From positions 1 through 64,000 of the forward strand of contig NZ_AYKH01000012.1 in the NCBI RefSeq assembly GCF_003788635.1: a DNA stretch of 64,000 nt, in the 5' to 3' direction. The notes beneath the pieces were generated by a model that saw only the letters and a program-made list of their open reading frames with translations, did no database searches and was not told the origin of the DNA. Within the stretch, counting starts at the first letter, position 1. The number at the start of each line of letters is the position of its first letter. A program made the translations under genes and the position numbers. Source of the DNA: Salinisphaera orenii subsp. orenii MK-B5. Its GTDB lineage: Bacteria; Pseudomonadota; Gammaproteobacteria; Nevskiales; Salinisphaeraceae. Shown here one piece after another: positions 1 to 64,000 of this stretch.

Positions 1-3000
1 CGCTTTGCCAGCGAGCGCGTGGCCTTGCGTACCAGCAGATAGAACAGCGGGGTCAGCAGCAGCCCGAAGAACGTCACGCCGATCATCCCGGAGAACACGG
101 CCACGCCCATCGCACGGCGCATCTCCGCACCCGCGCCGGTCGAGATCACCAGCGGCACGACGCCCATGATGAAAGCCATCGACGTCATCAGAATCGGGCG
201 CAGCCGCAGGCGCGCGGCGTCGAGCACCGCACGCAACGGGCCTGCGCCTTCAGCCTCGCGGTCGCGGGCGAACTCCACGATCAGGATCGCGTTCTTGCTC
301 GCCAGCCCGACGAGCACGATCAGCCCGATCTGGGTGAAGATATTGTTATCGCCACCCGTGATCTGCACGCCGAGCAGTGCCGAGAACAGCACCATCGGCA
401 TGATCAGGATCACCGCCAGGGGCAGGCCCAGACTCTCGTACTGGGCGGCGAGCACCAGAAACACCAGCACCACCACCAGCGGAAAAATCAGCATGCCGGT
501 ATCGCCGGCCAGGATCTGCTGATAGGTCAGGTCGGTCCATTCGAAGCTCATGCCGTTGGGCAGGCTTTGTTGGGCCACCCGCTCCATCGCCGCCTGGGCC
601 TGGCCGGTACTGAAGCCCGGCGCCGGGCCGCCGTTGATCTCGGCGGTGGCATAGCCGTTGTAGTGCATGATCCGGTCCGGCCCGGACGACGCGTTGAGGG
701 TGACGAACGCGCCCAGCGGAATCATCGCCCCGTCGGCGTTGCGCGTCTTCAGCTGCAGGATGTCGTCGGGTTCGAGACGGAACTCCGGCTCGGCCTGGAC
801 GTTGACCTGATAGGTGCGCCCGAAGCGATTGAACTGATTGACATACAGCGAGCCGAGATAGACCTGCATGGTGTCGAACAGCTGCTGCAGGTTCACGCCC
901 TGGGCGATCGCCTTGTCGCGATTCACGTCGGCATCGATCTGGGGCACGTTCTGTTGAAAGCCGGTGAACAGCCCGGCCAGCGCGGGCTCGGCGTTGCCGG
1001 CCGCGATCAGCTTCTGGGTTTCGGCGTACAGGGCCGCCGAGCCCAGATCGGCGCGATCCTGGATCTGCATACGAAAACCGCCGATCGTGCCGAGCCCGTT
1101 CACCGGCGGTGGCGGAAACACCGCCACGAAGGCCTCCTGTATGCCCGCGAACTTCTGGTTGAGCGCGCCTGCAATCGCGTTCGCCGACAGATCCGCGCTA
1201 CCCCGCTCCTCGAAGGGATCGAGGGTCACGAACACGATGCCGGTATTCGGGCTGTTGGTGAACCCGTTGATATTCAGACCCGGAAACTGGACCGCGCTCT
1301 CGGCGCCCGGCTGCTGGGCGACGATATCGCCCATGCGGCGGATGACCGCCTCGGTGCGATCCAGCGTGGCCGCATCCGGCAGCTGTGCGAAGGCGACCAG
1401 ATACTGCTTGTCCTGCTGCGGCACGAAGCCGGTCGGCGTCTGGGTGAAACCCAGCCCGGTGAGCCCGATCAGGCCGACGTAGAGCAGCACTGCGATACCG
1501 CCCACGCGAAAGACCCGGCCGATGCTGCGGACATAACCGTTCGAAGCCGCCGCGAAGAAGCGGTTGAACGGCCGGAACAGCCAGCCGAACAGGCCATTGA
1601 TCACGCGCGTGAGCCGATCGGGTGCCGCGCCCTTCTCCTGGAGCAGCAGCGCCGAGAGCGCCGGGCTGAGAGTGAGCGAGTTGAGCGCCGAGATGACCGT
1701 ACTGATCGCGATCGTGAGCGCGAACTGCTTGTAGAACTGGCCCGACAGGCCGCTGATGAAGGCCGTGGGCACGAACACCGCGCACAGCACGAGCGACGTG
1801 GCGACGATCGGCCCCGTGACTTCGCGCATGGCCTGGCGGGTGGCCGCGACCGGCTTGAGCCCGTTCTCGATATTGCGCTGCACGTTCTCGACGACCACGA
1901 TCGCGTCGTCCACCACGATGCCAATCGCCAGCACCAGGCCAAACAGCGACAAAGCGTTCAACGAGAACCCGAACAGATACATCACGGCAAAGGTGCCGAC
2001 CAGCGACACCGGCACGGCGATCAGCGGGATCACCGACGCGCGCCAGGTCTGCAGGAACAGAATCACCACCAGCACGACGAGCACGATCGCCTCGAGCAGC
2101 GTATGCACCACGTCGCGGATCGACTCGCGCACGAACACGGTCGGGTCGTAGACGATCTGGTAGTCCACACCCTGCGGGAAGCTCTTCTTGAGCTCGGCCA
2201 TCTTTGCGCGCACCTGCTCGGAAATCTCCAGCGCGTTGCTGCCGGGGCGCTGAAATACCGGAATGGCGGCGGCCGGGGCGTTGTCCAGCAGCGCACGCAG
2301 CGCATAGGTGTCCGCGCCGATCTGTACGCGCGCGACATCCTTCAGGTAGGTGATCTGGCCCGATTCGCCGGTCTTGACGACGATGTTCTCGAACTCTTCG
2401 GCGGTGGACAGCCGGCCCTTGGTATTGATCAGCAGCTGGAAATCCGCGCTGCTGCGCGTCGGCGGCGCGCCCAGCTGGCCGGCAGCGACCTGGATGTTCT
2501 GGTCGCGAATCGCGGCCACGACATCGCCCGCCGCCATGTTCCGGCTGGCCAGCTTGTCCGGGTTCAGCCAGACCCGCATCGCGTATTCGCCCGCGCCGAA
2601 CACCTGAACATCACCGACGCCGTCCAGGCGCGCCAGCTCGTCCTTGACCCGCACCAGCGCATAGTTGGCCAGATAGAGCCGGTCGTAGCGCTCGTTCGGC
2701 GAGACCAGATGCACCACCATGGTCAGATCGGGCGATGCCTTGTTGGTGGTCACGCCCAGACGCTGTACTTCTTCCGGCAGCTCCGGCACGGCCTGCGCCA
2801 CGCGGTTCTGTACCAGTACCTGGGCGGTATCCGGATCGGTGCCCAGCGCGAAGGTGATGGTCAGCGTCATCACGCCGTCGGCGGTCGACTGCGAGGACTG
2901 ATACAGCATGCCCTCGACGCCGTTGATCGCCTGTTCCAGCGGGCCGGCCACGGTATCGCCGATCACTTTCGGATTGGCGCCCGGGTAGCTGGCCTTGACC

Positions 3001-3137
3001 ACCACGGTCGGCGGCACGACTTCCGGATATTCGCTGATCGGCAGCAGCGGCAACGCCAGCAGGCCCACCAGCAGAATGAGCGTCGACAATACGCCCGCGA
3101 ATATCGGGCGGTCGATAAAGAATTGAGACAGTTTCAT
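1..3137 (-). CDS. RND (HAE1) multidrug efflux permease, cut at window edge
   Basis: Inner-membrane proton-driven efflux pump subunit of the AcrB/MexF class. The frame starts at the ATG at 3137 and begins MKLSQFFIDRPIFAGVLS, the standard N-terminus with TM1. The TM4 proton-relay Asp pair is visible (GIVVDDAIVVVEN), as is the MexF/OqxB-like stretch FEWTDLTYQQ and the final TM segment ending near YLLVRKATRSLAK. About 1045 residues lie in the window, and the family is about 1050 long, so only a few C-terminal residues are missing beyond base 1. The start overlaps the stop of the adaptor gene by 4 bp (ATGA), so the two are translationally coupled. The divergent TetR gene probably represses both. 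No outer-membrane factor gene is visible here. Substrate is unknown, though the aromatic-catabolic neighbourhood makes solvents or phenolics plausible. Confidence 0.93.
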   Translation of the reverse strand, partial: MKLSQFFIDRPIFAGVLSTLILLVGLLALPLLPISEYPEVVPPTVVVKASYPGANPKVIGDTVAGPLEQAINGVEGMLYQSSQSTADGVMTLTITFALGTDPDTAQVLVQNRVAQAVPELPEEVQRLGVTTNKASPDLTMVVHLVSPNERYDRLYLANYALVRVKDELARLDGVGDVQVFGAGEYAMRVWLNPDKLASRNMAAGDVVAAIRDQNIQVAAGQLGAPPTRSSADFQLLINTKGRLSTAEEFENIVVKTGESGQITYLKDVARVQIGADTYALRALLDNAPAAAIPVFQRPGSNALEISEQVRAKMAELKKSFPQGVDYQIVYDPTVFVRESIRDVVHTLLEAIVLVVLVVILFLQTWRASVIPLIAVPVSLVGTFAVMYLFGFSLNALSLFGLVLAIGIVVDDAIVVVENVQRNIENGLKPVAATRQAMREVTGPIVATSLVLCAVFVPTAFISGLSGQFYKQFALTIAISTVISALNSLTLSPALSALLLQEKGAAPDRLTRVINGLFGWLFRPFNRFFAAASNGYVRSIGRVFRVGGIAVLLYVGLIGLTGLGFTQTPTGFVPQQDKQYLVAFAQLPDAATLDRTEAVIRRMGDIVAQQPGAESAVQFPGLNINGFTNSPNTGIVFVTLDPFEERGSADLSANAIAGALNQKFAGIQEAFVAVFPPPPVNGLGTIGGFRMQIQDRADLGSAALYAETQKLIAAGNAEPALAGLFTGFQQNVPQIDADVNRDKAIAQGVNLQQLFDTMQVYLGSLYVNQFNRFGRTYQVNVQAEPEFRLEPDDILQLKTRNADGAMIPLGAFVTLNASSGPDRIMHYNGYATAEINGGPAPGFSTGQAQAAMERVAQQSLPNGMSFEWTDLTYQQILAGDTGMLIFPLVVVLVFLVLAAQYESLGLPLAVILIMPMVLFSALLGVQITGGDNNIFTQIGLIVLVGLASKNAILIVEFARDREAEGAGPLRAVLDAARLRLRPILMTSMAFIMGVVPLVISTGAGAEMRRAMGVAVFSGMIGVTFFGLLLTPLFYLLVRKATRSLAK

Positions 3138-4432
3138 TTCGCGCGATCCGCCAGCGCCACGAGACCGCGTGCGTTATCGATATAAAGCGCGGGCAGACCG
3201 TCTGCGCCGGCCAGCGGCTGTGGTTGAGCCGCCGCTTCCACCTGGGCCAGCTGCTCCAGCGTTTCGCCGTCCTCGAGCATCGACACCCGCTCGGGCGCGA
3301 CGGTCTGGCCGGGCATGACGTGCTGCAGGCCGTTGACAACGATGACGTCGCCCGGCTTCAGGCCCGAGCGCACCACGCGCAGGCCGCTGATGGACGGCCC
3401 CATTTCCACGCGCTGATACTCGACCGCGTTGTCGGCCGTCAACCGCAGTACGAAGCGCTTGTCCAGATCGGTGCCTATGGCGCGGTCGTCGATGAGCACG
3501 GTCTCGACCGCCGCGCCGCCGACCAGGCGCATCCGCGCGAACAGCCCGGGCGTGTACTGGCCGTCGCCGTTGGCGAACGCGGCCCGGGCCCGGATGGTGC
3601 CCGTATCGGGGTTCACCTGATTGTCGACGAAATCGAGATTGCCCCCGTGCGGGTAGCCGGTTTCGTCCACCAGCCCCATGAACACGCCGGTGATGTCTTC
3701 GTCGCCGCCGTGCTGGATGAGCTGCTCATAGCGAAGAAACGCCTGCTCGTCCACGTCGAAATAGGCATAGACCGGGTCCTGCGAGACGACGGTGGTCAGC
3801 ACCGCGCTGCCGTCAACCAGATTCCCGGCCGTGATGTTGGCGCGCGACACGCGCCCGTCGATAGGCGCCCGCACCTCGGTGAATTCCAGATTCAGCCGCG
3901 CGGCACGCAGCATCGCCTCGACCGAGCCCAGCTCGCCTTTCGCCGCCGCCTCGCTCGCCCTGAACTGATCGTATGCCTGGGTCGAGATCGCGTTGGCACG
4001 CTGCAATGCCCGGCCGCGTTGGAAATCGGCGCGGGCCAGCGCGAGCGACGATGCCGCACGCGCCTTTTCCGCGGAAAGCCGATCGACCTCGGCCTGATAC
4101 GGCCGCGGGTCGATCTGAAAGAGTAGATCGCCCTTGTGCACGATCGCGCCGTCGGCAAAGGCGACGCGATCGATATAGCCGTTCACACGGGCACGGACCT
4201 CGACGGACTCCACCGCCTGCAGGCGGCCGGTGAATTCCTGCCATTCGTGCAGCGATTTCACGATCACCGGCGCGACCGTCACAGCCGGGGGCGGGGTTGC
4301 CGCCTGTGCCTGTGCCTGTGCCTTTGCGGTCGTCGGGGAGGACACCGCATACGCGGCCACCGCGCCGACCAGTACGGCGATCACCGCCGCGATGCCGATC
4401 AGCCGGGACGACCGGCGCCTTGATTCACGCAT
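3134..4432 (-). CDS. RND efflux periplasmic adaptor (membrane fusion protein)
   Basis: 432-residue HlyD/AcrA-type periplasmic adaptor linking the RND permease to an outer-membrane channel. It has a basic N-terminus and a hydrophobic anchor (about residues 10-32), then an Ala/Gln-rich linker. The biotinyl-lipoyl-like half follows (VRARVNGYIDRVAF), then an Ala-rich coiled-coil hairpin (about 110-190), the second lipoyl half (VRAPIDGRVSRANI) and beta-barrel domains (DNQVNPDTGTIRARAAF). It is the first gene of the operon and overlaps the permease start by 4 bp. The promoter should lie in the operator-bearing gap at 4433-4649. MexE/OqxA-like assignment is by family resemblance, and no specific substrate can be read. 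Confidence 0.92.
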   Translation of the reverse strand: MRESRRRSSRLIGIAAVIAVLVGAVAAYAVSSPTTAKAQAQAQAATPPPAVTVAPVIVKSLHEWQEFTGRLQAVESVEVRARVNGYIDRVAFADGAIVHKGDLLFQIDPRPYQAEVDRLSAEKARAASSLALARADFQRGRALQRANAISTQAYDQFRASEAAAKGELGSVEAMLRAARLNLEFTEVRAPIDGRVSRANITAGNLVDGSAVLTTVVSQDPVYAYFDVDEQAFLRYEQLIQHGGDEDITGVFMGLVDETGYPHGGNLDFVDNQVNPDTGTIRARAAFANGDGQYTPGLFARMRLVGGAAVETVLIDDRAIGTDLDKRFVLRLTADNAVEYQRVEMGPSISGLRVVRSGLKPGDVIVVNGLQHVMPGQTVAPERVSMLEDGETLEQLAQVEAAAQPQPLAGADGLPALYIDNARGLVALADRAK

Positions 4433-4550
4433 TGAGAACTCCCTGGAGCGGCCACGAGCGCGCTCGAAACCGGTTGCGCCGGGTCGTCTCTTGTCGGGAG
4501 CGACTCGGCAGCTTGACAGCGTTCGGCAACAAGCCGATTCTTACGGAACT

Positions 4551-4600
4551 GTTACCGACCGGTAACGTCCTGAGGAGGATGTTAGTTACCGGTCAGTAAC
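4551..4600. promoter_or_regulatory. Two 16-bp dyads, probable TetR operators
   Basis: GTTACCGACCGGTAAC (4551-4566) and GTTACCGGTCAGTAAC (4585-4600) share GTTACYG/CRGTAAC arms and sit 34 bp apart centre to centre. They lie in the 217-bp gap between the divergent efflux operon and the tetR-type gene. The position and symmetry fit autoregulated TetR control of both directions. This is seen directly. The protein that binds them is inferred. Confidence 0.75.
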
Positions 4601-4649
4601 ATTTCAATAAAAATATTGTGCCTAAAGGCACCGAGAGTGATAAGCCGCT

Positions 4650-5264
4650 GTGAACCAAGAAGTTATTTCCGCGAAAAAAAAGCCGCGTGTACGCGACAGG
4701 ATCTTCGCCGCCGCCTGTGAGCTGTTCTACAGGCATGGCGTGCGCGCCGTCGGCGTGGACGCGATCGTGTCCGAGGCAGACACCAACAAGATGAGCTTCT
4801 ATCGCGCCTTCGCGTCCAAGGACGACCTGGTCGCCGCGTACGTGCGCCACGAGGTCGAAGAAGGCCTCGCGCACTGGGAGGCGACGCTGGAAAGCTATAA
4901 GGGCGACCCGCTGGCCCAGACGCGAGCCCTGTTCAAGGCGCATCGAGTCGAAACCTGCGCACAGGCGTCCCGAGGCTGTCCGCTGTCGAACGTCGCCGTG
5001 GAGCTATCCGAAACGCAGCACCCGGCCAAGGCGATCATCGAGGAATACAAGGCCGAGATGCGCCAGCGCTTTCGCCGCCTGGCCGGCGAAATGGGCGCGC
5101 CCAACGCGGACGCGCTGGGCGATACCCTGATGCTGCTCTGGGAAGGCGCCTATCTCTCGCCGTTGACGTTCTACGACCGCAGCGGCCCGGCCCAGAATGT
5201 CGTCAACGCCGCCGAAGCCGTGATCAAGGCATTCGTGCCCGAGCAGGCCCGGTCCGCGCACTGA
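4650..5264 (+). CDS. TetR/AcrR family transcriptional repressor
   Basis: 204-residue regulator with an N-terminal TetR helix-turn-helix at about residues 15-60 (RIFAAACELFYRHGVRAVGV, then SFYRAFASKDDLVAAYV). The C-terminal ligand domain contains the TetR_C-like stretch SRGCPLSNVAVEL seen in acrylate or aromatic-responsive members. The start is a GTG at 4650, and no strong Shine-Dalgarno is evident. It is divergent from the RND operon with two dyads between them, so it most likely represses the pump. The inducer is not predictable from sequence. Confidence 0.9.
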   Translation: MNQEVISAKKKPRVRDRIFAAACELFYRHGVRAVGVDAIVSEADTNKMSFYRAFASKDDLVAAYVRHEVEEGLAHWEATLESYKGDPLAQTRALFKAHRVETCAQASRGCPLSNVAVELSETQHPAKAIIEEYKAEMRQRFRRLAGEMGAPNADALGDTLMLLWEGAYLSPLTFYDRSGPAQNVVNAAEAVIKAFVPEQARSAH

Positions 5265-5393
5265 CGGACGGACAGCGTTGCCGACTCGTGCTCGTGTGCG
5301 GGGACCAACCCGGCAATATCCTCAGGCATTGGCGCGCCCGAGCGTCGCGACGCGTTCGGTCGCGCGATACGGCGCGGGCGGAACCCAGGCTGT

Positions 5394-6659
5394 CTAAGCG
5401 ACGCCCGGGGCTTCGCGCGCGTCGACCCGCGTGAGCAGCCAGCCGCCAGCGACGAACAGCACCAGCACCGACAGGATCGACAGCCGCGCGCTGCCGGACA
5501 GCGCCGCGGTCGCGCCGACCAGCAGCGGCCCGATCACCGCGGCGAACTTGCCCATCATGTTGTAGATGCCGAAATACTCGCCGGCGCGCCCGTCGGGGAT
5601 CAGGCGCGCGAAGTAGGAGCGCGACAGCGACTGCACGCCGCCCTGCACCAGCCCGATCACCGCGGCCATGACATAGAACTGCCACTCGTAGGCCAGGAAA
5701 TAGCCCCAGGCGGTAACGCCGGCATAGACCGCCAGCCCGAGATAGATCGCCTTCTTGGTCTCCCATTTCGAGGCCAGCCAGCCGAAGGCGATCGCGGCCG
5801 GAAAACCGATGAACTGCACCAGCAGCAGGGCGGTGATCAGGCTGGTCTGGCCGAAGCCGAGGTTGAGGCCGAAATCGACCGCCATGCGGATGATCGTGTG
5901 CACGCCGTCGATATACAGCCAGTAGGCGATCAGAAACGTGAATACCGGCTTTTCGCTGAAGATACGGCGCGCGGTCAGGCGCAGTTCGGCGAGTCCCTCG
6001 CGCATGGCGCGGGTGGCGCTCGGAGTATCCGCGTCGCGGCTCTCGTCGACGAACAGGAAGACCGGCAACGAGAACAGCGCCCACCAGACCGCCACGCTCA
6101 GAAACGACCAGCGCACCGCCGCCGCGCGATCGGCCAAAGCAAAGACCTCCGGCCACAGCGTCATCGCCACGTTCACGGCCAGCAGCAGGCCGCCGCCAAG
6201 ATAACCGAGCCCGTAGCCGAGCGCGGACACGCGATCGTAGTCCGCCGGCGCGCACACATCCACGATCAGGCTGTCGTAGAACACCATGGCCAGAAAGAAA
6301 GCCGTCGAGGCGATCACGAACAGCGTGAGCGCGGCCAGCCATTGCCCCGCGCCGACGAAGAACAGGCCGGCGGTGGCGGCCACCGCGATCCCGGTGACGC
6401 CTGCAAGCCAGGGTTTCTTGCGGCGGCTGCGATCGGCGATCGCGCCCAGCAGCGGGGCGAGGAACAGCACGATCAGGCTCGCCAGCGCGCTGCCCACGCC
6501 GAGCTGCAGCGTGCTCGTCTCGGCCGCGTGGTCGGCGCTCCAGTAGGTCTTGAAGAAGATCGGGAAGAAGCCCGCCACCACCGTGGTCGCGAAGGCGGAG
6601 TTCGCCCAGTCGTAGAGCGCCCAGCCGAGCTGGGCGCGACCCGTCGCCGCCCGGCTCAC
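5394..6659 (-). CDS. MFS transporter, UMF1 (Atg22-like) family
   Basis: 421-residue membrane protein with about 12 hydrophobic segments. The N-terminus QLGWALYDWANSAFATTVV is the signature of the UMF1/YxiO-type MFS family. A cytoplasmic DRSRRKKPW loop follows TM2-3, and GLVQGGVQSLSRSYFARLIP is the conserved second-half motif. The GTG start at 6659 overlaps the rimI stop (GTGA), making it the third gene of a UDG-rimI-MFS operon. The family has no well-defined substrate in bacteria. The link to its operon partners looks like co-location rather than pathway. Confidence 0.88.
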   Translation of the reverse strand: MSRAATGRAQLGWALYDWANSAFATTVVAGFFPIFFKTYWSADHAAETSTLQLGVGSALASLIVLFLAPLLGAIADRSRRKKPWLAGVTGIAVAATAGLFFVGAGQWLAALTLFVIASTAFFLAMVFYDSLIVDVCAPADYDRVSALGYGLGYLGGGLLLAVNVAMTLWPEVFALADRAAAVRWSFLSVAVWWALFSLPVFLFVDESRDADTPSATRAMREGLAELRLTARRIFSEKPVFTFLIAYWLYIDGVHTIIRMAVDFGLNLGFGQTSLITALLLVQFIGFPAAIAFGWLASKWETKKAIYLGLAVYAGVTAWGYFLAYEWQFYVMAAVIGLVQGGVQSLSRSYFARLIPDGRAGEYFGIYNMMGKFAAVIGPLLVGATAALSGSARLSILSVLVLFVAGGWLLTRVDAREAPGVA

Positions 6660-7132
6660 GCCAGGTCCACGAGTCGCCGCGACAGCAGCAGCGCATCCTC
6701 GCGCCCCTCCGGGCCCGGGTAGTAGCCGGGCCGCGTGGCGATGCGCTTGAAGCCGAGACGCTTGTACAGACGCCGGGCGGACTTGTTGGAGGGACGGACC
6801 TCGAGCATCAGCACCTCGGCATTGTCAGCGCGCGCCTGGCGCGTCATGGCTTCGACGAGACGCTCGGCCACGCGCTGTCCGCGCAGATCCGGCGCCACAC
6901 AGAGATTGAGGATGTGGGCTTCGCCCACCGCCACGGAAAGCAGCGCGTAGCCGACCACCGCCTCGTCGAGGTCGGTCGCGACCCAGCCGCGATAGCCCAC
7001 CCGCAGGCAGTCGCGAAAGATGCGCTCGTTCCAGGGGTAGCCGTAGGACACCTCCTCGATCGCGAGCACCGCGGGCACATCACCCGCCCGCATGCCGCGG
7101 ATGCCGATCAGCAGCTGCGGCTCGACGCTCAC
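6656..7132 (-). CDS. rimI: Ribosomal protein bS18 alanine N-acetyltransferase
   Basis: 158-residue GNAT acetyltransferase that uses acetyl-CoA to modify the N-terminal alanine of ribosomal protein S18. The GNAT acetyl-CoA loop is seen as VAPDLRGQRVAERLVEAM, and the C-terminal RLYKRLGFKRIATRPGYYP is the RimI-type ending (Tyr of RxGYY, then a DALLLSR strand). The GTG start at 7132 overlaps the upstream UDG stop by 4 bp. An internal ATG 13 codons later would lose the first strand and is less likely. The length is slightly above the usual 148-150. Confidence 0.9.
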   Translation of the reverse strand: MSVEPQLLIGIRGMRAGDVPAVLAIEEVSYGYPWNERIFRDCLRVGYRGWVATDLDEAVVGYALLSVAVGEAHILNLCVAPDLRGQRVAERLVEAMTRQARADNAEVLMLEVRPSNKSARRLYKRLGFKRIATRPGYYPGPEGREDALLLSRRLVDLA

Positions 7133-7929
7133 GCCGTCCGTCCACCGGCGCCGATGCGGGCCGCGATCCGCTTGAGATCCGCCCAGGCGCGCGCCTTCAT
7201 CTGCGGGCTGCGCAGCAGAAAGGCCGGATGATAGGTGATGAGCACGTCCAGATCCCGCTGCGGGTATTTGTGGGTGCGCCCACGCAGCTTGCCGAGGCTG
7301 TCGCCGCTATTCAGCAGCGTCTGCGCGGCCACGCGCCCGACCGCGACCACCAGCGTCGGGTCCATCAGCTCGATCTGGCGTTCCAGCACCGGCCAGTCCG
7401 CCGCGACCTCCTCGGCGTTCGGATCGCGGTTGTTGGGCGGGCGGAACTTGCAGATGTTGGTGATGTAGACGTTGGTCTCGCGTGAGCAGCCGATCGCGAA
7501 CAGCATGCGGTCCAGCAGCTTGCCGGCGCGGCCGACGAACGGCACGCCCTGGGCATCCTCCTGCGCTCCCGGCGCCTCGCCCACGATGAGCACGTCCGCG
7601 TCGCGCGCGCCGACCCCGAACACGGGCCGCTGGGCGCCGCGATGATCGCGGGTCGTCAGCCAGGCCTCCAGCTCGTCCCAGCCCATGCCGGACGGCGACG
7701 CGGGCGACGTCGGCGCGGCGGATGCCGGTGGCGCGGGTGCGGTCTGTACGTCGACGGCCACTTCCGCGGCTTCGGCGGTGACCTGGTCCGGGGCCAGCTC
7801 GCTCTCGCCGGCCGTGTCCACGGCCGGCGCCTGCTGGCGCGCTCCGCCGCCGAGCGGGCCGTCGGCACGCGCACGCCAGTCGACCAGGCCGAGTTCGCGT
7901 AGACAGGCGCTGCGATGATCTGAGTCCAT
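7129..7929 (-). CDS. Uracil-DNA glycosylase, family 4-like, cysteine-poor
   Basis: About 266 residues. The C-terminal 190 are a family-4/5 type UDG that excises uracil from DNA. Visible motifs are [34 protein letters not shown] and the HP motif [11 protein letters not shown]. The N-terminal 75 residues are an Ala/Pro-rich linker, longer than usual. Typical members carry a CxxC before the RTxxVFG strand plus two more cysteines that ligate a 4Fe-4S cluster. Here that place reads [16 protein letters not shown], and the later Cys positions read FRPP and ADWPVL, leaving only one Cys in the region (NICK). The start could be the ATG at 7929 or the GTG at 7932. It is the first gene of a tightly overlapped operon with rimI and the MFS gene. 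Confidence 0.88.
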
Positions 7930-8112
7930 CACGTCATAGCCTAACGGCTCGCAGTGGAAAAGACAGCCATGGGCCCGCCAAACGACCGGCCGTCATCACC
8001 GCGTGCCGGCGCTGAGTGGACAACCCGTATGGTGTTCGCACGCGGTGGCGCGGCGGGCTTGTCCGGGCCATCGAGGCGGGCGGCGTGCCTGCGCGAGCGC
8101 ACGATCACGGCT

Positions 8113-8137
8113 GCGCCGGCGACTCGACAGCCGGCGC
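8113..8137. other. GC-rich hairpin in the 287-bp UDG-pssA gap
   Basis: The arms GCGCCGGC and GCCGGCGC (8 bp) enclose a 9-base loop. It lies downstream of pssA, which runs on the minus strand and ends at 8217. There is no clear T-run on either strand, so a terminator role is only possible. The rest of 7930-8216 shows no gene that I can support. Confidence 0.35.
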
Positions 8138-8216
8138 TTTGGCCACGCGGCGTAACCGGCGTGCCTTGCAAAGACGGGCCCGCAGCGCCGGCCGCGCGCC
8201 GCACGGCCTGTCCACC

Positions 8217-8990
8217 CTAGCCCTGACCGCGCTTGAGCTTCCAGCGGCGCACGGCCATGAACGGACCGGAAGCCGCGTAGACGAAGAACGCGAGGAACAG
8301 CACCCGCGGCGGGTCGAGGATGATCAGCACGAAGACGATGAGCATGATCAGGATGTAGCGAAACGGCACACGTTCGCCGAAATTCAGATCCTTGAAGCTC
8401 TGATAGCGCACGTTCGAGACCATCAGCACGCCCGCGGCGACGGTCAGCAGGAACACGATCGGCACCAGCGCGCTGCCGTCGATGCCAAAGTCCGCGCCCA
8501 CCCACACGAAGCCGACGAGCAGCCCTGCGGCGGCCGGACTCGGCAGGCCGAGGAAGGTCTTCTTCTCGACCGGCGCACCGCGGGTGATGTTGAACCGGGC
8601 CAGCCGCAGCGCGGCCGCTGCCATATAGAAGAAAGCGGCCAGCCAGCCGAGCTTGCCGGCGGTGTCGCTGTAGTAGGCCAGGCTGTCCAGGCTGTAGAGA
8701 TAGGCGGTCAGTCCGGAGGCGAGCCCGAAGGCCACCAGATCGCCGAGGCTGTCGTACTGGATGCCGAAATCGCTTTCGGTGTGCGTCAGCCGGGCCACCC
8801 GGCCGTCGAGCATGTCGGTGAGCATCGCCACGAAGATGGCGATGGACGCCACCGTGAAGCGCCCCTGGGTCGCGGCGATGATGGCGTAGAAGCCGGCGAA
8901 CAGCGTGCCGGTGGTGAACAGGTTCGGCAGCAGATAGATGCCGCGTTTGCGTCGGCTGCCGGACTCGGTCTCTTCGGGGGCGTCGGCCAT
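8217..8990 (-). CDS. pssA: CDP-diacylglycerol--serine O-phosphatidyltransferase
   Basis: 257-residue integral membrane enzyme that makes phosphatidylserine from CDP-diacylglycerol and L-serine, the first step toward phosphatidylethanolamine. The CDP-alcohol phosphotransferase signature DGx2ARx8Gx3Dx3D is complete (DGRVARLT...G...YDSLGD, about residues 61-83). About seven hydrophobic segments follow. A good AGGAG lies before the ATG at 8990. It sits 44 bp downstream of the psd-like gene on the same strand, so the phospholipid pair is probably cotranscribed with the ilvN-ilvC genes. Confidence 0.95.
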   Translation of the reverse strand: MADAPEETESGSRRKRGIYLLPNLFTTGTLFAGFYAIIAATQGRFTVASIAIFVAMLTDMLDGRVARLTHTESDFGIQYDSLGDLVAFGLASGLTAYLYSLDSLAYYSDTAGKLGWLAAFFYMAAAALRLARFNITRGAPVEKKTFLGLPSPAAAGLLVGFVWVGADFGIDGSALVPIVFLLTVAAGVLMVSNVRYQSFKDLNFGERVPFRYILIMLIVFVLIILDPPRVLFLAFFVYAASGPFMAVRRWKLKRGQG

Positions 8991-9034
8991 CGCGTGGCTC
9001 CTGCTCGGGCGTGGGATGGGCCCGGTCTGGATGA

Positions 9035-9706
9035 TCAGGCCGGGTGGGCGGCCGGCGGCGGCGCGTCCGCGCCCGTCGGGCGAGCCGCCTTCTTGTGCAC
9101 CAGCTTGGCGAGCACACAGGCACCTGCGCGCACATGATCACCCAGTTCGACCTCGACACGCGAATTCACGGGCAGGTAGAGGTCCACGCGGCGGGCCAGC
9201 CGGCGCATGCCGCAGCAGCGCCCCTGACCCACGCGCTCGCCGTAGTTGCTGCGGCAGGGGCGGGTGCCGAACAACGAGCCGTGCTGGATCACGATCACCA
9301 GCTCGTCGCCCTCGTCGGTACGGATGCGCGAGACCACGCCGTCGAGCGTGTCGACCGCCTCGCCGGTGACCTCCAGCACGGTGCCCTCAACGGGCGAACG
9401 CATGAAGTAGGCCCCAAAGACGTCGACCCGAAGCGACAGCTTGACCGCCTCGCGGTCCAGAAACGGGTCGTAGCCCTCGCGCCGGTGGACGACGGTTCCG
9501 TCCACCGGCGCGATCACGGCCAGCGGTTCGGCCGGCACGTTACGCGGGGCATCCCGGAAGTACAGGATGCTGAACAGCACCGCCGCTGCCAGCGGCAGCG
9601 CCGCCCAAACGCCGAACAGCGCGTTGACGAGCGCGCAGGCCACGGCCAGTCCGGTGAGCACGGCCCACCCTTCCGGCACAATATGAAACAGCGTCTTGCG
9701 CCGCAT
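9035..9706 (-). CDS. Phosphatidylserine decarboxylase-like protein without cleavage serine
   Basis: 223 residues, resembling short (archaetidylserine-type) phosphatidylserine decarboxylases. It has two N-terminal hydrophobic segments, FRDAPRNVP, APVDGTVV (catalytic-type Asp) and the VFGAYFMRSPVEG region. Active enzymes self-cleave at a Gly-Ser near the C-terminus (FGSRVDVYLP in short forms) to make the pyruvoyl group. Here the aligned segment reads MRRLARRVDLYLP, with no serine. The nucleotides were re-read on the minus strand and agree. It therefore cannot mature in the standard way and may be a paralog with another role. Its neighbour is pssA, the enzyme that makes the substrate. It begins 57 bp after ilvC. 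Confidence 0.8.
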   Translation of the reverse strand: MRRKTLFHIVPEGWAVLTGLAVACALVNALFGVWAALPLAAAVLFSILYFRDAPRNVPAEPLAVIAPVDGTVVHRREGYDPFLDREAVKLSLRVDVFGAYFMRSPVEGTVLEVTGEAVDTLDGVVSRIRTDEGDELVIVIQHGSLFGTRPCRSNYGERVGQGRCCGMRRLARRVDLYLPVNSRVEVELGDHVRAGACVLAKLVHKKAARPTGADAPPPAAHPA

Positions 9707-9762
9707 AACCCCGTCCCGCCCGAGGGCGATCGAGTCTCGAAATGGCGATCCGGCCGATCGGA

Positions 9763-10845
<1,083 letters not shown>

Positions 10846-11373
10846 TTAAAAGGTGGCGTCGTCGCTGCCCGAAGCGCCATGTTCATAATGCAGGCCGGCG
10901 TCGCCCGGGGTCATGGTGACCGCACCGCTGCGCGCCAGCTCCACCAGCGCGCCGGCGTCCTCGAGCGCGGCGACGAAGGTGTTGAGCGATTCGCCCGAGC
11001 CCACGAACTGCAGCGTGCGCTGGCCGGCGTCGCCGCCGAGCTCGACCACGTCGTAGGGCTCGGCGAGCGCGTCGATCGCGGCATCGTCCTCGCGCGGGCG
11101 CACCTTGATCAGCGCCAGCTCGCGTTCCAGATGGGCGTCGCCGGTCATGTCGAGCACGTCGATCACGTCCACCAGCTTGAGCAGCTGGCGATTGATCTGC
11201 TCGACGACGTCCTCGGTGCCGTGGGTGACCAGCGTCAGGCGCGACACGGTGGCGTCCTCGGTCGGCCCCACGTTGAGGGTCTCGATGTTGAAGCCACGCT
11301 GCGAGAACATGCCCGCCACGCGAACGAGTGCCCCGGCCTCGTTGGCCATCAGAACGGAAATGACGTGTCGCAT
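10846..11373 (-). CDS. ilvN: Acetolactate synthase regulatory (small) subunit
   Basis: 175 residues. An N-terminal ACT domain (MRHVISVLMANEAGALVRVA) binds the valine feedback inhibitor, and a second ALS-ACT domain follows. The start was placed at the ATG at 11373, which fits family N-termini. The frame stays open further upstream but that stretch has no homology. It is first in an ilvN-ilvC-psd-like-pssA run on the minus strand. Unusually, its catalytic partner ilvB is not upstream in the same operon but divergent, 150 bp away. Confidence 0.93.
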   Translation of the reverse strand: MRHVISVLMANEAGALVRVAGMFSQRGFNIETLNVGPTEDATVSRLTLVTHGTEDVVEQINRQLLKLVDVIDVLDMTGDAHLERELALIKVRPREDDAAIDALAEPYDVVELGGDAGQRTLQFVGSGESLNTFVAALEDAGALVELARSGAVTMTPGDAGLHYEHGASGSDDATF

Positions 11374-11523
11374 GGCTGGTCCCGCGGTCGCCGCGTGCGC
11401 GTGCAAAGCGCGCAAAATACGCCCAATATCGGGGTGAATCAACCACACTGCGAACCGGATGACCGACACGCCCGCGAACTGCGCTACAATTCGCGGTTTT
11501 CCACGCTGTTTCAGGGTGAACCC
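11374..11523. promoter_or_regulatory. Divergent ilvN / ilvB control region
   Basis: A 150-bp gap between the divergent starts of ilvN and ilvB. A TACAAT at 11485-11490 is a plausible -10 element for ilvB, about 34 bases before the ATG. The best -35 candidate (GACCGA at 11461) is weak. No Leu/Val/Ile-rich leader peptide was recognised. Confidence 0.4.
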
Positions 11524-13368
11524 ATGAGCCACGCCCAGCACGCTGTCCACGCCACCGATCCCCACCCGCTCAGCGGGACCGTCCTCTCGGGTGCGGACAC
11601 GATCGTACAGGTGCTGGCCGACGAGGGCGTGGACACCATCTTCGGCTATTCCGGCGGCGCCATCCTGCCGACCTACGACGCCATCTTCCGCTACAACGAG
11701 GACAACCCCGGCCAGATGCCGCTGATCGTGCCCGCCAACGAGCAGGGCGCGGGCTTCATGGCCGCCGGCTACGCGCGCGCCTCCGGCAAGGTGGGCGTGG
11801 CCATGGTCACCTCCGGGCCGGGCGCGACCAACTGCGTCACGCCCATTCGCGACTGCATGGCCGATTCGGTGCCGATCGTGCTGATCTGCGGCCAGGTGGC
11901 GCGCGCCGCCGTGGGCACGGACGCCTTTCAAGAGGCGCCGGTGTCCAACATCATGAGCAGCGCGGCCAAGCACGTGTTCATGGTCACGGATCCGGAGAAG
12001 CTGGAGGCCACGGTGCGCACGGCGTTCGAGATCGCCCGCTCCGGCCGGCCCGGCCCGGTGGTCATCGACGTGCCCAAGGACGTCCAGAACATCGAGCAGC
12101 GCTTTTCCGGCCAGGGCCTGCTACCCGTGCCCGGCTATCGCCAGCGCATGCGCGACCTGCGCGCCAGCCCGCTCAGCGACGACAAGTGCGCGGCGTTCTT
12201 CCGCCTGCTGGCCGAGTCCGAGCGCCCGCTCATCTACGCCGGCGGCGGCGTGATCAACTCCGACTCCGCCGACGAGCTGCGGGCGCTAGCCCAGGCCTTC
12301 GGCATCCCGGTGACGACCACGCTGATGGGCATCGGCGCCTTCGACACCACCGACGCCCTGTCGATGCACATGCTCGGCATGCACGGCACCGCCTTCGCCA
12401 ACTATGCGGTCGAGGACTGCGACTTCCTGATCGCGGTGGGCGCGCGCTTCGACGACCGCGTGGCCGGCGTGCCCGAGCGCTTCGCGCCGAGCGCCAAGGC
12501 CATCGCCCACTTCGACGCCGACGCCTCGGAGATCAACAAGGTCAAGAACGTGGACTGGCATCACGTGGGCCTGTTCTCGCCGAGCCTCTCGCGGCTGCTG
12601 GCCTACGGCCGCGAGAACGGCTTCTCGAGCGATTTCTCGACGTGGCACGAGCACGTCACGAAGCTCAAGCGCGACTACGCGATGAACTACGCCCGCGACA
12701 CGGCGCTCATCCAGCCCTACGCCGTCATCGAGGAGATCAACCGGCACACCGAGGGGCGCGCGGTCATCGCCACGGGCGTCGGCCAGCACCAGATGTGGGC
12801 GGCCCAGTACTTCGACTTCCGCGAACCGCGGCTGTGGCTGACCTCCGGCTCGATGGGGACCATGGGCTTCGGCCTGCCGGCGGCCATCGGCGCGGCGTTC
12901 GCGCGGCGCGACAAGCTGGTCATCGACATCGACGGCGACGCCTCCATCCGCATGAACATCGGCGAGCTGGAGACGGTGACCACCTACAACCTGCCGGTGA
13001 AGGTCGTCGTGCTGAACAACAACGGCGACGGCATGGTCAAGCAGTGGCAGAAGCTGTTCTTCAAGGGCCGGCTGTCGGCCTCGGACAAGTCGCTGCACAA
13101 GAAGGACTTCGTCAAGGCCGCCCAGGCCGACGGCTTCGAGTTCGCCGAACGCCTGAGCAATCCGGCGGACATGGCCCAGGTGATCGAGGCCTTCCTGAAC
13201 TTCCAGGGCCCGGCCTTCCTCGAAGTCATGGTCGACCCGGACGCCGGCGTCTACCCGATGGTCGGCCCCGGCAAGAGCTACAAGGAAATGATCACCGGCG
13301 ATCACATCAACAATCGCCACGGTGCTTCCGGCGACGAACGCGAGATCGACGCCTCGGAGATGTTCTAG
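11524..13368 (+). CDS. ilvB: Acetolactate synthase large (catalytic) subunit
   Basis: 614-residue ThDP enzyme condensing pyruvate to 2-acetolactate, or with 2-oxobutyrate to acetohydroxybutyrate. Key features are the catalytic Glu in PANEQGAGFMAAGYARASG, the FAD-binding middle domain (ILICGQVARAAVGTDAFQE) and the ThDP/Mg motif IDGDASIRMNIGELE...NNNGDGMVKQW. It is longer than E. coli IlvI (about 574) through an N-terminal leader and C-terminal tail. It ends at 13368, followed by a strong terminator. It is encoded divergently from its regulatory subunit. Confidence 0.95.
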   Translation: MSHAQHAVHATDPHPLSGTVLSGADTIVQVLADEGVDTIFGYSGGAILPTYDAIFRYNEDNPGQMPLIVPANEQGAGFMAAGYARASGKVGVAMVTSGPGATNCVTPIRDCMADSVPIVLICGQVARAAVGTDAFQEAPVSNIMSSAAKHVFMVTDPEKLEATVRTAFEIARSGRPGPVVIDVPKDVQNIEQRFSGQGLLPVPGYRQRMRDLRASPLSDDKCAAFFRLLAESERPLIYAGGGVINSDSADELRALAQAFGIPVTTTLMGIGAFDTTDALSMHMLGMHGTAFANYAVEDCDFLIAVGARFDDRVAGVPERFAPSAKAIAHFDADASEINKVKNVDWHHVGLFSPSLSRLLAYGRENGFSSDFSTWHEHVTKLKRDYAMNYARDTALIQPYAVIEEINRHTEGRAVIATGVGQHQMWAAQYFDFREPRLWLTSGSMGTMGFGLPAAIGAAFARRDKLVIDIDGDASIRMNIGELETVTTYNLPVKVVVLNNNGDGMVKQWQKLFFKGRLSASDKSLHKKDFVKAAQADGFEFAERLSNPADMAQVIEAFLNFQGPAFLEVMVDPDAGVYPMVGPGKSYKEMITGDHINNRHGASGDEREIDASEMF

Positions 13369-13396
13369 GGCTTATTCTCGAAGCCGGCGGCTCGGG

Positions 13397-13431
13397 CAGG
13401 CGGCGCCATTCGGCGCCGCCTGCTTCGTTTT
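13397..13431 (+). terminator. Rho-independent terminator after ilvB
   Basis: Perfect 11-bp stem (CAGGCGGCGCC / GGCGCCGCCTG, 13397-13422) with a 4-base loop, followed by CTTCGTTTT. It is located 28 bp after the ilvB stop. Confidence 0.8.
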
Positions 13432-13574
13432 ACGGGACGCCCGCGGTCGGCACATCGTTGGCGCTGGCTCGGGCGCGCCCGGGCCAACCGCCGCAGCCGA
13501 CGTGCCCGCGGGATCGGCTCGGCCTGGGATCGGCAACGCGAGCCGTTACACGCCGACGCGGGCGTGGCCCGGCT

Positions 13575-14009
13575 TCAGCCGCCGCAGTCGGCCCGCGCCA
13601 CCGTGATCTCGCCCAGCGTCGTGCCGTCGTCGAGCCGATACCGGTACGCCACGCGGAAGTCCCGCTTCATCAGCCCTCGCAGACGCGCCTTTTCGCATAT
13701 CGTCCGCCGGATCGCGGCTTCCTGATCGGCGGGAAAGGTCTCGCGGTCGATACGGTCGGCGAACGCCGGCAGAATCGTATAGTTGTACTGCAGCGTGTCA
13801 CCGTCGACCGACGTATCGTCCAGCCGCGTGCCCTCGTCCACCTGCGTCGGCAGGCCCGTGTTGAGCTGGGCCGACACCTTGTCGAGCACACCGTCCTTTT
13901 CCGTCGTGTCGCCGAAGACATACGGCGCCACCACGAAACCGACCAGCCCGAGTATCCCGAGCAGCACGAGCCCGCCCACGACGGCGGCGATTCTGGATAG
14001 ATTGCTCAT
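13575..14009 (-). CDS. Small membrane-anchored protein of unknown function
   Basis: 144 residues with an N-terminal transmembrane segment (about 8-30, RIAAVVGGLVLLGILGLVGF). A soluble domain follows and contains DTLQYNYTILPAF and a closing Cys pair: Cys in RRTICEKARLRGLM and Cys near the C-terminus (ADCGG). It is probably exported, with a possible disulfide. I do not recognise a named family. The first 12 codons and the region upstream of the ATG are duplicated at 15135-15191, beyond an AT-richer insert. It is convergent with ilvB. Confidence 0.7.
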   Translation of the reverse strand: MSNLSRIAAVVGGLVLLGILGLVGFVVAPYVFGDTTEKDGVLDKVSAQLNTGLPTQVDEGTRLDDTSVDGDTLQYNYTILPAFADRIDRETFPADQEAAIRRTICEKARLRGLMKRDFRVAYRYRLDDGTTLGEITVARADCGG

Positions 14010-14028
14010 GGCGTGCGACAGCGTCTCC
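13972..14028. repeat. 57-bp direct repeat, copy A
   Basis: Identical over 57 bp to 15135-15191, covering the first 12 codons of the 13575-14009 gene plus its upstream bases. Similarity continues more loosely for roughly another 100 bp on the upstream side of both copies. The two copies bracket about 1.1 kb containing the PEP-CTERM-like gene. Confidence 0.9.
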
Positions 14029-14350
14029 TCGTTCAGTGGCGGCTCGGCCGGCGTTCTCGGGTCTGATCGAAACAGACGGAGCCTCGGGCATGCGGCGCAC
14101 CATACCGAACGTGGCGCCTATCCGCTCGCGACCACGCCTTCGCGACCGGGATCGCCCGGAGCCAACATATGCCGTTATCTGAGTACAGAGCGCTTCCACG
14201 ACTATCTTCAACCTGTCGGAACATATTACGCATAAAGACTAAATGGGTTGCGACAATCCCTTTACCTATCTGTAATTATTATCTTTTTTAAAATGGAATA
14301 ATTATTGCTTTCGTACAAGACATCAATCTGGAAAATCGAACGAAAAGACT

Positions 14351-14986
14351 ATGCGTCAGATAACTCGCGCCTTGGCGGCAGGGCTGATCACACTACTGAC
14401 CGCTACAAGCGCTCACGCCAGTGTCGTATATAACTGGCAGCCCGCAGCCGGGGGTGAGTATGTGTCTACAAGCAGCGGTCGACTTGTTGTTACTGACGCT
14501 GCTTTTTTAGCCGGTTCGGTGCAAGTTGATTTCGGCTCAGGACGAGAGCAGTCAAGTTTTGCAACTGGCGATCTCAGCCCGATTTTGAGTGCCGCTATGC
14601 GATTCCGCCACGAGTCCACTGGAGCAGACCTGCGCGCGGATGTTCACCCGAACACCCATCGATTCGCGGCTAGCGGCCTTTCCCTGGTCGCCAACCTATT
14701 CTTCGGCGACGACGGATTCCTGATTGGCAACCTAAACGTCTTCGACGCAAGCGAGAATTTCACTTCCTTTGGCGCGGGACAATCATGGTCCATCGTCGAT
14801 TTCAACAGTGACTATTTTTACGGGTATTGCGCCGGCCGCCATAATCGAGAATGTTCCGCCGGGAGCGGATACTGGGTCCTCGATGAATCGACTGTGCCGG
14901 TATCCACACCCGATATGTCGAGCCTCCTCGCTCTAGCAGCGCTCAGTATGTTCGGCTTGATCCTGGTACGACGTAGAACGTTCTAA
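14351..14986 (+). CDS. Secreted protein with PEP-CTERM-like C-terminus
   Basis: 211 residues. It has a Sec signal peptide (RALAAGLITLLTATSAHA, cleavage near residue 23), then a beta-rich domain with an FxSFGAGQSW segment and a Cys pair (YCAGRHNRECS). The C-terminus is a hydrophobic helix followed by a basic tail (LLALAALSMFGLILVRRRTF). That is the architecture of exosortase-sorted PEP-CTERM proteins, but the tripeptide before the helix reads STPD rather than PEP. Codon use is visibly more AT-rich than its neighbours. It is flanked by the 57-bp repeats and is a probable late arrival. No exosortase gene is seen in the window. Confidence 0.7.
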   Translation: MRQITRALAAGLITLLTATSAHASVVYNWQPAAGGEYVSTSSGRLVVTDAAFLAGSVQVDFGSGREQSSFATGDLSPILSAAMRFRHESTGADLRADVHPNTHRFAASGLSLVANLFFGDDGFLIGNLNVFDASENFTSFGAGQSWSIVDFNSDYFYGYCAGRHNRECSAGSGYWVLDESTVPVSTPDMSSLLALAALSMFGLILVRRRTF

Positions 14987-15613
14987 TACTCGGGGCATTG
15001 CGGGACAGAACGCCAATGCGCTTCACCGCCTCAAGCAAAACAGGCGTCCATGGATAGCCATTAAGACAGCGCGATGGCGCGGCATGAATCCGTCCCACAT
15101 CACTGTTCGTGCCTGACCCCCTTTACGCTCGAGTCCGCCCACGACGGCGGCGATTCTGGATAGATTGCTCATGGCGTGCGACAGCGTCTCCCTTCATCAG
15201 TGATGGCCCGACCGGCGTTCCCCGGATCGACCCGGGGCATGAACACGCGCCATACCATACGGGACGTGGAACACATCCGCTCACGCATCGGCCTCTGGCC
15301 GTCCCAGCGAGCGGGCCGTCGGCCAACGGCGAAGCCGGCGCGCCGCCGACCCGACTCACGCCGTCCCGTTCGCAGTCCATTATCCAACGCCGGGCGGCGC
15401 GGCCGCGCTGCAGCCTGGGCACCGAGGACCGCGGAATCGATCATCGGGCCGGTTCATTGCGACGGCGGGTGATGCGAGACGACCGCCGCCGGGCCGGTCG
15501 ACCGCGGCTTGCCGCTATCGCAACGGCGCGTATCGGCACGATGGTATGACGTCTGGACGTGGACGCAGCTCGGCTCGACCGGGTTCGGGGCTACCCGCGG
15601 CCGGGCTTTCGCG
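14987..15613. other. 627-bp gap holding repeat copy B
   Basis: It contains the second copy of the 57-bp repeat and about 420 bp of GC-rich sequence without a supportable gene. The open frames here show no recognisable protein. Part of the gap looks like diverged upstream sequence of the 13575-14009 gene. Confidence 0.6.
15135..15191. repeat. 57-bp direct repeat, copy B (decapitated gene start)
   Basis: An exact copy of 13972-14028. On the minus strand it would encode the first 12 residues of the small membrane protein (ATG at 15172), but no downstream coding continues, so it is a gene-start remnant. Confidence 0.9.
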
Positions 15614-17836
15614 TCAGGCCGAACCGTGCCAGCGGAGCGGCACGGCGCGCAGACGCTGACCGGTGGCGTCGAACACCGCGTTCGCGATCGCCGCCGGGAT
15701 CGGCACGGACGCCGGTTCGCCGGCACCGGTGGCGGGCTGGTCCGGCCGGTCGATGAGCGCGATCTCGACCTCGGGCATCTCCGGAAAGGTCAGGATCGGA
15801 TAGGCGGCCCAGTCGAGACTGGTCACGCCGGTCCGATCCCACGTCACCGCCTCTTTCAGCGTGCGACCGACCGCCTGCATCACGTTGCCCTCGATCTGGT
15901 TCTCCAGCCCGTCGGGGTTCACGATCAGGCCGCAGTCGTGGGCCACCACGACCCGGCGCACCCGGATGCCGTCGCTGTCGCTCACCTCCACTTCGGCAAC
16001 CGCAGCCACGTAGGCGAATTCGTTCTCGTAGCGCGCAAAGGCCATACCGCGGCCGGTCCGCGGCGTCGGCGCGCTGTCTTCACGGCGCTGCGGCGATACG
16101 CGCGCCTGCCAGCCGGCGCGATCGGCGACGGTCTCGATGACGGCACGGGCGCGCGGATCGTCGAGATGGTCCAGCCGAAACGCCACCGGGTCACGCTCGG
16201 CCGCAGCGGCCAGCTCGTCGATGAACGATTCGTTGGCGAAGCTGTTCTGAATCGCCCCGAGCGTGCGCAGCGCGGAGCAGCGCAGCAGGGCGTCGGCCAC
16301 ATCCACCCAGCGCGTACTCACCCGATAGGCGTCGAACCGATAGTCGACCGGCGCGTTGCGGTCGCCGCCGACATAGCGGTCGCTCGCGTGCGTGCCGTGG
16401 ACAAGATTGCCGGCCAGGACATTGCGCGCGCCCGCCCCGCCGCCGGGCCGCGTGAGATGCGACGGCGTGAGATTCTCGAACGCCCAGGCCGCGACGCGGC
16501 CGTCCTGCACCCGGGCGCGCAGTCGCATGCGCATCGCCGGCCCCTTGGGCGCCCAGCCGTGTTCGTCGGCCCGGCTCCACTGCAGCCGCACGGGGCGCCC
16601 GATGGCCTGCGACACCAGCGCCGCATCCGCGGCCACGTCGTCCGCACCATTGTGGCCGTAGCAGCCGGAGCCCTCGACATAGATCACCCGCACGGCGCGC
16701 TCGTCGCGATCCAACAGGTCCGCCAGCGCCGAGCGCAACGGGTAGACGCCCTGGGTGGCGGACCAGATGGTGGCGCTGTCCTCGCGCACATCCGCGAGCG
16801 CACAGGACGGCCCGATCGAATCATGAATCTGGAACGGCCAGTCGTACTCGGCCGAGAGGACGTCGTCGCCGTCGCCGAGCGCGGCCTCCACGTCACCGGC
16901 TTCGGCGCTCACCCGCCCCGTACCCGCCGCCGCGTCAAAGGCGGCGAAGGGCGTATCGGCGTCGGGCATCGGCTTGAGATCCGCCCACTGCACCGACAGA
17001 TCGTCCGCCGCCTGCATCGCCGCCCATTCCGTGGCCGCGGCCACCGCCACGAACGCGCCCCGCTGGACGATCTCGACGTTCTTGCCGACGCTATCGCGGT
17101 CGATGGACGCCACGGCGGGCGTGCGGACCGTACCGGTTGTCGGCGGACGCACCACCCGGGCGTGCCACATATCCGGAAGCCGCAGGTCTTGCAGATAATC
17201 GAAACGGCCGGCGACCTTGTCGGGAATATCCACACGCGGCACGGATCGGCCGACGAAACGCCGCGCCGCGGGCGCCTCGGCGCCGGAATCGACCGGCGCG
17301 TCGAAGCCGGCCTCGTCGATGAGGTCGGCGTAACGCAGCACGCGCGACTTGTCGCCGTCGACACGGATCTCGCCGTCGGCGGCGACCAGCCGGGACGACG
17401 CCACGTCGAGGCGGTCCGCGGCCTTGGCCAGCAACAGGCCGCGCGCCGTGGCCGCCGCCGCGCGCAGACGCGCCCCGCCCTGCTGGATCGTCTTGCTGCC
17501 GGCGGTGTATCCCTGATCCGGCGTCAGCGCCGTATCGCCCTGCACGATCTCGGTGGTATCGAAGTGCACGGCCAGCGCGTCGGCCACGATCTGACGCAGC
17601 GCGGTTTCCACCCCGGTGCCAAGCTCGACCTTGCCGTTGTAGACGATGACACGGCCGTCATCGGTCACCGCCAGCCAGGCATCCACCTGACCCGTGCCCA
17701 GCGGCTTGTCGATTGCGGCGCGCGGTTCGACGGTGCGGGCCGCCAGCGCGAGCGGCCCGCCCGCAAAATTGAAGCCCACCAGCAGCGCACCCGCGCCCTG
17801 GAGAAAATGGCGGCGTGAGAGCGTCGGCGTGTTCAT
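15614..17836 (-). CDS. iorB: Isoquinoline 1-oxidoreductase-type molybdoenzyme, large subunit
   Basis: 740-residue molybdopterin-binding subunit of the xanthine dehydrogenase superfamily, IorB/aldehyde-dehydrogenase branch, which hydroxylates N-heterocycles or oxidises aldehydes. It starts MNTPTLSRRHFLQGAGAL, a twin-arginine signal, so the mature enzyme is periplasmic. It has substrate-channel and Moco segments (KVELGTGVET, QQGGARLR) and the conserved C-terminal catalytic Glu segment (GAGEPASVPIPAAIANAVF). The 4-bp overlap with the [2Fe-2S] subunit indicates a tight operon. Electrons would normally go to a cytochrome, and no such gene is adjacent. The gene symbol marks the family. Isoquinoline as substrate is not established. 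Confidence 0.88.
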   Translation of the reverse strand: MNTPTLSRRHFLQGAGALLVGFNFAGGPLALAARTVEPRAAIDKPLGTGQVDAWLAVTDDGRVIVYNGKVELGTGVETALRQIVADALAVHFDTTEIVQGDTALTPDQGYTAGSKTIQQGGARLRAAAATARGLLLAKAADRLDVASSRLVAADGEIRVDGDKSRVLRYADLIDEAGFDAPVDSGAEAPAARRFVGRSVPRVDIPDKVAGRFDYLQDLRLPDMWHARVVRPPTTGTVRTPAVASIDRDSVGKNVEIVQRGAFVAVAAATEWAAMQAADDLSVQWADLKPMPDADTPFAAFDAAAGTGRVSAEAGDVEAALGDGDDVLSAEYDWPFQIHDSIGPSCALADVREDSATIWSATQGVYPLRSALADLLDRDERAVRVIYVEGSGCYGHNGADDVAADAALVSQAIGRPVRLQWSRADEHGWAPKGPAMRMRLRARVQDGRVAAWAFENLTPSHLTRPGGGAGARNVLAGNLVHGTHASDRYVGGDRNAPVDYRFDAYRVSTRWVDVADALLRCSALRTLGAIQNSFANESFIDELAAAAERDPVAFRLDHLDDPRARAVIETVADRAGWQARVSPQRREDSAPTPRTGRGMAFARYENEFAYVAAVAEVEVSDSDGIRVRRVVVAHDCGLIVNPDGLENQIEGNVMQAVGRTLKEAVTWDRTGVTSLDWAAYPILTFPEMPEVEIALIDRPDQPATGAGEPASVPIPAAIANAVFDATGQRLRAVPLRWHGSA

Positions 17837-18300
17837 GCGGACAGCCGCTCGGCGGCCCGCTCCACCGCTCTCACGATGCGCCGGTGCGTCCCGCAGCCGC
17901 AGAGATTGGAGGCAAGCGCCTGTTTGATCTCGGCCCGCGAGGGCCGCGGGGTACGCTCGAGCAGCGCGTGGGCCGACATGATCATGCCGGTGATGCAGAA
18001 ACCGCACTGCACCGCCTGTCCGTCGATGAACGCCTGCTGCAACGGATCGAGCCGATCGCCGTCGGCCAGCCCCTCGAGCGTCAGAACCGGCTGCTCGGCC
18101 GCGGCCACGACCGGCACCACGCACGACGGCGTGGCCTCGCCGTCCATCACGACCATGCAGGCGCCGCACTGCGCCTTGCCACAGCCGTAACGGGTCGCGG
18201 TGAGCCCGAGCTCGTTGCGCAGCACGTACAGCAACGGCGTTTCGGGCGCCACGTCGACCTCGCGGGTCTCGTCATTGACGCGAAGCGTGAACTGGGCCAT
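17833..18300 (-). CDS. iorA: Isoquinoline 1-oxidoreductase-type [2Fe-2S] subunit
   Basis: 155 residues. An N-terminal plant-ferredoxin-like cluster site (CGKAQCGACMVVMDG, with a fourth Cys in PSCVVPV) is followed by the C-terminal four-helix cluster site (QCGFCITGMIMSA ... SNLCGCGTH). This is the standard small subunit that transfers electrons out of the molybdenum subunit. It has no signal of its own and is expected to be carried through the TAT system with its partner. It is upstream of and overlaps the large-subunit gene. Confidence 0.93.
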   Translation of the reverse strand: MAQFTLRVNDETREVDVAPETPLLYVLRNELGLTATRYGCGKAQCGACMVVMDGEATPSCVVPVVAAAEQPVLTLEGLADGDRLDPLQQAFIDGQAVQCGFCITGMIMSAHALLERTPRPSRAEIKQALASNLCGCGTHRRIVRAVERAAERLSA

Positions 18301-18848
18301 CGAAGTCTCCGGGGCATCGCGCGGTCATGTGGTCCGGGCCGCTGTCCCGCGGACATGCACGAGCGGTCGCGCGTGGGTTGGCGGTCCATTGTCAGAGCAT
18401 CCTCGCACGTACCGCTCATCGCCACGCGAATGCTCGCATCCCGCTCGGCGAAACGCCGGCCGATACGAGGCACCGTGCCGGCACTCTCGGCCAGAACGCG
18501 ATCGCGCATCCAATAAAGAACCCCGCGGCAAGCTGCGGGGTATTGCCTTGGCACTCGCTACGCATTGGTCGATCATATCGCAGCAAGCTACGGGGAATTA
18601 GACCCGAATGGATTAAAACACGACCGGGTCATCGCGTGCCCATTCGCTAAACTGAAAAATACTACAAGGGCGCCGTCGCTATGGCATGCGCCGTCTTATG
18701 GCTTCCCCGACGAAACTATCAAAATGCTCGAACGGCCGGCCAGTTTCCGGCGCTAAACGCAGTGCAGAAACGGCGTCTACTATGATGCGTGGCGGATCAG
18801 ATCCGGCGACGACCGTGGCTCGTGAACTGGACGTGCCAAGCATCTCGC
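18301..18848. other. 548-bp gap with a hairpin and a related half-copy
   Basis: No supportable gene. A stem CCCCGC/GCGGGG (18521-18540, loop GGCAAGCT) is followed 41 bases later by a similar sequence (GCAAGCTACGGGG, 18583-18595), so the two look like related ends. Together with the adjacent transposase scar, this stretch may be decayed mobile-element DNA. Confidence 0.45.
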
Positions 18849-18986
18849 GCTGCCCCACCACACTGTGCAGCGGGTTCTCCGTTGCGGCTCGGCCATGCCA
18901 GTGGCCTACAGTATTATAAATGCCGCGCCTATCGCCACACCTTGAATGCGTTGACCGGCAAGCTGCTCGCCCGGCTGCGTGACCAA
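18849..18986 (+). pseudogene. IS1595-family transposase remnant
   Basis: The frame reads PPHCAAGSPLRLGHASGL, then QYYKCRAYRHTLNALTG, then KLLARLR. This matches the zinc-ribbon N-terminus of IS1595/ISXO2-type transposases (usual form: CPHC, GHASGLQRYKCRAC, RTFNALTGTPLARLR). Two zinc-ligand cysteines are lost (first Cys absent, CRAC now CRAY) and nothing recognisable continues beyond about 18986. It is clearly a dead fragment. Confidence 0.75.
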
Positions 18987-19083
18987 TACGCTCAGCGTGT
19001 ATCCGCCCCGGCACTGCACGGCCGGCGAGCATGTGCGCCTCTATGCCGAACGAAGCCAGGGTCTTGATCCAGTTTCGCGCGAC

Positions 19084-20088
19084 TCAGGCGTCGGCGCGCC
19101 CGGTATCGACCAGATGGCGCGACGTATCGATCACCAGTTCGCCGTCGTAGACCCGCGATACACAAGTGCAGATACGGTTGTTGGCTTCCTTCTGGCGATC
19201 GCTATAGAACACGTCGCGATGATCCAGCTTGCCGCTGTAGTCGAGCACGTCGACCGTGCACAGGCCGCATTCGCCGTGTTCGCAGTCGTAGAGGACTTCG
19301 TTGACGCCGTTGACCTGCAGCGCCTGCAGCAGCGACTGGTCCTTTTCCACCCGAATCGCCATATCGCGATTGGCGATGCGCACATCAAAAGGCTGGTCCG
19401 GATATTTGCCGCTGCTGGCAAAGGTCTCGAACCGGAACTTCGACTGCGAGCGCCCGGCCGCCAGCCATTCACGCAGGAAATCCTCGCGCAGCGATAACGG
19501 GCCGCAGATATACAGCTCGGCGTCGTCGCCGAGTCTGGCGATCTCGGCCGCGGCTTCCATGCGCTGGCCCTCGCCGGTGACGAACAGCTTGAGCCGGTCG
19601 CCGAGCAGTTCCTGCAGCTCGGCGGCGAAAGCCAGCTGTTCCTGGGTACGGGCGGCATAGAGCACGCTCACGTCGACACCACGGGCGACCAGCGCCCGCG
19701 CCATGCCATAGATCGGCGTGATGCCGATCCCGCCGGCGACCAGCAGGTATTCGTGCCCACGATGCGACAGCGGGAAACGATCCTTGGGCTCGGAGATCAT
19801 CACCCGCGCGCCGGGCTCGAGCGACCACAGATAACGCGAGCCGCCATGCCCGTCGGGGCGGTCCTTGACCGCGATGCGATAGACGCCGCCCTCGGTCTGG
19901 CCGCCGTCGACCAGCGAAAAGGAGCGGTATTCGGGTCGCTCGTTGACCATCACCTGAATATCGATATGACTGCCGACCTGGTAGCTCGACAGCCCGTGCT
20001 CGGGCTCGATGCTGAACAGGCGCACGTCGCTGGCCACATCTAGGGTGTCGCGCAGCACGGCGGGGCGAAAACTCTGATAGGTCGCCAT
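19084..20088 (-). CDS. vanB: Vanillate O-demethylase reductase component
   Basis: 334-residue class-IA oxygenase reductase passing electrons from NAD(P)H to the Rieske oxygenase. An N-terminal flavin-binding barrel (PEYRSFSLVDG) comes first. The nucleotide-binding domain follows (LLVAGGIGITPIYGMARAL ... ELYICGP), and a C-terminal plant-type [2Fe-2S] ferredoxin has a Cx4Cx2C cluster (DCEHGECGLC) and a last Cys about 29 residues on (RICTCVS). It is the third gene of vanA-regulator-vanB on the minus strand. Other phthalate-dioxygenase-reductase relatives look similar, and the vanA neighbour decides the call. Confidence 0.88.
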   Translation of the reverse strand: MATYQSFRPAVLRDTLDVASDVRLFSIEPEHGLSSYQVGSHIDIQVMVNERPEYRSFSLVDGGQTEGGVYRIAVKDRPDGHGGSRYLWSLEPGARVMISEPKDRFPLSHRGHEYLLVAGGIGITPIYGMARALVARGVDVSVLYAARTQEQLAFAAELQELLGDRLKLFVTGEGQRMEAAAEIARLGDDAELYICGPLSLREDFLREWLAAGRSQSKFRFETFASSGKYPDQPFDVRIANRDMAIRVEKDQSLLQALQVNGVNEVLYDCEHGECGLCTVDVLDYSGKLDHRDVFYSDRQKEANNRICTCVSRVYDGELVIDTSRHLVDTGRADA

Positions 20089-20123
20089 GGGTATCTCCTC
20101 TTTGTAGGTTCGGGCGCGGTCGT

Positions 20124-20843
20124 TCAGCCGCGCTTGATCAGTTGCAGTCCCGGCACGCGATCCATCGCATCCTGTTGGCGCAGCACGATCTGCAGATTGC
20201 GTTTGGCACTGCGGGCATGTTCGCGCGCGATCGCCTCGGCGCGGCTGCCCTCGCCGTCCGCGATCGCTTCATACAGGCTGTGATGCTGATGCTGGGCGAT
20301 GGTCAGCACGTGGCGGGATTCGGGTATCTCGGCATGCACCAGCACGAAGGCGCTGGGCGAGGCGAATGGCAAGGTCACGATGCGGTTCATGGCCTCCGCC
20401 AGCATCGGGCTGTGCGCCATGTCGATCACGCAGTCGTGCAGCTGCTGGTTGATCTCCATATAGCGCAGGAAATCGCCCTCGCTGAGCTGATCGCTCTCCA
20501 GCACCTCGTCGATGCCGGCGATATGCCCGGCGAGGCGCTCGAGTTCCAGCGCGCTCGCCCCGCTTTCGGCGGCATAGCGTGCACACAGCCCTTCATAGGT
20601 GCCGCGCAGTTCGATCGCGTCGAAGATGTCCTTCTCGGCGAACACACGGATGCGATAGCCGCCGCCGGGCAGCAGCTCCAGCAGCCCCTCGTGCTCGAGC
20701 TGAACCAGGGCCACGCGTACCGGGGTACGCGAGACCTGGATCAGCTCGGCGAGCATGGGCTCCGACAGGCGACTGCCGGCGGCGAGTTCGCCGTCGAGAA
20801 TCATCTCCCGTAGCCGCAGAACTGCCTTGATACGCTGTTGCAC
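20124..20843 (-). CDS. vanR: GntR-family regulator of the vanillate genes
   Basis: About 239 residues. An N-terminal winged helix (RLREMILDGELAAGSRLSEPMLAELIQVSRTPVR, about residues 11-44) precedes a FadR-type all-helical FCD effector domain, with putative metal histidines in INQQLHDCVIDMAH and IAQHQHHSLY. The start was chosen at the GTG at 20843, which has an AGGAAA about 6 bases upstream and leaves a 26-bp gap to vanA. A longer frame would overlap vanA. It sits between vanA and vanB in the same direction. Triple TTGTATACAG-type sites upstream of vanA are its likely operators, and a vanillate-type inducer is expected. Confidence 0.85.
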   Translation of the reverse strand: MQQRIKAVLRLREMILDGELAAGSRLSEPMLAELIQVSRTPVRVALVQLEHEGLLELLPGGGYRIRVFAEKDIFDAIELRGTYEGLCARYAAESGASALELERLAGHIAGIDEVLESDQLSEGDFLRYMEINQQLHDCVIDMAHSPMLAEAMNRIVTLPFASPSAFVLVHAEIPESRHVLTIAQHQHHSLYEAIADGEGSRAEAIAREHARSAKRNLQIVLRQQDAMDRVPGLQLIKRG

Positions 20844-20869
20844 TACCCGTTTCCTTGTCGCCGCAGGGA

Positions 20870-21952
20870 TCAGCCGGCGCTGGCGCGCTCGGGCGCCGGG
20901 CGGCGGAAGATTTCGCCTTCCTCCTCGATCATACGGTCGATCAGACGCCGCGCCCACAGCGCGCCGGCATCGATATTGAGGCTATAGAACGGCTGGCGCG
21001 GCTGCTTGTCGATCGCCCGCTGCTGGGCTTCGAGCACGGTGACGTCCTGTTCGTAGACACCGTTATCGCCGTTGACATGGGCCTTGTTCAGGTCTTCGGT
21101 CCACTGCGGGTCGTCGACGTGGTGGTCACGCACGAAGTTCCAGAAGTAATGGCAGGTGGTCGCCGTTTCCGGGGTGATGGCCGCCATGAAATAGCCGGTC
21201 ACGCCTTTCGAGCGATCGCCCTGATCGGCGCCGGTGCCGGTCTCGGCCACGCCGACATCACCCACCACGGTCGAGGGCGCCTGGAAGTTGATGATATGCC
21301 AGCGATCGACCGGCACGTCGCGGCCCAGCTGCCAGGCCCAGAACGGCGGCGCGTCGAAGTTGTGCATCCAGCGCGTCATGGTCACGTCGGTATCGGTATG
21401 GTCGATCTCGAACGGCGTGCGCGTGATCGCATCGTGGCCAATGCTGCCGGCATGCACGAAGGTCTCGTGGGTGAGATCCATGAGGTTGTCGACCAGCAGG
21501 CGGTAGTCACAGCCCATGCTGTAGAAGGTGCCGCCCTTGCCGGCCAGATTCGGGTCGGTATTCCAGTGAAAATCCGGCACCTTGGCAGGATCGGCCAACG
21601 CCGGGTCACCGGTCCAGACCCAGATCAGGCCGTGCTGCTCGCTTACCGGAAAGGCGCGCACACAGGCCGAGGGGTTGATGGTTTCCTGCGACGGCATGAA
21701 TACGCAACGACCCTCGTCGTCGTATTTCAGGCCGTGATAGCCACACATCACATCGTCATCGACAAGCTTGCCCAGCGACAGCGGCAGCAGCCGATGCCAG
21801 CAGGCGTCTTCGAGGGCCACCACGTCGCCGGTGGTCTTGCGATAGATCACCAGATCGCGTTCGCAGACCGTGCGGGCATTGAGCTCGTGCTCGATCTCAT
21901 GCGCCCAGGCCGCGGCATACCAGGCATTGATCGGATAGGTTCGGGTCGTCAT
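20870..21952 (-). CDS. vanA: Vanillate O-demethylase oxygenase component (Rieske)
   Basis: 360-residue Rieske non-heme iron oxygenase that converts vanillate to protocatechuate plus formaldehyde. The Rieske site is CWHR ... MCGYH (C-x-H, 17 residues, C-x2-H, about residues 51-73). The mononuclear iron site sits in DNLMDLTHETFVHAGSIG. The length matches VanA (about 350). A GAGGAG-type site precedes the ATG at 21952. It is divergent from ech/fcs with GntR-type dyads between them, which links ferulate side-chain removal to demethylation. Confidence 0.92.
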   Translation of the reverse strand: MTTRTYPINAWYAAAWAHEIEHELNARTVCERDLVIYRKTTGDVVALEDACWHRLLPLSLGKLVDDDVMCGYHGLKYDDEGRCVFMPSQETINPSACVRAFPVSEQHGLIWVWTGDPALADPAKVPDFHWNTDPNLAGKGGTFYSMGCDYRLLVDNLMDLTHETFVHAGSIGHDAITRTPFEIDHTDTDVTMTRWMHNFDAPPFWAWQLGRDVPVDRWHIINFQAPSTVVGDVGVAETGTGADQGDRSKGVTGYFMAAITPETATTCHYFWNFVRDHHVDDPQWTEDLNKAHVNGDNGVYEQDVTVLEAQQRAIDKQPRQPFYSLNIDAGALWARRLIDRMIEEEGEIFRRPAPERASAG

Positions 21953-21995
21953 TGCGCGTCTCCTCCAACTCGCATATCGAATGAACACCACAGGC

Positions 21996-22016
21996 TTGTA
22001 TACAGCCTGTATGCAG
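21996..22016. promoter_or_regulatory. Tandem TTGTATACAG-type operators (vanA side)
   Basis: TTGTATACAG (21996-22005) and CTGTATGCAG (22007-22016) are adjacent 10-bp near-palindromes 44-64 bp upstream of vanA. A third identical TTGTATACAG lies at 22194-22203 near ech. These are probable binding sites for the GntR regulator encoded just downstream of vanA. The binding is inferred. Confidence 0.65.
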
Positions 22017-22193
22017 AAAACATGCGCAAGGCTTTCGCGACAGTCAAACACCCGAGGCCGTGAATCCGCTGCGCAATCGCGCGTAAAACCTTATTACTCG
22101 CGTTTTATGATGCTATATAACTATTTTTTGAGCGTTCGATCCTGTGCCCAAATTGGTTACTTTCTGCGCAAACTGCGCGCGCTAACGGCATTT

Positions 22194-22203
22194 TTGTATA
22201 CAG
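22194..22203. promoter_or_regulatory. Third TTGTATACAG operator (ech side)
   Basis: A perfect repeat of the first vanA-side site, 101 bp before the ech ATG. It suggests that the same GntR protein controls the divergent ech-fcs genes. Confidence 0.6.
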
Positions 22204-22230
22204 ACTCGACCAGCTCCGTTACAGCCATTT

Positions 22231-22247
22231 AGTTATTGCAAATAACT
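22231..22247. promoter_or_regulatory. AGTTATT-N3-AATAACT dyad before ech
   Basis: A perfect 7-bp inverted repeat with a 3-base spacer, 57 bp upstream of the ech start. It is the right size for a MarR dimer, and a MarR gene lies just past fcs. The assignment to that protein is inference. Confidence 0.55.
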
Positions 22248-22303
22248 TCTTTCCGTGAAACGATCGGTCTGGATTTTTCGCCAATACCAGAGGAGCAGCG
22301 GCC

Positions 22304-23140
22304 ATGAGCGATTACGAGAACAGATGGAAGACCGTCTCGGTCACGGTAGCGTCGGGCATTGCCTGGGTCACGCTGGACCGGCCGGAAAAACGCAACGCCA
22401 TGAGCCCGACGCTCAACAAGGAAATGATCGACGTGCTCGATGCCGTCGAACTCGATGACGACGCCCGCGTGCTCGTGCTGCGCGGTGCCGGTGAGGCCTG
22501 GACCGCAGGCATGGATCTCAAGGAGTATTTCCGCGAGGTGGATGCCGCGCCCGAGATCGTGCAGGAACGTATTCGCCGTGACTGCTCGCAGTGGCAATGG
22601 CGCCTTTTGCGTTTCTACACCAAGCCCACCGTCGCCATGGTCAACGGCTGGTGCTTTGGCGGCGCGTTTTCGCCGCTGGTGGCCTGCGATCTGGCGATCG
22701 CGGCCGACGAGGCCGTGTTCGGACTGTCCGAAATCAACTGGGGCATCCCGCCCGGGAACCTAGTCAGCAAAGCCCTGGCCGACACCATCGGCCACCGCCA
22801 GGCGCTCTACTACATCATGACCGGCGAGACCTTCACCGGCGAACAAGCAGCCGCGATAGGCCTGGTCAACGCCAGCGTGCCGCTCGCCGACCTCGAATCC
22901 CATGTACGCGAACTGGCAGAAAAACTGATCGACAAGAGTCCGGTCGCCCTGCGTACCGCCAAGCACGGCTTCAAACGCTGCCGCGAGCTGACCTGGGAAC
23001 AGAACGAGGACTATCTCTACGCCAAGATCGATCAGTCCCTGCATCGCGATCCCGAGCGCGGCCGCGACGAAGGCCTCAAGCAGTTCCTGGACGACAAGAG
23101 CATCAAACCGGGGCTGCAGGCCTACCAGCGCGAACGCTAA
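22304..23140 (+). CDS. ech: Feruloyl-CoA hydratase/lyase (hydroxycinnamoyl-CoA hydratase-lyase)
   Basis: 278-residue crotonase-fold enzyme that hydrates feruloyl-CoA and retro-aldol cleaves it to vanillin and acetyl-CoA. It has the oxyanion-hole motif GEAWTAGMDLKEYFRE and the family-specific stretch NGWCFGGAFSPLVACDLAIA. The active-site Glu segment FGLSEINWGIPPGNLV distinguishes HCHL enzymes from ordinary enoyl-CoA hydratases. It is followed 42 bp later by feruloyl-CoA synthetase. Control by the GntR and MarR sites in the upstream gap is likely. Confidence 0.94.
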   Translation: MSDYENRWKTVSVTVASGIAWVTLDRPEKRNAMSPTLNKEMIDVLDAVELDDDARVLVLRGAGEAWTAGMDLKEYFREVDAAPEIVQERIRRDCSQWQWRLLRFYTKPTVAMVNGWCFGGAFSPLVACDLAIAADEAVFGLSEINWGIPPGNLVSKALADTIGHRQALYYIMTGETFTGEQAAAIGLVNASVPLADLESHVRELAEKLIDKSPVALRTAKHGFKRCRELTWEQNEDYLYAKIDQSLHRDPERGRDEGLKQFLDDKSIKPGLQAYQRER

Positions 23141-23182
23141 CGACGAGCCGGACAATAACGGACAGCCGTAGAGGAGAAACGC

Positions 23183-25027
23183 ATGTCCGAACCCCGCTAT
23201 CGCGAAACGGCGCTCGGGCGCTGGTCGTGCCATGTCGAGACAGCCGCCGACGGCGCGATCTACATGCGTCCGAACCAGGGGCTCGAGGCCTACCCGGAGC
23301 GCCTGCTCGACCGCCTGATCGACGGCGCGCAGGCATACCCCGATCGCAGCCTGGTCGCCCGGCGCGACGCCGATGAGGCATGGCGCCACGTCAGCTATGG
23401 CGAGATGCTCGATCGGGTACGGCGTATCGCTTCTGCTCTACGCGAACGCGATCTCTCCGCCGAGCGGCCGCTGCTCATCCTCTCGGAAAACAGCATCGAG
23501 CATCTCGTGCTCGCCTTCGGGGCGATGTATGCCGGCATTCCCCACTGCCCGCTCTCGCCGGCAGCCTCGCTGCGTTCCAGCGACTATTTCAAGGTCGCCC
23601 ACGCCATGCGCCTGCTCACGCCCGGGCTCGTGTTCGCCGACGATCTGAATGCCTATGCGCCGGCGATCGCCGCCACCGTGGACGCGGACACCGAAGTGGT
23701 CGGCGTACGCGGTACGCTCGAATCACGCGCCCATACCGATTTCGCCGAACTGGAACGTCATCCCGCCGCCGACGATATCGACGAGGTGCATGCCGCCACC
23801 GGCCCCGACACCGTCGCCAAGTTCCTGTTCACCTCGGGCTCGACCAGCCTGCCCAAGGCGGTGACCACCACCCAGCGCATGCTCTGCTCGAACCAGCAGA
23901 TGCTGTTGCAGACCTTTCCGTTCATGGCCGAGACACCACCGGTACTGGTCGACTGGCTGCCCTGGAACCATACCTTCGGCGGCAGTCACAACGTCGGCAT
24001 CGTGGTCTATAACGGCGGCACTCTTTATATAGACGAGGGCAAACCGACGCCGGCGCTGTTCGGCGAAACGTTGCGCAACCTGCGGGAAATCTCGCCCACG
24101 CTCTATCTCAACGTGCCCGGCTGCTGGGAAAAGCTCACCCGGGCGCTGGAAACCGAGCCCGACCTGCGCCGGGTCTTCTACAAACGCCTGGAACTCAAGT
24201 TCTTCGCTGCGGCCGGGCTCGCGCAATCGGTCTGGGATCGGCTCGATGCCATCGCCGAACAGGAATGCGGCGAGCGTATTCCGTTCATGTCCGGTCTCGG
24301 CGCCACCGAAACGGCGCCCTCGGCCATGTTCACCACCGGCGGCGATCTGCGCGCCGGGGCGGTCGGCCTGCCCTGCCCGGGCAGCACGCTCAAACTGGTG
24401 CCGATCGAGGACCAACGCTACGAGGCCCGCTTTGCCGGGCCCCACGTCATGCCCGGCTACTGGCGCAACGCAGACAAGAGCGCCGAGGCGTTCGACGACG
24501 AGCAGTTCTACAGCAGTGGCGACGCCCTCGAGTTCGCCGATCCGCATGTTCCCAACCGCGGCCTGTTCTTTGCCGGGCGGATTGCCGAGAACTTCAAACT
24601 GTCCTCAGGCAGCTTCGTCGCCACCGGCGCGCTGCGCGGGCGCGTGCTGGGCGTCGCCGCACCGTATTTTCAGGATGTGGTCATCACCGGTGCGGACCGT
24701 GCCGATATCGGCCTGCTGATCTTTGCCGATGCCCAGGCCTGTCAGGAACTCGCGGATACCCGGCAAGCAATGAACGAGGAACAGCTCGCCGCCTGCGCGT
24801 CCATACAGCGCCATTTCGCCGAACTCATCGCGCAGGTGAACAGGCAGGCCACCGGCAGTGCCACGCGTATCGCCCGCGCCTGCATTCTCGCCGAGCCGCC
24901 CTCCTTCGACGCCCAGGAAGTCACCGACAAGGGCTCGATCAACCAGCGCCGGGTGCTCGCACGACGGGCAGAACTCGTGGATGCGCTGCATGAAGACAGC
25001 GCGCCGCATCAGCTGTCGATCGATTGA
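23183..25027 (+). CDS. fcs: Feruloyl-CoA synthetase
   Basis: 614-residue ANL-superfamily acyl-CoA ligase that activates ferulate (and probably p-coumarate and caffeate) with ATP and CoA. The P-loop-like AMP-binding motif is KFLFTSGSTSLPKAV, followed by WLPWNHTFGGSHN, the GLGATETAPSAMF adenine loop and the YSSGDAL and GRIAENFKLSSG hinge of this subfamily. GAGGAG lies before the ATG. It is second in the ech-fcs operon and convergent with the MarR gene 30 bp beyond. Confidence 0.94.
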   Translation: MSEPRYRETALGRWSCHVETAADGAIYMRPNQGLEAYPERLLDRLIDGAQAYPDRSLVARRDADEAWRHVSYGEMLDRVRRIASALRERDLSAERPLLILSENSIEHLVLAFGAMYAGIPHCPLSPAASLRSSDYFKVAHAMRLLTPGLVFADDLNAYAPAIAATVDADTEVVGVRGTLESRAHTDFAELERHPAADDIDEVHAATGPDTVAKFLFTSGSTSLPKAVTTTQRMLCSNQQMLLQTFPFMAETPPVLVDWLPWNHTFGGSHNVGIVVYNGGTLYIDEGKPTPALFGETLRNLREISPTLYLNVPGCWEKLTRALETEPDLRRVFYKRLELKFFAAAGLAQSVWDRLDAIAEQECGERIPFMSGLGATETAPSAMFTTGGDLRAGAVGLPCPGSTLKLVPIEDQRYEARFAGPHVMPGYWRNADKSAEAFDDEQFYSSGDALEFADPHVPNRGLFFAGRIAENFKLSSGSFVATGALRGRVLGVAAPYFQDVVITGADRADIGLLIFADAQACQELADTRQAMNEEQLAACASIQRHFAELIAQVNRQATGSATRIARACILAEPPSFDAQEVTDKGSINQRRVLARRAELVDALHEDSAPHQLSID

Positions 25028-25057
25028 TACCGGGCCGCCGGACCTACGACATACGCT

Positions 25058-25537
25058 CTAGAAGCGCAGCTGGCGCAGGGTATGCAGCAGTTGCGCACGG
25101 GCCTGCCGGTCCACGCCGGCAAACATCTCGTCTTCCATGCGTTCGACCTCGGCCCGCGCTTGGTCCCGTAGCGCCTGCCCGGCCTCGGTCAGCAACAGGA
25201 AGATCGAGCGGCCGTCATCGGGATTGCGGGTACGCGTGATGAGCTCGCGCTTGCGCAGCCGGCCGACCACCAAAACCATGTTCGACGGTGCGACCGCCAG
25301 CGCCTCGCTGAGCTGTTTGTGGGTCAGCTGGGCGCTCTCGCCGAGCAGCACGAGCACCGAGAATTCCACCGGCGTAAGACCGAACGGCGTGCCGATACGC
25401 CGGGCGAAGGCCTGGCGCATGGCGATATCGGCGCGACGCACCTGGTAGCCGACCAGTGAGCGCAGCACCGAATCGTCCGATGTCGACGGCGTCGCATCAT
25501 CGGCATTGTTCGCCGCGCCCGGCGCATCCTTCGACAT
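25058..25537 (-). CDS. MarR-family regulator, probably of hydroxycinnamate genes
   Basis: 159 residues. A disordered Ala/Ser/Asp N-terminus precedes a MarR winged helix (LTPVEFSVLVLLGESAQLTHKQLSEAL ... RLRKRELITRTRNPDDGRS, the typical DxRS wing). Its location next to fcs suggests a FerC/FerR-like, CoA-thioester-sensing repressor. The dyad at 22231-22247 is its best candidate site. The ligand is not readable from sequence. Confidence 0.85.
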   Translation of the reverse strand: MSKDAPGAANNADDATPSTSDDSVLRSLVGYQVRRADIAMRQAFARRIGTPFGLTPVEFSVLVLLGESAQLTHKQLSEALAVAPSNMVLVVGRLRKRELITRTRNPDDGRSIFLLLTEAGQALRDQARAEVERMEDEMFAGVDRQARAQLLHTLRQLRF

Positions 25538-25668
25538 GAATCGGAATCAAGACTCGCGAATGATGCCGGGCATGATACGCGAGGCCGACGGGCGCCGGCC
25601 GATCGAACCGGTGAGAGACGATCGCTAATAGACGCTCAAGTCGTCGGCCAGTACCACCTCGCCGTCGT

Positions 25669-25863
25669 AACCTGCTGGACGCCGAAGACGCGCCCGGCAT
25701 CGATCTGCCGGGCCTGGATTTCTGTTCCATCGCGGCCGGCTACGGCGTCCAGGCCCAGCGCACCCGCGATCGTGAAGCCTTCCGTGTCGCCTATGCCCAG
25801 GCGCTGGAGACCACCGATCGGCCGACACTGATCGAGGTGCCGACCACCGTGATCGAACCCTGA
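25669..25863 (+). pseudogene. C-terminal tail of a benzoylformate-decarboxylase-like ThDP enzyme
   Basis: The plus strand reads NLLDAEDAPGIDLPGLDFCS, then IAAGYGVQAQRTRDREAFRV, then a DRPTLIEVPTTVIEP stop. This is the characteristic end of benzoylformate decarboxylase/ThDP decarboxylases (usual form: IPGLDFVAIARGYG ... GPVLIEVP). The rest of the gene, about 450 codons, is absent upstream, where the MarR gene now lies. It is therefore a deletion remnant. An aromatic alpha-keto acid decarboxylase would have fitted this cluster. Confidence 0.7.
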
Positions 25864-25991
25864 GCGCACGCTCTTCCCGATATTCGACTTGGCCCTGCGC
25901 GCTCTCCAGGCGTCGGCGACCGGGCGTGCCTACCTGTCGCCATGGCATACGGGCAGGTTTGACAGAGCGCAACAACTGGGATGAACTAACG

Positions 25992-26025
25992 TAGCGCCTT
26001 GCGAACTACTGTTCGCCACGCGCAC
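25992..26025. promoter_or_regulatory. Tandem IclR/PcaR-like operators before the AAHS transporter
   Basis: TAGCGCCTTGCGAAC (25992-26006) and GTTCGCCACGCGCAC (26011-26025) fit the dyad GTTCGC-N3-GCGAAC with three and one mismatches. They are 19 bp apart centre to centre, exactly the spacing of the pair before pcaI (45539-45572). This suggests one IclR regulator controls both loci. Confidence 0.6.
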
Positions 26026-26126
26026 ATTGGCAGTGTGCGAGCAAAAGCTCGTGCCCGCTACAGCGAGGCCCTGAGCATAAACGGGCCCGCGAAGACGAAA
26101 CATAACCACGCCGGAGGAGAATCCGC

Positions 26127-27437
26127 ATGGCCACCACGCCCGACCAGATCGTATCGCGGTCGAAACTCACGTCGTTCCAGATCGTGGCGATCGCCATCAC
26201 GGTCGGCCTGAACGGCCTCGACGGTTTCGACGTCCTCTCCATCAGCTTTGCTGCGCCCGGCATCGCGGCGGAATGGGGCATCAACCGCGCTGCGCTCGGC
26301 TTCGTGCTCGCGGTCGAACTGATGGGCATGGCCGCCGGCTCGATCATGCTCGGCGGCGTGACCGACAAGATCGGGCGTCGCCCCATGATTCTCGGTTGTC
26401 TGGTCGTGATGTCGGTCGGCATGCTGCTTGCAACCATGGCGACGGGCGTAACCACGCTATCGATCTGGCGGCTGCTCACCGGCCTGGGCATCGGCGGCAT
26501 GCTCGCCGCCACCAACGCTGCCGTGGCCGAACACAGCAACGACAAGAACCGCAATCTCGCGGTGTCGCTGATGGCCATCGGCTATCCGATCGGCGCCGTG
26601 CTCGGTGGCTCGGTCGCCGCCTGGCTGCTGCAGTTCTACAGCTGGCGTGCGGTGTTTCTGCTCGGCGGCTGTGTGTCCCTGCTGTTCATCCCCATCGTCT
26701 GGTTCCGCCTGCCCGAGACCGTCGCCTTTCTGTGCCAGCGCCAGCCCAAGGGCGCGCTCGAGCGCGTCAACAAGACCCTCAAGCGCATGGGTCATGCCAC
26801 CGCCGACGCGCTGCCGCCGCCACGCAAGGAAGAACTCAAGGGCGCGACCAGCGATCTGTTCAGCCCGGCGCTTATCGCCACAACCGTGATCGTCACGCTG
26901 GCTTATTTCACCCATATCGCGACCTTCTATTTCATCCTCAAGTGGGTACCGAAGATCGTCGTGGACATGGGCTTCGCCGCCTCCTCGGCGGCCGGGGTGC
27001 TGGTCTGGGCCAACGTCGGCGGCGCGATCGGCGGCGCCCTGCTCGGCCTACTCACGCGGCGTTTTCCGGTTCGCATTCTCACCATCGGCGTACTGCTGGT
27101 GTCGTTCGTGATGGTGTCGGTATTCGGCAGCGGCCATACCACCCTCACCGGGCTCGCGCTGGTGGCCGCCAGCGCCGGCTTTTTCACCAACGCTGGCGTG
27201 GTCGGCCTGTATGCGATCTTCGCCGAGGCGTTTCCGACCCATGTACGCGCCTCCGGCACCGGTTTTGCGATCGGCATCGGCCGTGGCGGTGCATCGCTGT
27301 CGCCGATCGTCGCCGGCTTCCTGTTCGAGGGCGGCTTCGGCCTGCAGGGCGTGGCCATCCTCATGGCCAGCGGCTCGCTGCTGGCTGCTGCAGCGCTGTT
27401 CTTCCTCAAGACCCAGCGTGAGCCCACCACGACCTGA
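26127..27437 (+). CDS. pcaK: Aromatic acid:H+ symporter (AAHS, MFS), PcaK-like
   Basis: 436 residues with 12 predicted membrane segments. The signature LNGLDGFDVLSISFAAPGI is the DGxD-type motif in TM1 that is essential in PcaK/BenK-class aromatic acid transporters. GGVTDKIGRRPMILG is the MFS loop 2-3, and RLLTGLGIGGMLAATNAAVAE follows in TM4. A GGAGGAG-like site precedes the ATG. It probably imports hydroxycinnamate, vanillate, 4-hydroxybenzoate or protocatechuate. The shared operator pair with pcaI supports a protocatechuate/4-hydroxybenzoate role. The specific substrate is not proven. Confidence 0.85.
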   Translation: MATTPDQIVSRSKLTSFQIVAIAITVGLNGLDGFDVLSISFAAPGIAAEWGINRAALGFVLAVELMGMAAGSIMLGGVTDKIGRRPMILGCLVVMSVGMLLATMATGVTTLSIWRLLTGLGIGGMLAATNAAVAEHSNDKNRNLAVSLMAIGYPIGAVLGGSVAAWLLQFYSWRAVFLLGGCVSLLFIPIVWFRLPETVAFLCQRQPKGALERVNKTLKRMGHATADALPPPRKEELKGATSDLFSPALIATTVIVTLAYFTHIATFYFILKWVPKIVVDMGFAASSAAGVLVWANVGGAIGGALLGLLTRRFPVRILTIGVLLVSFVMVSVFGSGHTTLTGLALVAASAGFFTNAGVVGLYAIFAEAFPTHVRASGTGFAIGIGRGGASLSPIVAGFLFEGGFGLQGVAILMASGSLLAAAALFFLKTQREPTTT

Positions 27438-27461
27438 GAGTCGTGACGTTGCAGAGGAGCG

Positions 27462-28202
27462 CTAGAGCAACGCGTCTAGCAGGAGTTTGACCGCCAGAAT
27501 GCCCAGTACGGCAAGGATCACGCGGTCGAAAAGCTTACGCGGCAGATGTCGGGCCAGGCGCGCACCCAGCGGCATGAACAGCACGACCGGCAACAACGCG
27601 CACGTGCTCAGCAATAGGCGCTGTGGCGTAAGCACGCCGAGCGCGACGAGCATCGGCAGTTGCGGCAACGTCATGGCCACAAAGAACAGCGACGCCGAGA
27701 AGATGAAATACGGCCTCTCCAGCTTCATTGCGTTGAGGAACGTCAATGACACGGGCGCCGACAACCCGGACGCGCCCTGGAGCAGCCCGGCCGACAACCC
27801 CGCCGGTGCGCTCAGGCGGCGCGCAAGAGCGCGGCCGATGGACCAGCCCGGGCGCGCGACCCGAAAAGCGATATAAGCGATCACCGCGAAGGCCACACCG
27901 AGAGACAGAAAATGCGGCGGCAAACGCGCCAGCATCACGCTGCCGGGCAGCACACCCACAGCACCGGCGCCGGCGAAGCCAAGATGAAATCGCGTCGACA
28001 ATCGCTGATGGCGGAAACGCCAGGCCTGCCAGCAGTTGGTGAGCAGATTCGGCATCAGCATCACCACGACCGCGAACTGCACGTCGAACATCATGGCCAG
28101 CGCCGGCACCGCAAATATCGGTGCGCCAGCGCCGGTCGCCCCCTTGATCACCCCACCCAGGGCCAGGCAGGCGAACGCGATGGCGACCTCGGATAGCGTC
28201 AT
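27462..28202 (-). CDS. TauE/SafE-family membrane permease
   Basis: 246 residues with about 8 hydrophobic segments. Its N-terminal ALGGVIKGATGAGAPIFAVP and mid-protein GLLQGASGLSAPVSLTF repeats are the paired signatures of the TauE/SafE (sulfite/organic anion exporter) family. It is convergent with the AAHS gene, 24 bp apart. Members near aromatic genes have been proposed to carry organic acids. Nothing here fixes the substrate. Confidence 0.85.
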   Translation of the reverse strand: MTLSEVAIAFACLALGGVIKGATGAGAPIFAVPALAMMFDVQFAVVVMLMPNLLTNCWQAWRFRHQRLSTRFHLGFAGAGAVGVLPGSVMLARLPPHFLSLGVAFAVIAYIAFRVARPGWSIGRALARRLSAPAGLSAGLLQGASGLSAPVSLTFLNAMKLERPYFIFSASLFFVAMTLPQLPMLVALGVLTPQRLLLSTCALLPVVLFMPLGARLARHLPRKLFDRVILAVLGILAVKLLLDALL

Positions 28203-28454
28203 GATTACTCGTTTTCGGCGCTGAGAGGCGCCTGTGCACTGCAGGCGACGGCCGCGATTTGTTTACCGCCGGGGTTGTCGATTTGCTGCCCACCACTGGA
28301 CCCGGCGTCGAAAGCCGCGGCAAATGCGTTGATTACCGAGCAGCCGATTCGACTCGCGACCGGAACGGCCGGCAACCCCTCGACCTTCGTAGGCTTATGG
28401 CCGATTTATGGCCGAACGGCGCCGCGAGCACCCAGGCCCGCGACGCCCCTAACA

Positions 28455-29906
28455 TCAGATCGGGTAGTGGCGCGGCCCCGACTGGAGCGTCATCCAGCGC
28501 AGTTCCGTGAATTCGTTGATCCCGGCCTGGCCGCCGAAACGCCCGTAGCCGCTGCTCTTCACGCCGCCGAACGGCATCTGTGCCTCGTCGTGCACGGTGG
28601 GGCCGTTCACGTGACAGATGCCGGACTGAATCTGCTGGGCGACACGCATGCCGCGCGAGCCGTCGCCGCTGAATACGGCGGCCGACAGGCCGTATTCCGT
28701 GTCGTTGGCCAGGCGGATGGCCTCGGCTTCGTCGCGCGCGCGGATCATCGCCACCACCGGGCCGAAGGACTCTTCCGCGTACAGCCGCATGTCCGCGGTG
28801 ACGCGATCGATGACCGTCGGCTGCATGATCACCGTATCCGCCTCGCCGCCACAGGCGATGTCGGCGCCCTTCTCTCGCGCATCCGCAATCAGCTCGTTGA
28901 GTTTCACGCGTGCCGGTTCGCCGATGAGCGTGCCCAGCGGCGTGTCCTCGTGCTCCGGATCGCCGGCCTTCAGGCTTTCGGCCTTGCGCGCCAGCTTTTC
29001 GACGAAGGCATCGGCCACGCTGTCCATCACGATCAGCCGCTCGCTGGACATGCAGATCTGGCCCTGGTTGAAGAAGGCGCCAAAGGCCGCGGCTTCGACC
29101 GCTGCATCCAGATCGGCATCGTCGAGCACCACGAACGGCGCCTTGCCGCCCAGTTCCAGCAGTGCCGGCTTGAGCTGGCGCGCGGCCGTCTCGGCGATGA
29201 TGCGCCCGACCGCGGTGGAACCGGTGAAGTTCACGCGCCGGACGTGCGGGTGTTCAATCAACGCTTTCACGACCTCGGCTGCGTCTTCCGGCGCATTGGT
29301 CACCACGTTGACCACGCCCTCGCCCAACCCGGCGCTGACCAGCGCCTCACCAATCAGATGATGGACCGCCGGGCACTGTTCCGAGGCCTTGAGAATCACC
29401 GTATTGCCGCAGGCGAGGGCCGTAGCGACGGCCCGCGTGCCGAGAATAATGGGCGCGTTCCAGGGCGCTATGCCAAGCACCACGCCGCAGGGCACGCGCA
29501 CCGAGAAGGCGAAGTTGCCGGGCACCTCGCTGGGAATGGTTTGACCACTGACCTGGGTGGTCAGCGCGGCCGCCTCGCGCAGCATGCCGGCGGCGATATG
29601 CACATTGAAACCGGCCCAGCCGGCGGTGGCGCCGGTCTCGGCGACCATGCACTCGATGAACTGCTCGGTGCGCGCTTCGAGCTCGTCGGCCGCGGCCAGC
29701 AATTTCGCCCGCCGGGCGTGCGGGCCGACCTTCGCCCATGCCCCGAACGCGGCATGAGCCGCTTGGGCGGCCGCGTTCGCATTCTCCACGGTCGCGGCTG
29801 CCGCACGAGTGGCCACCATACCCGAGGCCGGCGTACAGCGGTCGAACGTCGTGCCGCCCACCGCCGGGCACGATTCCCCACCGATATAAAGATTAATGCT
29901 GCGCAT
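28455..29906 (-). CDS. vdh: Vanillin dehydrogenase (NAD+ aldehyde dehydrogenase)
   Basis: 483-residue ALDH that oxidises vanillin to vanillate. It has the NAD-binding segment GIAPWNAPIILGTRAVATAL, the NFTGSTAVG loop, the general-base Glu in LLELGGKAPFVVLDDADLD and the catalytic Cys in FFNQGQICMSSERLIV. The sequence is closest in style to the vanillin/salicylaldehyde dehydrogenase clade (HDEAQMPFGGVKSSGYGRFG). It completes the ferulate to vanillate chain of ech/fcs/vanAB. It stands alone on the minus strand, separated from the lower-GC block by a 294-bp gap. Confidence 0.9.
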   Translation of the reverse strand: MRSINLYIGGESCPAVGGTTFDRCTPASGMVATRAAAATVENANAAAQAAHAAFGAWAKVGPHARRAKLLAAADELEARTEQFIECMVAETGATAGWAGFNVHIAAGMLREAAALTTQVSGQTIPSEVPGNFAFSVRVPCGVVLGIAPWNAPIILGTRAVATALACGNTVILKASEQCPAVHHLIGEALVSAGLGEGVVNVVTNAPEDAAEVVKALIEHPHVRRVNFTGSTAVGRIIAETAARQLKPALLELGGKAPFVVLDDADLDAAVEAAAFGAFFNQGQICMSSERLIVMDSVADAFVEKLARKAESLKAGDPEHEDTPLGTLIGEPARVKLNELIADAREKGADIACGGEADTVIMQPTVIDRVTADMRLYAEESFGPVVAMIRARDEAEAIRLANDTEYGLSAAVFSGDGSRGMRVAQQIQSGICHVNGPTVHDEAQMPFGGVKSSGYGRFGGQAGINEFTELRWMTLQSGPRHYPI

Positions 29907-30200
29907 GGCTCACCTCATTCAAAATACTGTTTTTACAACCAAAACACAAACTCAGGTTATTTTCATCAAGAATCACGCTATTAAAGACCAGCTGGCTACA
30001 CGCCAAGTCTTATCTATCGAGCCTTTTAGCGATGTCCAGTAACCTATTCGAGTCAGCACTAACCGCTCATTATTGGCACCTATAGCCTAGATCCGGAGCG
30101 GCATCGAAAAAGCAGACTGCAAGGGCCGCACCTTCGCCGAGATACTGGCTGAAGCAACCAAGCCTGTTCATTATCATGATATTGAAGGGCGTCGCTAATT

Positions 30201-30602
30201 CTAATTTCCAGCGGCGCCTTCATTAATCCAACTCTCGAATTTGGCAATCTCTTTCTTGGTTAGAGGCCCACTACCCAGTGGCATACGTGCGCCGCTGCCG
30301 CCGACTTCCAGCTGGTTGCCTTTTAGCTTATGTATCAGGTAGCTCTCCGTGGAATCGCCGGGCTCGACCCTTGCTAAACCGGACTGGGAACTGGGCTGCG
30401 CCACCAAATTGGCCAACGCATTTCTCCGATCGAGTGCTAGGTTCCCTTGTTCAGCGCCACGAACGTGGCATACAACGCATCTTTCGTTAAGAATGGGCTG
30501 AATGTCTTTGCTAAAAATAACCGAATCATCAGCCCTCGGAGCCGAGGACAAAAACGCCAGCAGTACAGCGAAAAAGCGAATCGCGAGAAGCTTAGGCGTC
30601 AT
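30201..30602 (-). CDS. Small exported c-type cytochrome, partner of the KstD-like protein
   Basis: 133 residues with a Sec signal peptide (LLAIRFFAVLLAFLSSAPRA). One heme site CVVCH sits in KDIQPILNERCVVCHVRGAEQGNLALD, which resembles the Planctomycete-type cytochrome C domain, and a likely axial Met lies in ARMPLGSGPL. The ATG at 30602 was chosen because it begins the signal peptide. It overlaps the end of the flavoprotein gene by 11 bp. The two are probably coexpressed and exported, with this protein taking electrons from the flavin. Confidence 0.82.
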   Translation of the reverse strand: MTPKLLAIRFFAVLLAFLSSAPRADDSVIFSKDIQPILNERCVVCHVRGAEQGNLALDRRNALANLVAQPSSQSGLARVEPGDSTESYLIHKLKGNQLEVGGSGARMPLGSGPLTKKEIAKFESWINEGAAGN

Positions 30603-32382
30603 ATGACTGTGCTCCGGCGACCTGTTCCCCCGCGATATAGCCAAAAGTTAGTGCCGGACCAATAGTGCCGCCGCCGCCCCAGTAAGCTTGATGCGCCGGA
30701 CTGGCGACGCAATTCCCCGCCGCGTACAACCCCGGTATCGGTACGCCCTCGGTGTTGAGCACACGGGATCGACTATCAATTACTGCACCTCCCTTCGTGT
30801 CGAGAGTACCAGCGCCCAGTAGTACCGCGTAGTATGGCCCCTTCTCGGAAATCGGGTATAAGGTCTTGTTTGGATAAGGGTTGGTTGGCTTCTGGAGCCA
30901 TACGGTTTGCCAAGCGTTTTCATTTGGTGTCTCGCCCCGACCAAACCTCTCATCCTTACCAGACCTAGCAAATTGATTAAACTGTTCTATCTCTCCAACT
31001 AAATTGCGTTTAAATGACGCATCTAATTTAAGTGCCCCAGTGTGTTCTTCCAAAAGTTGGAGGTGGGTAGCAACCTTGGTCGCTAGCTCATCAAGAGTAG
31101 CTGCGCGAATGATATATTCTGGCAAGCTAGCGTCAGGCCCAGGTATAGGATCGTACCCGGCGTAAGCCTTGTGGCTGCGTCCATCCCATATCATGATTCC
31201 CAAAAGATTCGGATATTCCAGTCTAACCGGGTCCCAATAAAAATGAACCTGGGTTCGTTCGTTGTACGCGATTTTTTCATTGACGAAACGACGACCATAA
31301 CGGTTAACTTGCAACATACTGTCGCCTGGTGGAACCCATACGTTGTAGGGCACGCTGCGCCTGCGTACTGCGAGTTCCACTGGAATCTGGCACCACCACG
31401 CATTGTTCATGTTGCCAAACATTGCGCCTACACCTGCAGCAATCGGAACGAAATCACCCGTACTTCCCGGCATCGCGCAGCCTCCCCACACACGCCCGCG
31501 CAGGAAGCAGTCTGCCATCGCCTTGTTGTGGGTAAATCCGCCGGACGCAAAAACCACGCCTTTCCTAGCTTGGAACTTCACCAAGCCGGCGTCAGGGTCT
31601 TCGACAACGAGCCCCGCGACGCGTCCCCCATCGTTTTTAACCAACGACTTAACCTTGTGGTCCAACAGCACTTCAACGGGCTTGCCCTCAAAACCAGCGC
31701 GAAGTTTGGTCAAGAGGGCATTGCCGTCGCCGCCGGCGGCCGGCCAAAAGGCGCTTTCGGGATTGTCGCTCATGTCCGTGACCAACGAGCGACCGACTTC
31801 GACTTCATCCTCCGGCAAGTGGGCGTGGTAATCCGGCCACACCTGATCTGGCTTGTAGTGCCATGGGCTGATCTTGAGCGTGGTATTAGCCATCAACGCT
31901 TGAATTACCCGGCTACCGTTTAAATAAAACGTTTCGAGCTGTGCAAAAGCGTCGGGAGAGATACCCATGGTTTTATGATCCGGCCGATAAAGGTCAGGAT
32001 AAGCCAACCGGATCATGTAACGTAAAGCGCCCTCGCGATCATCGTTGACTCCTTTCTGGCGCAAGTAAGGATTATTTGGTATCCAAAATACGCCAGCGGA
32101 CTTTCGGGTCGTCCCTCCAGAAAACGGCATCTTCTCCAGGATGAGTACTGTACTGCCAGCTTGAGCGGCTGCAAGTGCAGCGGCGGTACCAGCGGCGCCA
32201 CTGCCCACGACGAGCACATCCGCTTTTCTCTCCCATTTCATCGACTTTTCTGCCCGAACGGCCGGTACGGCGGCGATTCCCGCTATGCCAGACAACAATC
32301 CAGCCCCTGTCGACACAAGTAGCTTACGACGTCGACGGTTAATTGAGTTGTTCTCTGGCCCTTTGTCTTCGTAGTCAACCAT
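30592..32382 (-). CDS. TAT-exported 3-ketosteroid-dehydrogenase-like flavoprotein
   Basis: 596 residues of the FAD-binding-2 (fumarate reductase/KstD) family. The N-terminus NRRRRKLLVSTGAGLLSGIA is a twin-arginine signal. Next come the dinucleotide fold VLVVGSGAAGTAAALAAAQAG, EKMPFSGGTTRKSAGVFW and the C-terminal FAD loop YWGGGGTIGPALTFGYIAG, as in KstD enzymes. The ATG at 32382 has GAGGAAG just upstream. A frame-continuous upstream start at 32499 would read through the 7-bp tandem repeat and is less likely. Classical KstD is cytoplasmic. This one is exported and paired with a cytochrome, so it may dehydrogenate a cyclic ketone-like or phenolic side-chain substrate in the periplasm. The substrate is unknown. 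Confidence 0.82.
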   Translation of the reverse strand: MVDYEDKGPENNSINRRRRKLLVSTGAGLLSGIAGIAAVPAVRAEKSMKWERKADVLVVGSGAAGTAAALAAAQAGSTVLILEKMPFSGGTTRKSAGVFWIPNNPYLRQKGVNDDREGALRYMIRLAYPDLYRPDHKTMGISPDAFAQLETFYLNGSRVIQALMANTTLKISPWHYKPDQVWPDYHAHLPEDEVEVGRSLVTDMSDNPESAFWPAAGGDGNALLTKLRAGFEGKPVEVLLDHKVKSLVKNDGGRVAGLVVEDPDAGLVKFQARKGVVFASGGFTHNKAMADCFLRGRVWGGCAMPGSTGDFVPIAAGVGAMFGNMNNAWWCQIPVELAVRRRSVPYNVWVPPGDSMLQVNRYGRRFVNEKIAYNERTQVHFYWDPVRLEYPNLLGIMIWDGRSHKAYAGYDPIPGPDASLPEYIIRAATLDELATKVATHLQLLEEHTGALKLDASFKRNLVGEIEQFNQFARSGKDERFGRGETPNENAWQTVWLQKPTNPYPNKTLYPISEKGPYYAVLLGAGTLDTKGGAVIDSRSRVLNTEGVPIPGLYAAGNCVASPAHQAYWGGGGTIGPALTFGYIAGEQVAGAQSYDA

Positions 32383-32393
32383 GCTTCTTCCTC

Positions 32394-32463
32394 GTTCCTG
32401 GTTCCTGGTTCCTGGTTCCTGGTTCCTGGTTCCTGGTTCCTGGTTCCTGGTTCCTGGTTCCTG
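32394..32463. repeat. Ten perfect tandem copies of GTTCCTG (7 bp)
   Basis: Seventy bases of uninterrupted heptanucleotide repeat, lying 12 bp upstream of the flavoprotein ATG and 14 bp downstream (transcript sense) of the SDR stop. On the transcript each unit reads CAGGAAC and so carries an AGGA core. A 7-bp unit is not a multiple of 3, so slippage changes both leader length and the frame entering from upstream. Confidence 0.97.
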
Positions 32464-32476
32464 TTCAGCGCTTCCG

Positions 32477-33295
32477 CTACTGAGCGGTATATCCCCCATC
32501 TACAACAAACTCGGAACCTGTCATCCAAGAAGCCGCATCGGAAGCCAAATACAGCGCCGCGCTCGCAACATCAGGGACGCTCCCAAATCGGCCGATGGGA
32601 TGGCCTGAAAGGAACATATGGCGTGCAGCCTCTGGATTCGGCGCAAGACCGACGTTCACAAGCTGCTCGGGCAAGGCGCTACCCATATCAGTCCAGACAA
32701 CGCCAGGATGAATCGAATTGACCCGGATTCCATTCTTGAGCAACCCACATTCCACCGCCAATGATTTTGTCATCAACGATACCGCGCCCTTTGATGCACA
32801 GTAGGCCGTGACCGCGGGCATGCCGACTTTGCCGGCGATCGACGACATGTTGATGATCGACCCACCGTGCCCCGAAGCGCCATCGGGCGACATTGCGCGG
32901 ATGGCATGTTTGCAGCCCAGGAAGACCCCGGTCACGTTGACCTCCATCAGACGTCGGAACGCGGAAACGGACTCCTCGCTAGCCAGCACCATATGTTCGA
33001 TTCCCGCGTTGTTAACTAGGATATCGACACGGCCAAAGGCCCTCACAGTCGCGGCTATCGCCGATTCCCATTCGGGCTCGACAGTTACGTCGTGATGCAC
33101 GAATTTAGCCGTCCCCCCCATGTCACAGATTTCCTTTGCAATTTCCTCTCCTTCCTTGGCGAGCACATCGGAAAGCATGACTTCGGCCCCGGCATCGGCG
33201 AACAACTTACCCATAGCTGCGCCAAGGCCTCGACCACCGCCTGTTACCAATACAACCTTATCTCTCAGGGAAAATAAGCTACCTGAATTGCCCAT
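32477..33295 (-). CDS. Short-chain dehydrogenase/reductase (classical SDR)
   Basis: 272 residues. It has the cofactor loop TGGGRGLGAAMG, NNAG (LVNNAGIEH), Ser in NMSSIAGKVG and YxxxK in TAYCASKGA, plus the C-terminal ASWMTGSEFVVDGGYTAQ. Asp in MLSDVL after beta-2 predicts NAD(H) preference. The ATG at 33295 with GAGGAGAAC was chosen over an upstream frame extension. In this block it would fit oxidation of a secondary benzylic alcohol to a ketone before the Baeyer-Villiger step. That role is inferred. Confidence 0.88.
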   Translation of the reverse strand: MGNSGSLFSLRDKVVLVTGGGRGLGAAMGKLFADAGAEVMLSDVLAKEGEEIAKEICDMGGTAKFVHHDVTVEPEWESAIAATVRAFGRVDILVNNAGIEHMVLASEESVSAFRRLMEVNVTGVFLGCKHAIRAMSPDGASGHGGSIINMSSIAGKVGMPAVTAYCASKGAVSLMTKSLAVECGLLKNGIRVNSIHPGVVWTDMGSALPEQLVNVGLAPNPEAARHMFLSGHPIGRFGSVPDVASAALYLASDAASWMTGSEFVVDGGYTAQ

Positions 33296-33488
33296 CGGGT
33301 TCTCCTCTAGAATTTTGATTTTTGCATTTCTAATTGCTTTAAAATCGGAATTTAAACTTCGCACGGCATCTCCCGCAGATAATGGCGGCATGAAATGAAG
33401 TCTATAGCGGCCGCCTACGCACAATTATCAGCGTGGTTTAAACAAATATAGCGCGTGCGACGGTACTTATCTCAGCCATTCCCAAACA

Positions 33489-34670
33489 CTAGAAATTATA
33501 GCCAAGCCCGACATTGATATAGTCAATGTGAGCGTCGAAGTTGATCCCTTGACTTTCCTCGGTTCCGCGAATACTTCCATAGTCCGCGTATGTATAACTT
33601 CCCGTTATCTCCCATCGAGGGGATGCCTTATAAGTTACACCGAGACTATAATGGTCGTATTGGTTCAGCGGAGCCAGAGTAGAGAGGGTAGTTTCTGACT
33701 TCGGGATTAGCTCGCTAGCGAACGAGGCGCCGGCACGCACAGTCCACCGGCGGTTTACGACATACGATGCACCAAAACGAAAAATATTTTGGTCTTTCCA
33801 CCCAAAACCAGGGCCATCATTTGCCCCCATTGGGCCGCCCTCCGAAAGTTTGTTGCCATATCCTTCCTCGCCGGCCCAGTTAATCCAAAGGAAATCCGCA
33901 GCGAGCGTAAACTTCGGTGAGTATTGGTAACTTAAGCCTACCCCGGCGCGCCGTGGCATGTTAAGCCGCCCATTCGGCAGCAAAGTGTCATAACGATCTA
34001 GTTCGCCATATTTAATCCTGCTAAAATAAGTAACCCCTAAACTCAGGTCTTCGAACAATTTCCCTTGATAGCCAACCGCAAAACCGTATCCATAACTAGT
34101 TTCTGAACCGGGGTTGGAAAAACCAACGCCCTCCAGACCGCCTATATCTAAACGCTGATAAGCTAACCGCGGGGAAAAGCCAATATATTGATTAGGAGAA
34201 AGTTGATAGGTGACCGTAGGGGCAGCGACTACTTGTTTGAGATCAGCCTTTAAATCTGTTGTCCCCAATAACGGCTCCTCGTAGTCAATGCCTAACCCGT
34301 GACCAAAAATGGTCAATCCCACAGTAATCTTCTCATTTAATACCTTATTGAACCCCGCGGTAGGCACGGGAACAAACGCAGTGGTCGAATAGCTATCCGA
34401 ACCAACGTCAGCATCCACTGGCGCGTATAGCACGGTTACATCAACGTCCATACGGTCGCCGACCAGCGCCATACCTGCCGGGTTATTTGCTGACGCCGTA
34501 GAATCCTGAGGCAAAGCTATAGATACCCCCCCCATACCCTGAGATTTCGCCCCATAGCCTGGCAACTCCACTCCATTACCCGCGCTGGCGGACAGAGCAT
34601 ATAACCATGTGAGCGAGCAGATGCAGGTGTTTTTCGTGGTCTTTTTTATAGTTTTTCTATTCGCAATCAT
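33489..34670 (-). CDS. FadL/TodX-family outer-membrane channel
   Basis: 393 residues with a signal peptide ending at ALSASA. Mature N-terminus GNGVELPGYGAKSQGMGGVS and SANNPAGMALVGDRMDV are the hatch-domain signatures of the OmpP1/FadL/TodX family, and amphipathic strands run to a terminal aromatic (LGYNF). Such channels admit hydrophobic compounds such as fatty acids, toluene or alkylphenols. Codon use is markedly AT-richer than elsewhere: a sampled line at 34201-34260 has 27 G+C of 60. Its presence supports a hydrophobic growth substrate for this block. Confidence 0.9.
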   Translation of the reverse strand: MIANRKTIKKTTKNTCICSLTWLYALSASAGNGVELPGYGAKSQGMGGVSIALPQDSTASANNPAGMALVGDRMDVDVTVLYAPVDADVGSDSYSTTAFVPVPTAGFNKVLNEKITVGLTIFGHGLGIDYEEPLLGTTDLKADLKQVVAAPTVTYQLSPNQYIGFSPRLAYQRLDIGGLEGVGFSNPGSETSYGYGFAVGYQGKLFEDLSLGVTYFSRIKYGELDRYDTLLPNGRLNMPRRAGVGLSYQYSPKFTLAADFLWINWAGEEGYGNKLSEGGPMGANDGPGFGWKDQNIFRFGASYVVNRRWTVRAGASFASELIPKSETTLSTLAPLNQYDHYSLGVTYKASPRWEITGSYTYADYGSIRGTEESQGINFDAHIDYINVGLGYNF

Positions 34671-34713
34671 AATTTTTCCGTATTTCTGTAAAATAGGGGA
34701 TTACGCTGTGTTA

Positions 34714-35658
34714 TTAACCACTATGCTTCGATGGCAAACCCCTAAGGTGATTACGGATAGCGTTCACGACGAATGCGCGGGCACGCGTGCTTTCAGGGAA
34801 AAGGCTAAACAAGCTAAAAAAGCCGTGCATCTGGCCGGCAAACCGCTGATGTACAACTTCGACACCTGCTTCTTTTAATTTGTGAGCGTACGCTTCGCCT
34901 TCGTCACGCAGCACATCATGTTCCGCAGTTATGAGAACGGCGGGAGGGAGTCCTGCAAACTCTTCCGCCAATAGAGGGGATGCTTCAGGTTTGAGACGAT
35001 CTTGTGGATTCGGGCAATAGTTATCCCAGAACCACGCCATGTCCTGTTTACCCAGAAATCCCTGGTTTTCAGCACTCAGATAACAAGGGCCCTCAAGATC
35101 CGGCTGGGTAACCGGATAGATTAGAATCTGCTGCGTGATCGCCAACGTCTTTTCACTTGTCGCCATCTGGGCGACCACAGCAGCGAGATTCCCCCCGGAA
35201 CTGTCACCGGCTATCAGCACGGGCATTTCCGAATTACGCGACGCATATTCCGTTGTCGCCCATTGGAGCGCCGCCCAAACATCATCAAGCGCGGCAGGAA
35301 ACGGATTTTCCGGTGCCTTACGGTAATCTACCAAGACGACGCTGCAATTGGTCTCCAACGCGATAAGGCGACCTAACGAGTCGTAGTCGTCTATATCCAT
35401 TACGGTCCAGCCGCCACCGTGACAGTAGATGATTACCCCATCAATCGCGTCACCCGGCGTGAGAACACGTAATTTCGCGGGAGTATTTGCCCCTAGCGGG
35501 ACATCTTTGACGCTGCGCATTTCCGGGCCAGGGCCCAAGAGCTTCCGCAGGCCGCCCATCACTTCACGCGCTTCCGTAACCGACATCTGGTGGAATGGCT
35601 TTATACCTTGATCTTTTAGCGACCCTAAGAACGCTTTTCCTGCAGAATCAATCGTCAT
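34714..35658 (-). CDS. Alpha/beta hydrolase, hormone-sensitive-lipase family esterase
   Basis: 314 residues. The oxyanion HGGG (YCHGGGWTVMD), nucleophile GDSSGGNLA, Asp in ITAEHDVLRDEG and His in QMHGFF form the HSL (family IV) esterase set. It is cytoplasmic, with no signal. Placed between the Baeyer-Villiger enzyme and the SDR, it is the natural candidate to hydrolyse the aryl (or alkyl) ester made by the monooxygenase. The specific ester is inferred. Confidence 0.9.
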   Translation of the reverse strand: MTIDSAGKAFLGSLKDQGIKPFHQMSVTEAREVMGGLRKLLGPGPEMRSVKDVPLGANTPAKLRVLTPGDAIDGVIIYCHGGGWTVMDIDDYDSLGRLIALETNCSVVLVDYRKAPENPFPAALDDVWAALQWATTEYASRNSEMPVLIAGDSSGGNLAAVVAQMATSEKTLAITQQILIYPVTQPDLEGPCYLSAENQGFLGKQDMAWFWDNYCPNPQDRLKPEASPLLAEEFAGLPPAVLITAEHDVLRDEGEAYAHKLKEAGVEVVHQRFAGQMHGFFSLFSLFPESTRARAFVVNAIRNHLRGLPSKHSG

Positions 35659-35716
35659 CTCCTCACCTTTTTTTGTTTTTTCAAGACTTTTATTATTTCA
35701 CTAACAAAGCGCTATC

Positions 35717-36031
35717 TCATCGCTCTTGAGACAAATCGACCTCTTTTACATCTAACGTCACCATCGTAGCCCCTTTGGGTGAATAATTTGGCACGTCCGC
35801 CAGTAACGCCTGCCCGACCTCCGAGTTCAAGGCATCGTTAAGCTCTGCGCCGTTACGCCACACGCCCTCGAAAAACAAGAAATATGGGCTTTCCTCGTCC
35901 TCGACTTGACCATATGAGGCAGATATCAATCCCGGAAACTTGTTAATTTCCGACAGATGCCTGTTCACGTAGTAATCCATGAATTCTTCAGGGTTGTCCG
36001 GATGGGGATAGAACACTATTAATTTATGCAT
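35717..36031 (-). CDS. EthD-family small protein
   Basis: 104 residues with a ferredoxin-like alpha/beta fold. HKLIVFYPHPDNPEEFMDYY and the following NRHLSEINKFPGL match the EthD family (first seen in an ethyl tert-butyl ether operon). Its biochemical role is not established, and relatives are dimeric and often act in small-molecule degradation or cyclisation. It lies between the BVMO and esterase genes, in the same direction. Confidence 0.82.
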   Translation of the reverse strand: MHKLIVFYPHPDNPEEFMDYYVNRHLSEINKFPGLISASYGQVEDEESPYFLFFEGVWRNGAELNDALNSEVGQALLADVPNYSPKGATMVTLDVKEVDLSQER

Positions 36032-36104
36032 GACACTTGTTCCTTTTTGTGTTGTATAAGATCTATGTCGATATATGCGCCCGATCTACGAGCAGAACGT
36101 CGGC

Positions 36105-37748
36105 TCACTCTAGTAAAAATCCCTTGTACCCGTTACGTGCGGAATTCTCGATAATTTCTTGATAACGCGGACCGCCGCCGAGGTACACCATAAATATTTG
36201 AGGTTTCCCCGGGATATTTGCGCCTGAATACCATGAGCTCGCCTTCGGAAGCAGAGTGGTGTCCGCGACTTCTTTCACGTGTGCAATCCATTCGTCTTCT
36301 TTCGCTTTATCGGGTTCTATCGACCCGACGTCATTCTTTTCCATATAGTCAATGCAGTCGGCGATCCAATCGCAGTGCATTTCTATTCCAAGGGGCATAT
36401 TGAACAGGACCGAAGGACTTTGAGGGCCCGTTATCGTGAACATATTGGGAAAACCGTGCGTAGCTAAGCCGTATAGAGTCCGAGGACCCGCGGCCCATTG
36501 ATCTTTCAGGCGCTGACCGTCTCGCCCCCGTATATCCATACGGAACAAAGCTCCGGTAAACGCGTCAAATCCGGTCGCGTAGATAAGCACGTCGAAATTA
36601 TAGGTTTCACGTGTTGTGCGCAGGCCGGTGGGCGTGATTTCTTGAATTGGTGTCTGCTTTACGTCAACTAACGTTACGTTGCTGCGGTTAAAAGCCTCGT
36701 AATAACCGGTTTCGCACGGCTGTCGTTTAGCACCGTAGTAGACGTCCTCCGGCGGACATAGCTTTTCCGCGATGCTAGGATCCTCGACGCGTTCGCGAAT
36801 CTTGGCACGCACAAATTCAGCGGCAGTTTCATTGGCTTTTTCATCAAACAATATGTCTTGGTAACTACCAAGCCACAGCGAGAAACCTCCTTCTTGCCAG
36901 CATGACTCATAATGTTCTGCACGTTGGGCTTGAGATTCTGCTAATGCAGAAGCGCGGGCGTTCGGAAACGGAACACCACCGAACGAATTCCACGCCTGGT
37001 TTCGGAGTGCACTGTAATTTTCCTTAATTTCTTCGTTATCTTTTTCGGTTAGTGGCTTGTTTTGCAGCGGGGCAGCCCAAGCAGGGGTTCGCTGAAACAC
37101 TGTCAGGTGATCCGCTTCTTTTGCGATTAGTGGAATCACCTGCACAGCGGTCGCACCCGTGCCTATAACTGCGACACGTTTATTCGTAAAATTCACACCC
37201 TCCTGCGGCCACCTTCCGGTCACATAACACTCCCCTTCAAACGCCTGCTGTCCAGGGATTTCCGGGACGTTTGCGTCAGATAGCGTACCAACGGCCGGAA
37301 TGAAGTATTTAGCTTCATATTGTTTGCCGTCATCTGTCTTTATATGCCACCTATTAGGCCCCTCAATAAAGTGCGCCGATAATACGCGGCAGTTGAAGGT
37401 TATATTTTTGGCCAGGTCGAATTTTTTCGCCACATAATTCAGGTATTCTAGGATTTCCGGCTGAGCTGCGTATTTTTCTGACCAGGACCACTCTTGCTGT
37501 AATTCTTCGGAAAAAGAATATGAGTAGTGGTAGCTTGGTATGTCGCAACGCGCCCCCGGATAGCAATTCCAATACCATGTGCCGCCGACGCTTGGCGCGG
37601 CCTCAATAAGACCAACTTTTAGATTAAGACGATCTCTTAGCAAGTGCAGCATATAGAGACCCGAAAATCCTGCGCCAACAACCAGGGCGTCCACATTGAT
37701 CCTGCTTTCTGAACTCGCGTTCTCAGTGTTCTCCGGATGTTCCGTCAT
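36105..37748 (-). CDS. Flavin monooxygenase, Baeyer-Villiger type, with altered fingerprint
   Basis: 547 residues. N-terminal FAD fold ALVVGAGFSGLYMLHLLRD, GGTWYWNCYPGARCDIPS and second Rossmann VAVIGTGATAVQVIP are those of class-I BVMOs of the cyclohexanone-monooxygenase type. The diagnostic FxGxxxHxxxW is FEGECYVTGRW, with Val in place of His (codon GTG, re-read on the minus strand). The ATYATGFD-type motif is present as IYATGFDAFTGAL. The start at 37748 has GAGGAG upstream. It is first in the minus-strand run BVMO-EthD-esterase-FadL-SDR-flavoprotein-cytochrome. It probably converts a ketone to an ester, but the His change leaves activity open. Confidence 0.85.
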   Translation of the reverse strand: MTEHPENTENASSESRINVDALVVGAGFSGLYMLHLLRDRLNLKVGLIEAAPSVGGTWYWNCYPGARCDIPSYHYSYSFSEELQQEWSWSEKYAAQPEILEYLNYVAKKFDLAKNITFNCRVLSAHFIEGPNRWHIKTDDGKQYEAKYFIPAVGTLSDANVPEIPGQQAFEGECYVTGRWPQEGVNFTNKRVAVIGTGATAVQVIPLIAKEADHLTVFQRTPAWAAPLQNKPLTEKDNEEIKENYSALRNQAWNSFGGVPFPNARASALAESQAQRAEHYESCWQEGGFSLWLGSYQDILFDEKANETAAEFVRAKIRERVEDPSIAEKLCPPEDVYYGAKRQPCETGYYEAFNRSNVTLVDVKQTPIQEITPTGLRTTRETYNFDVLIYATGFDAFTGALFRMDIRGRDGQRLKDQWAAGPRTLYGLATHGFPNMFTITGPQSPSVLFNMPLGIEMHCDWIADCIDYMEKNDVGSIEPDKAKEDEWIAHVKEVADTTLLPKASSWYSGANIPGKPQIFMVYLGGGPRYQEIIENSARNGYKGFLLE

Positions 37749-37998
37749 AGGTCTGATCTCCTCTTTAATCTTATATTTTCGTTCGGATATCGGGCAGTGG
37801 TCTTTAGCAGTGCTGCCCAGCGCGTGTATCCATAAAATGGGCGACAGCGAGCGCCAAAACACTTAAGCCGGCGAAATGTTCCGACCGCTTTTACGTCCGG
37901 GGCACTCGCGTTTCCGATAGCACCTGATACACCCCACCTAAAAGCTATTCCCGTGTACTTCTAAAATTACGATGCTTATCTCTAAAAAGGCGCTGGCT

Positions 37999-39555
37999 TT
38001 ATACCGAGCCACGTATGCCGGACTTACCAGGGGCAATGATCCCGTTTGGATCGAGCGCGTCCTTGATCGTTCGATGGATATTCCGCAACGGTTCGCCGAA
38101 ACTCTGAGCCGCTCGGTCCATAAATTCGATGTTCGTTCGATAAATACCATAACCGCGCTTCTCGAATTCACCGATAAGCTCAGCGAAACAGGCGTGCGCA
38201 CGCTCTTTTTCCTCTGGATCCTGTCGGTCGTAGAGCAGGTCGATGATGTGATGCATGTCACGCCATCCGACGATGTATTCTGCGACATAGTCGAATCCGT
38301 ACTTGCCGAGAATCTCTTGGGCCAAGTCGGTCTGGTCCCGGGTTTCCTTGCCCTTCGCCTGGGACACGGGCGCGAACCACATGGATCCGCCGCCGCCGCG
38401 CCAGTTGTAAAGGCCAAACTCTTGGAGGTTCATCTCGCCCTTCATGAGCGCGGCTCGATAGCCGAAGGAACCGGAGGCCTTTTCGGCCGCCTCTCCGTGA
38501 AAGATCTTCGCCTTACCGCTTTTGCTGAAGGCTTGCTGGATGATGTTCCAGTTCACCTCGATCTGTTCAGGCGTGCCGTATAGCGCGGCATAGATGTTCC
38601 ACTCGCCGATGCCCTCGTCGCTTTTGATCTTGTCGATGGCTTCGCGCGGGATCGTGCCGTCACCGTCATAGAAATCGCTGCGTGGCTTGTGCGATGCGAC
38701 ATCCCACAAGGTATGAGCGATCACGACTGCGTTAGGAATCACCTGACTGATACGCAGCGGACGCATGATCTCGACAATTTCCTCGATGTCCTCCGGGTCT
38801 GGGTATTGAATCAGGAAGGGACGATAGGCCGGCGGGGCGGGCATGAGCCAAAGCCCCATTTTGGTCACGATGCCGTAGTTGGATTGGGTGAATAGCCCGT
38901 CGATGTAAGGCCCGTAGCCCCACTTGAAGACTTGCCACGACGTAGAGTTCGGAATGCCACCCATGCCCGTACGAACGACTTCTCCATTCGGTAGCACGAC
39001 TTCCATGCCGCACTGGAACATGAAGTGCTCGCCGTAGGGCGTGTAACCGACGCCACGATCCAGCGTGTTACCTACCGGCCCGGCGATTGCCGACGGCGCA
39101 GGTGGATCCAGCCACAGCTTGTAACCCGCCTCCTGGATATAGTCATAAAGCTTTTGATAGGTCACGCCCGGCTCGATGAGCGCGGTGCAGACCTCCGGGT
39201 CGACGTCAATGATCTGGTCCATGTTCCGCAGGTCGAGCATCACCTGACCGGTCTCGCCGGGCGCTGCTGAGCCATAGCCCAGGTTCTTTCCCGTAGAGAT
39301 CGGCCATATCGGCACGCCGTACTCGTTGCAGATCTTCACGATCGCCTGAACCTGTTCCGTACGAGTCGCCAATAGCGCAGCGGAGGGGATATAGTCGCGG
39401 TCGTGGCCCGCCATCATCAACTTGGTGTACGGCGCGAGGTGGTCGCTGTCGATCAGCACGTTATCGCCGCCTACAACATCCTTGAACTTCTGCAAGGCTG
39501 AATCAAAATCGGCGGCGGATACACCGGGCGGTAGAGTGCGGTCGGATTGCTTCAT
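37999..39555 (-). CDS. pchF: 4-cresol dehydrogenase-type (PCMH/VAO family) flavoprotein subunit
   Basis: 518 residues of the vanillyl-alcohol oxidase/PCMH family. It has an N-terminal FAD-binding PP-loop region (GVPIWPISTGKNLGYG), the substrate-domain glycine run GLYNWRGGGGSMWFAP (which contains a Tyr that may be the flavin anchor) and a C-terminal DPNGIIAPGKSGI. In this family the enzyme hydroxylates the benzylic carbon of 4-alkylphenols through a quinone methide, giving electrons to the cytochrome subunit. Gene order pchC-pchX-pchF matches the Pseudomonas 4-cresol methylhydroxylase locus. It could equally be a 4-ethylphenol or eugenol hydroxylase. Confidence 0.88.
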   Translation of the reverse strand: MKQSDRTLPPGVSAADFDSALQKFKDVVGGDNVLIDSDHLAPYTKLMMAGHDRDYIPSAALLATRTEQVQAIVKICNEYGVPIWPISTGKNLGYGSAAPGETGQVMLDLRNMDQIIDVDPEVCTALIEPGVTYQKLYDYIQEAGYKLWLDPPAPSAIAGPVGNTLDRGVGYTPYGEHFMFQCGMEVVLPNGEVVRTGMGGIPNSTSWQVFKWGYGPYIDGLFTQSNYGIVTKMGLWLMPAPPAYRPFLIQYPDPEDIEEIVEIMRPLRISQVIPNAVVIAHTLWDVASHKPRSDFYDGDGTIPREAIDKIKSDEGIGEWNIYAALYGTPEQIEVNWNIIQQAFSKSGKAKIFHGEAAEKASGSFGYRAALMKGEMNLQEFGLYNWRGGGGSMWFAPVSQAKGKETRDQTDLAQEILGKYGFDYVAEYIVGWRDMHHIIDLLYDRQDPEEKERAHACFAELIGEFEKRGYGIYRTNIEFMDRAAQSFGEPLRNIHRTIKDALDPNGIIAPGKSGIRGSV

Positions 39556-39585
39556 GTCGTTACCGTTTTGTTCTGAGGGCAGGGC

Positions 39586-40131
39586 TTAAACGCGAATGAG
39601 GAAACTGTGCTCGCGCGCGTCTCGCGGCGCCGCGACGACGCGTTGTCCAGGTCGCGTATCGGCGTGGGGCGAAAGCGGGGTATGGTCGGCGAGCGCTGCA
39701 TAGAGACCGCCAAGATCACGGCGCCAGTCGCGCGGGTTCGATTCTTGGAAACTCACCGGGCTATTCGTTTTCCAGCTGCGTACTGAGTGCGCCTGCGGCG
39801 CGTGGCGACCCAGGGCCACGATTCGGCCGCGTCCGGCGGCCAGACTGGTTAACAGCACCAACTCTGCGTCGTCGGCAAAGCCGGCGATCCAGTAGCCCGG
39901 GCGGCTACGGGCGAGCTCCAGTACATTGAGTCGGCCAGCGAAAGTGCTTTGCCACCCCGCACGACTAAAGCCCTGCCGTAATGCTCGGCTCGCGCGCTCG
40001 GGGCCATAGACGGCGACCCGGCGTGCCATCAAGGGCGCGGTCGGCTCGCCCGCCGCCAGCCCAACGGCAAAAGGCGCCAGTGAGCCGAGCGCCAGCCCGT
40101 GCTTGAGTAGTTCGCGTCGCGATAACGTCAT
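39586..40131 (-). CDS. pchX: PchX-like TAT-signal protein between pchC and pchF
   Basis: 181 residues. The N-terminus MTLSRRELLKHGLALGSLAP is a twin-arginine signal, followed by a small alpha/beta-looking domain (RRVAVYGPERASRALRQGFS, ELVLLTSLAAGRGRIVALGR) with no recognised catalytic motif. The position, 1 bp after the cytochrome stop and 30 bp before the flavoprotein start, equals that of pchX in Pseudomonas, whose function is unknown. A role in flavocytochrome export or assembly is a reasonable guess. Confidence 0.7.
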   Translation of the reverse strand: MTLSRRELLKHGLALGSLAPFAVGLAAGEPTAPLMARRVAVYGPERASRALRQGFSRAGWQSTFAGRLNVLELARSRPGYWIAGFADDAELVLLTSLAAGRGRIVALGRHAPQAHSVRSWKTNSPVSFQESNPRDWRRDLGGLYAALADHTPLSPHADTRPGQRVVAAPRDAREHSFLIRV

Positions 40132-40132
40132 G

Positions 40133-40477
40133 TCATTTCTCCGTACTGCGGGGGGCAAACTCGCCGCTCATGAGCGCTTCGAGCAGCGCATCCAGTTCCA
40201 CGTCGCTGATCTCGGAATGACGAAATGCGGGCATGGCATTGCGACCATGGCGCACAACTTGGCGCATGTAATCGCCACGCGCCTTATGTACGGACTCGGG
40301 AAATTTCATGGTGATGGGCGGCCCCACGGCCTTATCGCCCATATGGCAATGTGCGCAGACTTGATTGAATACTTGGTGTGGCGCGCGCGGTTCCTCGGCC
40401 TCCGCGGCCGTCACGGTCACGGCAAGCAGTATTAGTGCGAACAGCGCAGCTAACGCGCCCCTTGGGGTTACCTCCAT
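40133..40477 (-). CDS. pchC: 4-cresol dehydrogenase-type cytochrome c subunit
   Basis: 114 residues. A Sec signal (LAALFALILLAVTVTAAEA) is followed by a single heme motif CAHCH (FNQVCAHCHMGDKAVGPP) and a likely axial Met in RNAMPAFRHSEIS. The size and order match the cytochrome subunit of PCMH-type flavocytochromes. It is the first gene of the pchC-X-F set and divergent, across 240 bp, from the sigma-54 activator. Confidence 0.88.
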   Translation of the reverse strand: MEVTPRGALAALFALILLAVTVTAAEAEEPRAPHQVFNQVCAHCHMGDKAVGPPITMKFPESVHKARGDYMRQVVRHGRNAMPAFRHSEISDVELDALLEALMSGEFAPRSTEK

Positions 40478-40717
40478 CGCAGCAGTCTCCCTTTGCTTTT
40501 TGTCGAAATGCGATCACAACGTGTGCGACCGCGAATCTACGTCAATCCAAAGATCGTGCCCACTTTGCTGACACAAGGAACTTCTATTCAAATACAATAA
40601 CCTATGATGTTTTCGATCGACTGCCAGCCGCATACTTATTGTTTATATGCGCAACGCAATACATAATAATTCATCAAATAATTAACTTGTGCGACGAAAA
40701 GTGAGGAGAGATAGCCA

Positions 40718-42421
40718 ATGCCGTGTCAATACAAACCGAGTTATCCAAGCACCCGAGACCTCGTACAGGCACTACGCTTTCTGCCTGAAGAGGGCCAGAT
40801 CTGGCTGGGCGAACAGCGGATGCTGCTTATGCCGCTGCAGGCCTCGGCCTTCTTTCGTGAGGAACTGGTTAGGCACCTAGGCATGGAACGCGCCAAGGGC
40901 CTGTTCATGCGGCTTGGCTATCACGCTGGGCTGCGCGACGCTGAGCTCGGTCATACGCTTCGCGATCGCCCTGAACAGCTTGAGGAAAGCTATTTCGCCG
41001 GGCCCCAGCTTCACGCTCTACAAGGTCAGGTACTAGCGGTGCCCATCGCGCTCGATATGGACCTGGAAAACGATCGCTTCTACAGTGAATTCGTCTGGGA
41101 GAATTCTTTTGAGGTCGATGCTTGGCGAGCCCAGGGCCTGCAAAACGAGCCCGTTTGCTGGACGCTTCTCGGATACGCTAGCGCCTACGCCAGCCATCTT
41201 TTCGGTCGCGAAGTCCAGTTCCGCGAACTGGAATGTCGCGGTCGAGGTGATGCCAGATGCAGGATCGTCGGGCGCTTGGCCCACGAATGGGCCGATCACG
41301 AAAGCTTCGCCGAGTATTTTCGAGCTGATCCTCTGATCAATGAACTCCACGAGCTACAAGACCAGATGGCCACGCTCCAAGCTGACATTGCGCGTACTCG
41401 CGCCGATCAACCGCCAAGTGCGACCGGCCGCTCACGTGCCTTCCGTAACATGCTGGCGCTTCTCGACAGCACCGCACCCACCGAAGTACCCATACTTCTA
41501 CATGGCGAGACAGGGACCGGCAAAGAAGTGTTAGCGCGGCGTATTCACCAAGGCAGCCACCGAGCCGAAGGCCCATTCGTAGCCATCAATTGTGCCGCGA
41601 TTCCGCCCGATCTGGTAGAAGCCGAGCTATTCGGCGCGGAAAAAGGCGCTTTCACCGGCGCAACGGAGCGGCGCATCGGCCGGTTCGAACGAGCATCTGG
41701 CGGGACCTTGTTTCTGGACGAGGTGGCTGAACTTTCTCCCCGTGCCCAAGCGGCGCTGCTACGCGTCCTAGAGGAAAATGAAATCGAACGTGTCGGCGGG
41801 CAAAGCGTGATCAGTGTAAATGTGCGGCTCGTTGCCGCGACCCATGCGGACCTCTCCGTGCGCGTAGAAGACGGTCAGTTCCGCAAGGACTTATTTTATC
41901 GGCTTAATTCTATGACGCTGCGCATACCCGCGCTGCGCGAACGCATGGACGATATCGTTGAGTTCGCCGAACAGTTCCGCCACAACTTTGAAACCCAGTA
42001 TGAACATCATACGCTCGGTTTCACCGATCAGGCCGTATCAGCACTTAAGCGCCATCAATGGCCAGGCAATATCCGCGAGCTCAAGAACACGGTCGAGCGC
42101 GGCGTCATCCTAACTGCCCCACGCACACGCATCGTCGAGCACGCGCTTTTTGCCCAGGCGCCACAGAGCACCGGCGCGCAAGCAAATAGTCATCGGTTAG
42201 ACGCGCAGGGACACATCGAAATTCGGGATATGCCGAATGAACAAACCGACCTAACGACTCTGGTCAAACCACTATTTGCGGCCGGCAAGAGTCTAGACGA
42301 GATAGAACAAACAATGATCCAGATTGCGCTCAACGCAAACAACGGTAACGTCTCTTCTGCGGCACGTAGTGTCGGCATGAGCCGTGCGACTTTTGACTAT
42401 CGACATAAGAAATATAAATGA
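40718..42421 (+). CDS. Sigma-54-dependent activator, XylR/DmpR class
   Basis: 567 residues. An N-terminal XylR_N sensor precedes a V4R domain (about 150-195, GREVQFRELECRGRGDARC) and a B-linker. The AAA+ core has Walker A GETGTGKE, GAFTGA (sigma-54 contact), Walker B GGTLFLDE and the R-finger region. A Fis-type HTH lies at the end (NVSSAARSVGMSRATFDYR). Such proteins bind an aromatic effector directly and open sigma-54 promoters. It is divergent from pchCXF, so control of that set and perhaps the BVMO block is likely. I could not find a convincing -24/-12 promoter. Confidence 0.92.
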   Translation: MPCQYKPSYPSTRDLVQALRFLPEEGQIWLGEQRMLLMPLQASAFFREELVRHLGMERAKGLFMRLGYHAGLRDAELGHTLRDRPEQLEESYFAGPQLHALQGQVLAVPIALDMDLENDRFYSEFVWENSFEVDAWRAQGLQNEPVCWTLLGYASAYASHLFGREVQFRELECRGRGDARCRIVGRLAHEWADHESFAEYFRADPLINELHELQDQMATLQADIARTRADQPPSATGRSRAFRNMLALLDSTAPTEVPILLHGETGTGKEVLARRIHQGSHRAEGPFVAINCAAIPPDLVEAELFGAEKGAFTGATERRIGRFERASGGTLFLDEVAELSPRAQAALLRVLEENEIERVGGQSVISVNVRLVAATHADLSVRVEDGQFRKDLFYRLNSMTLRIPALRERMDDIVEFAEQFRHNFETQYEHHTLGFTDQAVSALKRHQWPGNIRELKNTVERGVILTAPRTRIVEHALFAQAPQSTGAQANSHRLDAQGHIEIRDMPNEQTDLTTLVKPLFAAGKSLDEIEQTMIQIALNANNGNVSSAARSVGMSRATFDYRHKKYK

Positions 42422-42554
42422 GTTCGAAATACGCTGGTTGATACTTTAATACTTATACACTTTTAGATATTTCTAGCGACTGCGTTAGAGGTCAATAGAA
42501 CTGCTCGTTTTATCGGGCAACTATAGCCTGAGCGATTTGCTGGTCCGCCGCTAA

Positions 42555-43062
42555 TTTGATGTCAGGGTGGCCCTATCCGTCAAGGTAGTTGTCGACCGGC
42601 TAGATAGCCAAATCACGGTACTGCTGAATGCGCTCAAAGCTCATATTCATGACGATGCCGATCTGCGGCCCAAGCACTTTTGCTGACCAGCATTCCCGGC
42701 ATCAGTGCCAAAACAGCGGCGTTGTTGCTGCCTGAACTCGGTGATCCGTTGTCGTTCACCGGCGCACGCGAAATCGCGGCTTTTGCCGGCCTGAATCCCA
42801 AGCTGGCCGAATTGGGCGAACATAAAGGGAGTGCGCACATCTCACGCACGGGCTCGGTGCGACGTCGCGTTGGGCTCTACGTACCCGCTATCGTGACGAT
42901 GACACACAACCCGGCGATCAAGGCGCTTCGGCAGCGTCTGCAACAACGCGGCAAGGCCGGCAAGCAGATCGCCTGTGCCGTCTGCGTAAATTGCTGCATA
43001 TTGTGTACGGCGTGCTCAAATCCAACAGGCCGTTCGATCCGGCATTCGCTATTGCACGCTAA
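42555..43062 (+). pseudogene. IS110-family transposase C-terminal remnant, frameshifted
   Basis: Three frame pieces reassemble an IS110 C-terminus. The first is a helical stretch (VVVDRLDSQITVLLNALKA, from 42555). The second, after a shift near 42675, is LLTSIPGISAKTAALLLPEL ... FAGLNPKLAELG, and the third, after another shift near 42980, is RLRKLLHIVYGVLKSNRPF ending at 43062. The helix-hairpin-helix SIPGI and AGLNP motifs are diagnostic of Transposase_20. The catalytic DEDD half is absent. It separates the pch region from the pca cluster. Confidence 0.8.
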
Positions 43063-43181
43063 TACCCGGGACTGTATCTACTGAGACGTCACACCTAGGC
43101 CGTCGCCGCTAACCACGCAATGCCTGTGCGGACGGGCTTGCCAGCGCATCGGCCGCGCCAGATGACAAGAACCCGGCCGGC

Positions 43182-43198
43182 TGTTCGCATAGCGAACA
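43182..43198. promoter_or_regulatory. TGTTCGC-N3-GCGAACA dyad, probable PcaR operator
   Basis: A perfect 7-bp inverted repeat with an ATA spacer, upstream of the IclR gene. The same core occurs before pcaI and, degenerate, before the AAHS transporter. A TACACT at 43213-43218 could be the -10, and the dyad would then sit near the -35, which suits autorepression. Confidence 0.65.
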
Positions 43199-43253
43199 GG
43201 GCATCTCGTTGCTACACTCCGGGGCGAAATTCCGTTCTATCACCGGGCGCGAC

Positions 43254-44054
43254 GTGGCAGCCGACCAGATCGACGACAATCCAGCGGGCCTGACGCCCGA
43301 TCACCGCGACTTCGTGACGGCGCTGGCCACGGGGCTGCAGGTCATCCGTGCCTTCGATGCCGAGAACCCACGCATGACCCTCAGCGAGGTGGCCGCGCGT
43401 ACCGGCATGAACCGAGCGAAGGCGCGGCGTTTCCTGCTCACCCTGCACGGGCTGGGCTATGTGCGCCGCCAGGCGCGTTATTTCGAACTCGCGCCCAAGA
43501 CCCTGCAGCTCGGCTATGCGTTTCTCTCGGCGAACAACTACCAGTCGGTCATTCGTCAGCATCTGGAGCACATCACCGAACAGACCGGCGAATCGTCGTC
43601 GATGGGCGTGCTGCAGGGCTCGGACGTGATCTATGTCGCCCGCTCGGCCGCGCCGCATCGGCTGATGACCATCGCCCTGTCGGTGGGCACCCATCTGCCG
43701 GCCGCCGCGACCTCCATGGGCCGCATGTTGCTGGCGACGCTGGAACCGGCCGCGTTGGACGCCCTGCTCGCCGAGATCGAACTCAAGGCCTATACGCCGC
43801 GCACCGTCACCGATGCCAAGACGCTGCGCGCGCATATCGATACCGCCCGCGAACAGGGCTACTGCATTGTCGATCAGGAGCTGGAATCCGGGCTGCGCTC
43901 GATGGCGGTTCCGGTCTACAACATGCACGGCGTTCTGCTCGGCGCGATCAACGTCAGCACCAACGCCGCGCGGATCGACAAGAAGACCCTCACCCAGCGT
44001 TTTCTGCCGTTGCTGCAACAAACTAGCCGCGATATTGCACGCGAGGTCAGCTGA
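43254..44054 (+). CDS. pcaR: IclR-family regulator of the protocatechuate genes
   Basis: About 266 residues. The winged helix (DFVTALATGLQVIRAFD ... MTLSEVAARTGMNRAKARRF) is followed by the IclR effector domain (AATSMGRMLLATLEP ... GYCIVDQELESGLRSMAVPV). It is of the PcaR/PcaU/PobR type. The start is uncertain: GTG at 43254 was preferred because a dyad and -10-like TACACT lie just upstream, but a TTG at 43209 is in frame. It precedes pcaB by 58 bp in the same direction. Beta-ketoadipate or protocatechuate is the likely effector. Confidence 0.85.
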   Translation: MAADQIDDNPAGLTPDHRDFVTALATGLQVIRAFDAENPRMTLSEVAARTGMNRAKARRFLLTLHGLGYVRRQARYFELAPKTLQLGYAFLSANNYQSVIRQHLEHITEQTGESSSMGVLQGSDVIYVARSAAPHRLMTIALSVGTHLPAAATSMGRMLLATLEPAALDALLAEIELKAYTPRTVTDAKTLRAHIDTAREQGYCIVDQELESGLRSMAVPVYNMHGVLLGAINVSTNAARIDKKTLTQRFLPLLQQTSRDIAREVS

Positions 44055-44112
44055 GCCACCCGCGATTCGGCGTGCGACACTCGCCGGCCTGCATGAACCC
44101 CAGGATTTCCTG

Positions 44113-45450
44113 ATGCTCGACGCTTTTCTCCGCCATCCTTTCATGAGCCGTGACGGTCGTGCGGCTTCCAGTGCCGAGGCTTTCGTCACCGCGATGTGCC
44201 GGGTCGAGATCGGCCTGTCGCGGGTCCAGGAAGCCGCCGGAATATTCCCTGCGGGCACCGCGCAAACGATCTCGCAACACATACGCGCCGAGGCATTCGA
44301 TCTCGACGCGCTGGCCGCGGACAGCGCCGACGGCGGCAACGTGGCCATCCCCTTCGTCAAGCAGGCCAAGGCCTTGCTGCCGGCCGATCTGCGCAGTCAT
44401 TTTCATCGCGGCGCGACCAGCCAGGACATCGTCGATACTGCCCTCATGCTGGTGCTGCAACCACGGCTGACCCATTGCCTGGACCTGCTGCAACACAGTC
44501 GCCAGGACGGCCTCGCGCTCATGACCACGCACGAGAACACGCCGATGATCGGGCGTACGCTCATGCAGCAGGCCATGCCGATCACTTTCGGCGCCAAGGT
44601 GGCGCAGTGGCTATGGGGACTGGCCCAGGCCGAGCAACGGCTGGCAGGCGTCGCCCGTAACGGCCTCTATGTTCAATTCGGCGGCCCGGTGGGCGTGCAT
44701 ACCGGGCTCGAAGAGCACGGCCCGGCGTTGATGGACGCACTGGCCGACGAGCTCGGCCTGGCCCGGCCCGTGCTGCCCTGGCATACCGACCGCCAGCCGA
44801 TCCTCGCCATCGGCGATGCGCTGGGCGTGGTAGCGGTCGCGGCCGAGAAGATCGCGCTCGACGTGGCGCTGATGGCCCAGACCGAAATCGGCGAAGTCAG
44901 CGAACCGGCGAGTACCGGCGCCGGTGGCTCGTCGTCGATGCCGCACAAGCGCAACCCGGTCGGCTGTGCGCGTATCCGGGCGGCGGCGCGCCAGATCCAT
45001 GCCACCGTCGGCCTGCTGCATAACGCCGGCGCCCAGCCGATGGAACGCGGGCTGGGCGAATGGCATGCCGAATGGGCGCCGCTGGTCGATGCCGTGCTGC
45101 TGCTCGAGGGCGCGCTGGAAACCCTGCAACTGCTGCTCGAAGGCCTGGACGTGCATCCCGAGGCCATGCACCGCAACCTCGCCGTTACCGGCGGCGCGAT
45201 CCTAGCTACCCCGGCGATCGCTTTTCTTGCCCGGCATCTCGATCGCGATCGGGCCACAGCGCTCGTGCGGGAGGCGACTGCCAACGCCGTCGAGACACAT
45301 CGGGATTTCGCCGAGGCATTGCTCGACCAGCCCGAGATCGCCGCCGCGGTCGACCTGTCCGCGCTGCGCGCCGCGGTCGATCCGGCGGCCCATGTCGGCG
45401 CCAGCCGGGCCCAGGTCGCACGCCTGCGCGAGGCGCTGAAGTCGCTGTAA
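44113..45450 (+). CDS. pcaB: 3-carboxy-cis,cis-muconate cycloisomerase
   Basis: 445-residue fumarase/aspartase-superfamily enzyme converting 3-carboxymuconate to 4-carboxymuconolactone. The signature GGSSSMPHKRNPVGCARIRA is complete. The N-terminal GATSQDIVDTALMLVL and mid-protein TPMIGRTLMQQAMPITFG are the substrate-binding regions. The ATG at 44113 was chosen because the frame is open upstream without homology. It follows pcaR. Confidence 0.94.
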   Translation: MLDAFLRHPFMSRDGRAASSAEAFVTAMCRVEIGLSRVQEAAGIFPAGTAQTISQHIRAEAFDLDALAADSADGGNVAIPFVKQAKALLPADLRSHFHRGATSQDIVDTALMLVLQPRLTHCLDLLQHSRQDGLALMTTHENTPMIGRTLMQQAMPITFGAKVAQWLWGLAQAEQRLAGVARNGLYVQFGGPVGVHTGLEEHGPALMDALADELGLARPVLPWHTDRQPILAIGDALGVVAVAAEKIALDVALMAQTEIGEVSEPASTGAGGSSSMPHKRNPVGCARIRAAARQIHATVGLLHNAGAQPMERGLGEWHAEWAPLVDAVLLLEGALETLQLLLEGLDVHPEAMHRNLAVTGGAILATPAIAFLARHLDRDRATALVREATANAVETHRDFAEALLDQPEIAAAVDLSALRAAVDPAAHVGASRAQVARLREALKSL

Positions 45451-45538
45451 CGAACAGCTTTCCTTCAGACTGGGCGCCTGCACCGCGGCGGCGCCGTGCG
45501 CCGCCCGATTGACGCCTCTCGCGCCGACGCATTAGGTT

Positions 45539-45572
45539 ATTCGCATTGCAAACGTGCGTTCGCCTTGCGAAC
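45539..45572. promoter_or_regulatory. Tandem PcaR-type operators before pcaI
   Basis: ATTCGCATTGCAAAC (45539-45553) and GTTCGCCTTGCGAAC (45558-45572, perfect dyad), centres 19 bp apart, end 20 bp before the pcaI ATG. The core is the same as the dyad upstream of the IclR gene. Confidence 0.7.
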
Positions 45573-45591
45573 TTTCAAAGAGGCTGATCCG

Positions 45592-46413
45592 ATGGCAGAG
45601 TTTCTCTCGCTGCACGACGCCGTATCGCGATACGTGGCCGATGGCGCCACCGTCGCGATGGAAGGCTTCACCCATCTCATTCCGTTCGCGGCCGGCCACG
45701 AGGTCATCCGCCAGAAAAAACGCGATCTGACGCTGATCCGCATGACCCCGGACCTGATCTACGATCAGCTCATCGGCGCCGGCTGTGCCAAGAAGCTGAT
45801 CTTCTCCTGGGGCGGCAATCCGGGCGTAGGTTCGCTGCATCGGCTGCGCGACGCGGTCGAGCACGGCTGGCCCAATTCGATCGAGATCCTGGAACACAGC
45901 CATGCGGCCATGGCCTGTGCCTTCGAGGCCGGCGCCGCCGGCCTGCCGCTGGCGATTCTGCGCGGCTATATCGGCTCCGATCTGCCCAAGGTCAACGATC
46001 AGATCAAGTTCATCGACTGCCCGTTCACCGGCGAACGCCTGGCCGCGGTGCCGTCGATCCGCCCGGACGTGTCGATCGTGCACGCCCAGAAAGCGGACCG
46101 CCACGGCAACGTGCTGGTCGAAGGCATCGTCGGCGTGCAGAAGGAAGCGGTGATGGCGGCCAGGCATTCGATCGTGACCGTCGAGGAAGTGGTCGATGAT
46201 CTGGATACCCATCCCAATGCCTGCGTGATCCCTGGCTGGGTGATCGATGCCGTTGCCGAAGCCCCAGGCGGCGCGAAGCCGTCCTATACCCACGGCTACT
46301 ATCCGCGCTCGAACAAGTTCTACAAGGACTGGGACCCGATCGCCCGCGATCGCGAGGCGTTCAGCGCCTGGCTGGATGAAAACGTGTACGCCAACGAAGG
46401 AGCCAAGGCATGA
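45592..46413 (+). CDS. pcaI: 3-oxoadipate CoA-transferase, subunit A
   Basis: 273 residues, alpha subunit of the succinyl-CoA:3-oxoadipate CoA-transferase. DGATVAMEGFTHLIPFAAGH corresponds to the family I GxGGF-like CoA loop, and SWGGNPGVGSLHRLRDAVE is typical of PcaI. It has GAGG before the ATG at 45592. It overlaps pcaJ by 4 bp (ATGA) and is the first gene of pcaIJF-pcaDC. Confidence 0.93.
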   Translation: MAEFLSLHDAVSRYVADGATVAMEGFTHLIPFAAGHEVIRQKKRDLTLIRMTPDLIYDQLIGAGCAKKLIFSWGGNPGVGSLHRLRDAVEHGWPNSIEILEHSHAAMACAFEAGAAGLPLAILRGYIGSDLPKVNDQIKFIDCPFTGERLAAVPSIRPDVSIVHAQKADRHGNVLVEGIVGVQKEAVMAARHSIVTVEEVVDDLDTHPNACVIPGWVIDAVAEAPGGAKPSYTHGYYPRSNKFYKDWDPIARDREAFSAWLDENVYANEGAKA

Positions 46414-47183
46414 GCGAGCGCTACAGTGCATCCGAGATGATGACCGTGACCGCGTCGCGCGCGCTGGCCAACGGCAACACCTGTTTCGTCGGCATCGGCC
46501 TGCCCAGCGAGGCGGCCAATCTGGCGCGCCTGACGCACGCCCCGGACGTGGTGCTCATCTACGAATCGGGCACCCTGCAGACCCGGCCTGACGTGTTGCC
46601 GCTGTCGATCGGCGACGGCGAGCTGTGCGAGACCGCGCTGACCACGGTGTCGGTGCCCGAGATGTTTCGCTACTGGGTTCAGGGCGGCCAGATCGACGTC
46701 GGCTTTCTCGGCGCGGCCCAGGTCGACAAGTACGCCAATCTCAACACCACCCTGATCGGCGACTACGACAACCCCAAGGTCCGCCTGCCGGGCGGCGGCG
46801 GCGCGCCGGAAATGGCAACCTGCACGGGCGAGATCTTCATCACCCTCAAGCATTCCAAGCGCACGTTTGTGGATGAAGTCGATTTCGTCACCACCGTCGG
46901 TTTCGGCCGCGACGGTACGGCGCGCGACAATGTGCCCAACATCGGCAAGGGGCCGACGCGCATCATCACCGATCTGTGCGTGATGCAGCCCGATGCCGAC
47001 ACCAAGGAACTCACGGTGACGTCGCTGCATCCCGGCGTGACCCGCGAACAGGTCATCGAGGCGACCGGCTGGGAGATACGCTTTGCCGACGACATCGACG
47101 AAACGCCGGTGCCCGACGACCACGAACTCGAGGTGCTGCGCGAATTGAAGGCGCGCACCGAACGACACCACAGCGAGGCCTGA
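46410..47183 (+). CDS. pcaJ: 3-oxoadipate CoA-transferase, subunit B
   Basis: 257 residues, beta subunit carrying the catalytic Glu (LIYESGTLQTRPDVLPLSIG). GFLGAAQVDKYANLNTTLIG and LPGGGGAPEMATCTGE are conserved. Together with PcaI it activates 3-oxoadipate with succinyl-CoA. Its stop lies 2 bp before the pcaF ATG. Confidence 0.94.
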   Translation: MSERYSASEMMTVTASRALANGNTCFVGIGLPSEAANLARLTHAPDVVLIYESGTLQTRPDVLPLSIGDGELCETALTTVSVPEMFRYWVQGGQIDVGFLGAAQVDKYANLNTTLIGDYDNPKVRLPGGGGAPEMATCTGEIFITLKHSKRTFVDEVDFVTTVGFGRDGTARDNVPNIGKGPTRIITDLCVMQPDADTKELTVTSLHPGVTREQVIEATGWEIRFADDIDETPVPDDHELEVLRELKARTERHHSEA

Positions 47184-47185
47184 AC

Positions 47186-48394
47186 ATGGCGAACGATGTC
47201 TATCTCTGTCACCCCGCGCGTACCGCGGTCGGCCGTTTCGGCGGCACTCTGGCCAGCGTGCGTCCCGACGACATGCTCGCGCATATCATCAAGGCCGTGA
47301 TCGGCCAGGCGCCGAACCTCGACCCGGCCGCGATCGACGACGTGCTCATGGGCTGTGCCAACCAGGCCGGCGAAGACAACCGCAACGTCGCGCGCATGAG
47401 CGCCCTGCTCGCCGGGCTGCCGACCAGCGTGCCGGGCTCGACCATCAACCGCCTGTGCGGCTCGAGCATGGACGCGATCGGCACCGCCGCGCGCGCGATC
47501 CGCGCCGGCGAGACGAAACTGATGCTGGCCGGCGGCGTGGAATCCATGTCGCGCGCGCCCTATGTGCTGGCCAAGGCGGAATCTGCTTACAGCCGTCAGC
47601 AGATCATGGAAGACACCACCATCGGGTGGCGTTTCGTGAACCCGTTGATGAAAGAGTGGTACGGCATCGACTCCATGCCCGAGACCGGCGAGAACGTCTC
47701 CGAGCAGTACAACGTCTCCCGCGAAGATCAGGACGCCTTTGCTCTGCGCTCACAACAAAAGGCCGAAGCCGCCCGCCAGGCCGGTCGCCTGGCTGAAGAA
47801 ATAACGCCGATCGAGATCCCCCAGCGCAAGGCCGATCCGATCGTGTTCGATACCGACGAACACCCGCGTGCCAGCACCACGCTGGAAAAACTCGCCAAGC
47901 TGCCGACGCCGTTTCGCAGCAATGGCACGGTGACCGCCGGCAACGCCTCGGGCGTGAACGACGGCGCCGGTGCCCTGCTGGTGGCCGGCGATGACGCGAT
48001 CAAGCAGTTCGATCTGCAGCCCAAGGCCCGCATCCTCGGTATGGCGACCGCTGGCGTGGAGCCGCGCATCATGGGCATGGGGCCGGTGTATGCCTCCCGC
48101 AAACTGCTGGATCGTCTCGGCCTGACCATCGAGCAGATGGATATCATCGAACTCAACGAAGCGTTTGCCAGCCAGTCGCTGGCCTGCCTGCGCGAACTCG
48201 GCGTGCCCGACGATGCCCCGCATGTGAACCCCAACGGCGGCGCGATCGCGCTCGGGCATCCGCTGGGCATGTCGGGCGTACGTATCGTCAGCGCGGCCCT
48301 GCACGAGATGGGCCGCACCGATGCCCGTTATGCGCTGTGCACCATGTGCATCGGCGTCGGCCAGGGCATCGCCACCGTGATCGAACGGGTCTGA
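47186..48394 (+). CDS. pcaF: 3-oxoadipyl-CoA thiolase
   Basis: 402-residue thiolase cleaving 3-oxoadipyl-CoA to succinyl-CoA and acetyl-CoA. Nucleophile Cys in INRLCGSSMDAIG, His in GGAIALGHPLGMSG and second Cys in CTMCIGVGQGIA are all present. The ATG at 47186 immediately follows pcaJ. Confidence 0.95.
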   Translation: MANDVYLCHPARTAVGRFGGTLASVRPDDMLAHIIKAVIGQAPNLDPAAIDDVLMGCANQAGEDNRNVARMSALLAGLPTSVPGSTINRLCGSSMDAIGTAARAIRAGETKLMLAGGVESMSRAPYVLAKAESAYSRQQIMEDTTIGWRFVNPLMKEWYGIDSMPETGENVSEQYNVSREDQDAFALRSQQKAEAARQAGRLAEEITPIEIPQRKADPIVFDTDEHPRASTTLEKLAKLPTPFRSNGTVTAGNASGVNDGAGALLVAGDDAIKQFDLQPKARILGMATAGVEPRIMGMGPVYASRKLLDRLGLTIEQMDIIELNEAFASQSLACLRELGVPDDAPHVNPNGGAIALGHPLGMSGVRIVSAALHEMGRTDARYALCTMCIGVGQGIATVIERV

Positions 48395-48413
48395 TACCCG
48401 AAGGAAACGAGTT

Positions 48414-49586
48414 ATGGCATTTGTCGAATGCAACGGCCGGGTTCTTTGCTATCGCGATAGCGGCGAAGCCGGCCTGCCGGCCGTGCTGTTCGCCCACCCG
48501 CTGGGCATGTCGCAGGCTGTCTGGTCCGATACGATCGAAGCGCTACGTGGCCGTTATCGCTGTATCAGCTGGGATCTGCCCGGCCACGGCGCCAGCGCCC
48601 CCGTGGAGGACGAGATCGATGCGTCCGAACTGGGCCTCGACGCCCTCGCCCTGCTCGATCATCTGGATATCGAGCGCTGCCATTTCGTCGGCACATCCAT
48701 CGGCGGCGTGATCGGCCAGGCGCTGTTGCTCGACGCGAGCGATCGGCTGCAGAATGTGGTGCTCACCAACACCGGCGCGGTGATCGGCACGCCCGATGCC
48801 TGGAACGAGCGCGCCGAACGCGTGCGTCGCGAAGGGCTGGCCGCGATCGCCGGTGAGCTCTCGCAGCGTTGGTTCGCCGACGCCTACAAGCGCGACGACA
48901 GCGCGGGCGTGAAAGGCTGGACATACCAGCTCGCCCGTACCGACGACGAAAGCTATGCGCGCCTGTGCGAACTGCTGGGCGCGACCGACTTTCGCGGCCG
49001 GCTCGCGGATGTCGACAGCCCGGTGCAACTGGTCGCTGGCGCCGATGACCCGGCCACGCCGCCCGATACCCTGGCCGCGCTTGGCCAGGAGATACCGGCT
49101 GCCTCGCTGGACACGCTCGACGCGGTGGCACATGTACCCTCTGTCGAAGCACCGGGCGAATTCGCCGCCCGTCTGCCCGGCTGGCTCGGTGCGAGCGAAG
49201 CGGCAGAGAGCGCGCCGGTCACTTATGACGAAGGCCTGGCCACACGCAAATCGGTGCTCGGCAGCGAACACGTCGAGCGCGCTTCGCAATCCGCGACCAC
49301 GCTCGATGCACCGTTCCAGGCACTGATCACGCGTTTTGCCTGGGGCGAGCTCTGGAGCAATCCCGATCTTTCGCGCACCCAGCGCAGCCTGATCACCATC
49401 GCGGTGCTCGCAGCACTCGGGCGCGACGGCGAACTGGTACTGCACCTTAAGACCGCAAAACGTATCGGCGTGACCGAAGCGCAGCTGCGCCAGTCGCTCA
49501 TGCATGTGGCGATCTATGCCGGCGTGCCGGCGTCGAACCATGCCTTCAAACTCGCCAAGGAACAGGGCTGGGGCGATACGCTCTAG
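48414..49586 (+). CDS. pcaL: Fused 3-oxoadipate enol-lactonase / 4-carboxymuconolactone decarboxylase
   Basis: 390 residues. Residues 1 to about 255 are an alpha/beta hydrolase (FAHPLGMSQAVW, nucleophile GTSIGGVIGQ, late His in DAVAHVPSVEAP), which is PcaD. Residues about 268-390 are a carboxymuconolactone decarboxylase (EHVERASQSATTLDAPF, TRFAWGELWSNPDLSRTQRS, His in MHVAIYAGVPA), which is PcaC. The single protein carries out two consecutive steps, carboxymuconolactone to enol-lactone to 3-oxoadipate. Such fusions are known in actinobacteria (pcaL) and some proteobacteria. It is the last gene of the pcaIJF run. Confidence 0.93.
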   Translation: MAFVECNGRVLCYRDSGEAGLPAVLFAHPLGMSQAVWSDTIEALRGRYRCISWDLPGHGASAPVEDEIDASELGLDALALLDHLDIERCHFVGTSIGGVIGQALLLDASDRLQNVVLTNTGAVIGTPDAWNERAERVRREGLAAIAGELSQRWFADAYKRDDSAGVKGWTYQLARTDDESYARLCELLGATDFRGRLADVDSPVQLVAGADDPATPPDTLAALGQEIPAASLDTLDAVAHVPSVEAPGEFAARLPGWLGASEAAESAPVTYDEGLATRKSVLGSEHVERASQSATTLDAPFQALITRFAWGELWSNPDLSRTQRSLITIAVLAALGRDGELVLHLKTAKRIGVTEAQLRQSLMHVAIYAGVPASNHAFKLAKEQGWGDTL

Positions 49587-49670
49587 CATCGTCATGCACA
49601 CCCGGCGTGCCCGCCCCGGCATGAACACACGCGGCATGGCTCGCGGGCGTGGCTTCAACGCTGCACGCCG

Positions 49671-50603
49671 ATGATCCATTCGCCGATCAAGCTGCGCCAT
49701 CTGGTCGCCTTCCAGGAGGTCGCCCGGCTCGGCCGTTTCAAGAGCGCCGCCGAGGCGCTGTCGATTACCCAGCCGGGCGTGTCCAAGACCATCCGCGAGC
49801 TGGAGGACAGCCTCGGCGTGGCCCTGTTCGAGCGCCTGCCACGCGGCGTACGGCTGACCCCAGCCGGGCGCACACTGTTGCGCCATGCCGCCCCCGCGCT
49901 GCGCTCGCTGCGCGAAGGCATCGACGCGATCCGCCAGGACAACGCAGACAGCGTGGTTCGTCTGGGCGCGCTGTCGAACGTGGAAGGCGGGCTGCTGCCG
50001 CCAGTGCTCGATCGTCTGCATCGGGCCCATCCGCAGCTACGCATGGAAGTGGATACCGGCACCAGTGCTGCGCTGCTTGCACGGCTGCGTCTGGGCGAGC
50101 TGGATCTGGTACTCGGGCGCATGAGCGAGGCCGAAGAGATACGCGACCTGCAGTTCGAGCATCTTTATTACGAACCGCTGATAGCCGTCGTACGCCGCGA
50201 TCATCCCCTGCTTGGCCTTGCCCAAGCGGTCGATACCGATGCAGTCATCGCCTACCCCTGGGTCGTGCCGCCGCGTGGCACCACGCTGCGCGAACAGCTC
50301 GAGCGCTTCTGGGTCGAACAGGCGGCGCAGCCGCCGCGACTGGCTCTGGAAACGCTGTCGTTGCCATTGAGCAGCCGCTATGTGCAGCTGTCGGATGCGA
50401 TATGGGTCACGCCGTTCGATACCGCTCGTGAAGCGTTGCAGGCCGGCGACATGGTCCGCCTGCCCCAGCAGATCGAACTGCGCGGCGGCTCGGTGGGCTA
50501 CGCGGTCAATAGCAGTCAGCCCCTGTCGACCGCGGTCCGGCTGTTCTGCAACGAACTGCAGAGCGTGGCGAAGACCTATCCGACACACGAAACCGATATA
50601 TAA
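49671..50603 (+). CDS. pcaQ: LysR-family activator of protocatechuate genes
   Basis: 310 residues. An N-terminal LysR HTH (KLRHLVAFQEVARLGRFKSAAEALSITQPGVSKTIRELE) is followed by a substrate domain (RLGALSNVEGGLLPPVLDRL). The sequence is of the PcaQ/GbpR type. An ATAACC-N4-GGTTAT dyad overlaps its stop codon and lies before pcaH, which matches the site known for PcaQ in alphaproteobacteria. It is transcribed in the same direction as pcaHG. Confidence 0.88.
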   Translation: MIHSPIKLRHLVAFQEVARLGRFKSAAEALSITQPGVSKTIRELEDSLGVALFERLPRGVRLTPAGRTLLRHAAPALRSLREGIDAIRQDNADSVVRLGALSNVEGGLLPPVLDRLHRAHPQLRMEVDTGTSAALLARLRLGELDLVLGRMSEAEEIRDLQFEHLYYEPLIAVVRRDHPLLGLAQAVDTDAVIAYPWVVPPRGTTLREQLERFWVEQAAQPPRLALETLSLPLSSRYVQLSDAIWVTPFDTAREALQAGDMVRLPQQIELRGGSVGYAVNSSQPLSTAVRLFCNELQSVAKTYPTHETDI

Positions 50604-50617
50604 CCTCACGGTTATAT
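50598..50617. promoter_or_regulatory. PcaQ-type operator upstream of pcaHG
   Basis: A perfect 8-bp inverted repeat, ATATAACC / GGTTATAT, with a TCAC spacer. Its core ATAACC-N4-GGTTAT matches the PcaQ consensus ATAACC-N4-GGTTAA known from Agrobacterium and Sinorhizobium. It lies about 130 bp before pcaH. Confidence 0.75.
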
Positions 50618-50747
50618 CCACTGGTTCGACTTTCACTTGGCAGCACGAGCCGTTACGGCAAACTGAAAGCCATAACAAGACGCGCGGCAAGGAGCCGACG
50701 GGTTAATCCCAGCTCGAACGCGCGTGAAATCGCAGGAGATAAACCCA

Positions 50748-51485
50748 ATGGCGCAGAACGACCATACCGCTTTCGTCATGCGCGATCGGGGCTGGCACCC
50801 GCCCGCCTATGCACCGGCCTACAAGACGTCGGTCGCCCGGTCGCCGCAGCAGGCGCTGATGAGCCTGCAGACGCCGACGGCTTCCGAACTCACCGGCCCG
50901 GACTTCGACAACTTCGTCCTCGGCCCGGTCGATAACGACCTGCTGCTGAATTTTCGCCCCGGCACGGACCGCGACGGCCTGCCGATCGGCGAGCGCATCA
51001 TCGTCTACGGGCGCGTGGTGGATCAGTACAACAAGCCGGTTCCCGGCACCCTGGTCGAGGTCTGGCAGGCGAACGCCGGCGGGCGCTACCGGCACAAGAA
51101 GGACGCCTATATGGCGCCGCTGGACCCGAACTTCGGCGGCGTGGGCCGTACGGTTACCGATGCCGACGGCTGGTATCGCTTTCGCACCATCAAACCCGGC
51201 CCCTACCCCTGGCCGAACGACGTCAATTCCTGGCGGCCGGCGCATATCCATGTCTCGGTCATGGGCCCGTCGATCAGCACGCGCCTGATAACCCAGCTGT
51301 ATTTCGAAGGCGATCCGCTGATCCCGCTATGCCCGATCGTGAACACGCTCAACGATCCGGAGGCGGTCGACACCCTCGTGGCCCGTCTCGACAAGGCCGG
51401 CTCGCGACCGATGGACAGCCTGGCGTACCGCTTCGATATCGTCACCCGCGGCGCGCTGCAGACCTACTTCGAGAACCAGGGCTAA
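50748..51485 (+). CDS. pcaH: Protocatechuate 3,4-dioxygenase, beta subunit
   Basis: 245 residues, the Fe(III)-binding subunit of the intradiol dioxygenase that opens protocatechuate to 3-carboxymuconate. It has [17 protein letters not shown], the ligand Tyr region [16 protein letters not shown] and the His pair [12 protein letters not shown]. The ATG at 50748 has AGGAG about 7 bases upstream, so the in-frame GTG at 50724 was rejected. It is 10 bp ahead of pcaG. Confidence 0.95.
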
Positions 51486-51495
51486 GGGGTTAGAA

Positions 51496-53369
<1,874 letters not shown>

Positions 53370-53622
53370 TGGCCGGTAAAACGTAGGGTGAAGCTATCTA
53401 AAAACGAAAACGCCAAAGGTCGGTATTACTACTGCATAACGTCGGACCGCGGCCATCGAACAACCAACACACGCGCTGCGCTAGCAATAGGAGGATAGGA
53501 AAGCAGGCAGACAGGTACCCTGCAACTGGACCCTAGGCCCGAAGAACCGCTACAAGGTTCGGGCAAGGCTGATCCGGTAACACAATAAAACAGGCCCCAA
53601 AGAGGGCCGGAGGAGACCACCG
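53370..53622. other. pobA-araC gap with two hairpins
   Basis: A 253-bp stretch without a gene. GCCCGAA/TTCGGGC (53537-53564) forms a long-loop dyad. GGCCC/GGGCC (about 53593-53608) forms a hairpin just before the GGAGGAG ribosome site of the AraC gene and could mask it. Confidence 0.45.
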
Positions 53623-54594
53623 ATGACCGATTCCACGATGTGCGCGACGTCTCGCGTAAGCACGAGTGATGTCGCGCCTGAACACCGTATTGACTACTGG
53701 CAGAGCTGCCTTGCCGATACGCTGGTCGAACTGGACTGCCGCACCTTCGTAAACGACGGGTTGGACGCTGGGCTGGCCGCCGTCGATCTGGGCGATATTG
53801 GCCTGGTGGAAGTACACGGCAATTCCCACGTAGTGGAACGGTCGCCGGAGGAAATACGCCGCCACCGTACCGAGTCAGTATTCGTGTGCCTGTTGCTGGA
53901 AGGGAAAGCCTTCACTTATCAGGCAGATGACTGCGTCACGCTGACTGCCGGCGACGGCGTAGTCTACGCCGGCGACGAACCCTATATCCACGGATTTCCG
54001 AGCCGTTCGCGCCAGATCACCTTCGACATCCCGGTGGAACGTTTTCGCGAGCACTGTGCGGGGTGGAATGTACACGGACTGACCAAGCTCAACGGCTTCA
54101 CCGAGAGTGGCAAGTTCCTGTTCCGAACACTTAACGCCTGTGCCGGCGATCTACTCGCCGGCCGCCCAAAGGATTCAGTTCTTGCCGAGCGCTTCTGGCC
54201 GGCAACCGAAAGCCTGATGCAGCTAGACGGCCAGACCAATCCCCAGGCGCCGTCGAATCTCGATCTACTGATTCGGGCCAAAGCCATGATCGCTGAACAT
54301 CTCTGCGATCCGGATCTGGATTGCGAGGCGATCAGCGCTGCGCTCAGGATTTCACGGCGTCAGCTGCATCGACTCTTCGAAAGCATCGGCAGTACGCCGC
54401 ATGCGTGGATCCGCGAACGGCGCCTGGACCAGTGCGCGGCGATATTTAGCGACCCTGCGCAATACAATGTCCGTATTACGGAACTGTGCTACCGGATGGG
54501 CTTCAACGATGCGGCCCATTTCTGTCGTGTATTCAAGGCCCGTTTCGGCATGTCCGCTAAGGAATACCGCGCCACCCAGGCTCGTATCAACTGA
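53623..54594 (+). CDS. AraC-family transcriptional activator
   Basis: 323 residues. The N-terminal AraC_binding_2-type domain (DYWQSCLADTLVELDC ... VCLLLEGKAFTYQADD) precedes two helix-turn-helices at the C-terminus (CEAISAALRISRRQLHRLFE and the closing ITELCYRMGFNDAAHFCRVF, FGMSAKEYR). Its neighbours are an OprB porin (convergent) and a catabolic cluster on the minus strand, which it may activate. The effector is unknown. A strong GGAGGAG precedes the ATG. Confidence 0.9.
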   Translation: MTDSTMCATSRVSTSDVAPEHRIDYWQSCLADTLVELDCRTFVNDGLDAGLAAVDLGDIGLVEVHGNSHVVERSPEEIRRHRTESVFVCLLLEGKAFTYQADDCVTLTAGDGVVYAGDEPYIHGFPSRSRQITFDIPVERFREHCAGWNVHGLTKLNGFTESGKFLFRTLNACAGDLLAGRPKDSVLAERFWPATESLMQLDGQTNPQAPSNLDLLIRAKAMIAEHLCDPDLDCEAISAALRISRRQLHRLFESIGSTPHAWIRERRLDQCAAIFSDPAQYNVRITELCYRMGFNDAAHFCRVFKARFGMSAKEYRATQARIN

Positions 54595-54628
54595 AGCGGC
54601 ACGCTCTGCCGCACCGCTTTAGCAGCGG

Positions 54629-55990
54629 CTAGAAGCCTAGACCCTTGCCGATATCGATGCCCAACTGCACGCCGACCACGACGCCGTCGTCGTTCAGTCG
54701 GGGCGCGGCCGGATTATAAAAGTTGCTGGGATTGATGACGTACTGCACGGTCGGCTCGGCGAAGGCATTCCACGGCAATGCCACATGGTAGTTGGCCTCG
54801 ATTCGATAGGTGTCGTCGGGCGCCGACCGATCCTCGCCGCCGCTGGCCACCCGCAGCATGCGCTGAGCTTCGAGCTGGCGATCGCCGATCTTCGCATAGG
54901 CCACTTTCATGCTGACGGTGTCGTAGGGGCGATTGAACGGTTGGCGATAAGTCAGCCCCACCTCTGCAAACGCCTGATAGGGCTGATTGTCCCCTGGGGC
55001 AGCATCCAGCGAACCGAACAGCTGTAATGCCTTCGGATTTTGCGTCAAGGGGCCGGGTTCGCGCCAGAGCGCCTGGCGGAACTTGAAGATCACGCCTTCT
55101 GTGCCGGTCTCGTCGATGAGACCGGTCCGGGGATCGATCTGATCGCTGGTATTGGAGAATCCGATCAATTCGTACTGTCCGGGATATCGCGTATCGGCAA
55201 AATCGGTCTTGCGCCCCACCGCGACCATGATGCTCTCCCCTGCCGCTTCGCCGAGCCCCCAACTGAAGCCATTGCCCTTGTCCAGGTACTGTTGCGGATC
55301 GGATTCGAACGCCCCTGCCTTTACATAGGTATGCGCAGACGTACCAAGGCGGCCGAACGCACCCCAGGAGCCATAGGGAATCGGCAGCACGCCCGTCGAG
55401 TTATCCCAGATCGGGTCATTGCAGGTGATGACGCTCGAACAGTTGTTCTTGAAGAAATAGCGTTCCGCGTTACTTCGCCCGAGCACGTAAGTGAACCGCC
55501 CGTCGAAGAGTGTCTGCTCCAGGGCAAACTGAGACAGATAACCGCGTGATATATCGTTGTGCGAAGGTGAACCGCCGAAATAACCGCCAACCGCGCCCTG
55601 ATAGGCAGAAGCCGGCGGACTGCCGATGTTGTGGTTGGCCGGGAAGAAGATGTATTCCAAATGAAAGACCGCATCCGACACGCCCGCCAGCTTGTCGAGA
55701 TCGAAGTCAGCGCCGACGAAGACGTCGTTGTTGATGGTGTATTCATCTTGGCGCGGGCCGGTACTCGGGTTGGCCAGCGCGAGCGACCAGGCGAACAGAT
55801 GCGGTTTGATACCCGCTTCTTCCAGCGAGTCGGCCACGGCTCCGAGCAAAGGGGCGGACGCACCGCGCGAGCCGGGATCGTTGGTATTCATGTCCACACT
55901 GGCGGCCATGGCGAGCGGGCTGAAAGCCCCGATGGCCGCTGCCGTGGCGAGTGCCCGGCGGCTGCAGAACTCCGTTTTAAGCTTGCCCAT
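54629..55990 (-). CDS. OprB-family outer-membrane porin
   Basis: 453 residues. A basic N-terminus and signal ending at PLAMA are followed by a mature protein rich in amphipathic strands, with carbohydrate-porin features (FHLEYIFFPANHNIGSPP, YFGGSPSHNDISRGYLSQFA, DTYRIEANYHVALPW, AEPTVQYVINPSNFYNP) and a terminal aromatic. OprB members admit sugars and also aromatic or polyol substrates. In this context it probably feeds the 56.6-63.2 kb cluster. Confidence 0.85.
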   Translation of the reverse strand: MGKLKTEFCSRRALATAAAIGAFSPLAMAASVDMNTNDPGSRGASAPLLGAVADSLEEAGIKPHLFAWSLALANPSTGPRQDEYTINNDVFVGADFDLDKLAGVSDAVFHLEYIFFPANHNIGSPPASAYQGAVGGYFGGSPSHNDISRGYLSQFALEQTLFDGRFTYVLGRSNAERYFFKNNCSSVITCNDPIWDNSTGVLPIPYGSWGAFGRLGTSAHTYVKAGAFESDPQQYLDKGNGFSWGLGEAAGESIMVAVGRKTDFADTRYPGQYELIGFSNTSDQIDPRTGLIDETGTEGVIFKFRQALWREPGPLTQNPKALQLFGSLDAAPGDNQPYQAFAEVGLTYRQPFNRPYDTVSMKVAYAKIGDRQLEAQRMLRVASGGEDRSAPDDTYRIEANYHVALPWNAFAEPTVQYVINPSNFYNPAAPRLNDDGVVVGVQLGIDIGKGLGF

Positions 55991-56625
55991 AATTATCGTT
56001 ATCCGTGGCTTGGAGGAATTTCCGCAGTACGTGCGCGTATCTCCTCGCGGGCCCCTCCCGCCTGTCGCGGCGAGTAACGACCATTCGCACCGAGCACGTC
56101 TGCCTCAGGCCCGTTGGGCCAAGACAACCGTAGAAGCTAGTGGGAGGTATGGCTTGACCCGAAAAGACCAATCACTTGATCGCTCGCGACGCACAGGCCA
56201 AGGTGCCGGCCGACGCGCTGTAGCGATGGGCCACGCACAGCGCTCGCAGCTAACCGGCACACCGACTGATACAACGGTTCCGATTCGCGACAAATACCGG
56301 AGGCTAGAAACAACCCGACCGCCGGGTCATAGAAACCGCAGGCAGGCGGGAACGATGAGGTAGGATTTCCGATTGGTCAGCTATCGACCGTTAGACCTGC
56401 GCGGCGCTCGCTACGGCCCCCTTAGCAACATGTGCCCATGGTCAGCGCGCGGCGGGGCTGGGAGCACCCCGACCAATAACGATGTCAATCAGCTATAGAC
56501 GCAAGCACGAATGCCGCCGAGCCGGGCCTGAGGGTTTGTCGAGACCGCAGAGGACGCCGAACATCCGGCGGTATGGAAATCGTGCATACGCTTTCCACCG
56601 CGCGCTCTGCATGGTCGCAAGTTCG
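55991..56625. other. 635-bp gap with no gene recognised
   Basis: Upstream region of the OprB gene and downstream region of the VOC gene. A few short dyads such as GGCCCGTTGGGCC (56117-56129) are present. Open frames are short and unlike proteins. Confidence 0.5.
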
Positions 56626-57162
56626 CTAGGTGAATGGACGTAGCGGTTCTTTGCCATCCCAGCCGACCGAGGCGGCATAGCAGCGGCCAAAGAATTCATC
56701 CATTCCCTCGCTTACCTCTATGAGTTCGAGAAAGCCTGGTAGCTCGCCCTTCGTGTCCAGATAGGCCACACGGTCGTCGGTCGGCACCCTAGCCTGGAAG
56801 GCCAGATCGTAACCGCGTCGTTCCAGGCGCTGCACATCGGCGCCGAAGTGAGGTGAGCCTACGCCGAAGTGGTGAAAGCCGTAACCGCGTGCCTCACGTG
56901 TTTCCTTGTAGACCGAAGGATGATCGTCATTGGGTTGCAGTAGCTCAATCATCATATGCCCAGCGAAAGCCATGCCGATCTTAACGCTCGCCTTAGAAGG
57001 CTTGCCGCGATAGATCGCCTCCTCGCCCTTGAAATCCTCCAGTACAAACCAGGGGCCGACGTTCAGATCGTCAATCCATCGCTGAATCTCGTCCTCGAGG
57101 TGAGCCACGATATAGGCGGTCTGGATGATCGAGTTCGTGGGCTGACCAAAACTTAATCGCAT
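56626..57162 (-). CDS. VOC (glyoxalase/dioxygenase) superfamily protein
   Basis: 178 residues with two vicinal-oxygen-chelate half-folds. IIQTAYIVAHLEDEIQRWID and GFHHFGVGSPHFGADVQRLE carry candidate metal residues (His in HHFG, Glu in ELLQP, Glu near LELIE). It is the last gene of the minus-strand cluster. VOC members include extradiol dioxygenases, isomerases and epimerases, and I cannot narrow it. GGAGA lies before the ATG. Confidence 0.8.
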   Translation of the reverse strand: MRLSFGQPTNSIIQTAYIVAHLEDEIQRWIDDLNVGPWFVLEDFKGEEAIYRGKPSKASVKIGMAFAGHMMIELLQPNDDHPSVYKETREARGYGFHHFGVGSPHFGADVQRLERRGYDLAFQARVPTDDRVAYLDTKGELPGFLELIEVSEGMDEFFGRCYAASVGWDGKEPLRPFT

Positions 57163-57238
57163 GCTGTCTCTCCGTAGTCAGAGCGCGTAGGTTCGGCGGC
57201 GACCGACAGGCCGCCGCTTCGAGCGGAAGACAAAGGCG

Positions 57239-58513
57239 TCAAGCGGCCGCGGTGGCAGCTCGCGTTTTACCGGGCGCGGTCTCTTGAAGCATCAGCCCGA
57301 ACACCGCGATCAGCAGCGAACAGCCGGCGGCGATCCACAGCGGGGCCGCCAGACCATAATGATCAGCTGCGAAGCCCGCGATCGCGGGCGAGCACACCCC
57401 ACCAATCGCCTCACCCAACCCGTTGGTCAGACCCATCACGGTGGCCAGGTACTGGGCGGGCACGGTCTCTGCCGGGATGGTAGACATGGTGATAGGCAAG
57501 GTGCCGATCACCGACCAGAAGACGAACACCAGGCAACCGAGCGCGATCGGCGTGCCCTGGAAATAAAGCACCGACAGCGGCGTAAAAATACCGACGAGGC
57601 CGAACAACACCACCACCGGCTTGCGACCCAGCCGGTCGGACAGCCAGGGCACGACGAAGCTGGTCGCGGCAGCGGACAGACCGAGGATGGCCATCAACCA
57701 GCTCATGGTGTGGGAGTCGTAGCCTTTGACCTCGATGTAGTAGAGAGGCATGAATACCCAAGCGAGCACCATATAGGACACGCCGACAATCGTGATCAGC
57801 ACGCAGAGCACTACGTTACGGTAGGCGAACAGGGTCATCACGCCAGCCAGCGAGATACGCGAGCCGCCGCCCTCGCCATTTGATCGCGTGACGCCGTCGC
57901 GTACGAAGCCGGCAATAATCGCCGCCATGATGAAGCCTGGGATGGCCGCGACATAGAACGCGGTACGCCAACCGAAGGCTTCGGCCAGGCCCACGATTAC
58001 CAGCGGCGCGACAAACGAACCCAGTAGGTTGCTACCGAAGTTCTGCATCACGCCCATCGCCATGCCGCGCTGCTCGGGCGGCGTGTTGGCAGAGGTGATC
58101 GACTGGGCGATCGGATTGACCGGCCCTTCCGACAAGCCCATGAGCATGCGGGCAATAAAAAGCATGAAGAAGGAGGTCGCAAGCCCGGACAAAATAGAGG
58201 TCAACGAGAACAGGACGAAGGCGGGAACCAGGATGGCCTTGCGCTTACCAGTCGCGTCCGAAATCGCGCCAATCAGGTACCCTGAGATAGCCCAGGTCAG
58301 CGACAGCGCCGAGGAAAGCAAACCGATCTGGCCAGCACTCAGATCCAGCGCTTCCTTGATATAGGGTGTGAGAAATGCCACCGCGTTCCGATCGAAGAAA
58401 ACCACCCCGAAAGCCAGACTCAGTATGAAGACGAGCTTCCAGTGATACGGAATGCCGAAACGGCCCGCGGCGACCGGCTGGCCGGCGCTCATGCTCATGC
58501 GTTCTTGTTGCAT
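57239..58513 (-). CDS. MFS transporter, anion:cation symporter-type
   Basis: 424 residues with about 12 membrane segments. TM1 LSLAFGVVFFDRNAVAFLTP, ISDATGKRKAILVPA and RMLMGLSEGPVNPIAQS are typical of the ACS (hexuronate/4-hydroxyphenylacetate) subfamily. The ATG at 58513 has GAGGAGAAC upstream. It probably imports the organic acid or phenolic substrate of this cluster. Lying downstream of the IS-interrupted SDR, its expression may depend on an internal promoter. Confidence 0.88.
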   Translation of the reverse strand: MQQERMSMSAGQPVAAGRFGIPYHWKLVFILSLAFGVVFFDRNAVAFLTPYIKEALDLSAGQIGLLSSALSLTWAISGYLIGAISDATGKRKAILVPAFVLFSLTSILSGLATSFFMLFIARMLMGLSEGPVNPIAQSITSANTPPEQRGMAMGVMQNFGSNLLGSFVAPLVIVGLAEAFGWRTAFYVAAIPGFIMAAIIAGFVRDGVTRSNGEGGGSRISLAGVMTLFAYRNVVLCVLITIVGVSYMVLAWVFMPLYYIEVKGYDSHTMSWLMAILGLSAAATSFVVPWLSDRLGRKPVVVLFGLVGIFTPLSVLYFQGTPIALGCLVFVFWSVIGTLPITMSTIPAETVPAQYLATVMGLTNGLGEAIGGVCSPAIAGFAADHYGLAAPLWIAAGCSLLIAVFGLMLQETAPGKTRAATAAA

Positions 58514-58700
58514 TGTGTTCTCCTCGAAGGAAGGCACGGGGCGACGTGCGCGCCCGGCCCGCGCGATCTAGTGCAGGTTCTGGTTATTAGTCTTTTGATG
58601 GCGAGCTAGGACCGTCGGACCGGCGCAGGCGCCGTTCGCGACGCCGGTTCGATCAACGGGGCTAGGCAGTGTTGTCTTCTTTTTCCACTCGCGAGCCCGG

Positions 58701-59705
58701 TCAGCCCGGATCGATCAGCACCTTGCATTGGTGCGTGCGGTTCCTGAGCGCTTCGAAGGTCTGGGGCACATCGGTCAGGGATACGGTCTCGGTAACCAAT
58801 GCGCGCGGCGTGGCGCTGCCATCGTCCAGCGCATCAAGCGCGGCCCGAAACTCATCTACGCTGAAGAAGGCTGAAGTCTGAATACAGACTTCCTTGGACA
58901 CGGCCTCGAACGGAATGAAGGTATCCGGCATGGTGCATAGTCCGAGCACCACCACACTGCCGCGCGGACGCACCAGACCAATGGCCTGTTCGATGAGCCC
59001 GGGTTTGCCCACACATTCGAAGACGATATCCGGCGTGCCGCCCAGGTCGTCCGGCACCGGCGCCTCGAGCCGTTCGCCTGTGCCGAAGAAAGCGGTCGCC
59101 CCCATTTCATAGGCGCGCTTCGCTTGGCAGGTATTCAGATCGATTACCGTGACACTCGCCGCGCCCATACGTCGCGCCCAGAAAGCCGTTGCCAGACCGA
59201 TCGGCCCAGCGCCGAGCACGAGCACCCGATCACCGGCCGTCATACGCGATTGGGTTAGCCCATGCAGGGCGACGGCCAGAGGCTCGACCAGCGCACCGTC
59301 GGCAAGGGAAATCGCATACGGCAGGCGAATGCACTGACGCGCCTCGGTCACCGAATACTCGGCATAGCCGCCGCCCTCGAGCTGCATCTCGCTGCACCAG
59401 GACGGCCGGCCGATACGACAGTTATGGCATTCGCCGCAGCCGCGCAACGGAATGACGGAGACCAGATCGCCGGGCCGCAGCGTCGAGACGCCTCGCCCGG
59501 TCTCGACCACCTCACCGGCGTATTCATGGCCCAGTACCGTGCCGGCTTCGACCCCGAACGCGGGATCTTCGGTCATGTGCAGATCGCTGCCACAGATGCC
59601 GCAGCGTCCGACCTGTACGACCACCTCGTCCGGCGTCGGCGCCCGTAACTCGGTATCCCGGACCGACAGCGGCTCGCCGATCGCATTGAAGAATGCAGCT
59701 TGCAT
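58701..59705 (-). CDS. Zinc-dependent medium-chain alcohol dehydrogenase
   Basis: 334 residues. Catalytic zinc site GRCGICGSDLHM and GHEYAGEVVETG, structural zinc Cys set CGECHNCRIGRPSWC, and Rossmann motif VLGAGPIGLATAFWARRMGA. Closest in style to sorbitol/threonine/butanediol dehydrogenases. NAD(H) preference is likely (Asp in VTVIDLN). It lies between the MFS and SDR genes in the same direction. Substrate unknown. Confidence 0.9.
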   Translation of the reverse strand: MQAAFFNAIGEPLSVRDTELRAPTPDEVVVQVGRCGICGSDLHMTEDPAFGVEAGTVLGHEYAGEVVETGRGVSTLRPGDLVSVIPLRGCGECHNCRIGRPSWCSEMQLEGGGYAEYSVTEARQCIRLPYAISLADGALVEPLAVALHGLTQSRMTAGDRVLVLGAGPIGLATAFWARRMGAASVTVIDLNTCQAKRAYEMGATAFFGTGERLEAPVPDDLGGTPDIVFECVGKPGLIEQAIGLVRPRGSVVVLGLCTMPDTFIPFEAVSKEVCIQTSAFFSVDEFRAALDALDDGSATPRALVTETVSLTDVPQTFEALRNRTHQCKVLIDPG

Positions 59706-59893
59706 ATCCTGTCTCCGTGGAAAATAAGATTGGCCTTTCAGACCGCGCCGAGCGATGCACCACCGTCGATGACGACTTGGGCGCCGGTAACAAAGGAAGA
59801 CGCCTCGGAAGCTAGAAACAAAGCCAGCCCCTTGATCTCGTCGGTATCCGCGACCCGGCCCAGCGGCACGCGTGTCTCGAATGCACGCCGGTC

Positions 59894-61295
59894 GGTAGTG
59901 CCCCACCCCGTGGTGTAGGAGGCCGCGCGCGAAGCCATTGGCTTAGCGCAGCGCGCGGCCGGGCTGGCGGCCACCGCGTTTCTTCGTAGTCTGAGGTTGC
60001 TCAAAGACCGACGACAACGAAGGAGAACACGATGACCAACCCCATAATCGACCTTCCGGGGGTGATCGCCAAGAGCGATGACGCAGATTTTCTGCGCGAG
60101 CTGATCCAGGACGCCGCGCAGCGGCTTATGGACATCGAAGTGGCCGCTGTCTGCGGCGCCGCGCATGGCGAGCGCAGCCCGGACCGCGAGAACCAGCGTA
60201 ACGGCTATCGGCCGCGACAGTGGGATACCCGGGCGGGGACCATCGGCCTGAACATCCCGAAGCTACGTAAAGGCAGTTACTTCCCGACCTTCCTCGAGCC
60301 GCGCAGGACCGCCGAGAAGGCGCTGATGGCGGTGATCCAAGAGGCCTATATCCAAGGCGTCTCCACCCGCGCGGTGGATGACCTGGTGCGCGCCATGGGG
60401 CTGTCCGGCACTTCGAAGAGCCAGGTGTCACGGCTATGCGAGGAGATCGACGAGCGGGTCCAGGCGTTCCTGAACCGCCCCCTCGAGGGCGATTGGCCCT
60501 TCCTCTGGCTGGACGCTACCTACGTAAAGCTGCGCGAGGGCGGGCGGATCGTATCCATGGCGGTGATAGTGGCGGTGGCGGTCAACACTGACGGGCGGCG
60601 CGAGATCTTGGGAATCACCGTCCTGCCATCCGAGGCCGAGACCTTCTGGGCCGATTTCCTGCGCTCGCTGACCCGGCGCGGACTGCGCGGCATCCGGATG
60701 GTCATCAGCGATGCACATGAAGGCCTCAAGGCCGCGGCGCGCAAGGTCCTGGGTGCTGGATGGCAGCGCTGCCGAGTGCATTTCCAGCGCAACCTGCTGG
60801 CCCGGACGAGCAAGACCAACAAACCGGTGGTCAGCGCCGTGGTGAAGACCGTCTTCGCCGAAAAGGACCGCAATCAGGCTCATCTGCGCTGGCGCGAGGT
60901 CGCCGACAACCTGCGTGACCGGTACCGCGATGTAGCCGAGCTAATGGACGAGGCCGAGCACGATGTGCTGGCCTACATGGCGTTCGACGAGAGCCTGCGC
61001 TCGAAGTTGCACAGCACCAACCCCTTGGAGCGCGTCAACAAGGAGATCAAGCGGCGCACCAACGTCGTCGGCATCTTCCCCAATCGAGAGGCCGTCATTC
61101 GGCTCGTCGGGGCGCTCATGCTGGAGCAAAATGATGAGTGGGCCGTCTCTCGCCGCTACATGCCGGTAGAAAAGCTAACCGCCGTGTGCAACCATGATGA
61201 GGAGACGGCAATGATCGCCGCTCAGTGAACGAGCGACACCAGCTATGAAGAAGCAGTTGGATGCCAGTTCCTACACCACATCCCGGGACACTACC
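59894..61295 (+). mobile_element. Intact IS256-family insertion sequence (1402 bp)
   Basis: The left end GGTAGTGCCCC... and the right end (inverted GGTAGTGTCCC...) share 21 of 27 bases as terminal inverted repeats, the last 11 being TGTGGTGTAGGA-like in both. The element is flanked by a perfect 8-bp target duplication CGCCGGTC at 59886-59893 and 61296-61303. It carries one transposase gene on the plus strand, opposite to the interrupted SDR. Confidence 0.92.
60032..61228 (+). CDS. IS256-family transposase
   Basis: 398-residue mutator-type (IS256) transposase, apparently intact. The first catalytic Asp lies in PFLWLDATYVKLREG and the second in MVISDAHEGLKAA, followed by the C/H region CRVHFQRNLL. 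The Glu is in NPLERVNKEIKRRTNVVGIF. GAAGGAGAAC precedes the ATG. The length is normal for the family (about 390-410), so it is probably still mobile. Confidence 0.95.
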   Translation: MTNPIIDLPGVIAKSDDADFLRELIQDAAQRLMDIEVAAVCGAAHGERSPDRENQRNGYRPRQWDTRAGTIGLNIPKLRKGSYFPTFLEPRRTAEKALMAVIQEAYIQGVSTRAVDDLVRAMGLSGTSKSQVSRLCEEIDERVQAFLNRPLEGDWPFLWLDATYVKLREGGRIVSMAVIVAVAVNTDGRREILGITVLPSEAETFWADFLRSLTRRGLRGIRMVISDAHEGLKAAARKVLGAGWQRCRVHFQRNLLARTSKTNKPVVSAVVKTVFAEKDRNQAHLRWREVADNLRDRYRDVAELMDEAEHDVLAYMAFDESLRSKLHSTNPLERVNKEIKRRTNVVGIFPNREAVIRLVGALMLEQNDEWAVSRRYMPVEKLTAVCNHDEETAMIAAQ

Positions 61296-61988
61296 CGCCG
61301 GTCCGCCGGATTGCGCAACCGCCCGCCCGCAATATTGGTCGCGAAGGGCCCAGGCGCGATCGCATTCACACGAATGTTGTGCTGGGCGAGTTCGAGCGCC
61401 GCCTGGCGTACGAGCGAGGCCGCGCCCGCCTTGGCCGGCATATAGGGCGTGCCGACGATCGGTTCGTTGATCACGGCGGCATTCGAGGTGGTCACCACAA
61501 TCCGGCCGCCGCCCGCTTTCTTCATATGCGGCACGGCCGCCTGCAACGTCGTGAACACGCCTCCCAGATTGGTATCGACGACCGCACGCCAATGGGACGG
61601 ATCGATCGATTCGAGCATGCCGTCCGGATTGCGTTCGCCCTCCGCAGTGAGAAACCCTGGCCCTGCATCGATACCGGCGTTGGCGAACACCGCATCGAGA
61701 GCGCCATAGTGTTCGGCGGCCGCATCCACGGCAGCGAACAGCTGCTCGCGATTCGTCACGTCGACGGTGGCGGCCCGGGCATCGGCGCCGCTGTCGCGGA
61801 GCGTCTGCGCGGCGCGCTCGGCACCCTGCCCATCGATATCCATCAACGTAACGCGGGCGCCGTTTTCGGCCATGGCCTGCGCATAGGCGAGGCCGATGCC
61901 GCTTGCCGCACCCGTGACCACCGTAGCCAGTCGCTCGACCGAAAAAAGATTCTGCTCCATCTCGCCACTCCTCTGTGCGAACCGCTGG

Positions 61989-62507
61989 CTAGACGAACAA
62001 TTCCTGATTGATCGGCAGGTTGTTTTCCTCGCAGTAACTGACGTAGTGGTCGATGAACCAGAACACGTCGAAGACCTGCTCCAGGTCGCCGCCGTCGTCA
62101 TAGAATTCGAGTGTGCCGTTCATCCAGAACACGGCTTTCATACCGTTCGGATCGTCAGACACGAGCGTATGGGCGGTGCCAGGCAATTCAGTGATGAAAT
62201 CGCCCGGGCGCGCGACCCAATCGTATTCGAGATACCGAAAGCTGCCCTCCAGGGTCATGGCCGATACGGCACCGCGATGCTTGTGGGTGCCCAGTTGGCC
62301 GCCGGACTTGACCCATAAGATGTTGCAGAACGAATTAGTCCGTACATCGAAAGCGAGATGCCGGATGAAGGCGGAATCACCGAAAGGCACCCAGGGGGAA
62401 TCCTTTTCCGAGGCGGATACATAACTGCCTTCCAGGCCGTATTCGGCAATACGATGGGCCAACGGCTCCGGTACAGGGGTGATGTTTTTCTTGGCAACGG
62501 TCGGCAT
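61989..62507 (-). CDS. Cupin dioxygenase, 2,4'-dihydroxyacetophenone-dioxygenase-like
   Basis: 172-residue single-domain cupin. Metal-site residues are the HxH of GTHKHRG, a Glu in FRYLEYDW and a His in GTAHTLVSDD. The C-terminal FDVFWFIDHYVSYCEENNLP is shared with 2,4'-dihydroxyacetophenone dioxygenases, which cleave that compound to 4-hydroxybenzoate and formate. PobA about 9 kb away would take the product onward. ChrR-like cupins are the alternative family. It is second in the minus-strand cluster. Confidence 0.78.
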   Translation of the reverse strand: MPTVAKKNITPVPEPLAHRIAEYGLEGSYVSASEKDSPWVPFGDSAFIRHLAFDVRTNSFCNILWVKSGGQLGTHKHRGAVSAMTLEGSFRYLEYDWVARPGDFITELPGTAHTLVSDDPNGMKAVFWMNGTLEFYDDGGDLEQVFDVFWFIDHYVSYCEENNLPINQELFV

Positions 62508-62557
62508 GGTTCTATCTCCTTTTTAATGAGGCGTGGCTAGTGCAACGACTCTGAAAT

Positions 62558-63172
62558 TCAGCGGTTGCCGGCACGGCGCGCCGGGACCGCGGCCTCGTCA
62601 TCGAGCTCGGCCAGCAGCTCAAGATGGATGGCTGCCGCCTGCTGCGGCGTAATGACGTCGGCTAGCGCCACTGGCTCGATACGAATACTGCTGCGATCCT
62701 CATAGAGGTGCTCGCCTTTGAGGCGGGCTTGCTCGTCGTAGGGCCAGACGAACGCCTGACGGCTTTCGTAGTGGTAATAGGCGTCCGGATCATCGATTTG
62801 GAAGCCGCGTCCGGCCAGGGCGTTGCCAGTGACCAACTGATGGAAAGTCAGCTCGTCGGCGATGCCCCAGTCGGCGACTGCTAGGCGGTTGGCGGTATTC
62901 CAGAGCACCGCCTCGCTGACGCTGCGGTAGAAAGCGAGCACATCGTCGCGACCTTCGACCACGATGGCATCGTCGCCCCAGTTCACTCGATAGACTGGAT
63001 CGTCGGCCATCATGTCGGGCGCAACGATCTTCTCGAACTGGCCCGAACCTTCCAGATGCACGTGCCGCCGATAGTTACGCAGCATGGCGGCATGCAGGGG
63101 ATTCTCGGTCACATGCAGCAACCGCGTGGTGGCATCCATGCAATGCCGGATTTCGTGTGCGATATCGATCAT
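62558..63172 (-). CDS. NTF2-like/SnoaL-type protein
   Basis: About 204 residues with a cone-shaped NTF2-like fold (FEKIVAPDMMADDPVYRVNWG, VEGRDDVLAFYRSV, WNTANRLAVADWGIADELTF). The family includes small-molecule isomerases, cyclases and lactonases as well as ligand-binding subunits. No specific reaction can be read. The ATG at 63172 was preferred over a TTG ten codons upstream. It is the first gene of the NTF2-cupin-SDR-ADH-MFS-VOC run. Confidence 0.75.
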   Translation of the reverse strand: MIDIAHEIRHCMDATTRLLHVTENPLHAAMLRNYRRHVHLEGSGQFEKIVAPDMMADDPVYRVNWGDDAIVVEGRDDVLAFYRSVSEAVLWNTANRLAVADWGIADELTFHQLVTGNALAGRGFQIDDPDAYYHYESRQAFVWPYDEQARLKGEHLYEDRSSIRIEPVALADVITPQQAAAIHLELLAELDDEAAVPARRAGNR

Positions 63173-63501
63173 GATCGGTTTCGTTCGGTTGGGGCGACCC
63201 AAATACGGTCACCGGAGTGTTGCAATCGACAGTAAGCAATAATCGGAAGCCACGATTGACTTCAAAGGACGACGTTGTTGATTCGAAGCGACAGCGCGGT
63301 GGCACGGGGCGTGCCGATACCTGCGAAAGTCAGCCGCGTCCGACGTTGATTCGACCCTGCCTTCCTTCGTCGGATATCGGCGCGGCTCGATAAGTGTTGC
63401 CCGGAGGCTGACCAGTACCGAAACGCTTGTCTGACGGGTTGTTTATTCAGCCGGGAGCCATCAGGCTGAGCCGGTCATTTCCCAAGCGAAAAGAAAAAGC
63501 C
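63173..63501. other. 329-bp divergent control region, 63.2-63.5 kb
   Basis: The gap between the minus-strand cluster and the MetE-like gene. It has a hairpin GGCACG/CGTGCC near 63300-63315 and a TTGACT at about 63256. No dyad shared with other promoters of the window was found. Confidence 0.4.
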
Positions 63502-64000
63502 ATGCAACGAACCCAACCGCCCTTTCGCTGTGATCATGTCGGCAGCCTGCTGCGCCCGGCCCATCTGATGGACGCGCGCGAAAAACGGGCGCGCGGCGAG
63601 ATCGATGCGAACGCGCTGCGCCAGATCGAGGACGAGGCGATTGCAGACGTGGTGCGCAAGCAGGAGAACGTCGGCCTGCGCTGCGTGACCGACGGCGAAT
63701 TCCGGCGCGCCTATTTTCATCTCGATTTCTTGCAGGAACTCGACGGCGTGACCGTGACCGGCGGGATCAAGGCGAACAAGGATGCCAAGGCCTCGGGCGA
63801 CGGTTTCACCCCGCCCAAGCTGAGCGTCACCGGCAAGCTCGCCCATGCGCGCGATATCCAGGTCGCCGACTACGAGTATCTGGCGTCCCAGAGTTCGGTG
63901 ATGCCGAAGGTGTCGATCCCGTCGCCGACGATGGTGCATTTTCGCGGCGGGCGCGCAGCCATCGATATCGAGGCCTATCCGGAGATGGATCAGTTCTTCG
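63502..64000 (+). CDS. MetE-like (cobalamin-independent methionine synthase family), partial
   Basis: The first 166 residues are present and the gene runs off the window. FRCDHVGSLLRPAHLMDARE, VGLRCVTDGEFRRAYFHLDF and VMPKVSIPSPTMVHFRGG match the short YxjG/YxjH-type relatives of the MetE C-terminal domain, which have a zinc site and handle methyl transfer from methyltetrahydrofolate or other donors. These stand-alone proteins are often not the main methionine synthase. Here a role in handling methyl groups from methoxy-aromatics is possible but speculative. Confidence 0.82.
   Translation, partial: MQRTQPPFRCDHVGSLLRPAHLMDAREKRARGEIDANALRQIEDEAIADVVRKQENVGLRCVTDGEFRRAYFHLDFLQELDGVTVTGGIKANKDAKASGDGFTPPKLSVTGKLAHARDIQVADYEYLASQSSVMPKVSIPSPTMVHFRGGRAAIDIEAYPEMDQFF

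Follow-up and report, generated by a model that had tools for sequence, protein, structure and literature searches.

The 64,000-nucleotide stretch of DNA analyzed here (the window) contains a run of ten ORFs, all on the minus strand (30201-40477), which raises the question of whether their oxidative enzymes form one pathway. A preliminary description had read them as a single route for 4-alkylphenols or aryl ketones, leading from a PCMH-type flavocytochrome through an SDR, a BVMO and an HSL esterase toward hydroquinone. The ten ORFs were confirmed, and Pfam and NCBIfam profile searches upheld the domain calls given there, the PSCyt-like cytochrome falling just under the cut-off. The lower-GC character of the block was also borne out: GC drops from ∼0.65 to 0.49-0.59 across 30-43 kb, and the block reaches on to a regulator and an IS110 remnant (40.7-43.1 kb). 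GC3 is 0.50-0.58 in one part (module B, 30.2-37.75 kb) and 0.65-0.72 in the other (module A, 38.0-42.4 kb), in contrast to 0.81-0.87 in neighboring genes. The two modules are separated by a 250-bp gap, and the codon-usage distance between them is 0.146, compared with at most 0.141 for splits within module B, a comparison based on three genes.

Judged from its sequence, module A is a textbook p-cresol methylhydroxylase operon, which comprises the following features together with its regulator:

37994..38011, minus strand: weak terminator-like hairpin located at the stop of the PCMH gene (scan match; total scan count not above chance)
37999..39555, minus strand: PchF-like PCMH flavoprotein subunit (305/512 identical to PchF 1dii)
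39586..40131, minus strand: Tat-signal protein in the pchX position (no Pfam or NCBIfam match)
40133..40477, minus strand: PchC-like class-I cytochrome c with signal peptide (Cytochrome_CBB3)
40546..40562, minus strand: weak sigma-54-like -24/-12 site TGGGCACGATCTTTGGA preceding the PCMH operon (2-mismatch match, intergenic)
40718..42421, plus strand: DmpR/XylR-family sigma-54 activator, divergent from the PCMH operon (XylR_N, V4R, AAA+ and Fis HTH (HTH_8))

The flavoprotein aligns with PchF over its full length (60% identity, 725 bits) and retains Tyr95, Glu380, Tyr384 (FAD link), Glu427, His436, Asp440, Tyr473 and Arg474; Arg512 is replaced by Lys, a change shared with the solved relatives 9ffk and 8s7p. 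Among solved structures, the cytochrome c best matches 1dii_C, the cytochrome subunit of PCMH (E=6e-7). The pch operon of Pseudomonas putida has the order pchC-pchX-pchF, and module A shows the same succession of cytochrome c, small protein and flavoprotein; it differs in having a divergent DmpR-type regulator and in its aldehyde dehydrogenase (ALDH) gene, which is not adjacent and lies beyond module B. Small Tat-type proteins also adjoin PCMH genes in three other loci (L008, L106 and L107); the similarity to these is very low. By description, module A may also be likened to the pinoresinol hydroxylase PinAB of Pseudomonas sp. SG-MS2, a VAO/PCMH flavocytochrome that stands at the head of an oxidative route for aromatics (PMC12997858).

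The identity to PchF and the retained residues support the part of the earlier scheme in which para-substituted phenols would enter through a PCMH-type enzyme, and this reading is strengthened by the regulator. Its nearest solved structure is CapR/DmpR (6iy8, 533 bits; PMC7264223), with which it shares the domain order and equivalents of the phenol-contacting His100 and Trp128, whereas three pocket residues differ (Tyr90 to Leu, Phe93 to Tyr and Val113 to Leu). No strong sigma-54 promoter was found in the window; there were only 2-mismatch sites at chance level (7 seen vs 5.8 expected), and the candidate upstream of the PCMH operon is thus weak.

An exit for the predicted aldehyde product of module A could be recognized in the host genes of the window:

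28455..29906, minus strand: host-composition ALDH, probable exit for 4-hydroxybenzaldehydes (Aldedh)
50724..53369, plus strand: pcaH, pcaG and pobA, exit from 4-hydroxybenzoate and protocatechuate (NCBIfam equivalogs above cut-off)

Module A probably finds a natural exit in this ALDH together with PobA and protocatechuate dioxygenase. An ALDH of this class also lies close to three of the nearest PCMH relatives (61-65%), two of which have a DmpR-type regulator as well, and the ALDH of the window matches the enzymes beside PCMH in L006, L007 and L121 at 62-63%. It also matches the ALDH of a ferulate cluster (L130) at 64%, and the link between ALDH and PCMH is not exclusive because this subfamily is widespread and occurs in ferulate clusters as well. 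The neighborhoods of the relatives had suggested that module B was inserted between PCMH and its own ALDH, an idea weakened by the presence of the same ALDH class in ferulate clusters.

We then asked whether hydroquinone, the product proposed previously, would have an exit of its own. The reported lack of a hydroquinone dioxygenase in the block extends to the whole genome (98% complete) for the PnpCD-type family PF18191, the one family of such enzymes tested. The N-domain of catechol/hydroxyquinol-type intradiol dioxygenases (PF04444) and maleylacetate reductase were likewise absent from this genome, and the positive controls matched. Thus, a hydroquinone-yielding route is left without a visible exit. 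In such a route, a 4-alkylphenol would be hydroxylated by PCMH and oxidized by the SDR to an aryl ketone; the BVMO would convert this to a phenyl ester, which the HSL esterase would cleave to release hydroquinone or a methoxyhydroquinone. The gene content fits this on paper and a phenol-type regulator is present; on the other hand, none of the three exit functions searched for was found and the BVMO-like protein is neither HAPMO-sized nor in possession of the fingerprint His described below, which makes this route quite improbable. HAPMO-type BVMOs have ∼640 residues, and the 547-residue protein was set apart from them by its size and its likeness to PAMO and STMO. The hap pathway for 4-ethylphenol and 4-hydroxyacetophenone uses the same reaction types as the scheme proposed earlier, but the block differs from it in the size of the BVMO and in that no hydroquinone lower pathway was found.

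The underlying logic of PCMH, ketone, BVMO and esterase is already published: the bpf cluster of Sphingobium yanoikuyae DN12 uses it for bisphenol F (PMC12724174), and this parallel also favors the hydroquinone route. Like the block, the bpf cluster combines a PCMH-type flavocytochrome (48% identity), a BVMO, an alpha/beta hydrolase and an SDR in one locus. However, BLASTP matched neither BpfC (402 aa) nor BpfD significantly to the proteins of the block, and BpfA is without the FAD-linking Tyr (PMC12724174). The bpf gene set was also observed in locus L106. The general chemistry of the earlier scheme is therefore proven for bisphenol F, whereas neither its unity nor its hydroquinone product is supported here. 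Against unity, the halves of the block differ in composition and are set apart by the gap, and the gene set was not found together elsewhere. Modules A and B together probably do not form a hydroquinone-yielding alkylphenol route.

Module B comprises seven genes:

30201..30602, minus strand: PSCyt-like c-type cytochrome whose gene overlaps the stop of the flavoprotein gene (PSCyt1 slightly below cut-off, with CxxCH and a signal peptide)
30592..32382, minus strand: Tat-exported cyclohexanone-dehydrogenase (CDH)-like flavoprotein (FAD_binding_2; 378 bits to 8am8)
32477..33295, minus strand: SDR dehydrogenase (adh_short_C2)
33489..34670, minus strand: FadL/TodX-type outer-membrane channel (Toluene_X)
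34714..35658, minus strand: HSL-family (Abhydrolase_3) esterase (domain call)
35717..36031, minus strand: EthD-family protein (TIGR02118, 52 bits vs cut-off 30.5)
36105..37748, minus strand: BVMO-like class B flavoprotein monooxygenase of PAMO/STMO type, 547 aa (597 bits to PAMO 1w4x)

The flavoprotein had been called KstD-like; its closest relative is instead the CDH of Alicycliphilus denitrificans K601 (PDB 8am3/8am6/8am8; PMC10966990), against which it scores 378 bits vs 160 for KstD. The two align over their full length (210/565 identical, 37%), and the five key residues Tyr195, Cys305, Tyr376, Tyr570 and Gly574 are all kept. It differs from the K601 system in its PSCyt-type cytochrome partner and in that no 3-hydroxycyclohexanone dehydrogenase genes come next after it. 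Most relatives of the flavoprotein have a cytochrome c next after them, and the PSCyt-like cytochrome matches one adjoining a flavoprotein homolog in L011 at 43%. The CDH-like flavoprotein points to cyclic ketones rather than alkylphenols, and an alicyclic ketone is our best guess for the substrate of module B.

A steroid side-chain removal pathway was also considered, in which the SDR would be a 20-hydroxysteroid dehydrogenase acting with an STMO-like BVMO, an HSL acetate esterase and a KstD-like flavoprotein. STMO ranks second among the kinds of solved relatives of the BVMO-like protein, and the nearest solved relatives of the SDR include 3alpha,20beta-HSD besides R-specific alcohol dehydrogenases. 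However, the flavoprotein favors CDH over KstD and lies far under the KstD equivalog cut-offs (283 bits vs 789), no KshA_C match was detected in the genome although controls matched, and the genome has no other KstD-like protein. This extremely improbable reading was rejected on the scores and the absence of KshA.

Position 37748 is the most likely start of the BVMO-like gene. Its product resembles PAMO (1w4x) and STMO (4aos; 550 bits) over its full length, with the Asp and Arg columns conserved and an equal loop length, and carries GAGFSG and GTGATA. The type I BVMO fingerprint [A/G]GxWxxxx[F/Y]P[G/M]xxxD is present (GGTWYWNCYPGARCD), but FxGxxxHxxxW[P/D], a hallmark of all 121 BVMOs (PMC4498894), is broken (FEGECYVTGRWP): unlike in PAMO and STMO, Val replaces the His. 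Among 77 aligned stretches (some repeated, query included), 63 have His at this position, and a 60% relative has Phe. These features do not support a HAPMO-type enzyme.

Likeness to PAMO could also join the two modules without hydroquinone, if a 4-hydroxyphenylacetone-type ketone were converted to a benzyl ester, cleaved by the HSL esterase to 4-hydroxybenzyl alcohol and oxidized by PCMH to the aldehyde. In its favor, phenylacetone monooxygenase is the nearest solved enzyme, a protocatechuate exit is present, and areCBA of Acinetobacter provides a precedent for benzyl and 4-hydroxybenzyl esters with a sigma-54 regulator (PMC4213383). Relatives of FadL, HSL and EthD also lie within ∼6 kb in the styrene/aryl-alcohol region of pTTS12, the FadL being that of an aryl-alcohol/benzaldehyde dehydrogenase cluster, although identities are just 57% (FadL), 41% (EthD) and 35% (hydrolase). 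Moreover, the product would have to cross from cytoplasm to periplasm to reach PCMH, and the CDH-like flavoprotein is left with no role, so that we regard this route as rather unlikely.

We give about even chances to the low-GC block being a composite acquisition inside a host ferulate/vanillate/4-hydroxybenzoate cluster, with modules A and B as separate units. In module A, the DmpR-type activator would sense a phenol and switch on the periplasmic flavocytochrome, which would oxidize a para-substituted phenol at its benzylic carbon via a quinone methide, taking oxygen from water and passing electrons to cytochrome c; the aldehyde would then proceed through ALDH, PobA and PcaGH. In module B, a separate ketone-cleaving unit, FadL would admit a hydrophobic substrate, the Tat-exported flavoprotein would introduce a double bond beside the carbonyl of a cyclic ketone with electrons going to its own cytochrome, the SDR would interconvert alcohol and ketone, and the BVMO-like enzyme would yield an ester or lactone for the HSL esterase to open. 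The sequence itself shows the gene content, the conserved residues, the lack of hydroquinone-exit genes and the contrast in composition; we infer all substrates, the order of steps in module B and the separate action of the modules. The reading is favored by the PchF-like residues and phenol-sensor residues of module A, the ALDH near its closest relatives with PobA and PcaGH in the window, the contrast in GC3 and codon usage across the gap, the CDH residues and cytochrome partners of the flavoprotein, and the missing hydroquinone exit. On the other hand, both modules are adjacent on one strand and could therefore be under a single regulator; the hairpin between them is weak, from a scan not above chance; the codon-usage distance, on three genes, barely exceeds the largest split within module B; and the ALDH subfamily is widespread, also in ferulate clusters.

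It is very improbable, though conceivable, that the CDH-like enzyme aromatizes a 4-substituted cyclohexanone to a para-alkylphenol for PCMH, with the side chain trimmed by the BVMO-like enzyme and the esterase; two periplasmic flavocytochromes in series would then give an oxygen-independent entry from alicyclic rings through 4-hydroxybenzaldehydes to protocatechuate. If module B is functional, it would bring together an uncharacterized family of periplasmic flavocytochromes and a BVMO-like enzyme that departs from the BVMO-recognition fingerprint, and both could extend the range of enzymes known to desaturate or oxygenate ketones. The locus also cautions that co-located enzymes should not be taken as one pathway unless downstream genes are checked.

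The gene set of module B had no second copy in 33 genome-contig loci, the examined plasmid loci or 369 sampled class genomes, a non-exhaustive absence from scans of samples with single-protein queries. Neither repeats at the flanks of the low-GC block nor att-like ends were found, and the scan for RNA families gave no match; one repeat was observed inside module B:

32388..32463, plus strand: heptanucleotide tandem repeat TTCCTGG, ∼11 copies, between the SDR and flavoprotein genes

The ten open reading frames described at 30201-40477 were all recovered on the minus strand, and domain profile matches bore out the domains that the preliminary description had named for them. GC content in this block is 0.49-0.59 versus ~0.65 around it, and the low-GC stretch continues past a sigma-54 activator (40718-42421) up to a remnant of an IS110-type transposase. 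For two proteins of the block (P0001 or P0002), no strong matches were found in any of the 16 further genomes that the family contains, which fits recent acquisition of the block.

Features of the window referred to in the text
28455-29906, aldehyde dehydrogenase
42680-43084, fragment of an IS116/IS110/IS902-family transposase, on the margin of the low-GC block
60032-61228, transposase of the Mutator family (IS256-type), within the cluster at 56626-62507

It had been proposed that the block encodes a single alkylphenol or aryl-ketone route, in which a PCMH-type enzyme, an SDR, a BVMO and an HSL esterase act in turn. Because the PCMH-type operon with its divergent regulator (module A, 38.0-42.4 kb) and the remaining genes (module B, 30.2-37.75 kb) are unlike in GC3 and codon usage, are separated by a gap of 250 bp that contains a weak hairpin, and the rest of the module B set was carried by none of the BVMO relatives examined, the data favour two modules rather than one pathway, a reading that is not proven. 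On the other hand, co-regulation of the two modules is possible, since they are adjacent on one strand.

The flavoprotein of module A is identical to PchF at 305/512 residues and retains its FAD-linking Tyr and the other checked active-site residues except Arg512, which is Lys here and likewise in related solved enzymes. The top solved-structure match of the module A cytochrome was the PCMH cytochrome subunit. Between the cytochrome and flavoprotein genes, in the pchX position (39586-40131), lies a gene for a Tat-signal protein that gave no family match; small Tat-type proteins comparable to it adjoin PCMH genes in three comparison loci (L008, L106 and L107). Sequence comparison placed the divergent regulator as DmpR/CapR-like. 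In DmpR, phenol is positioned by His100 and Trp128 (PMC7264223), both of which are kept in the module A regulator, whereas XylR has Tyr at the His100 position. The aldehyde dehydrogenase could plausibly accept 4-hydroxybenzaldehydes, because its class occurs beside PCMH in three relatives and also in a ferulate cluster. PobA and PcaGH are encoded in the window as well. Judged on sequence, module A is thus complete and ordinary, and its predicted role, p-cresol-type oxidation leading to protocatechuate, is well supported at the sequence level.

Module B comprises seven genes, from that of a BVMO-like enzyme, whose start is likely at 37748, to that of a PSCyt-like cytochrome. Among solved structures, the BVMO-like enzyme is closest to PAMO and STMO. 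Its second fingerprint reads FEGECYVTGRWP, in which Val replaces a His found in 63 of the 77 aligned stretches; a 60% relative has Phe there. As this fingerprint is regarded as a BVMO hallmark (PMC4498894) and is broken here, we label the protein BVMO-like rather than class it with the BVMOs.

The exported flavoprotein of module B is closest to cyclohexanone dehydrogenase, all five tested residues of which it retains. A cytochrome gene adjoins its relatives in four comparison loci (L011, L012, L119 and L120), and the relative in EbN1 has no neighbouring cytochrome gene. On plasmid pNL2 of Novosphingobium aromaticivorans (L011:11785-14710), the flavoprotein homologue, a PSCyt-type cytochrome and an SDR are consecutive, and several ring-hydroxylating dioxygenases surround this trio. 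Relatives of the module B FadL, HSL and EthD proteins lie within ~6 kb in the styrene/aryl-alcohol region of pTTS12. The likely start of the exported module B flavoprotein is immediately preceded by a heptanucleotide tandem repeat, TTCCTGG (~11 copies, 32388-32463), whose length could vary from strain to strain.

A scheme in which PCMH, BVMO and hydrolase act in that order has been established for bisphenol F (PMC12724174), and the corresponding gene set is present at L106. The PCMH of that locus is 48% identical to that of module A, and BLASTP gave no significant match between its BVMO or hydrolase and the proteins of this block. Thus, the scheme has precedent and, if operating here, would be built from different enzymes. 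From its predicted proteins, module B appears to be an unusual ketone-cleaving set, for which we rank a cyclic ketone first as substrate, followed by an arylacetone and then by the aryl ketone originally suggested.

If hydroquinone were the product, an enzyme would be needed to cleave its ring; the known routes also require maleylacetate reductase. The genome (98.2% complete) was searched for PF18191 (PnpCD-type hydroquinone dioxygenase), PF04444 (intradiol dioxygenase N-domain) and maleylacetate reductase, and none of the three gave a match. As positive controls, the same searches were run on other genomes: of 299 genomes in each case, 1 matched PF18191 and 25 matched maleylacetate reductase, and PF04444 was detected in 2 of 14 control genomes.

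A second aromatic-ketone-type cluster, at 56626-62507, encodes a VOC protein, an MFS transporter, a Zn-alcohol dehydrogenase, an SDR and a cupin; the cupin is a relative of 2,4'-dihydroxyacetophenone dioxygenase (4p9g/5bpx, E=5e-20), and the cluster could represent a hydroquinone-free aryl-ketone route. Halomonas (L133) and Pseudosulfitobacter (L132) share the cupin, SDR and alcohol dehydrogenase, accompanied by a XylR-type regulator, and at a further locus (L122) most of the set is found close to a PCMH-like gene. The SDR (61271-62101), a neighbour of the IS256-type transposase, is missing ~50 C-terminal residues of its relatives, and an imperfect inverted repeat of 13 nt is present at ~59908 and ~61269.

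Follow-up and report, generated by a model that had tools for sequence, protein, structure and literature searches.

The array described here, ten perfect copies of a heptanucleotide directly upstream of the Shine-Dalgarno (SD) region of a flavoprotein gene in Salinisphaera orenii subsp. orenii MK-B5, is in our view probably a microsatellite that grew by slippage in the untranslated spacer of an acquired catabolic cluster; its copy number would probably vary, with a graded effect or none. On the forward strand, positions 32394-32463 of the window (the whole stretch of DNA that was analysed, 64,000 nucleotides) consist of (GTTCCTG)x10, 70 nt without a mismatch. The neighbouring catabolic genes are all encoded on the minus strand and the mRNA therefore reads (CAGGAAC)x10. 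A sequence-only reading had described the array as perfect, which the sequence bears out and with which the TRF call agrees (32388-32463, 10.9 copies, 98% matches, the best score of 8 arrays in the window). A pattern of two units with up to 2 mismatches gave 10 matches against 0.37 expected in shuffles, and first-order Markov copies of 454 kb of the genome (3 replicates) contained a single period-7 array that reached 3 units, and no array that reached 4. The array thus shows what defines heptanucleotide long simple sequence repeats, namely a tandem run of 7-nt units beyond statistical expectation. It is the sole array with at least 3 CAGGAAC units in the genome (3.67 Mb, 44 contigs), and a dispersed CAGGAAC family was accordingly rejected for this genome. 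Arrays of at least 3 such units were found in none of the 84 other genomes searched in the order; within the phylum sample the unit array occurred in 3 of 398 genomes, this one counted, and the reversed control pattern in 1 of 398. A Dcm-like CCWGG site is present at each unit junction, nine within the array; since the whole window is rich in CCWGG (212 sites in 1-64000 versus 125 expected from dinucleotide shuffles), nothing was built on them.

Features of the array, its leader and the surrounding catabolic cluster (positions in the window)
Feature	Position	Strand	Basis or remark
Low-GC stretch with catabolic cluster	30000..38000	.	GC 0.49-0.53, versus mostly 0.62-0.70 outside
Small cytochrome c-like protein	30201..30602	-	PSCyt1 match just below cut-off
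Flavoprotein, 596 aa, Tat-like signal, FAD_binding_2	30592..32382	-	Domain search; start placed by homologues
Native SD region, GAGGAAGAAGC	32383..32393	-	Best predicted anti-SD pairing of the leader, -5.9 kcal/mol
(CAGGAAC)x10, mRNA strand	32394..32463	-	Perfect heptanucleotide array, operon spacer / 5' leader
Spacer of 13 nt, SDR stop to array	32464..32476	-	Sequence
SDR dehydrogenase	32477..33295	-	Domain search; precedes the array on the mRNA
Upstream ATG, inside the SDR gene, other frame	32497..32499	-	Judged not to be a real start; no SD seen

Read along the mRNA, the stop codon of the SDR gene (TAG, 32479-32477) is followed by 13 nt, the 70-nt array, the SD region GAGGAAGAAGC and the flavoprotein ATG (32382), and the array had thus been correctly placed, by the sequence-only reading, between the SDR stop and the ribosome site of the flavoprotein gene. 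The array adjoins the true SD on its 5' side, the start codon lies 11 nt downstream of the array, and the SDR stop and the ATG are 24+7n nt apart for n units (94 nt at n = 10). The first seven bases of the SD region, GAGGAAG, precede AAGC-ATG and are identical to the array unit at 5 of 7 positions; the pattern search recovered CAGGAACGAGGAAG as two array units with 2 mismatches. GAGGAAG may be a diverged eleventh unit, and perhaps the seed of the array.

The start of the flavoprotein was placed by comparison with 8 homologues (45-58% identical). Seven of them have a candidate start that aligns with residues -5 to +8, counted from the ATG at 32382, several with a clear SD; the homologue L107 has candidate starts at residues 16-20 only, and others have multiple candidates (L012 at -3, 8, 22 and 37; L010 at -11 and 3; L105 at -15 and -5). 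An N-terminal extension of 39 residues that would match read-through of the array was present in none of the 8. The ATG at 32382 is preceded by a proper SD and followed by a Tat-like signal. Because most homologue starts lie near this ATG and none comes with a repeat extension, the comparison puts the array in the untranslated 5' leader of the flavoprotein gene. With a start that by homology lies downstream of the array, slippage has no bearing on the frame in which the flavoprotein is read, and the shift of frame with copy number that marks contingency loci is not found here. The earlier statement that slippage by one unit would change leader length and frame thus holds for the length, in steps of 7 nt, and fails for the flavoprotein frame; a frame-based phase switch of this gene was rejected on the homologue starts.

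The flavoprotein appears to be related to the 3-ketosteroid-delta-1-dehydrogenases. Its best NCBIfam matches are models of these enzymes, all scoring far below the cut-offs, and among solved structures it is closest to 8am8, 8am3 and 8am6 (E 6e-112), deposited as fumarate reductase/succinate dehydrogenase flavoprotein domain protein, which we take to be the Sterolibacterium dehydrogenase AcmB. The cytochrome c-like gene, which likely starts at the ATG at 30602, shares 11 nt with the end of the flavoprotein gene, and a homologue of this small gene follows the flavoprotein in 4 of the 8 homologous loci. The other neighbours encode: a FadL-type porin, an alpha/beta hydrolase, an EthD-like protein, a flavin monooxygenase, an FAD oxidase and, farther along the cluster, a XylR_N/V4R sigma-54 activator. 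Given the low GC content and the absence of close homologues of the flavoprotein and the SDR from 13 congeners, the region at 30-38 kb is probably a horizontally acquired island. The best flavoprotein homologue was 59% identical within the order, 46-47% in the class sample and about 42% on plasmids. Period-7 arrays of at least 2.5 units were found in none of the 8 homologous flavoprotein loci.

We then considered how the leader might behave at different copy numbers. Every unit carries AGGA on the mRNA, which gives the ladder of SD-like cores that had been noted from the letters, and the units are weaker than the real SD, with a predicted anti-SD pairing of -4.3 kcal/mol each versus -5.9 for the native site. 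The predicted cost of opening positions -18 to +12 is flat at the tested values of n = 6-14 (7.3-8.4 kcal/mol) and varies more at n = 0-4 (7.9 to 13.3 kcal/mol). Folding of the region was no better than that of shuffles (z -0.73 as RNA, -0.82 as DNA), and a search directed at sigma-70-like sites found none overlapping the array. A hairpin switch in RNA or DNA was rejected, there being no structure beyond shuffles and a flat opening cost at n = 6-14. With a flat opening cost, weak units, no structure and no overlapping sigma-70-like site, any effect of copy number near the present length should therefore be graded and modest, as far as these predictions go. The phase-variable switch that the sequence-only reading had suggested is thus not supported as a switch by frame, is not predicted as one by structure, and is possible only in the form of a graded leader effect.

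According to the explanation that we favour, the array would have been seeded in the ribosome-binding region of the flavoprotein gene, where CAGGAAC lies next to GAGGAAG, and would have grown from this seed by replication slippage; it would probably still gain and lose units. Each change would alter the distance between the SDR stop and the flavoprotein start in 7-nt steps (24+7n nt) and leave the real SD preceded by more or fewer weak AGGA sites; translation of the flavoprotein and of the cytochrome c gene that overlaps it would respond to this by degrees, if at all. We infer the variability from the perfect homogeneity of the array and from the other species that carry the CAGGAAC unit; by this analogy the array is probably hypervariable. 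Several considerations count against this explanation: an AGGA in sense orientation in every unit and an array directly against the SD would have the look of a translational device, the predicted opening cost does change at low copy number (n = 0-4), and the ten perfect units might have been kept by selection, not slippage.

A translational device could take the form of a rheostat driven by slippage, where the length of the weak-SD ladder sets the translation of the flavoprotein and cytochrome c, with no frame switching. The ladder would then stem from a duplicated part of the ribosome-binding site, the periplasmic flavoprotein of steroid-dehydrogenase type and the cytochrome c would be tuned relative to the rest of the catabolic operon, and cells would differ heritably in catabolic capacity; we judge this to be quite unlikely. 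A true contingency locus, in which slippage of the array generates ON and OFF subpopulations in flavoprotein/cytochrome c expression, is a tentative alternative and also unlikely. It would act through the context between SD and start, standby ribosome sites, or a lost translational coupling with the SDR. The coupling route fits the stop-to-start gap, which ten units widen from 24 nt to 94 nt, more than the usual distance for translational coupling. The occurrence of CAGGAAC inside a gene, in differing frames, in three Nocardiopsis species also speaks for such a locus, and the closest published geometry is that of the H. influenzae (AACAACC)1-7 tract, 13 bp before a TonB-receptor gene (excerpted text of PMC2651432). 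It is opposed by the reading frame, which the array leaves unchanged, by the flat predicted accessibility at n = 6-14, by units that are predicted to bind the anti-SD less strongly than the native SD, and by the gene itself, a catabolic enzyme not being the usual contingency function. If length matters, the array would count among the rare instances of catabolic bet-hedging and would provide a clean natural experiment on translation tuning by an SD-like ladder; if length is without effect, it would still be an example of an SD-adjacent sequence that seeds a microsatellite.

Translation of the array itself would make the flavoprotein start at the ATG at 32499 and, at n = 7, 10, 13 and so on, give it a repeat of QEPGTRN at the N-terminus, with ON/OFF control by frame. 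Positions 30592-32499 form an open frame of 635 aa that runs through the array, and in this respect the initial observation was right; it had claimed the frame for ten copies only, but as every added 7-nt unit displaces the frame by one nucleotide, the same frame recurs every three units (10 plus or minus 3k). The open frame is weak evidence, because the CAGGAAC unit is free of stops in every frame. No SD precedes 32499, a Tat signal about 55 residues into the protein would be odd, and most of the 8 homologues start near query residue 1, with none supporting an extension, so that we consider a translated array highly improbable. Very little likelihood is likewise left for the model put forward for the TAACTGA arrays of marine Beggiatoaceae, in which an RNA- or DNA-binding protein acts in trans on a dispersed regulatory repeat: the position in a leader and the sense orientation by a start codon resemble those arrays (PMC4679880, in its excerpted part), but there is one locus in this genome versus 169 sets in Beggiatoaceae, and CAGGAAC elsewhere has no preference for start codons. 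That the copy number is an artefact of assembly or sequencing is very unlikely as well; the count comes from a single assembly, and short-read assemblies can misjudge repeat counts, whereas the 70-nt array is shorter than usual short reads, has unique flanks and lies on a contig of at least 64 kb.

The wider distribution of such arrays was surveyed in 854 kb of the same genome (23.3%, window included). Among arrays of at least 4 units, those of period 7 occurred at three loci with unrelated units (the present array, C3:21026-21117 and C19:36655-36704), those of period 8 at one locus and those of periods 4, 5, 10 and 11 nowhere, and periods 6, 9 and 12 were represented by three, four (several of them adjacent) and two entries, respectively. 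Arrays of periods 9 and 6 are about as frequent as those of period 7, and a dominance of heptamers in this genome is therefore only suggested. Heptamer arrays arise generally in this genome, and because it holds others with unrelated units, the array at 32394-32463 need not be a dedicated element. The array on contig C3 (L132 1026-1117; unit ACGAGCC/GAGCCGT) starts 68 bases past a 316-aa ORF, the C-terminus of which looks by eye like that of a transposase; the one on contig C19 (L147 16655-16704) has the unit CGGCGAC. Dense period-6/12 repeats (GGTTCC, TCAGGC) run up to the end of contig C19 (L147 18217-18492), where the assembly probably broke in a repetitive region.

Beyond this genome, (CAGGAAC)x5 or longer was found as 66 stretches in genome contigs of other bacteria, with carriers in many phyla that include Vibrio, Pseudomonas, Nocardiopsis, Planctomycetota, Bacteroidales and Acidobacteria. 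The 485 kb around these arrays, a sample biased towards heptamer-bearing regions, contained 16 other arrays of at least 4 units with period 7, and 0, 0, 3, 2, 1, 1, 0 and 0 with periods 4, 5, 6, 8, 9, 10, 11 and 12. A general attraction of CAGGAAC to ribosome sites was rejected, as an array lay at most 60 nt before an SD and start in 3 of 55 evaluable cases in sense and in 4 of 60 in antisense orientation. The other leader-type arrays precede a sulfatase gene (L102), a desulfoferrodoxin gene (L039) and a gene without Pfam match (L068). The idea of a specially favoured unit was dropped on two counts: in viral contigs CAGGAAC was rarer than the reversed control (7 vs 15 stretches), and the phylum sample gave 3 vs 1 genomes. 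The array is one instance of a widespread class, the heptamer simple sequence repeats, and no dedicated element; no paper on the CAGGAAC unit was among the literature matches listed. Some carriers show a pattern of their own. Four loci of Planctomycetota GH22 (L079, L088, L091, L104) have CAGGAAC arrays with short CAGGAAC arrays in inverted orientation about 125 nt off and similar sequence between loci, and may represent a small dispersed element with heptamer arrays at its borders. The genome of Vibrio litoralis contains several CAGGAAC arrays (L047, L062, L080, L092, L097) with a similar 50-100 nt on one side, which suggests that a short element containing the array, mobile or dispersed, is present in several copies.

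The comparison with actinobacteria is the more consequential one, as CAGGAAC there resembles a coding-frame switch. Three Nocardiopsis species have a CAGGAAC array inside one orthologous gene, in frame in L075 (12.1 units; gene at about 3166-4962, in a genome with a single CAGGAAC array, like the present one) and out of frame in L069 and L089 (8.4 and 8.3 units). In a search of 150 genomes of the Nocardiopsis family, 59 had the gene family (E <= 1e-30). Of the 30 loci that were retrieved, 27 allowed both gene halves to be located; L182, L184 and L207 could not be paired, and L182 and L184 have arrays near the locus edge. At one common position of the protein, between PHGxGYNK and the conserved block that follows it, 12 of the 27 loci have a period-7 or period-8 array of at least 3 units, and the other 15 have a short in-frame linker instead. 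With L069 and L089 included, 14 loci bear an array, which keeps the frame in 10 and disrupts it in 4 (L179, L190, L069, L089); the arrays span 3.0-20.6 units and the unit sequence differs at nearly every locus. Since the frames of the arrays differ between species, the family, with its fixed array position and changing unit, looks like one that is phase-variable and switched by slippage. The family is uncharacterised, with no match in Pfam, NCBIfam, PADLOC or PDB sequences, and keeps arrays of 7 or 8 nt at one position while the unit differs between members; no paper on heptamer phase variation in Nocardiopsis or Streptomyces was among the matches listed. At three loci the CAGGAAC array lies directly before a related family gene and not inside it: L064 (4945-5062, 16.9 units, a Streptosporangiales MAG), L083 (288-367, 11.4 units, a Nocardiopsaceae MAG) and L073 (1-62, 8.9 units, Saccharopolyspora). 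Read by eye, L064 and L083 have a -10-like sequence immediately before the array.

Heptamer arrays in several bacteria offer points of comparison. The heptanucleotide array of E. coli K1 neuO lies in the coding region. Cultures of E. coli K1 contain mixed copy numbers of it and neuO is a capsule gene with phase-ON and phase-OFF states (excerpt of PMC13001214), whereas here mixed copy numbers are only suspected. The GGGNATC arrays of Xanthomonas and Nostoc are likewise heptamers, mostly non-coding and with many metabolic genes nearby, but they are genome-wide and form G-quadruplexes (PMC4692102, as excerpted), for which consecutive tracts of at least 3 G are needed; CAGGAAC has GG runs only, at one locus. 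The TAACTGA arrays of marine Beggiatoaceae overlap, as here, the expected ribosome site in sense orientation, with 169 sets of 2-6 copies in one genome and a unit that, going by the excerpted text, has no SD complement (PMC4679880); many arrays per genome, mostly directly before start codons, are not what we find with our single array of ten units. The TGAAAGA arrays of H. influenzae hmw1A/hmw2A share a position upstream of the gene and outside its frame, but their place is the promoter, some 100 bp upstream of the gene, and they affect expression (PMC2651432, excerpted part), and no sigma-70-like match overlaps the CAGGAAC array. More similar in layout is the (AACAACC)1-7 tract of H. influenzae, 13 bp upstream of its TonB-receptor gene and proposed to be phase variable, which is also a heptamer array in a leader just before a start codon; it differs, in the same excerpted source, by a copy number that varies between strains, a unit without AGGA and a receptor in place of a catabolic enzyme. 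Among the long simple sequence repeats of prokaryotes, with units of 5-11 nt, heptamers have been described as the most abundant class (Mrazek 2007, cited after the excerpt of PMC4679880). With these repeats our array shares the unit length, the perfect tandem beyond chance, the intergenic position and the presence of several unrelated heptamer arrays per genome, and it differs in nothing essential; heptamer repeats are a known kind of bacterial microsatellite, to which this array belongs, and what is special to it is that it adjoins a native SD.
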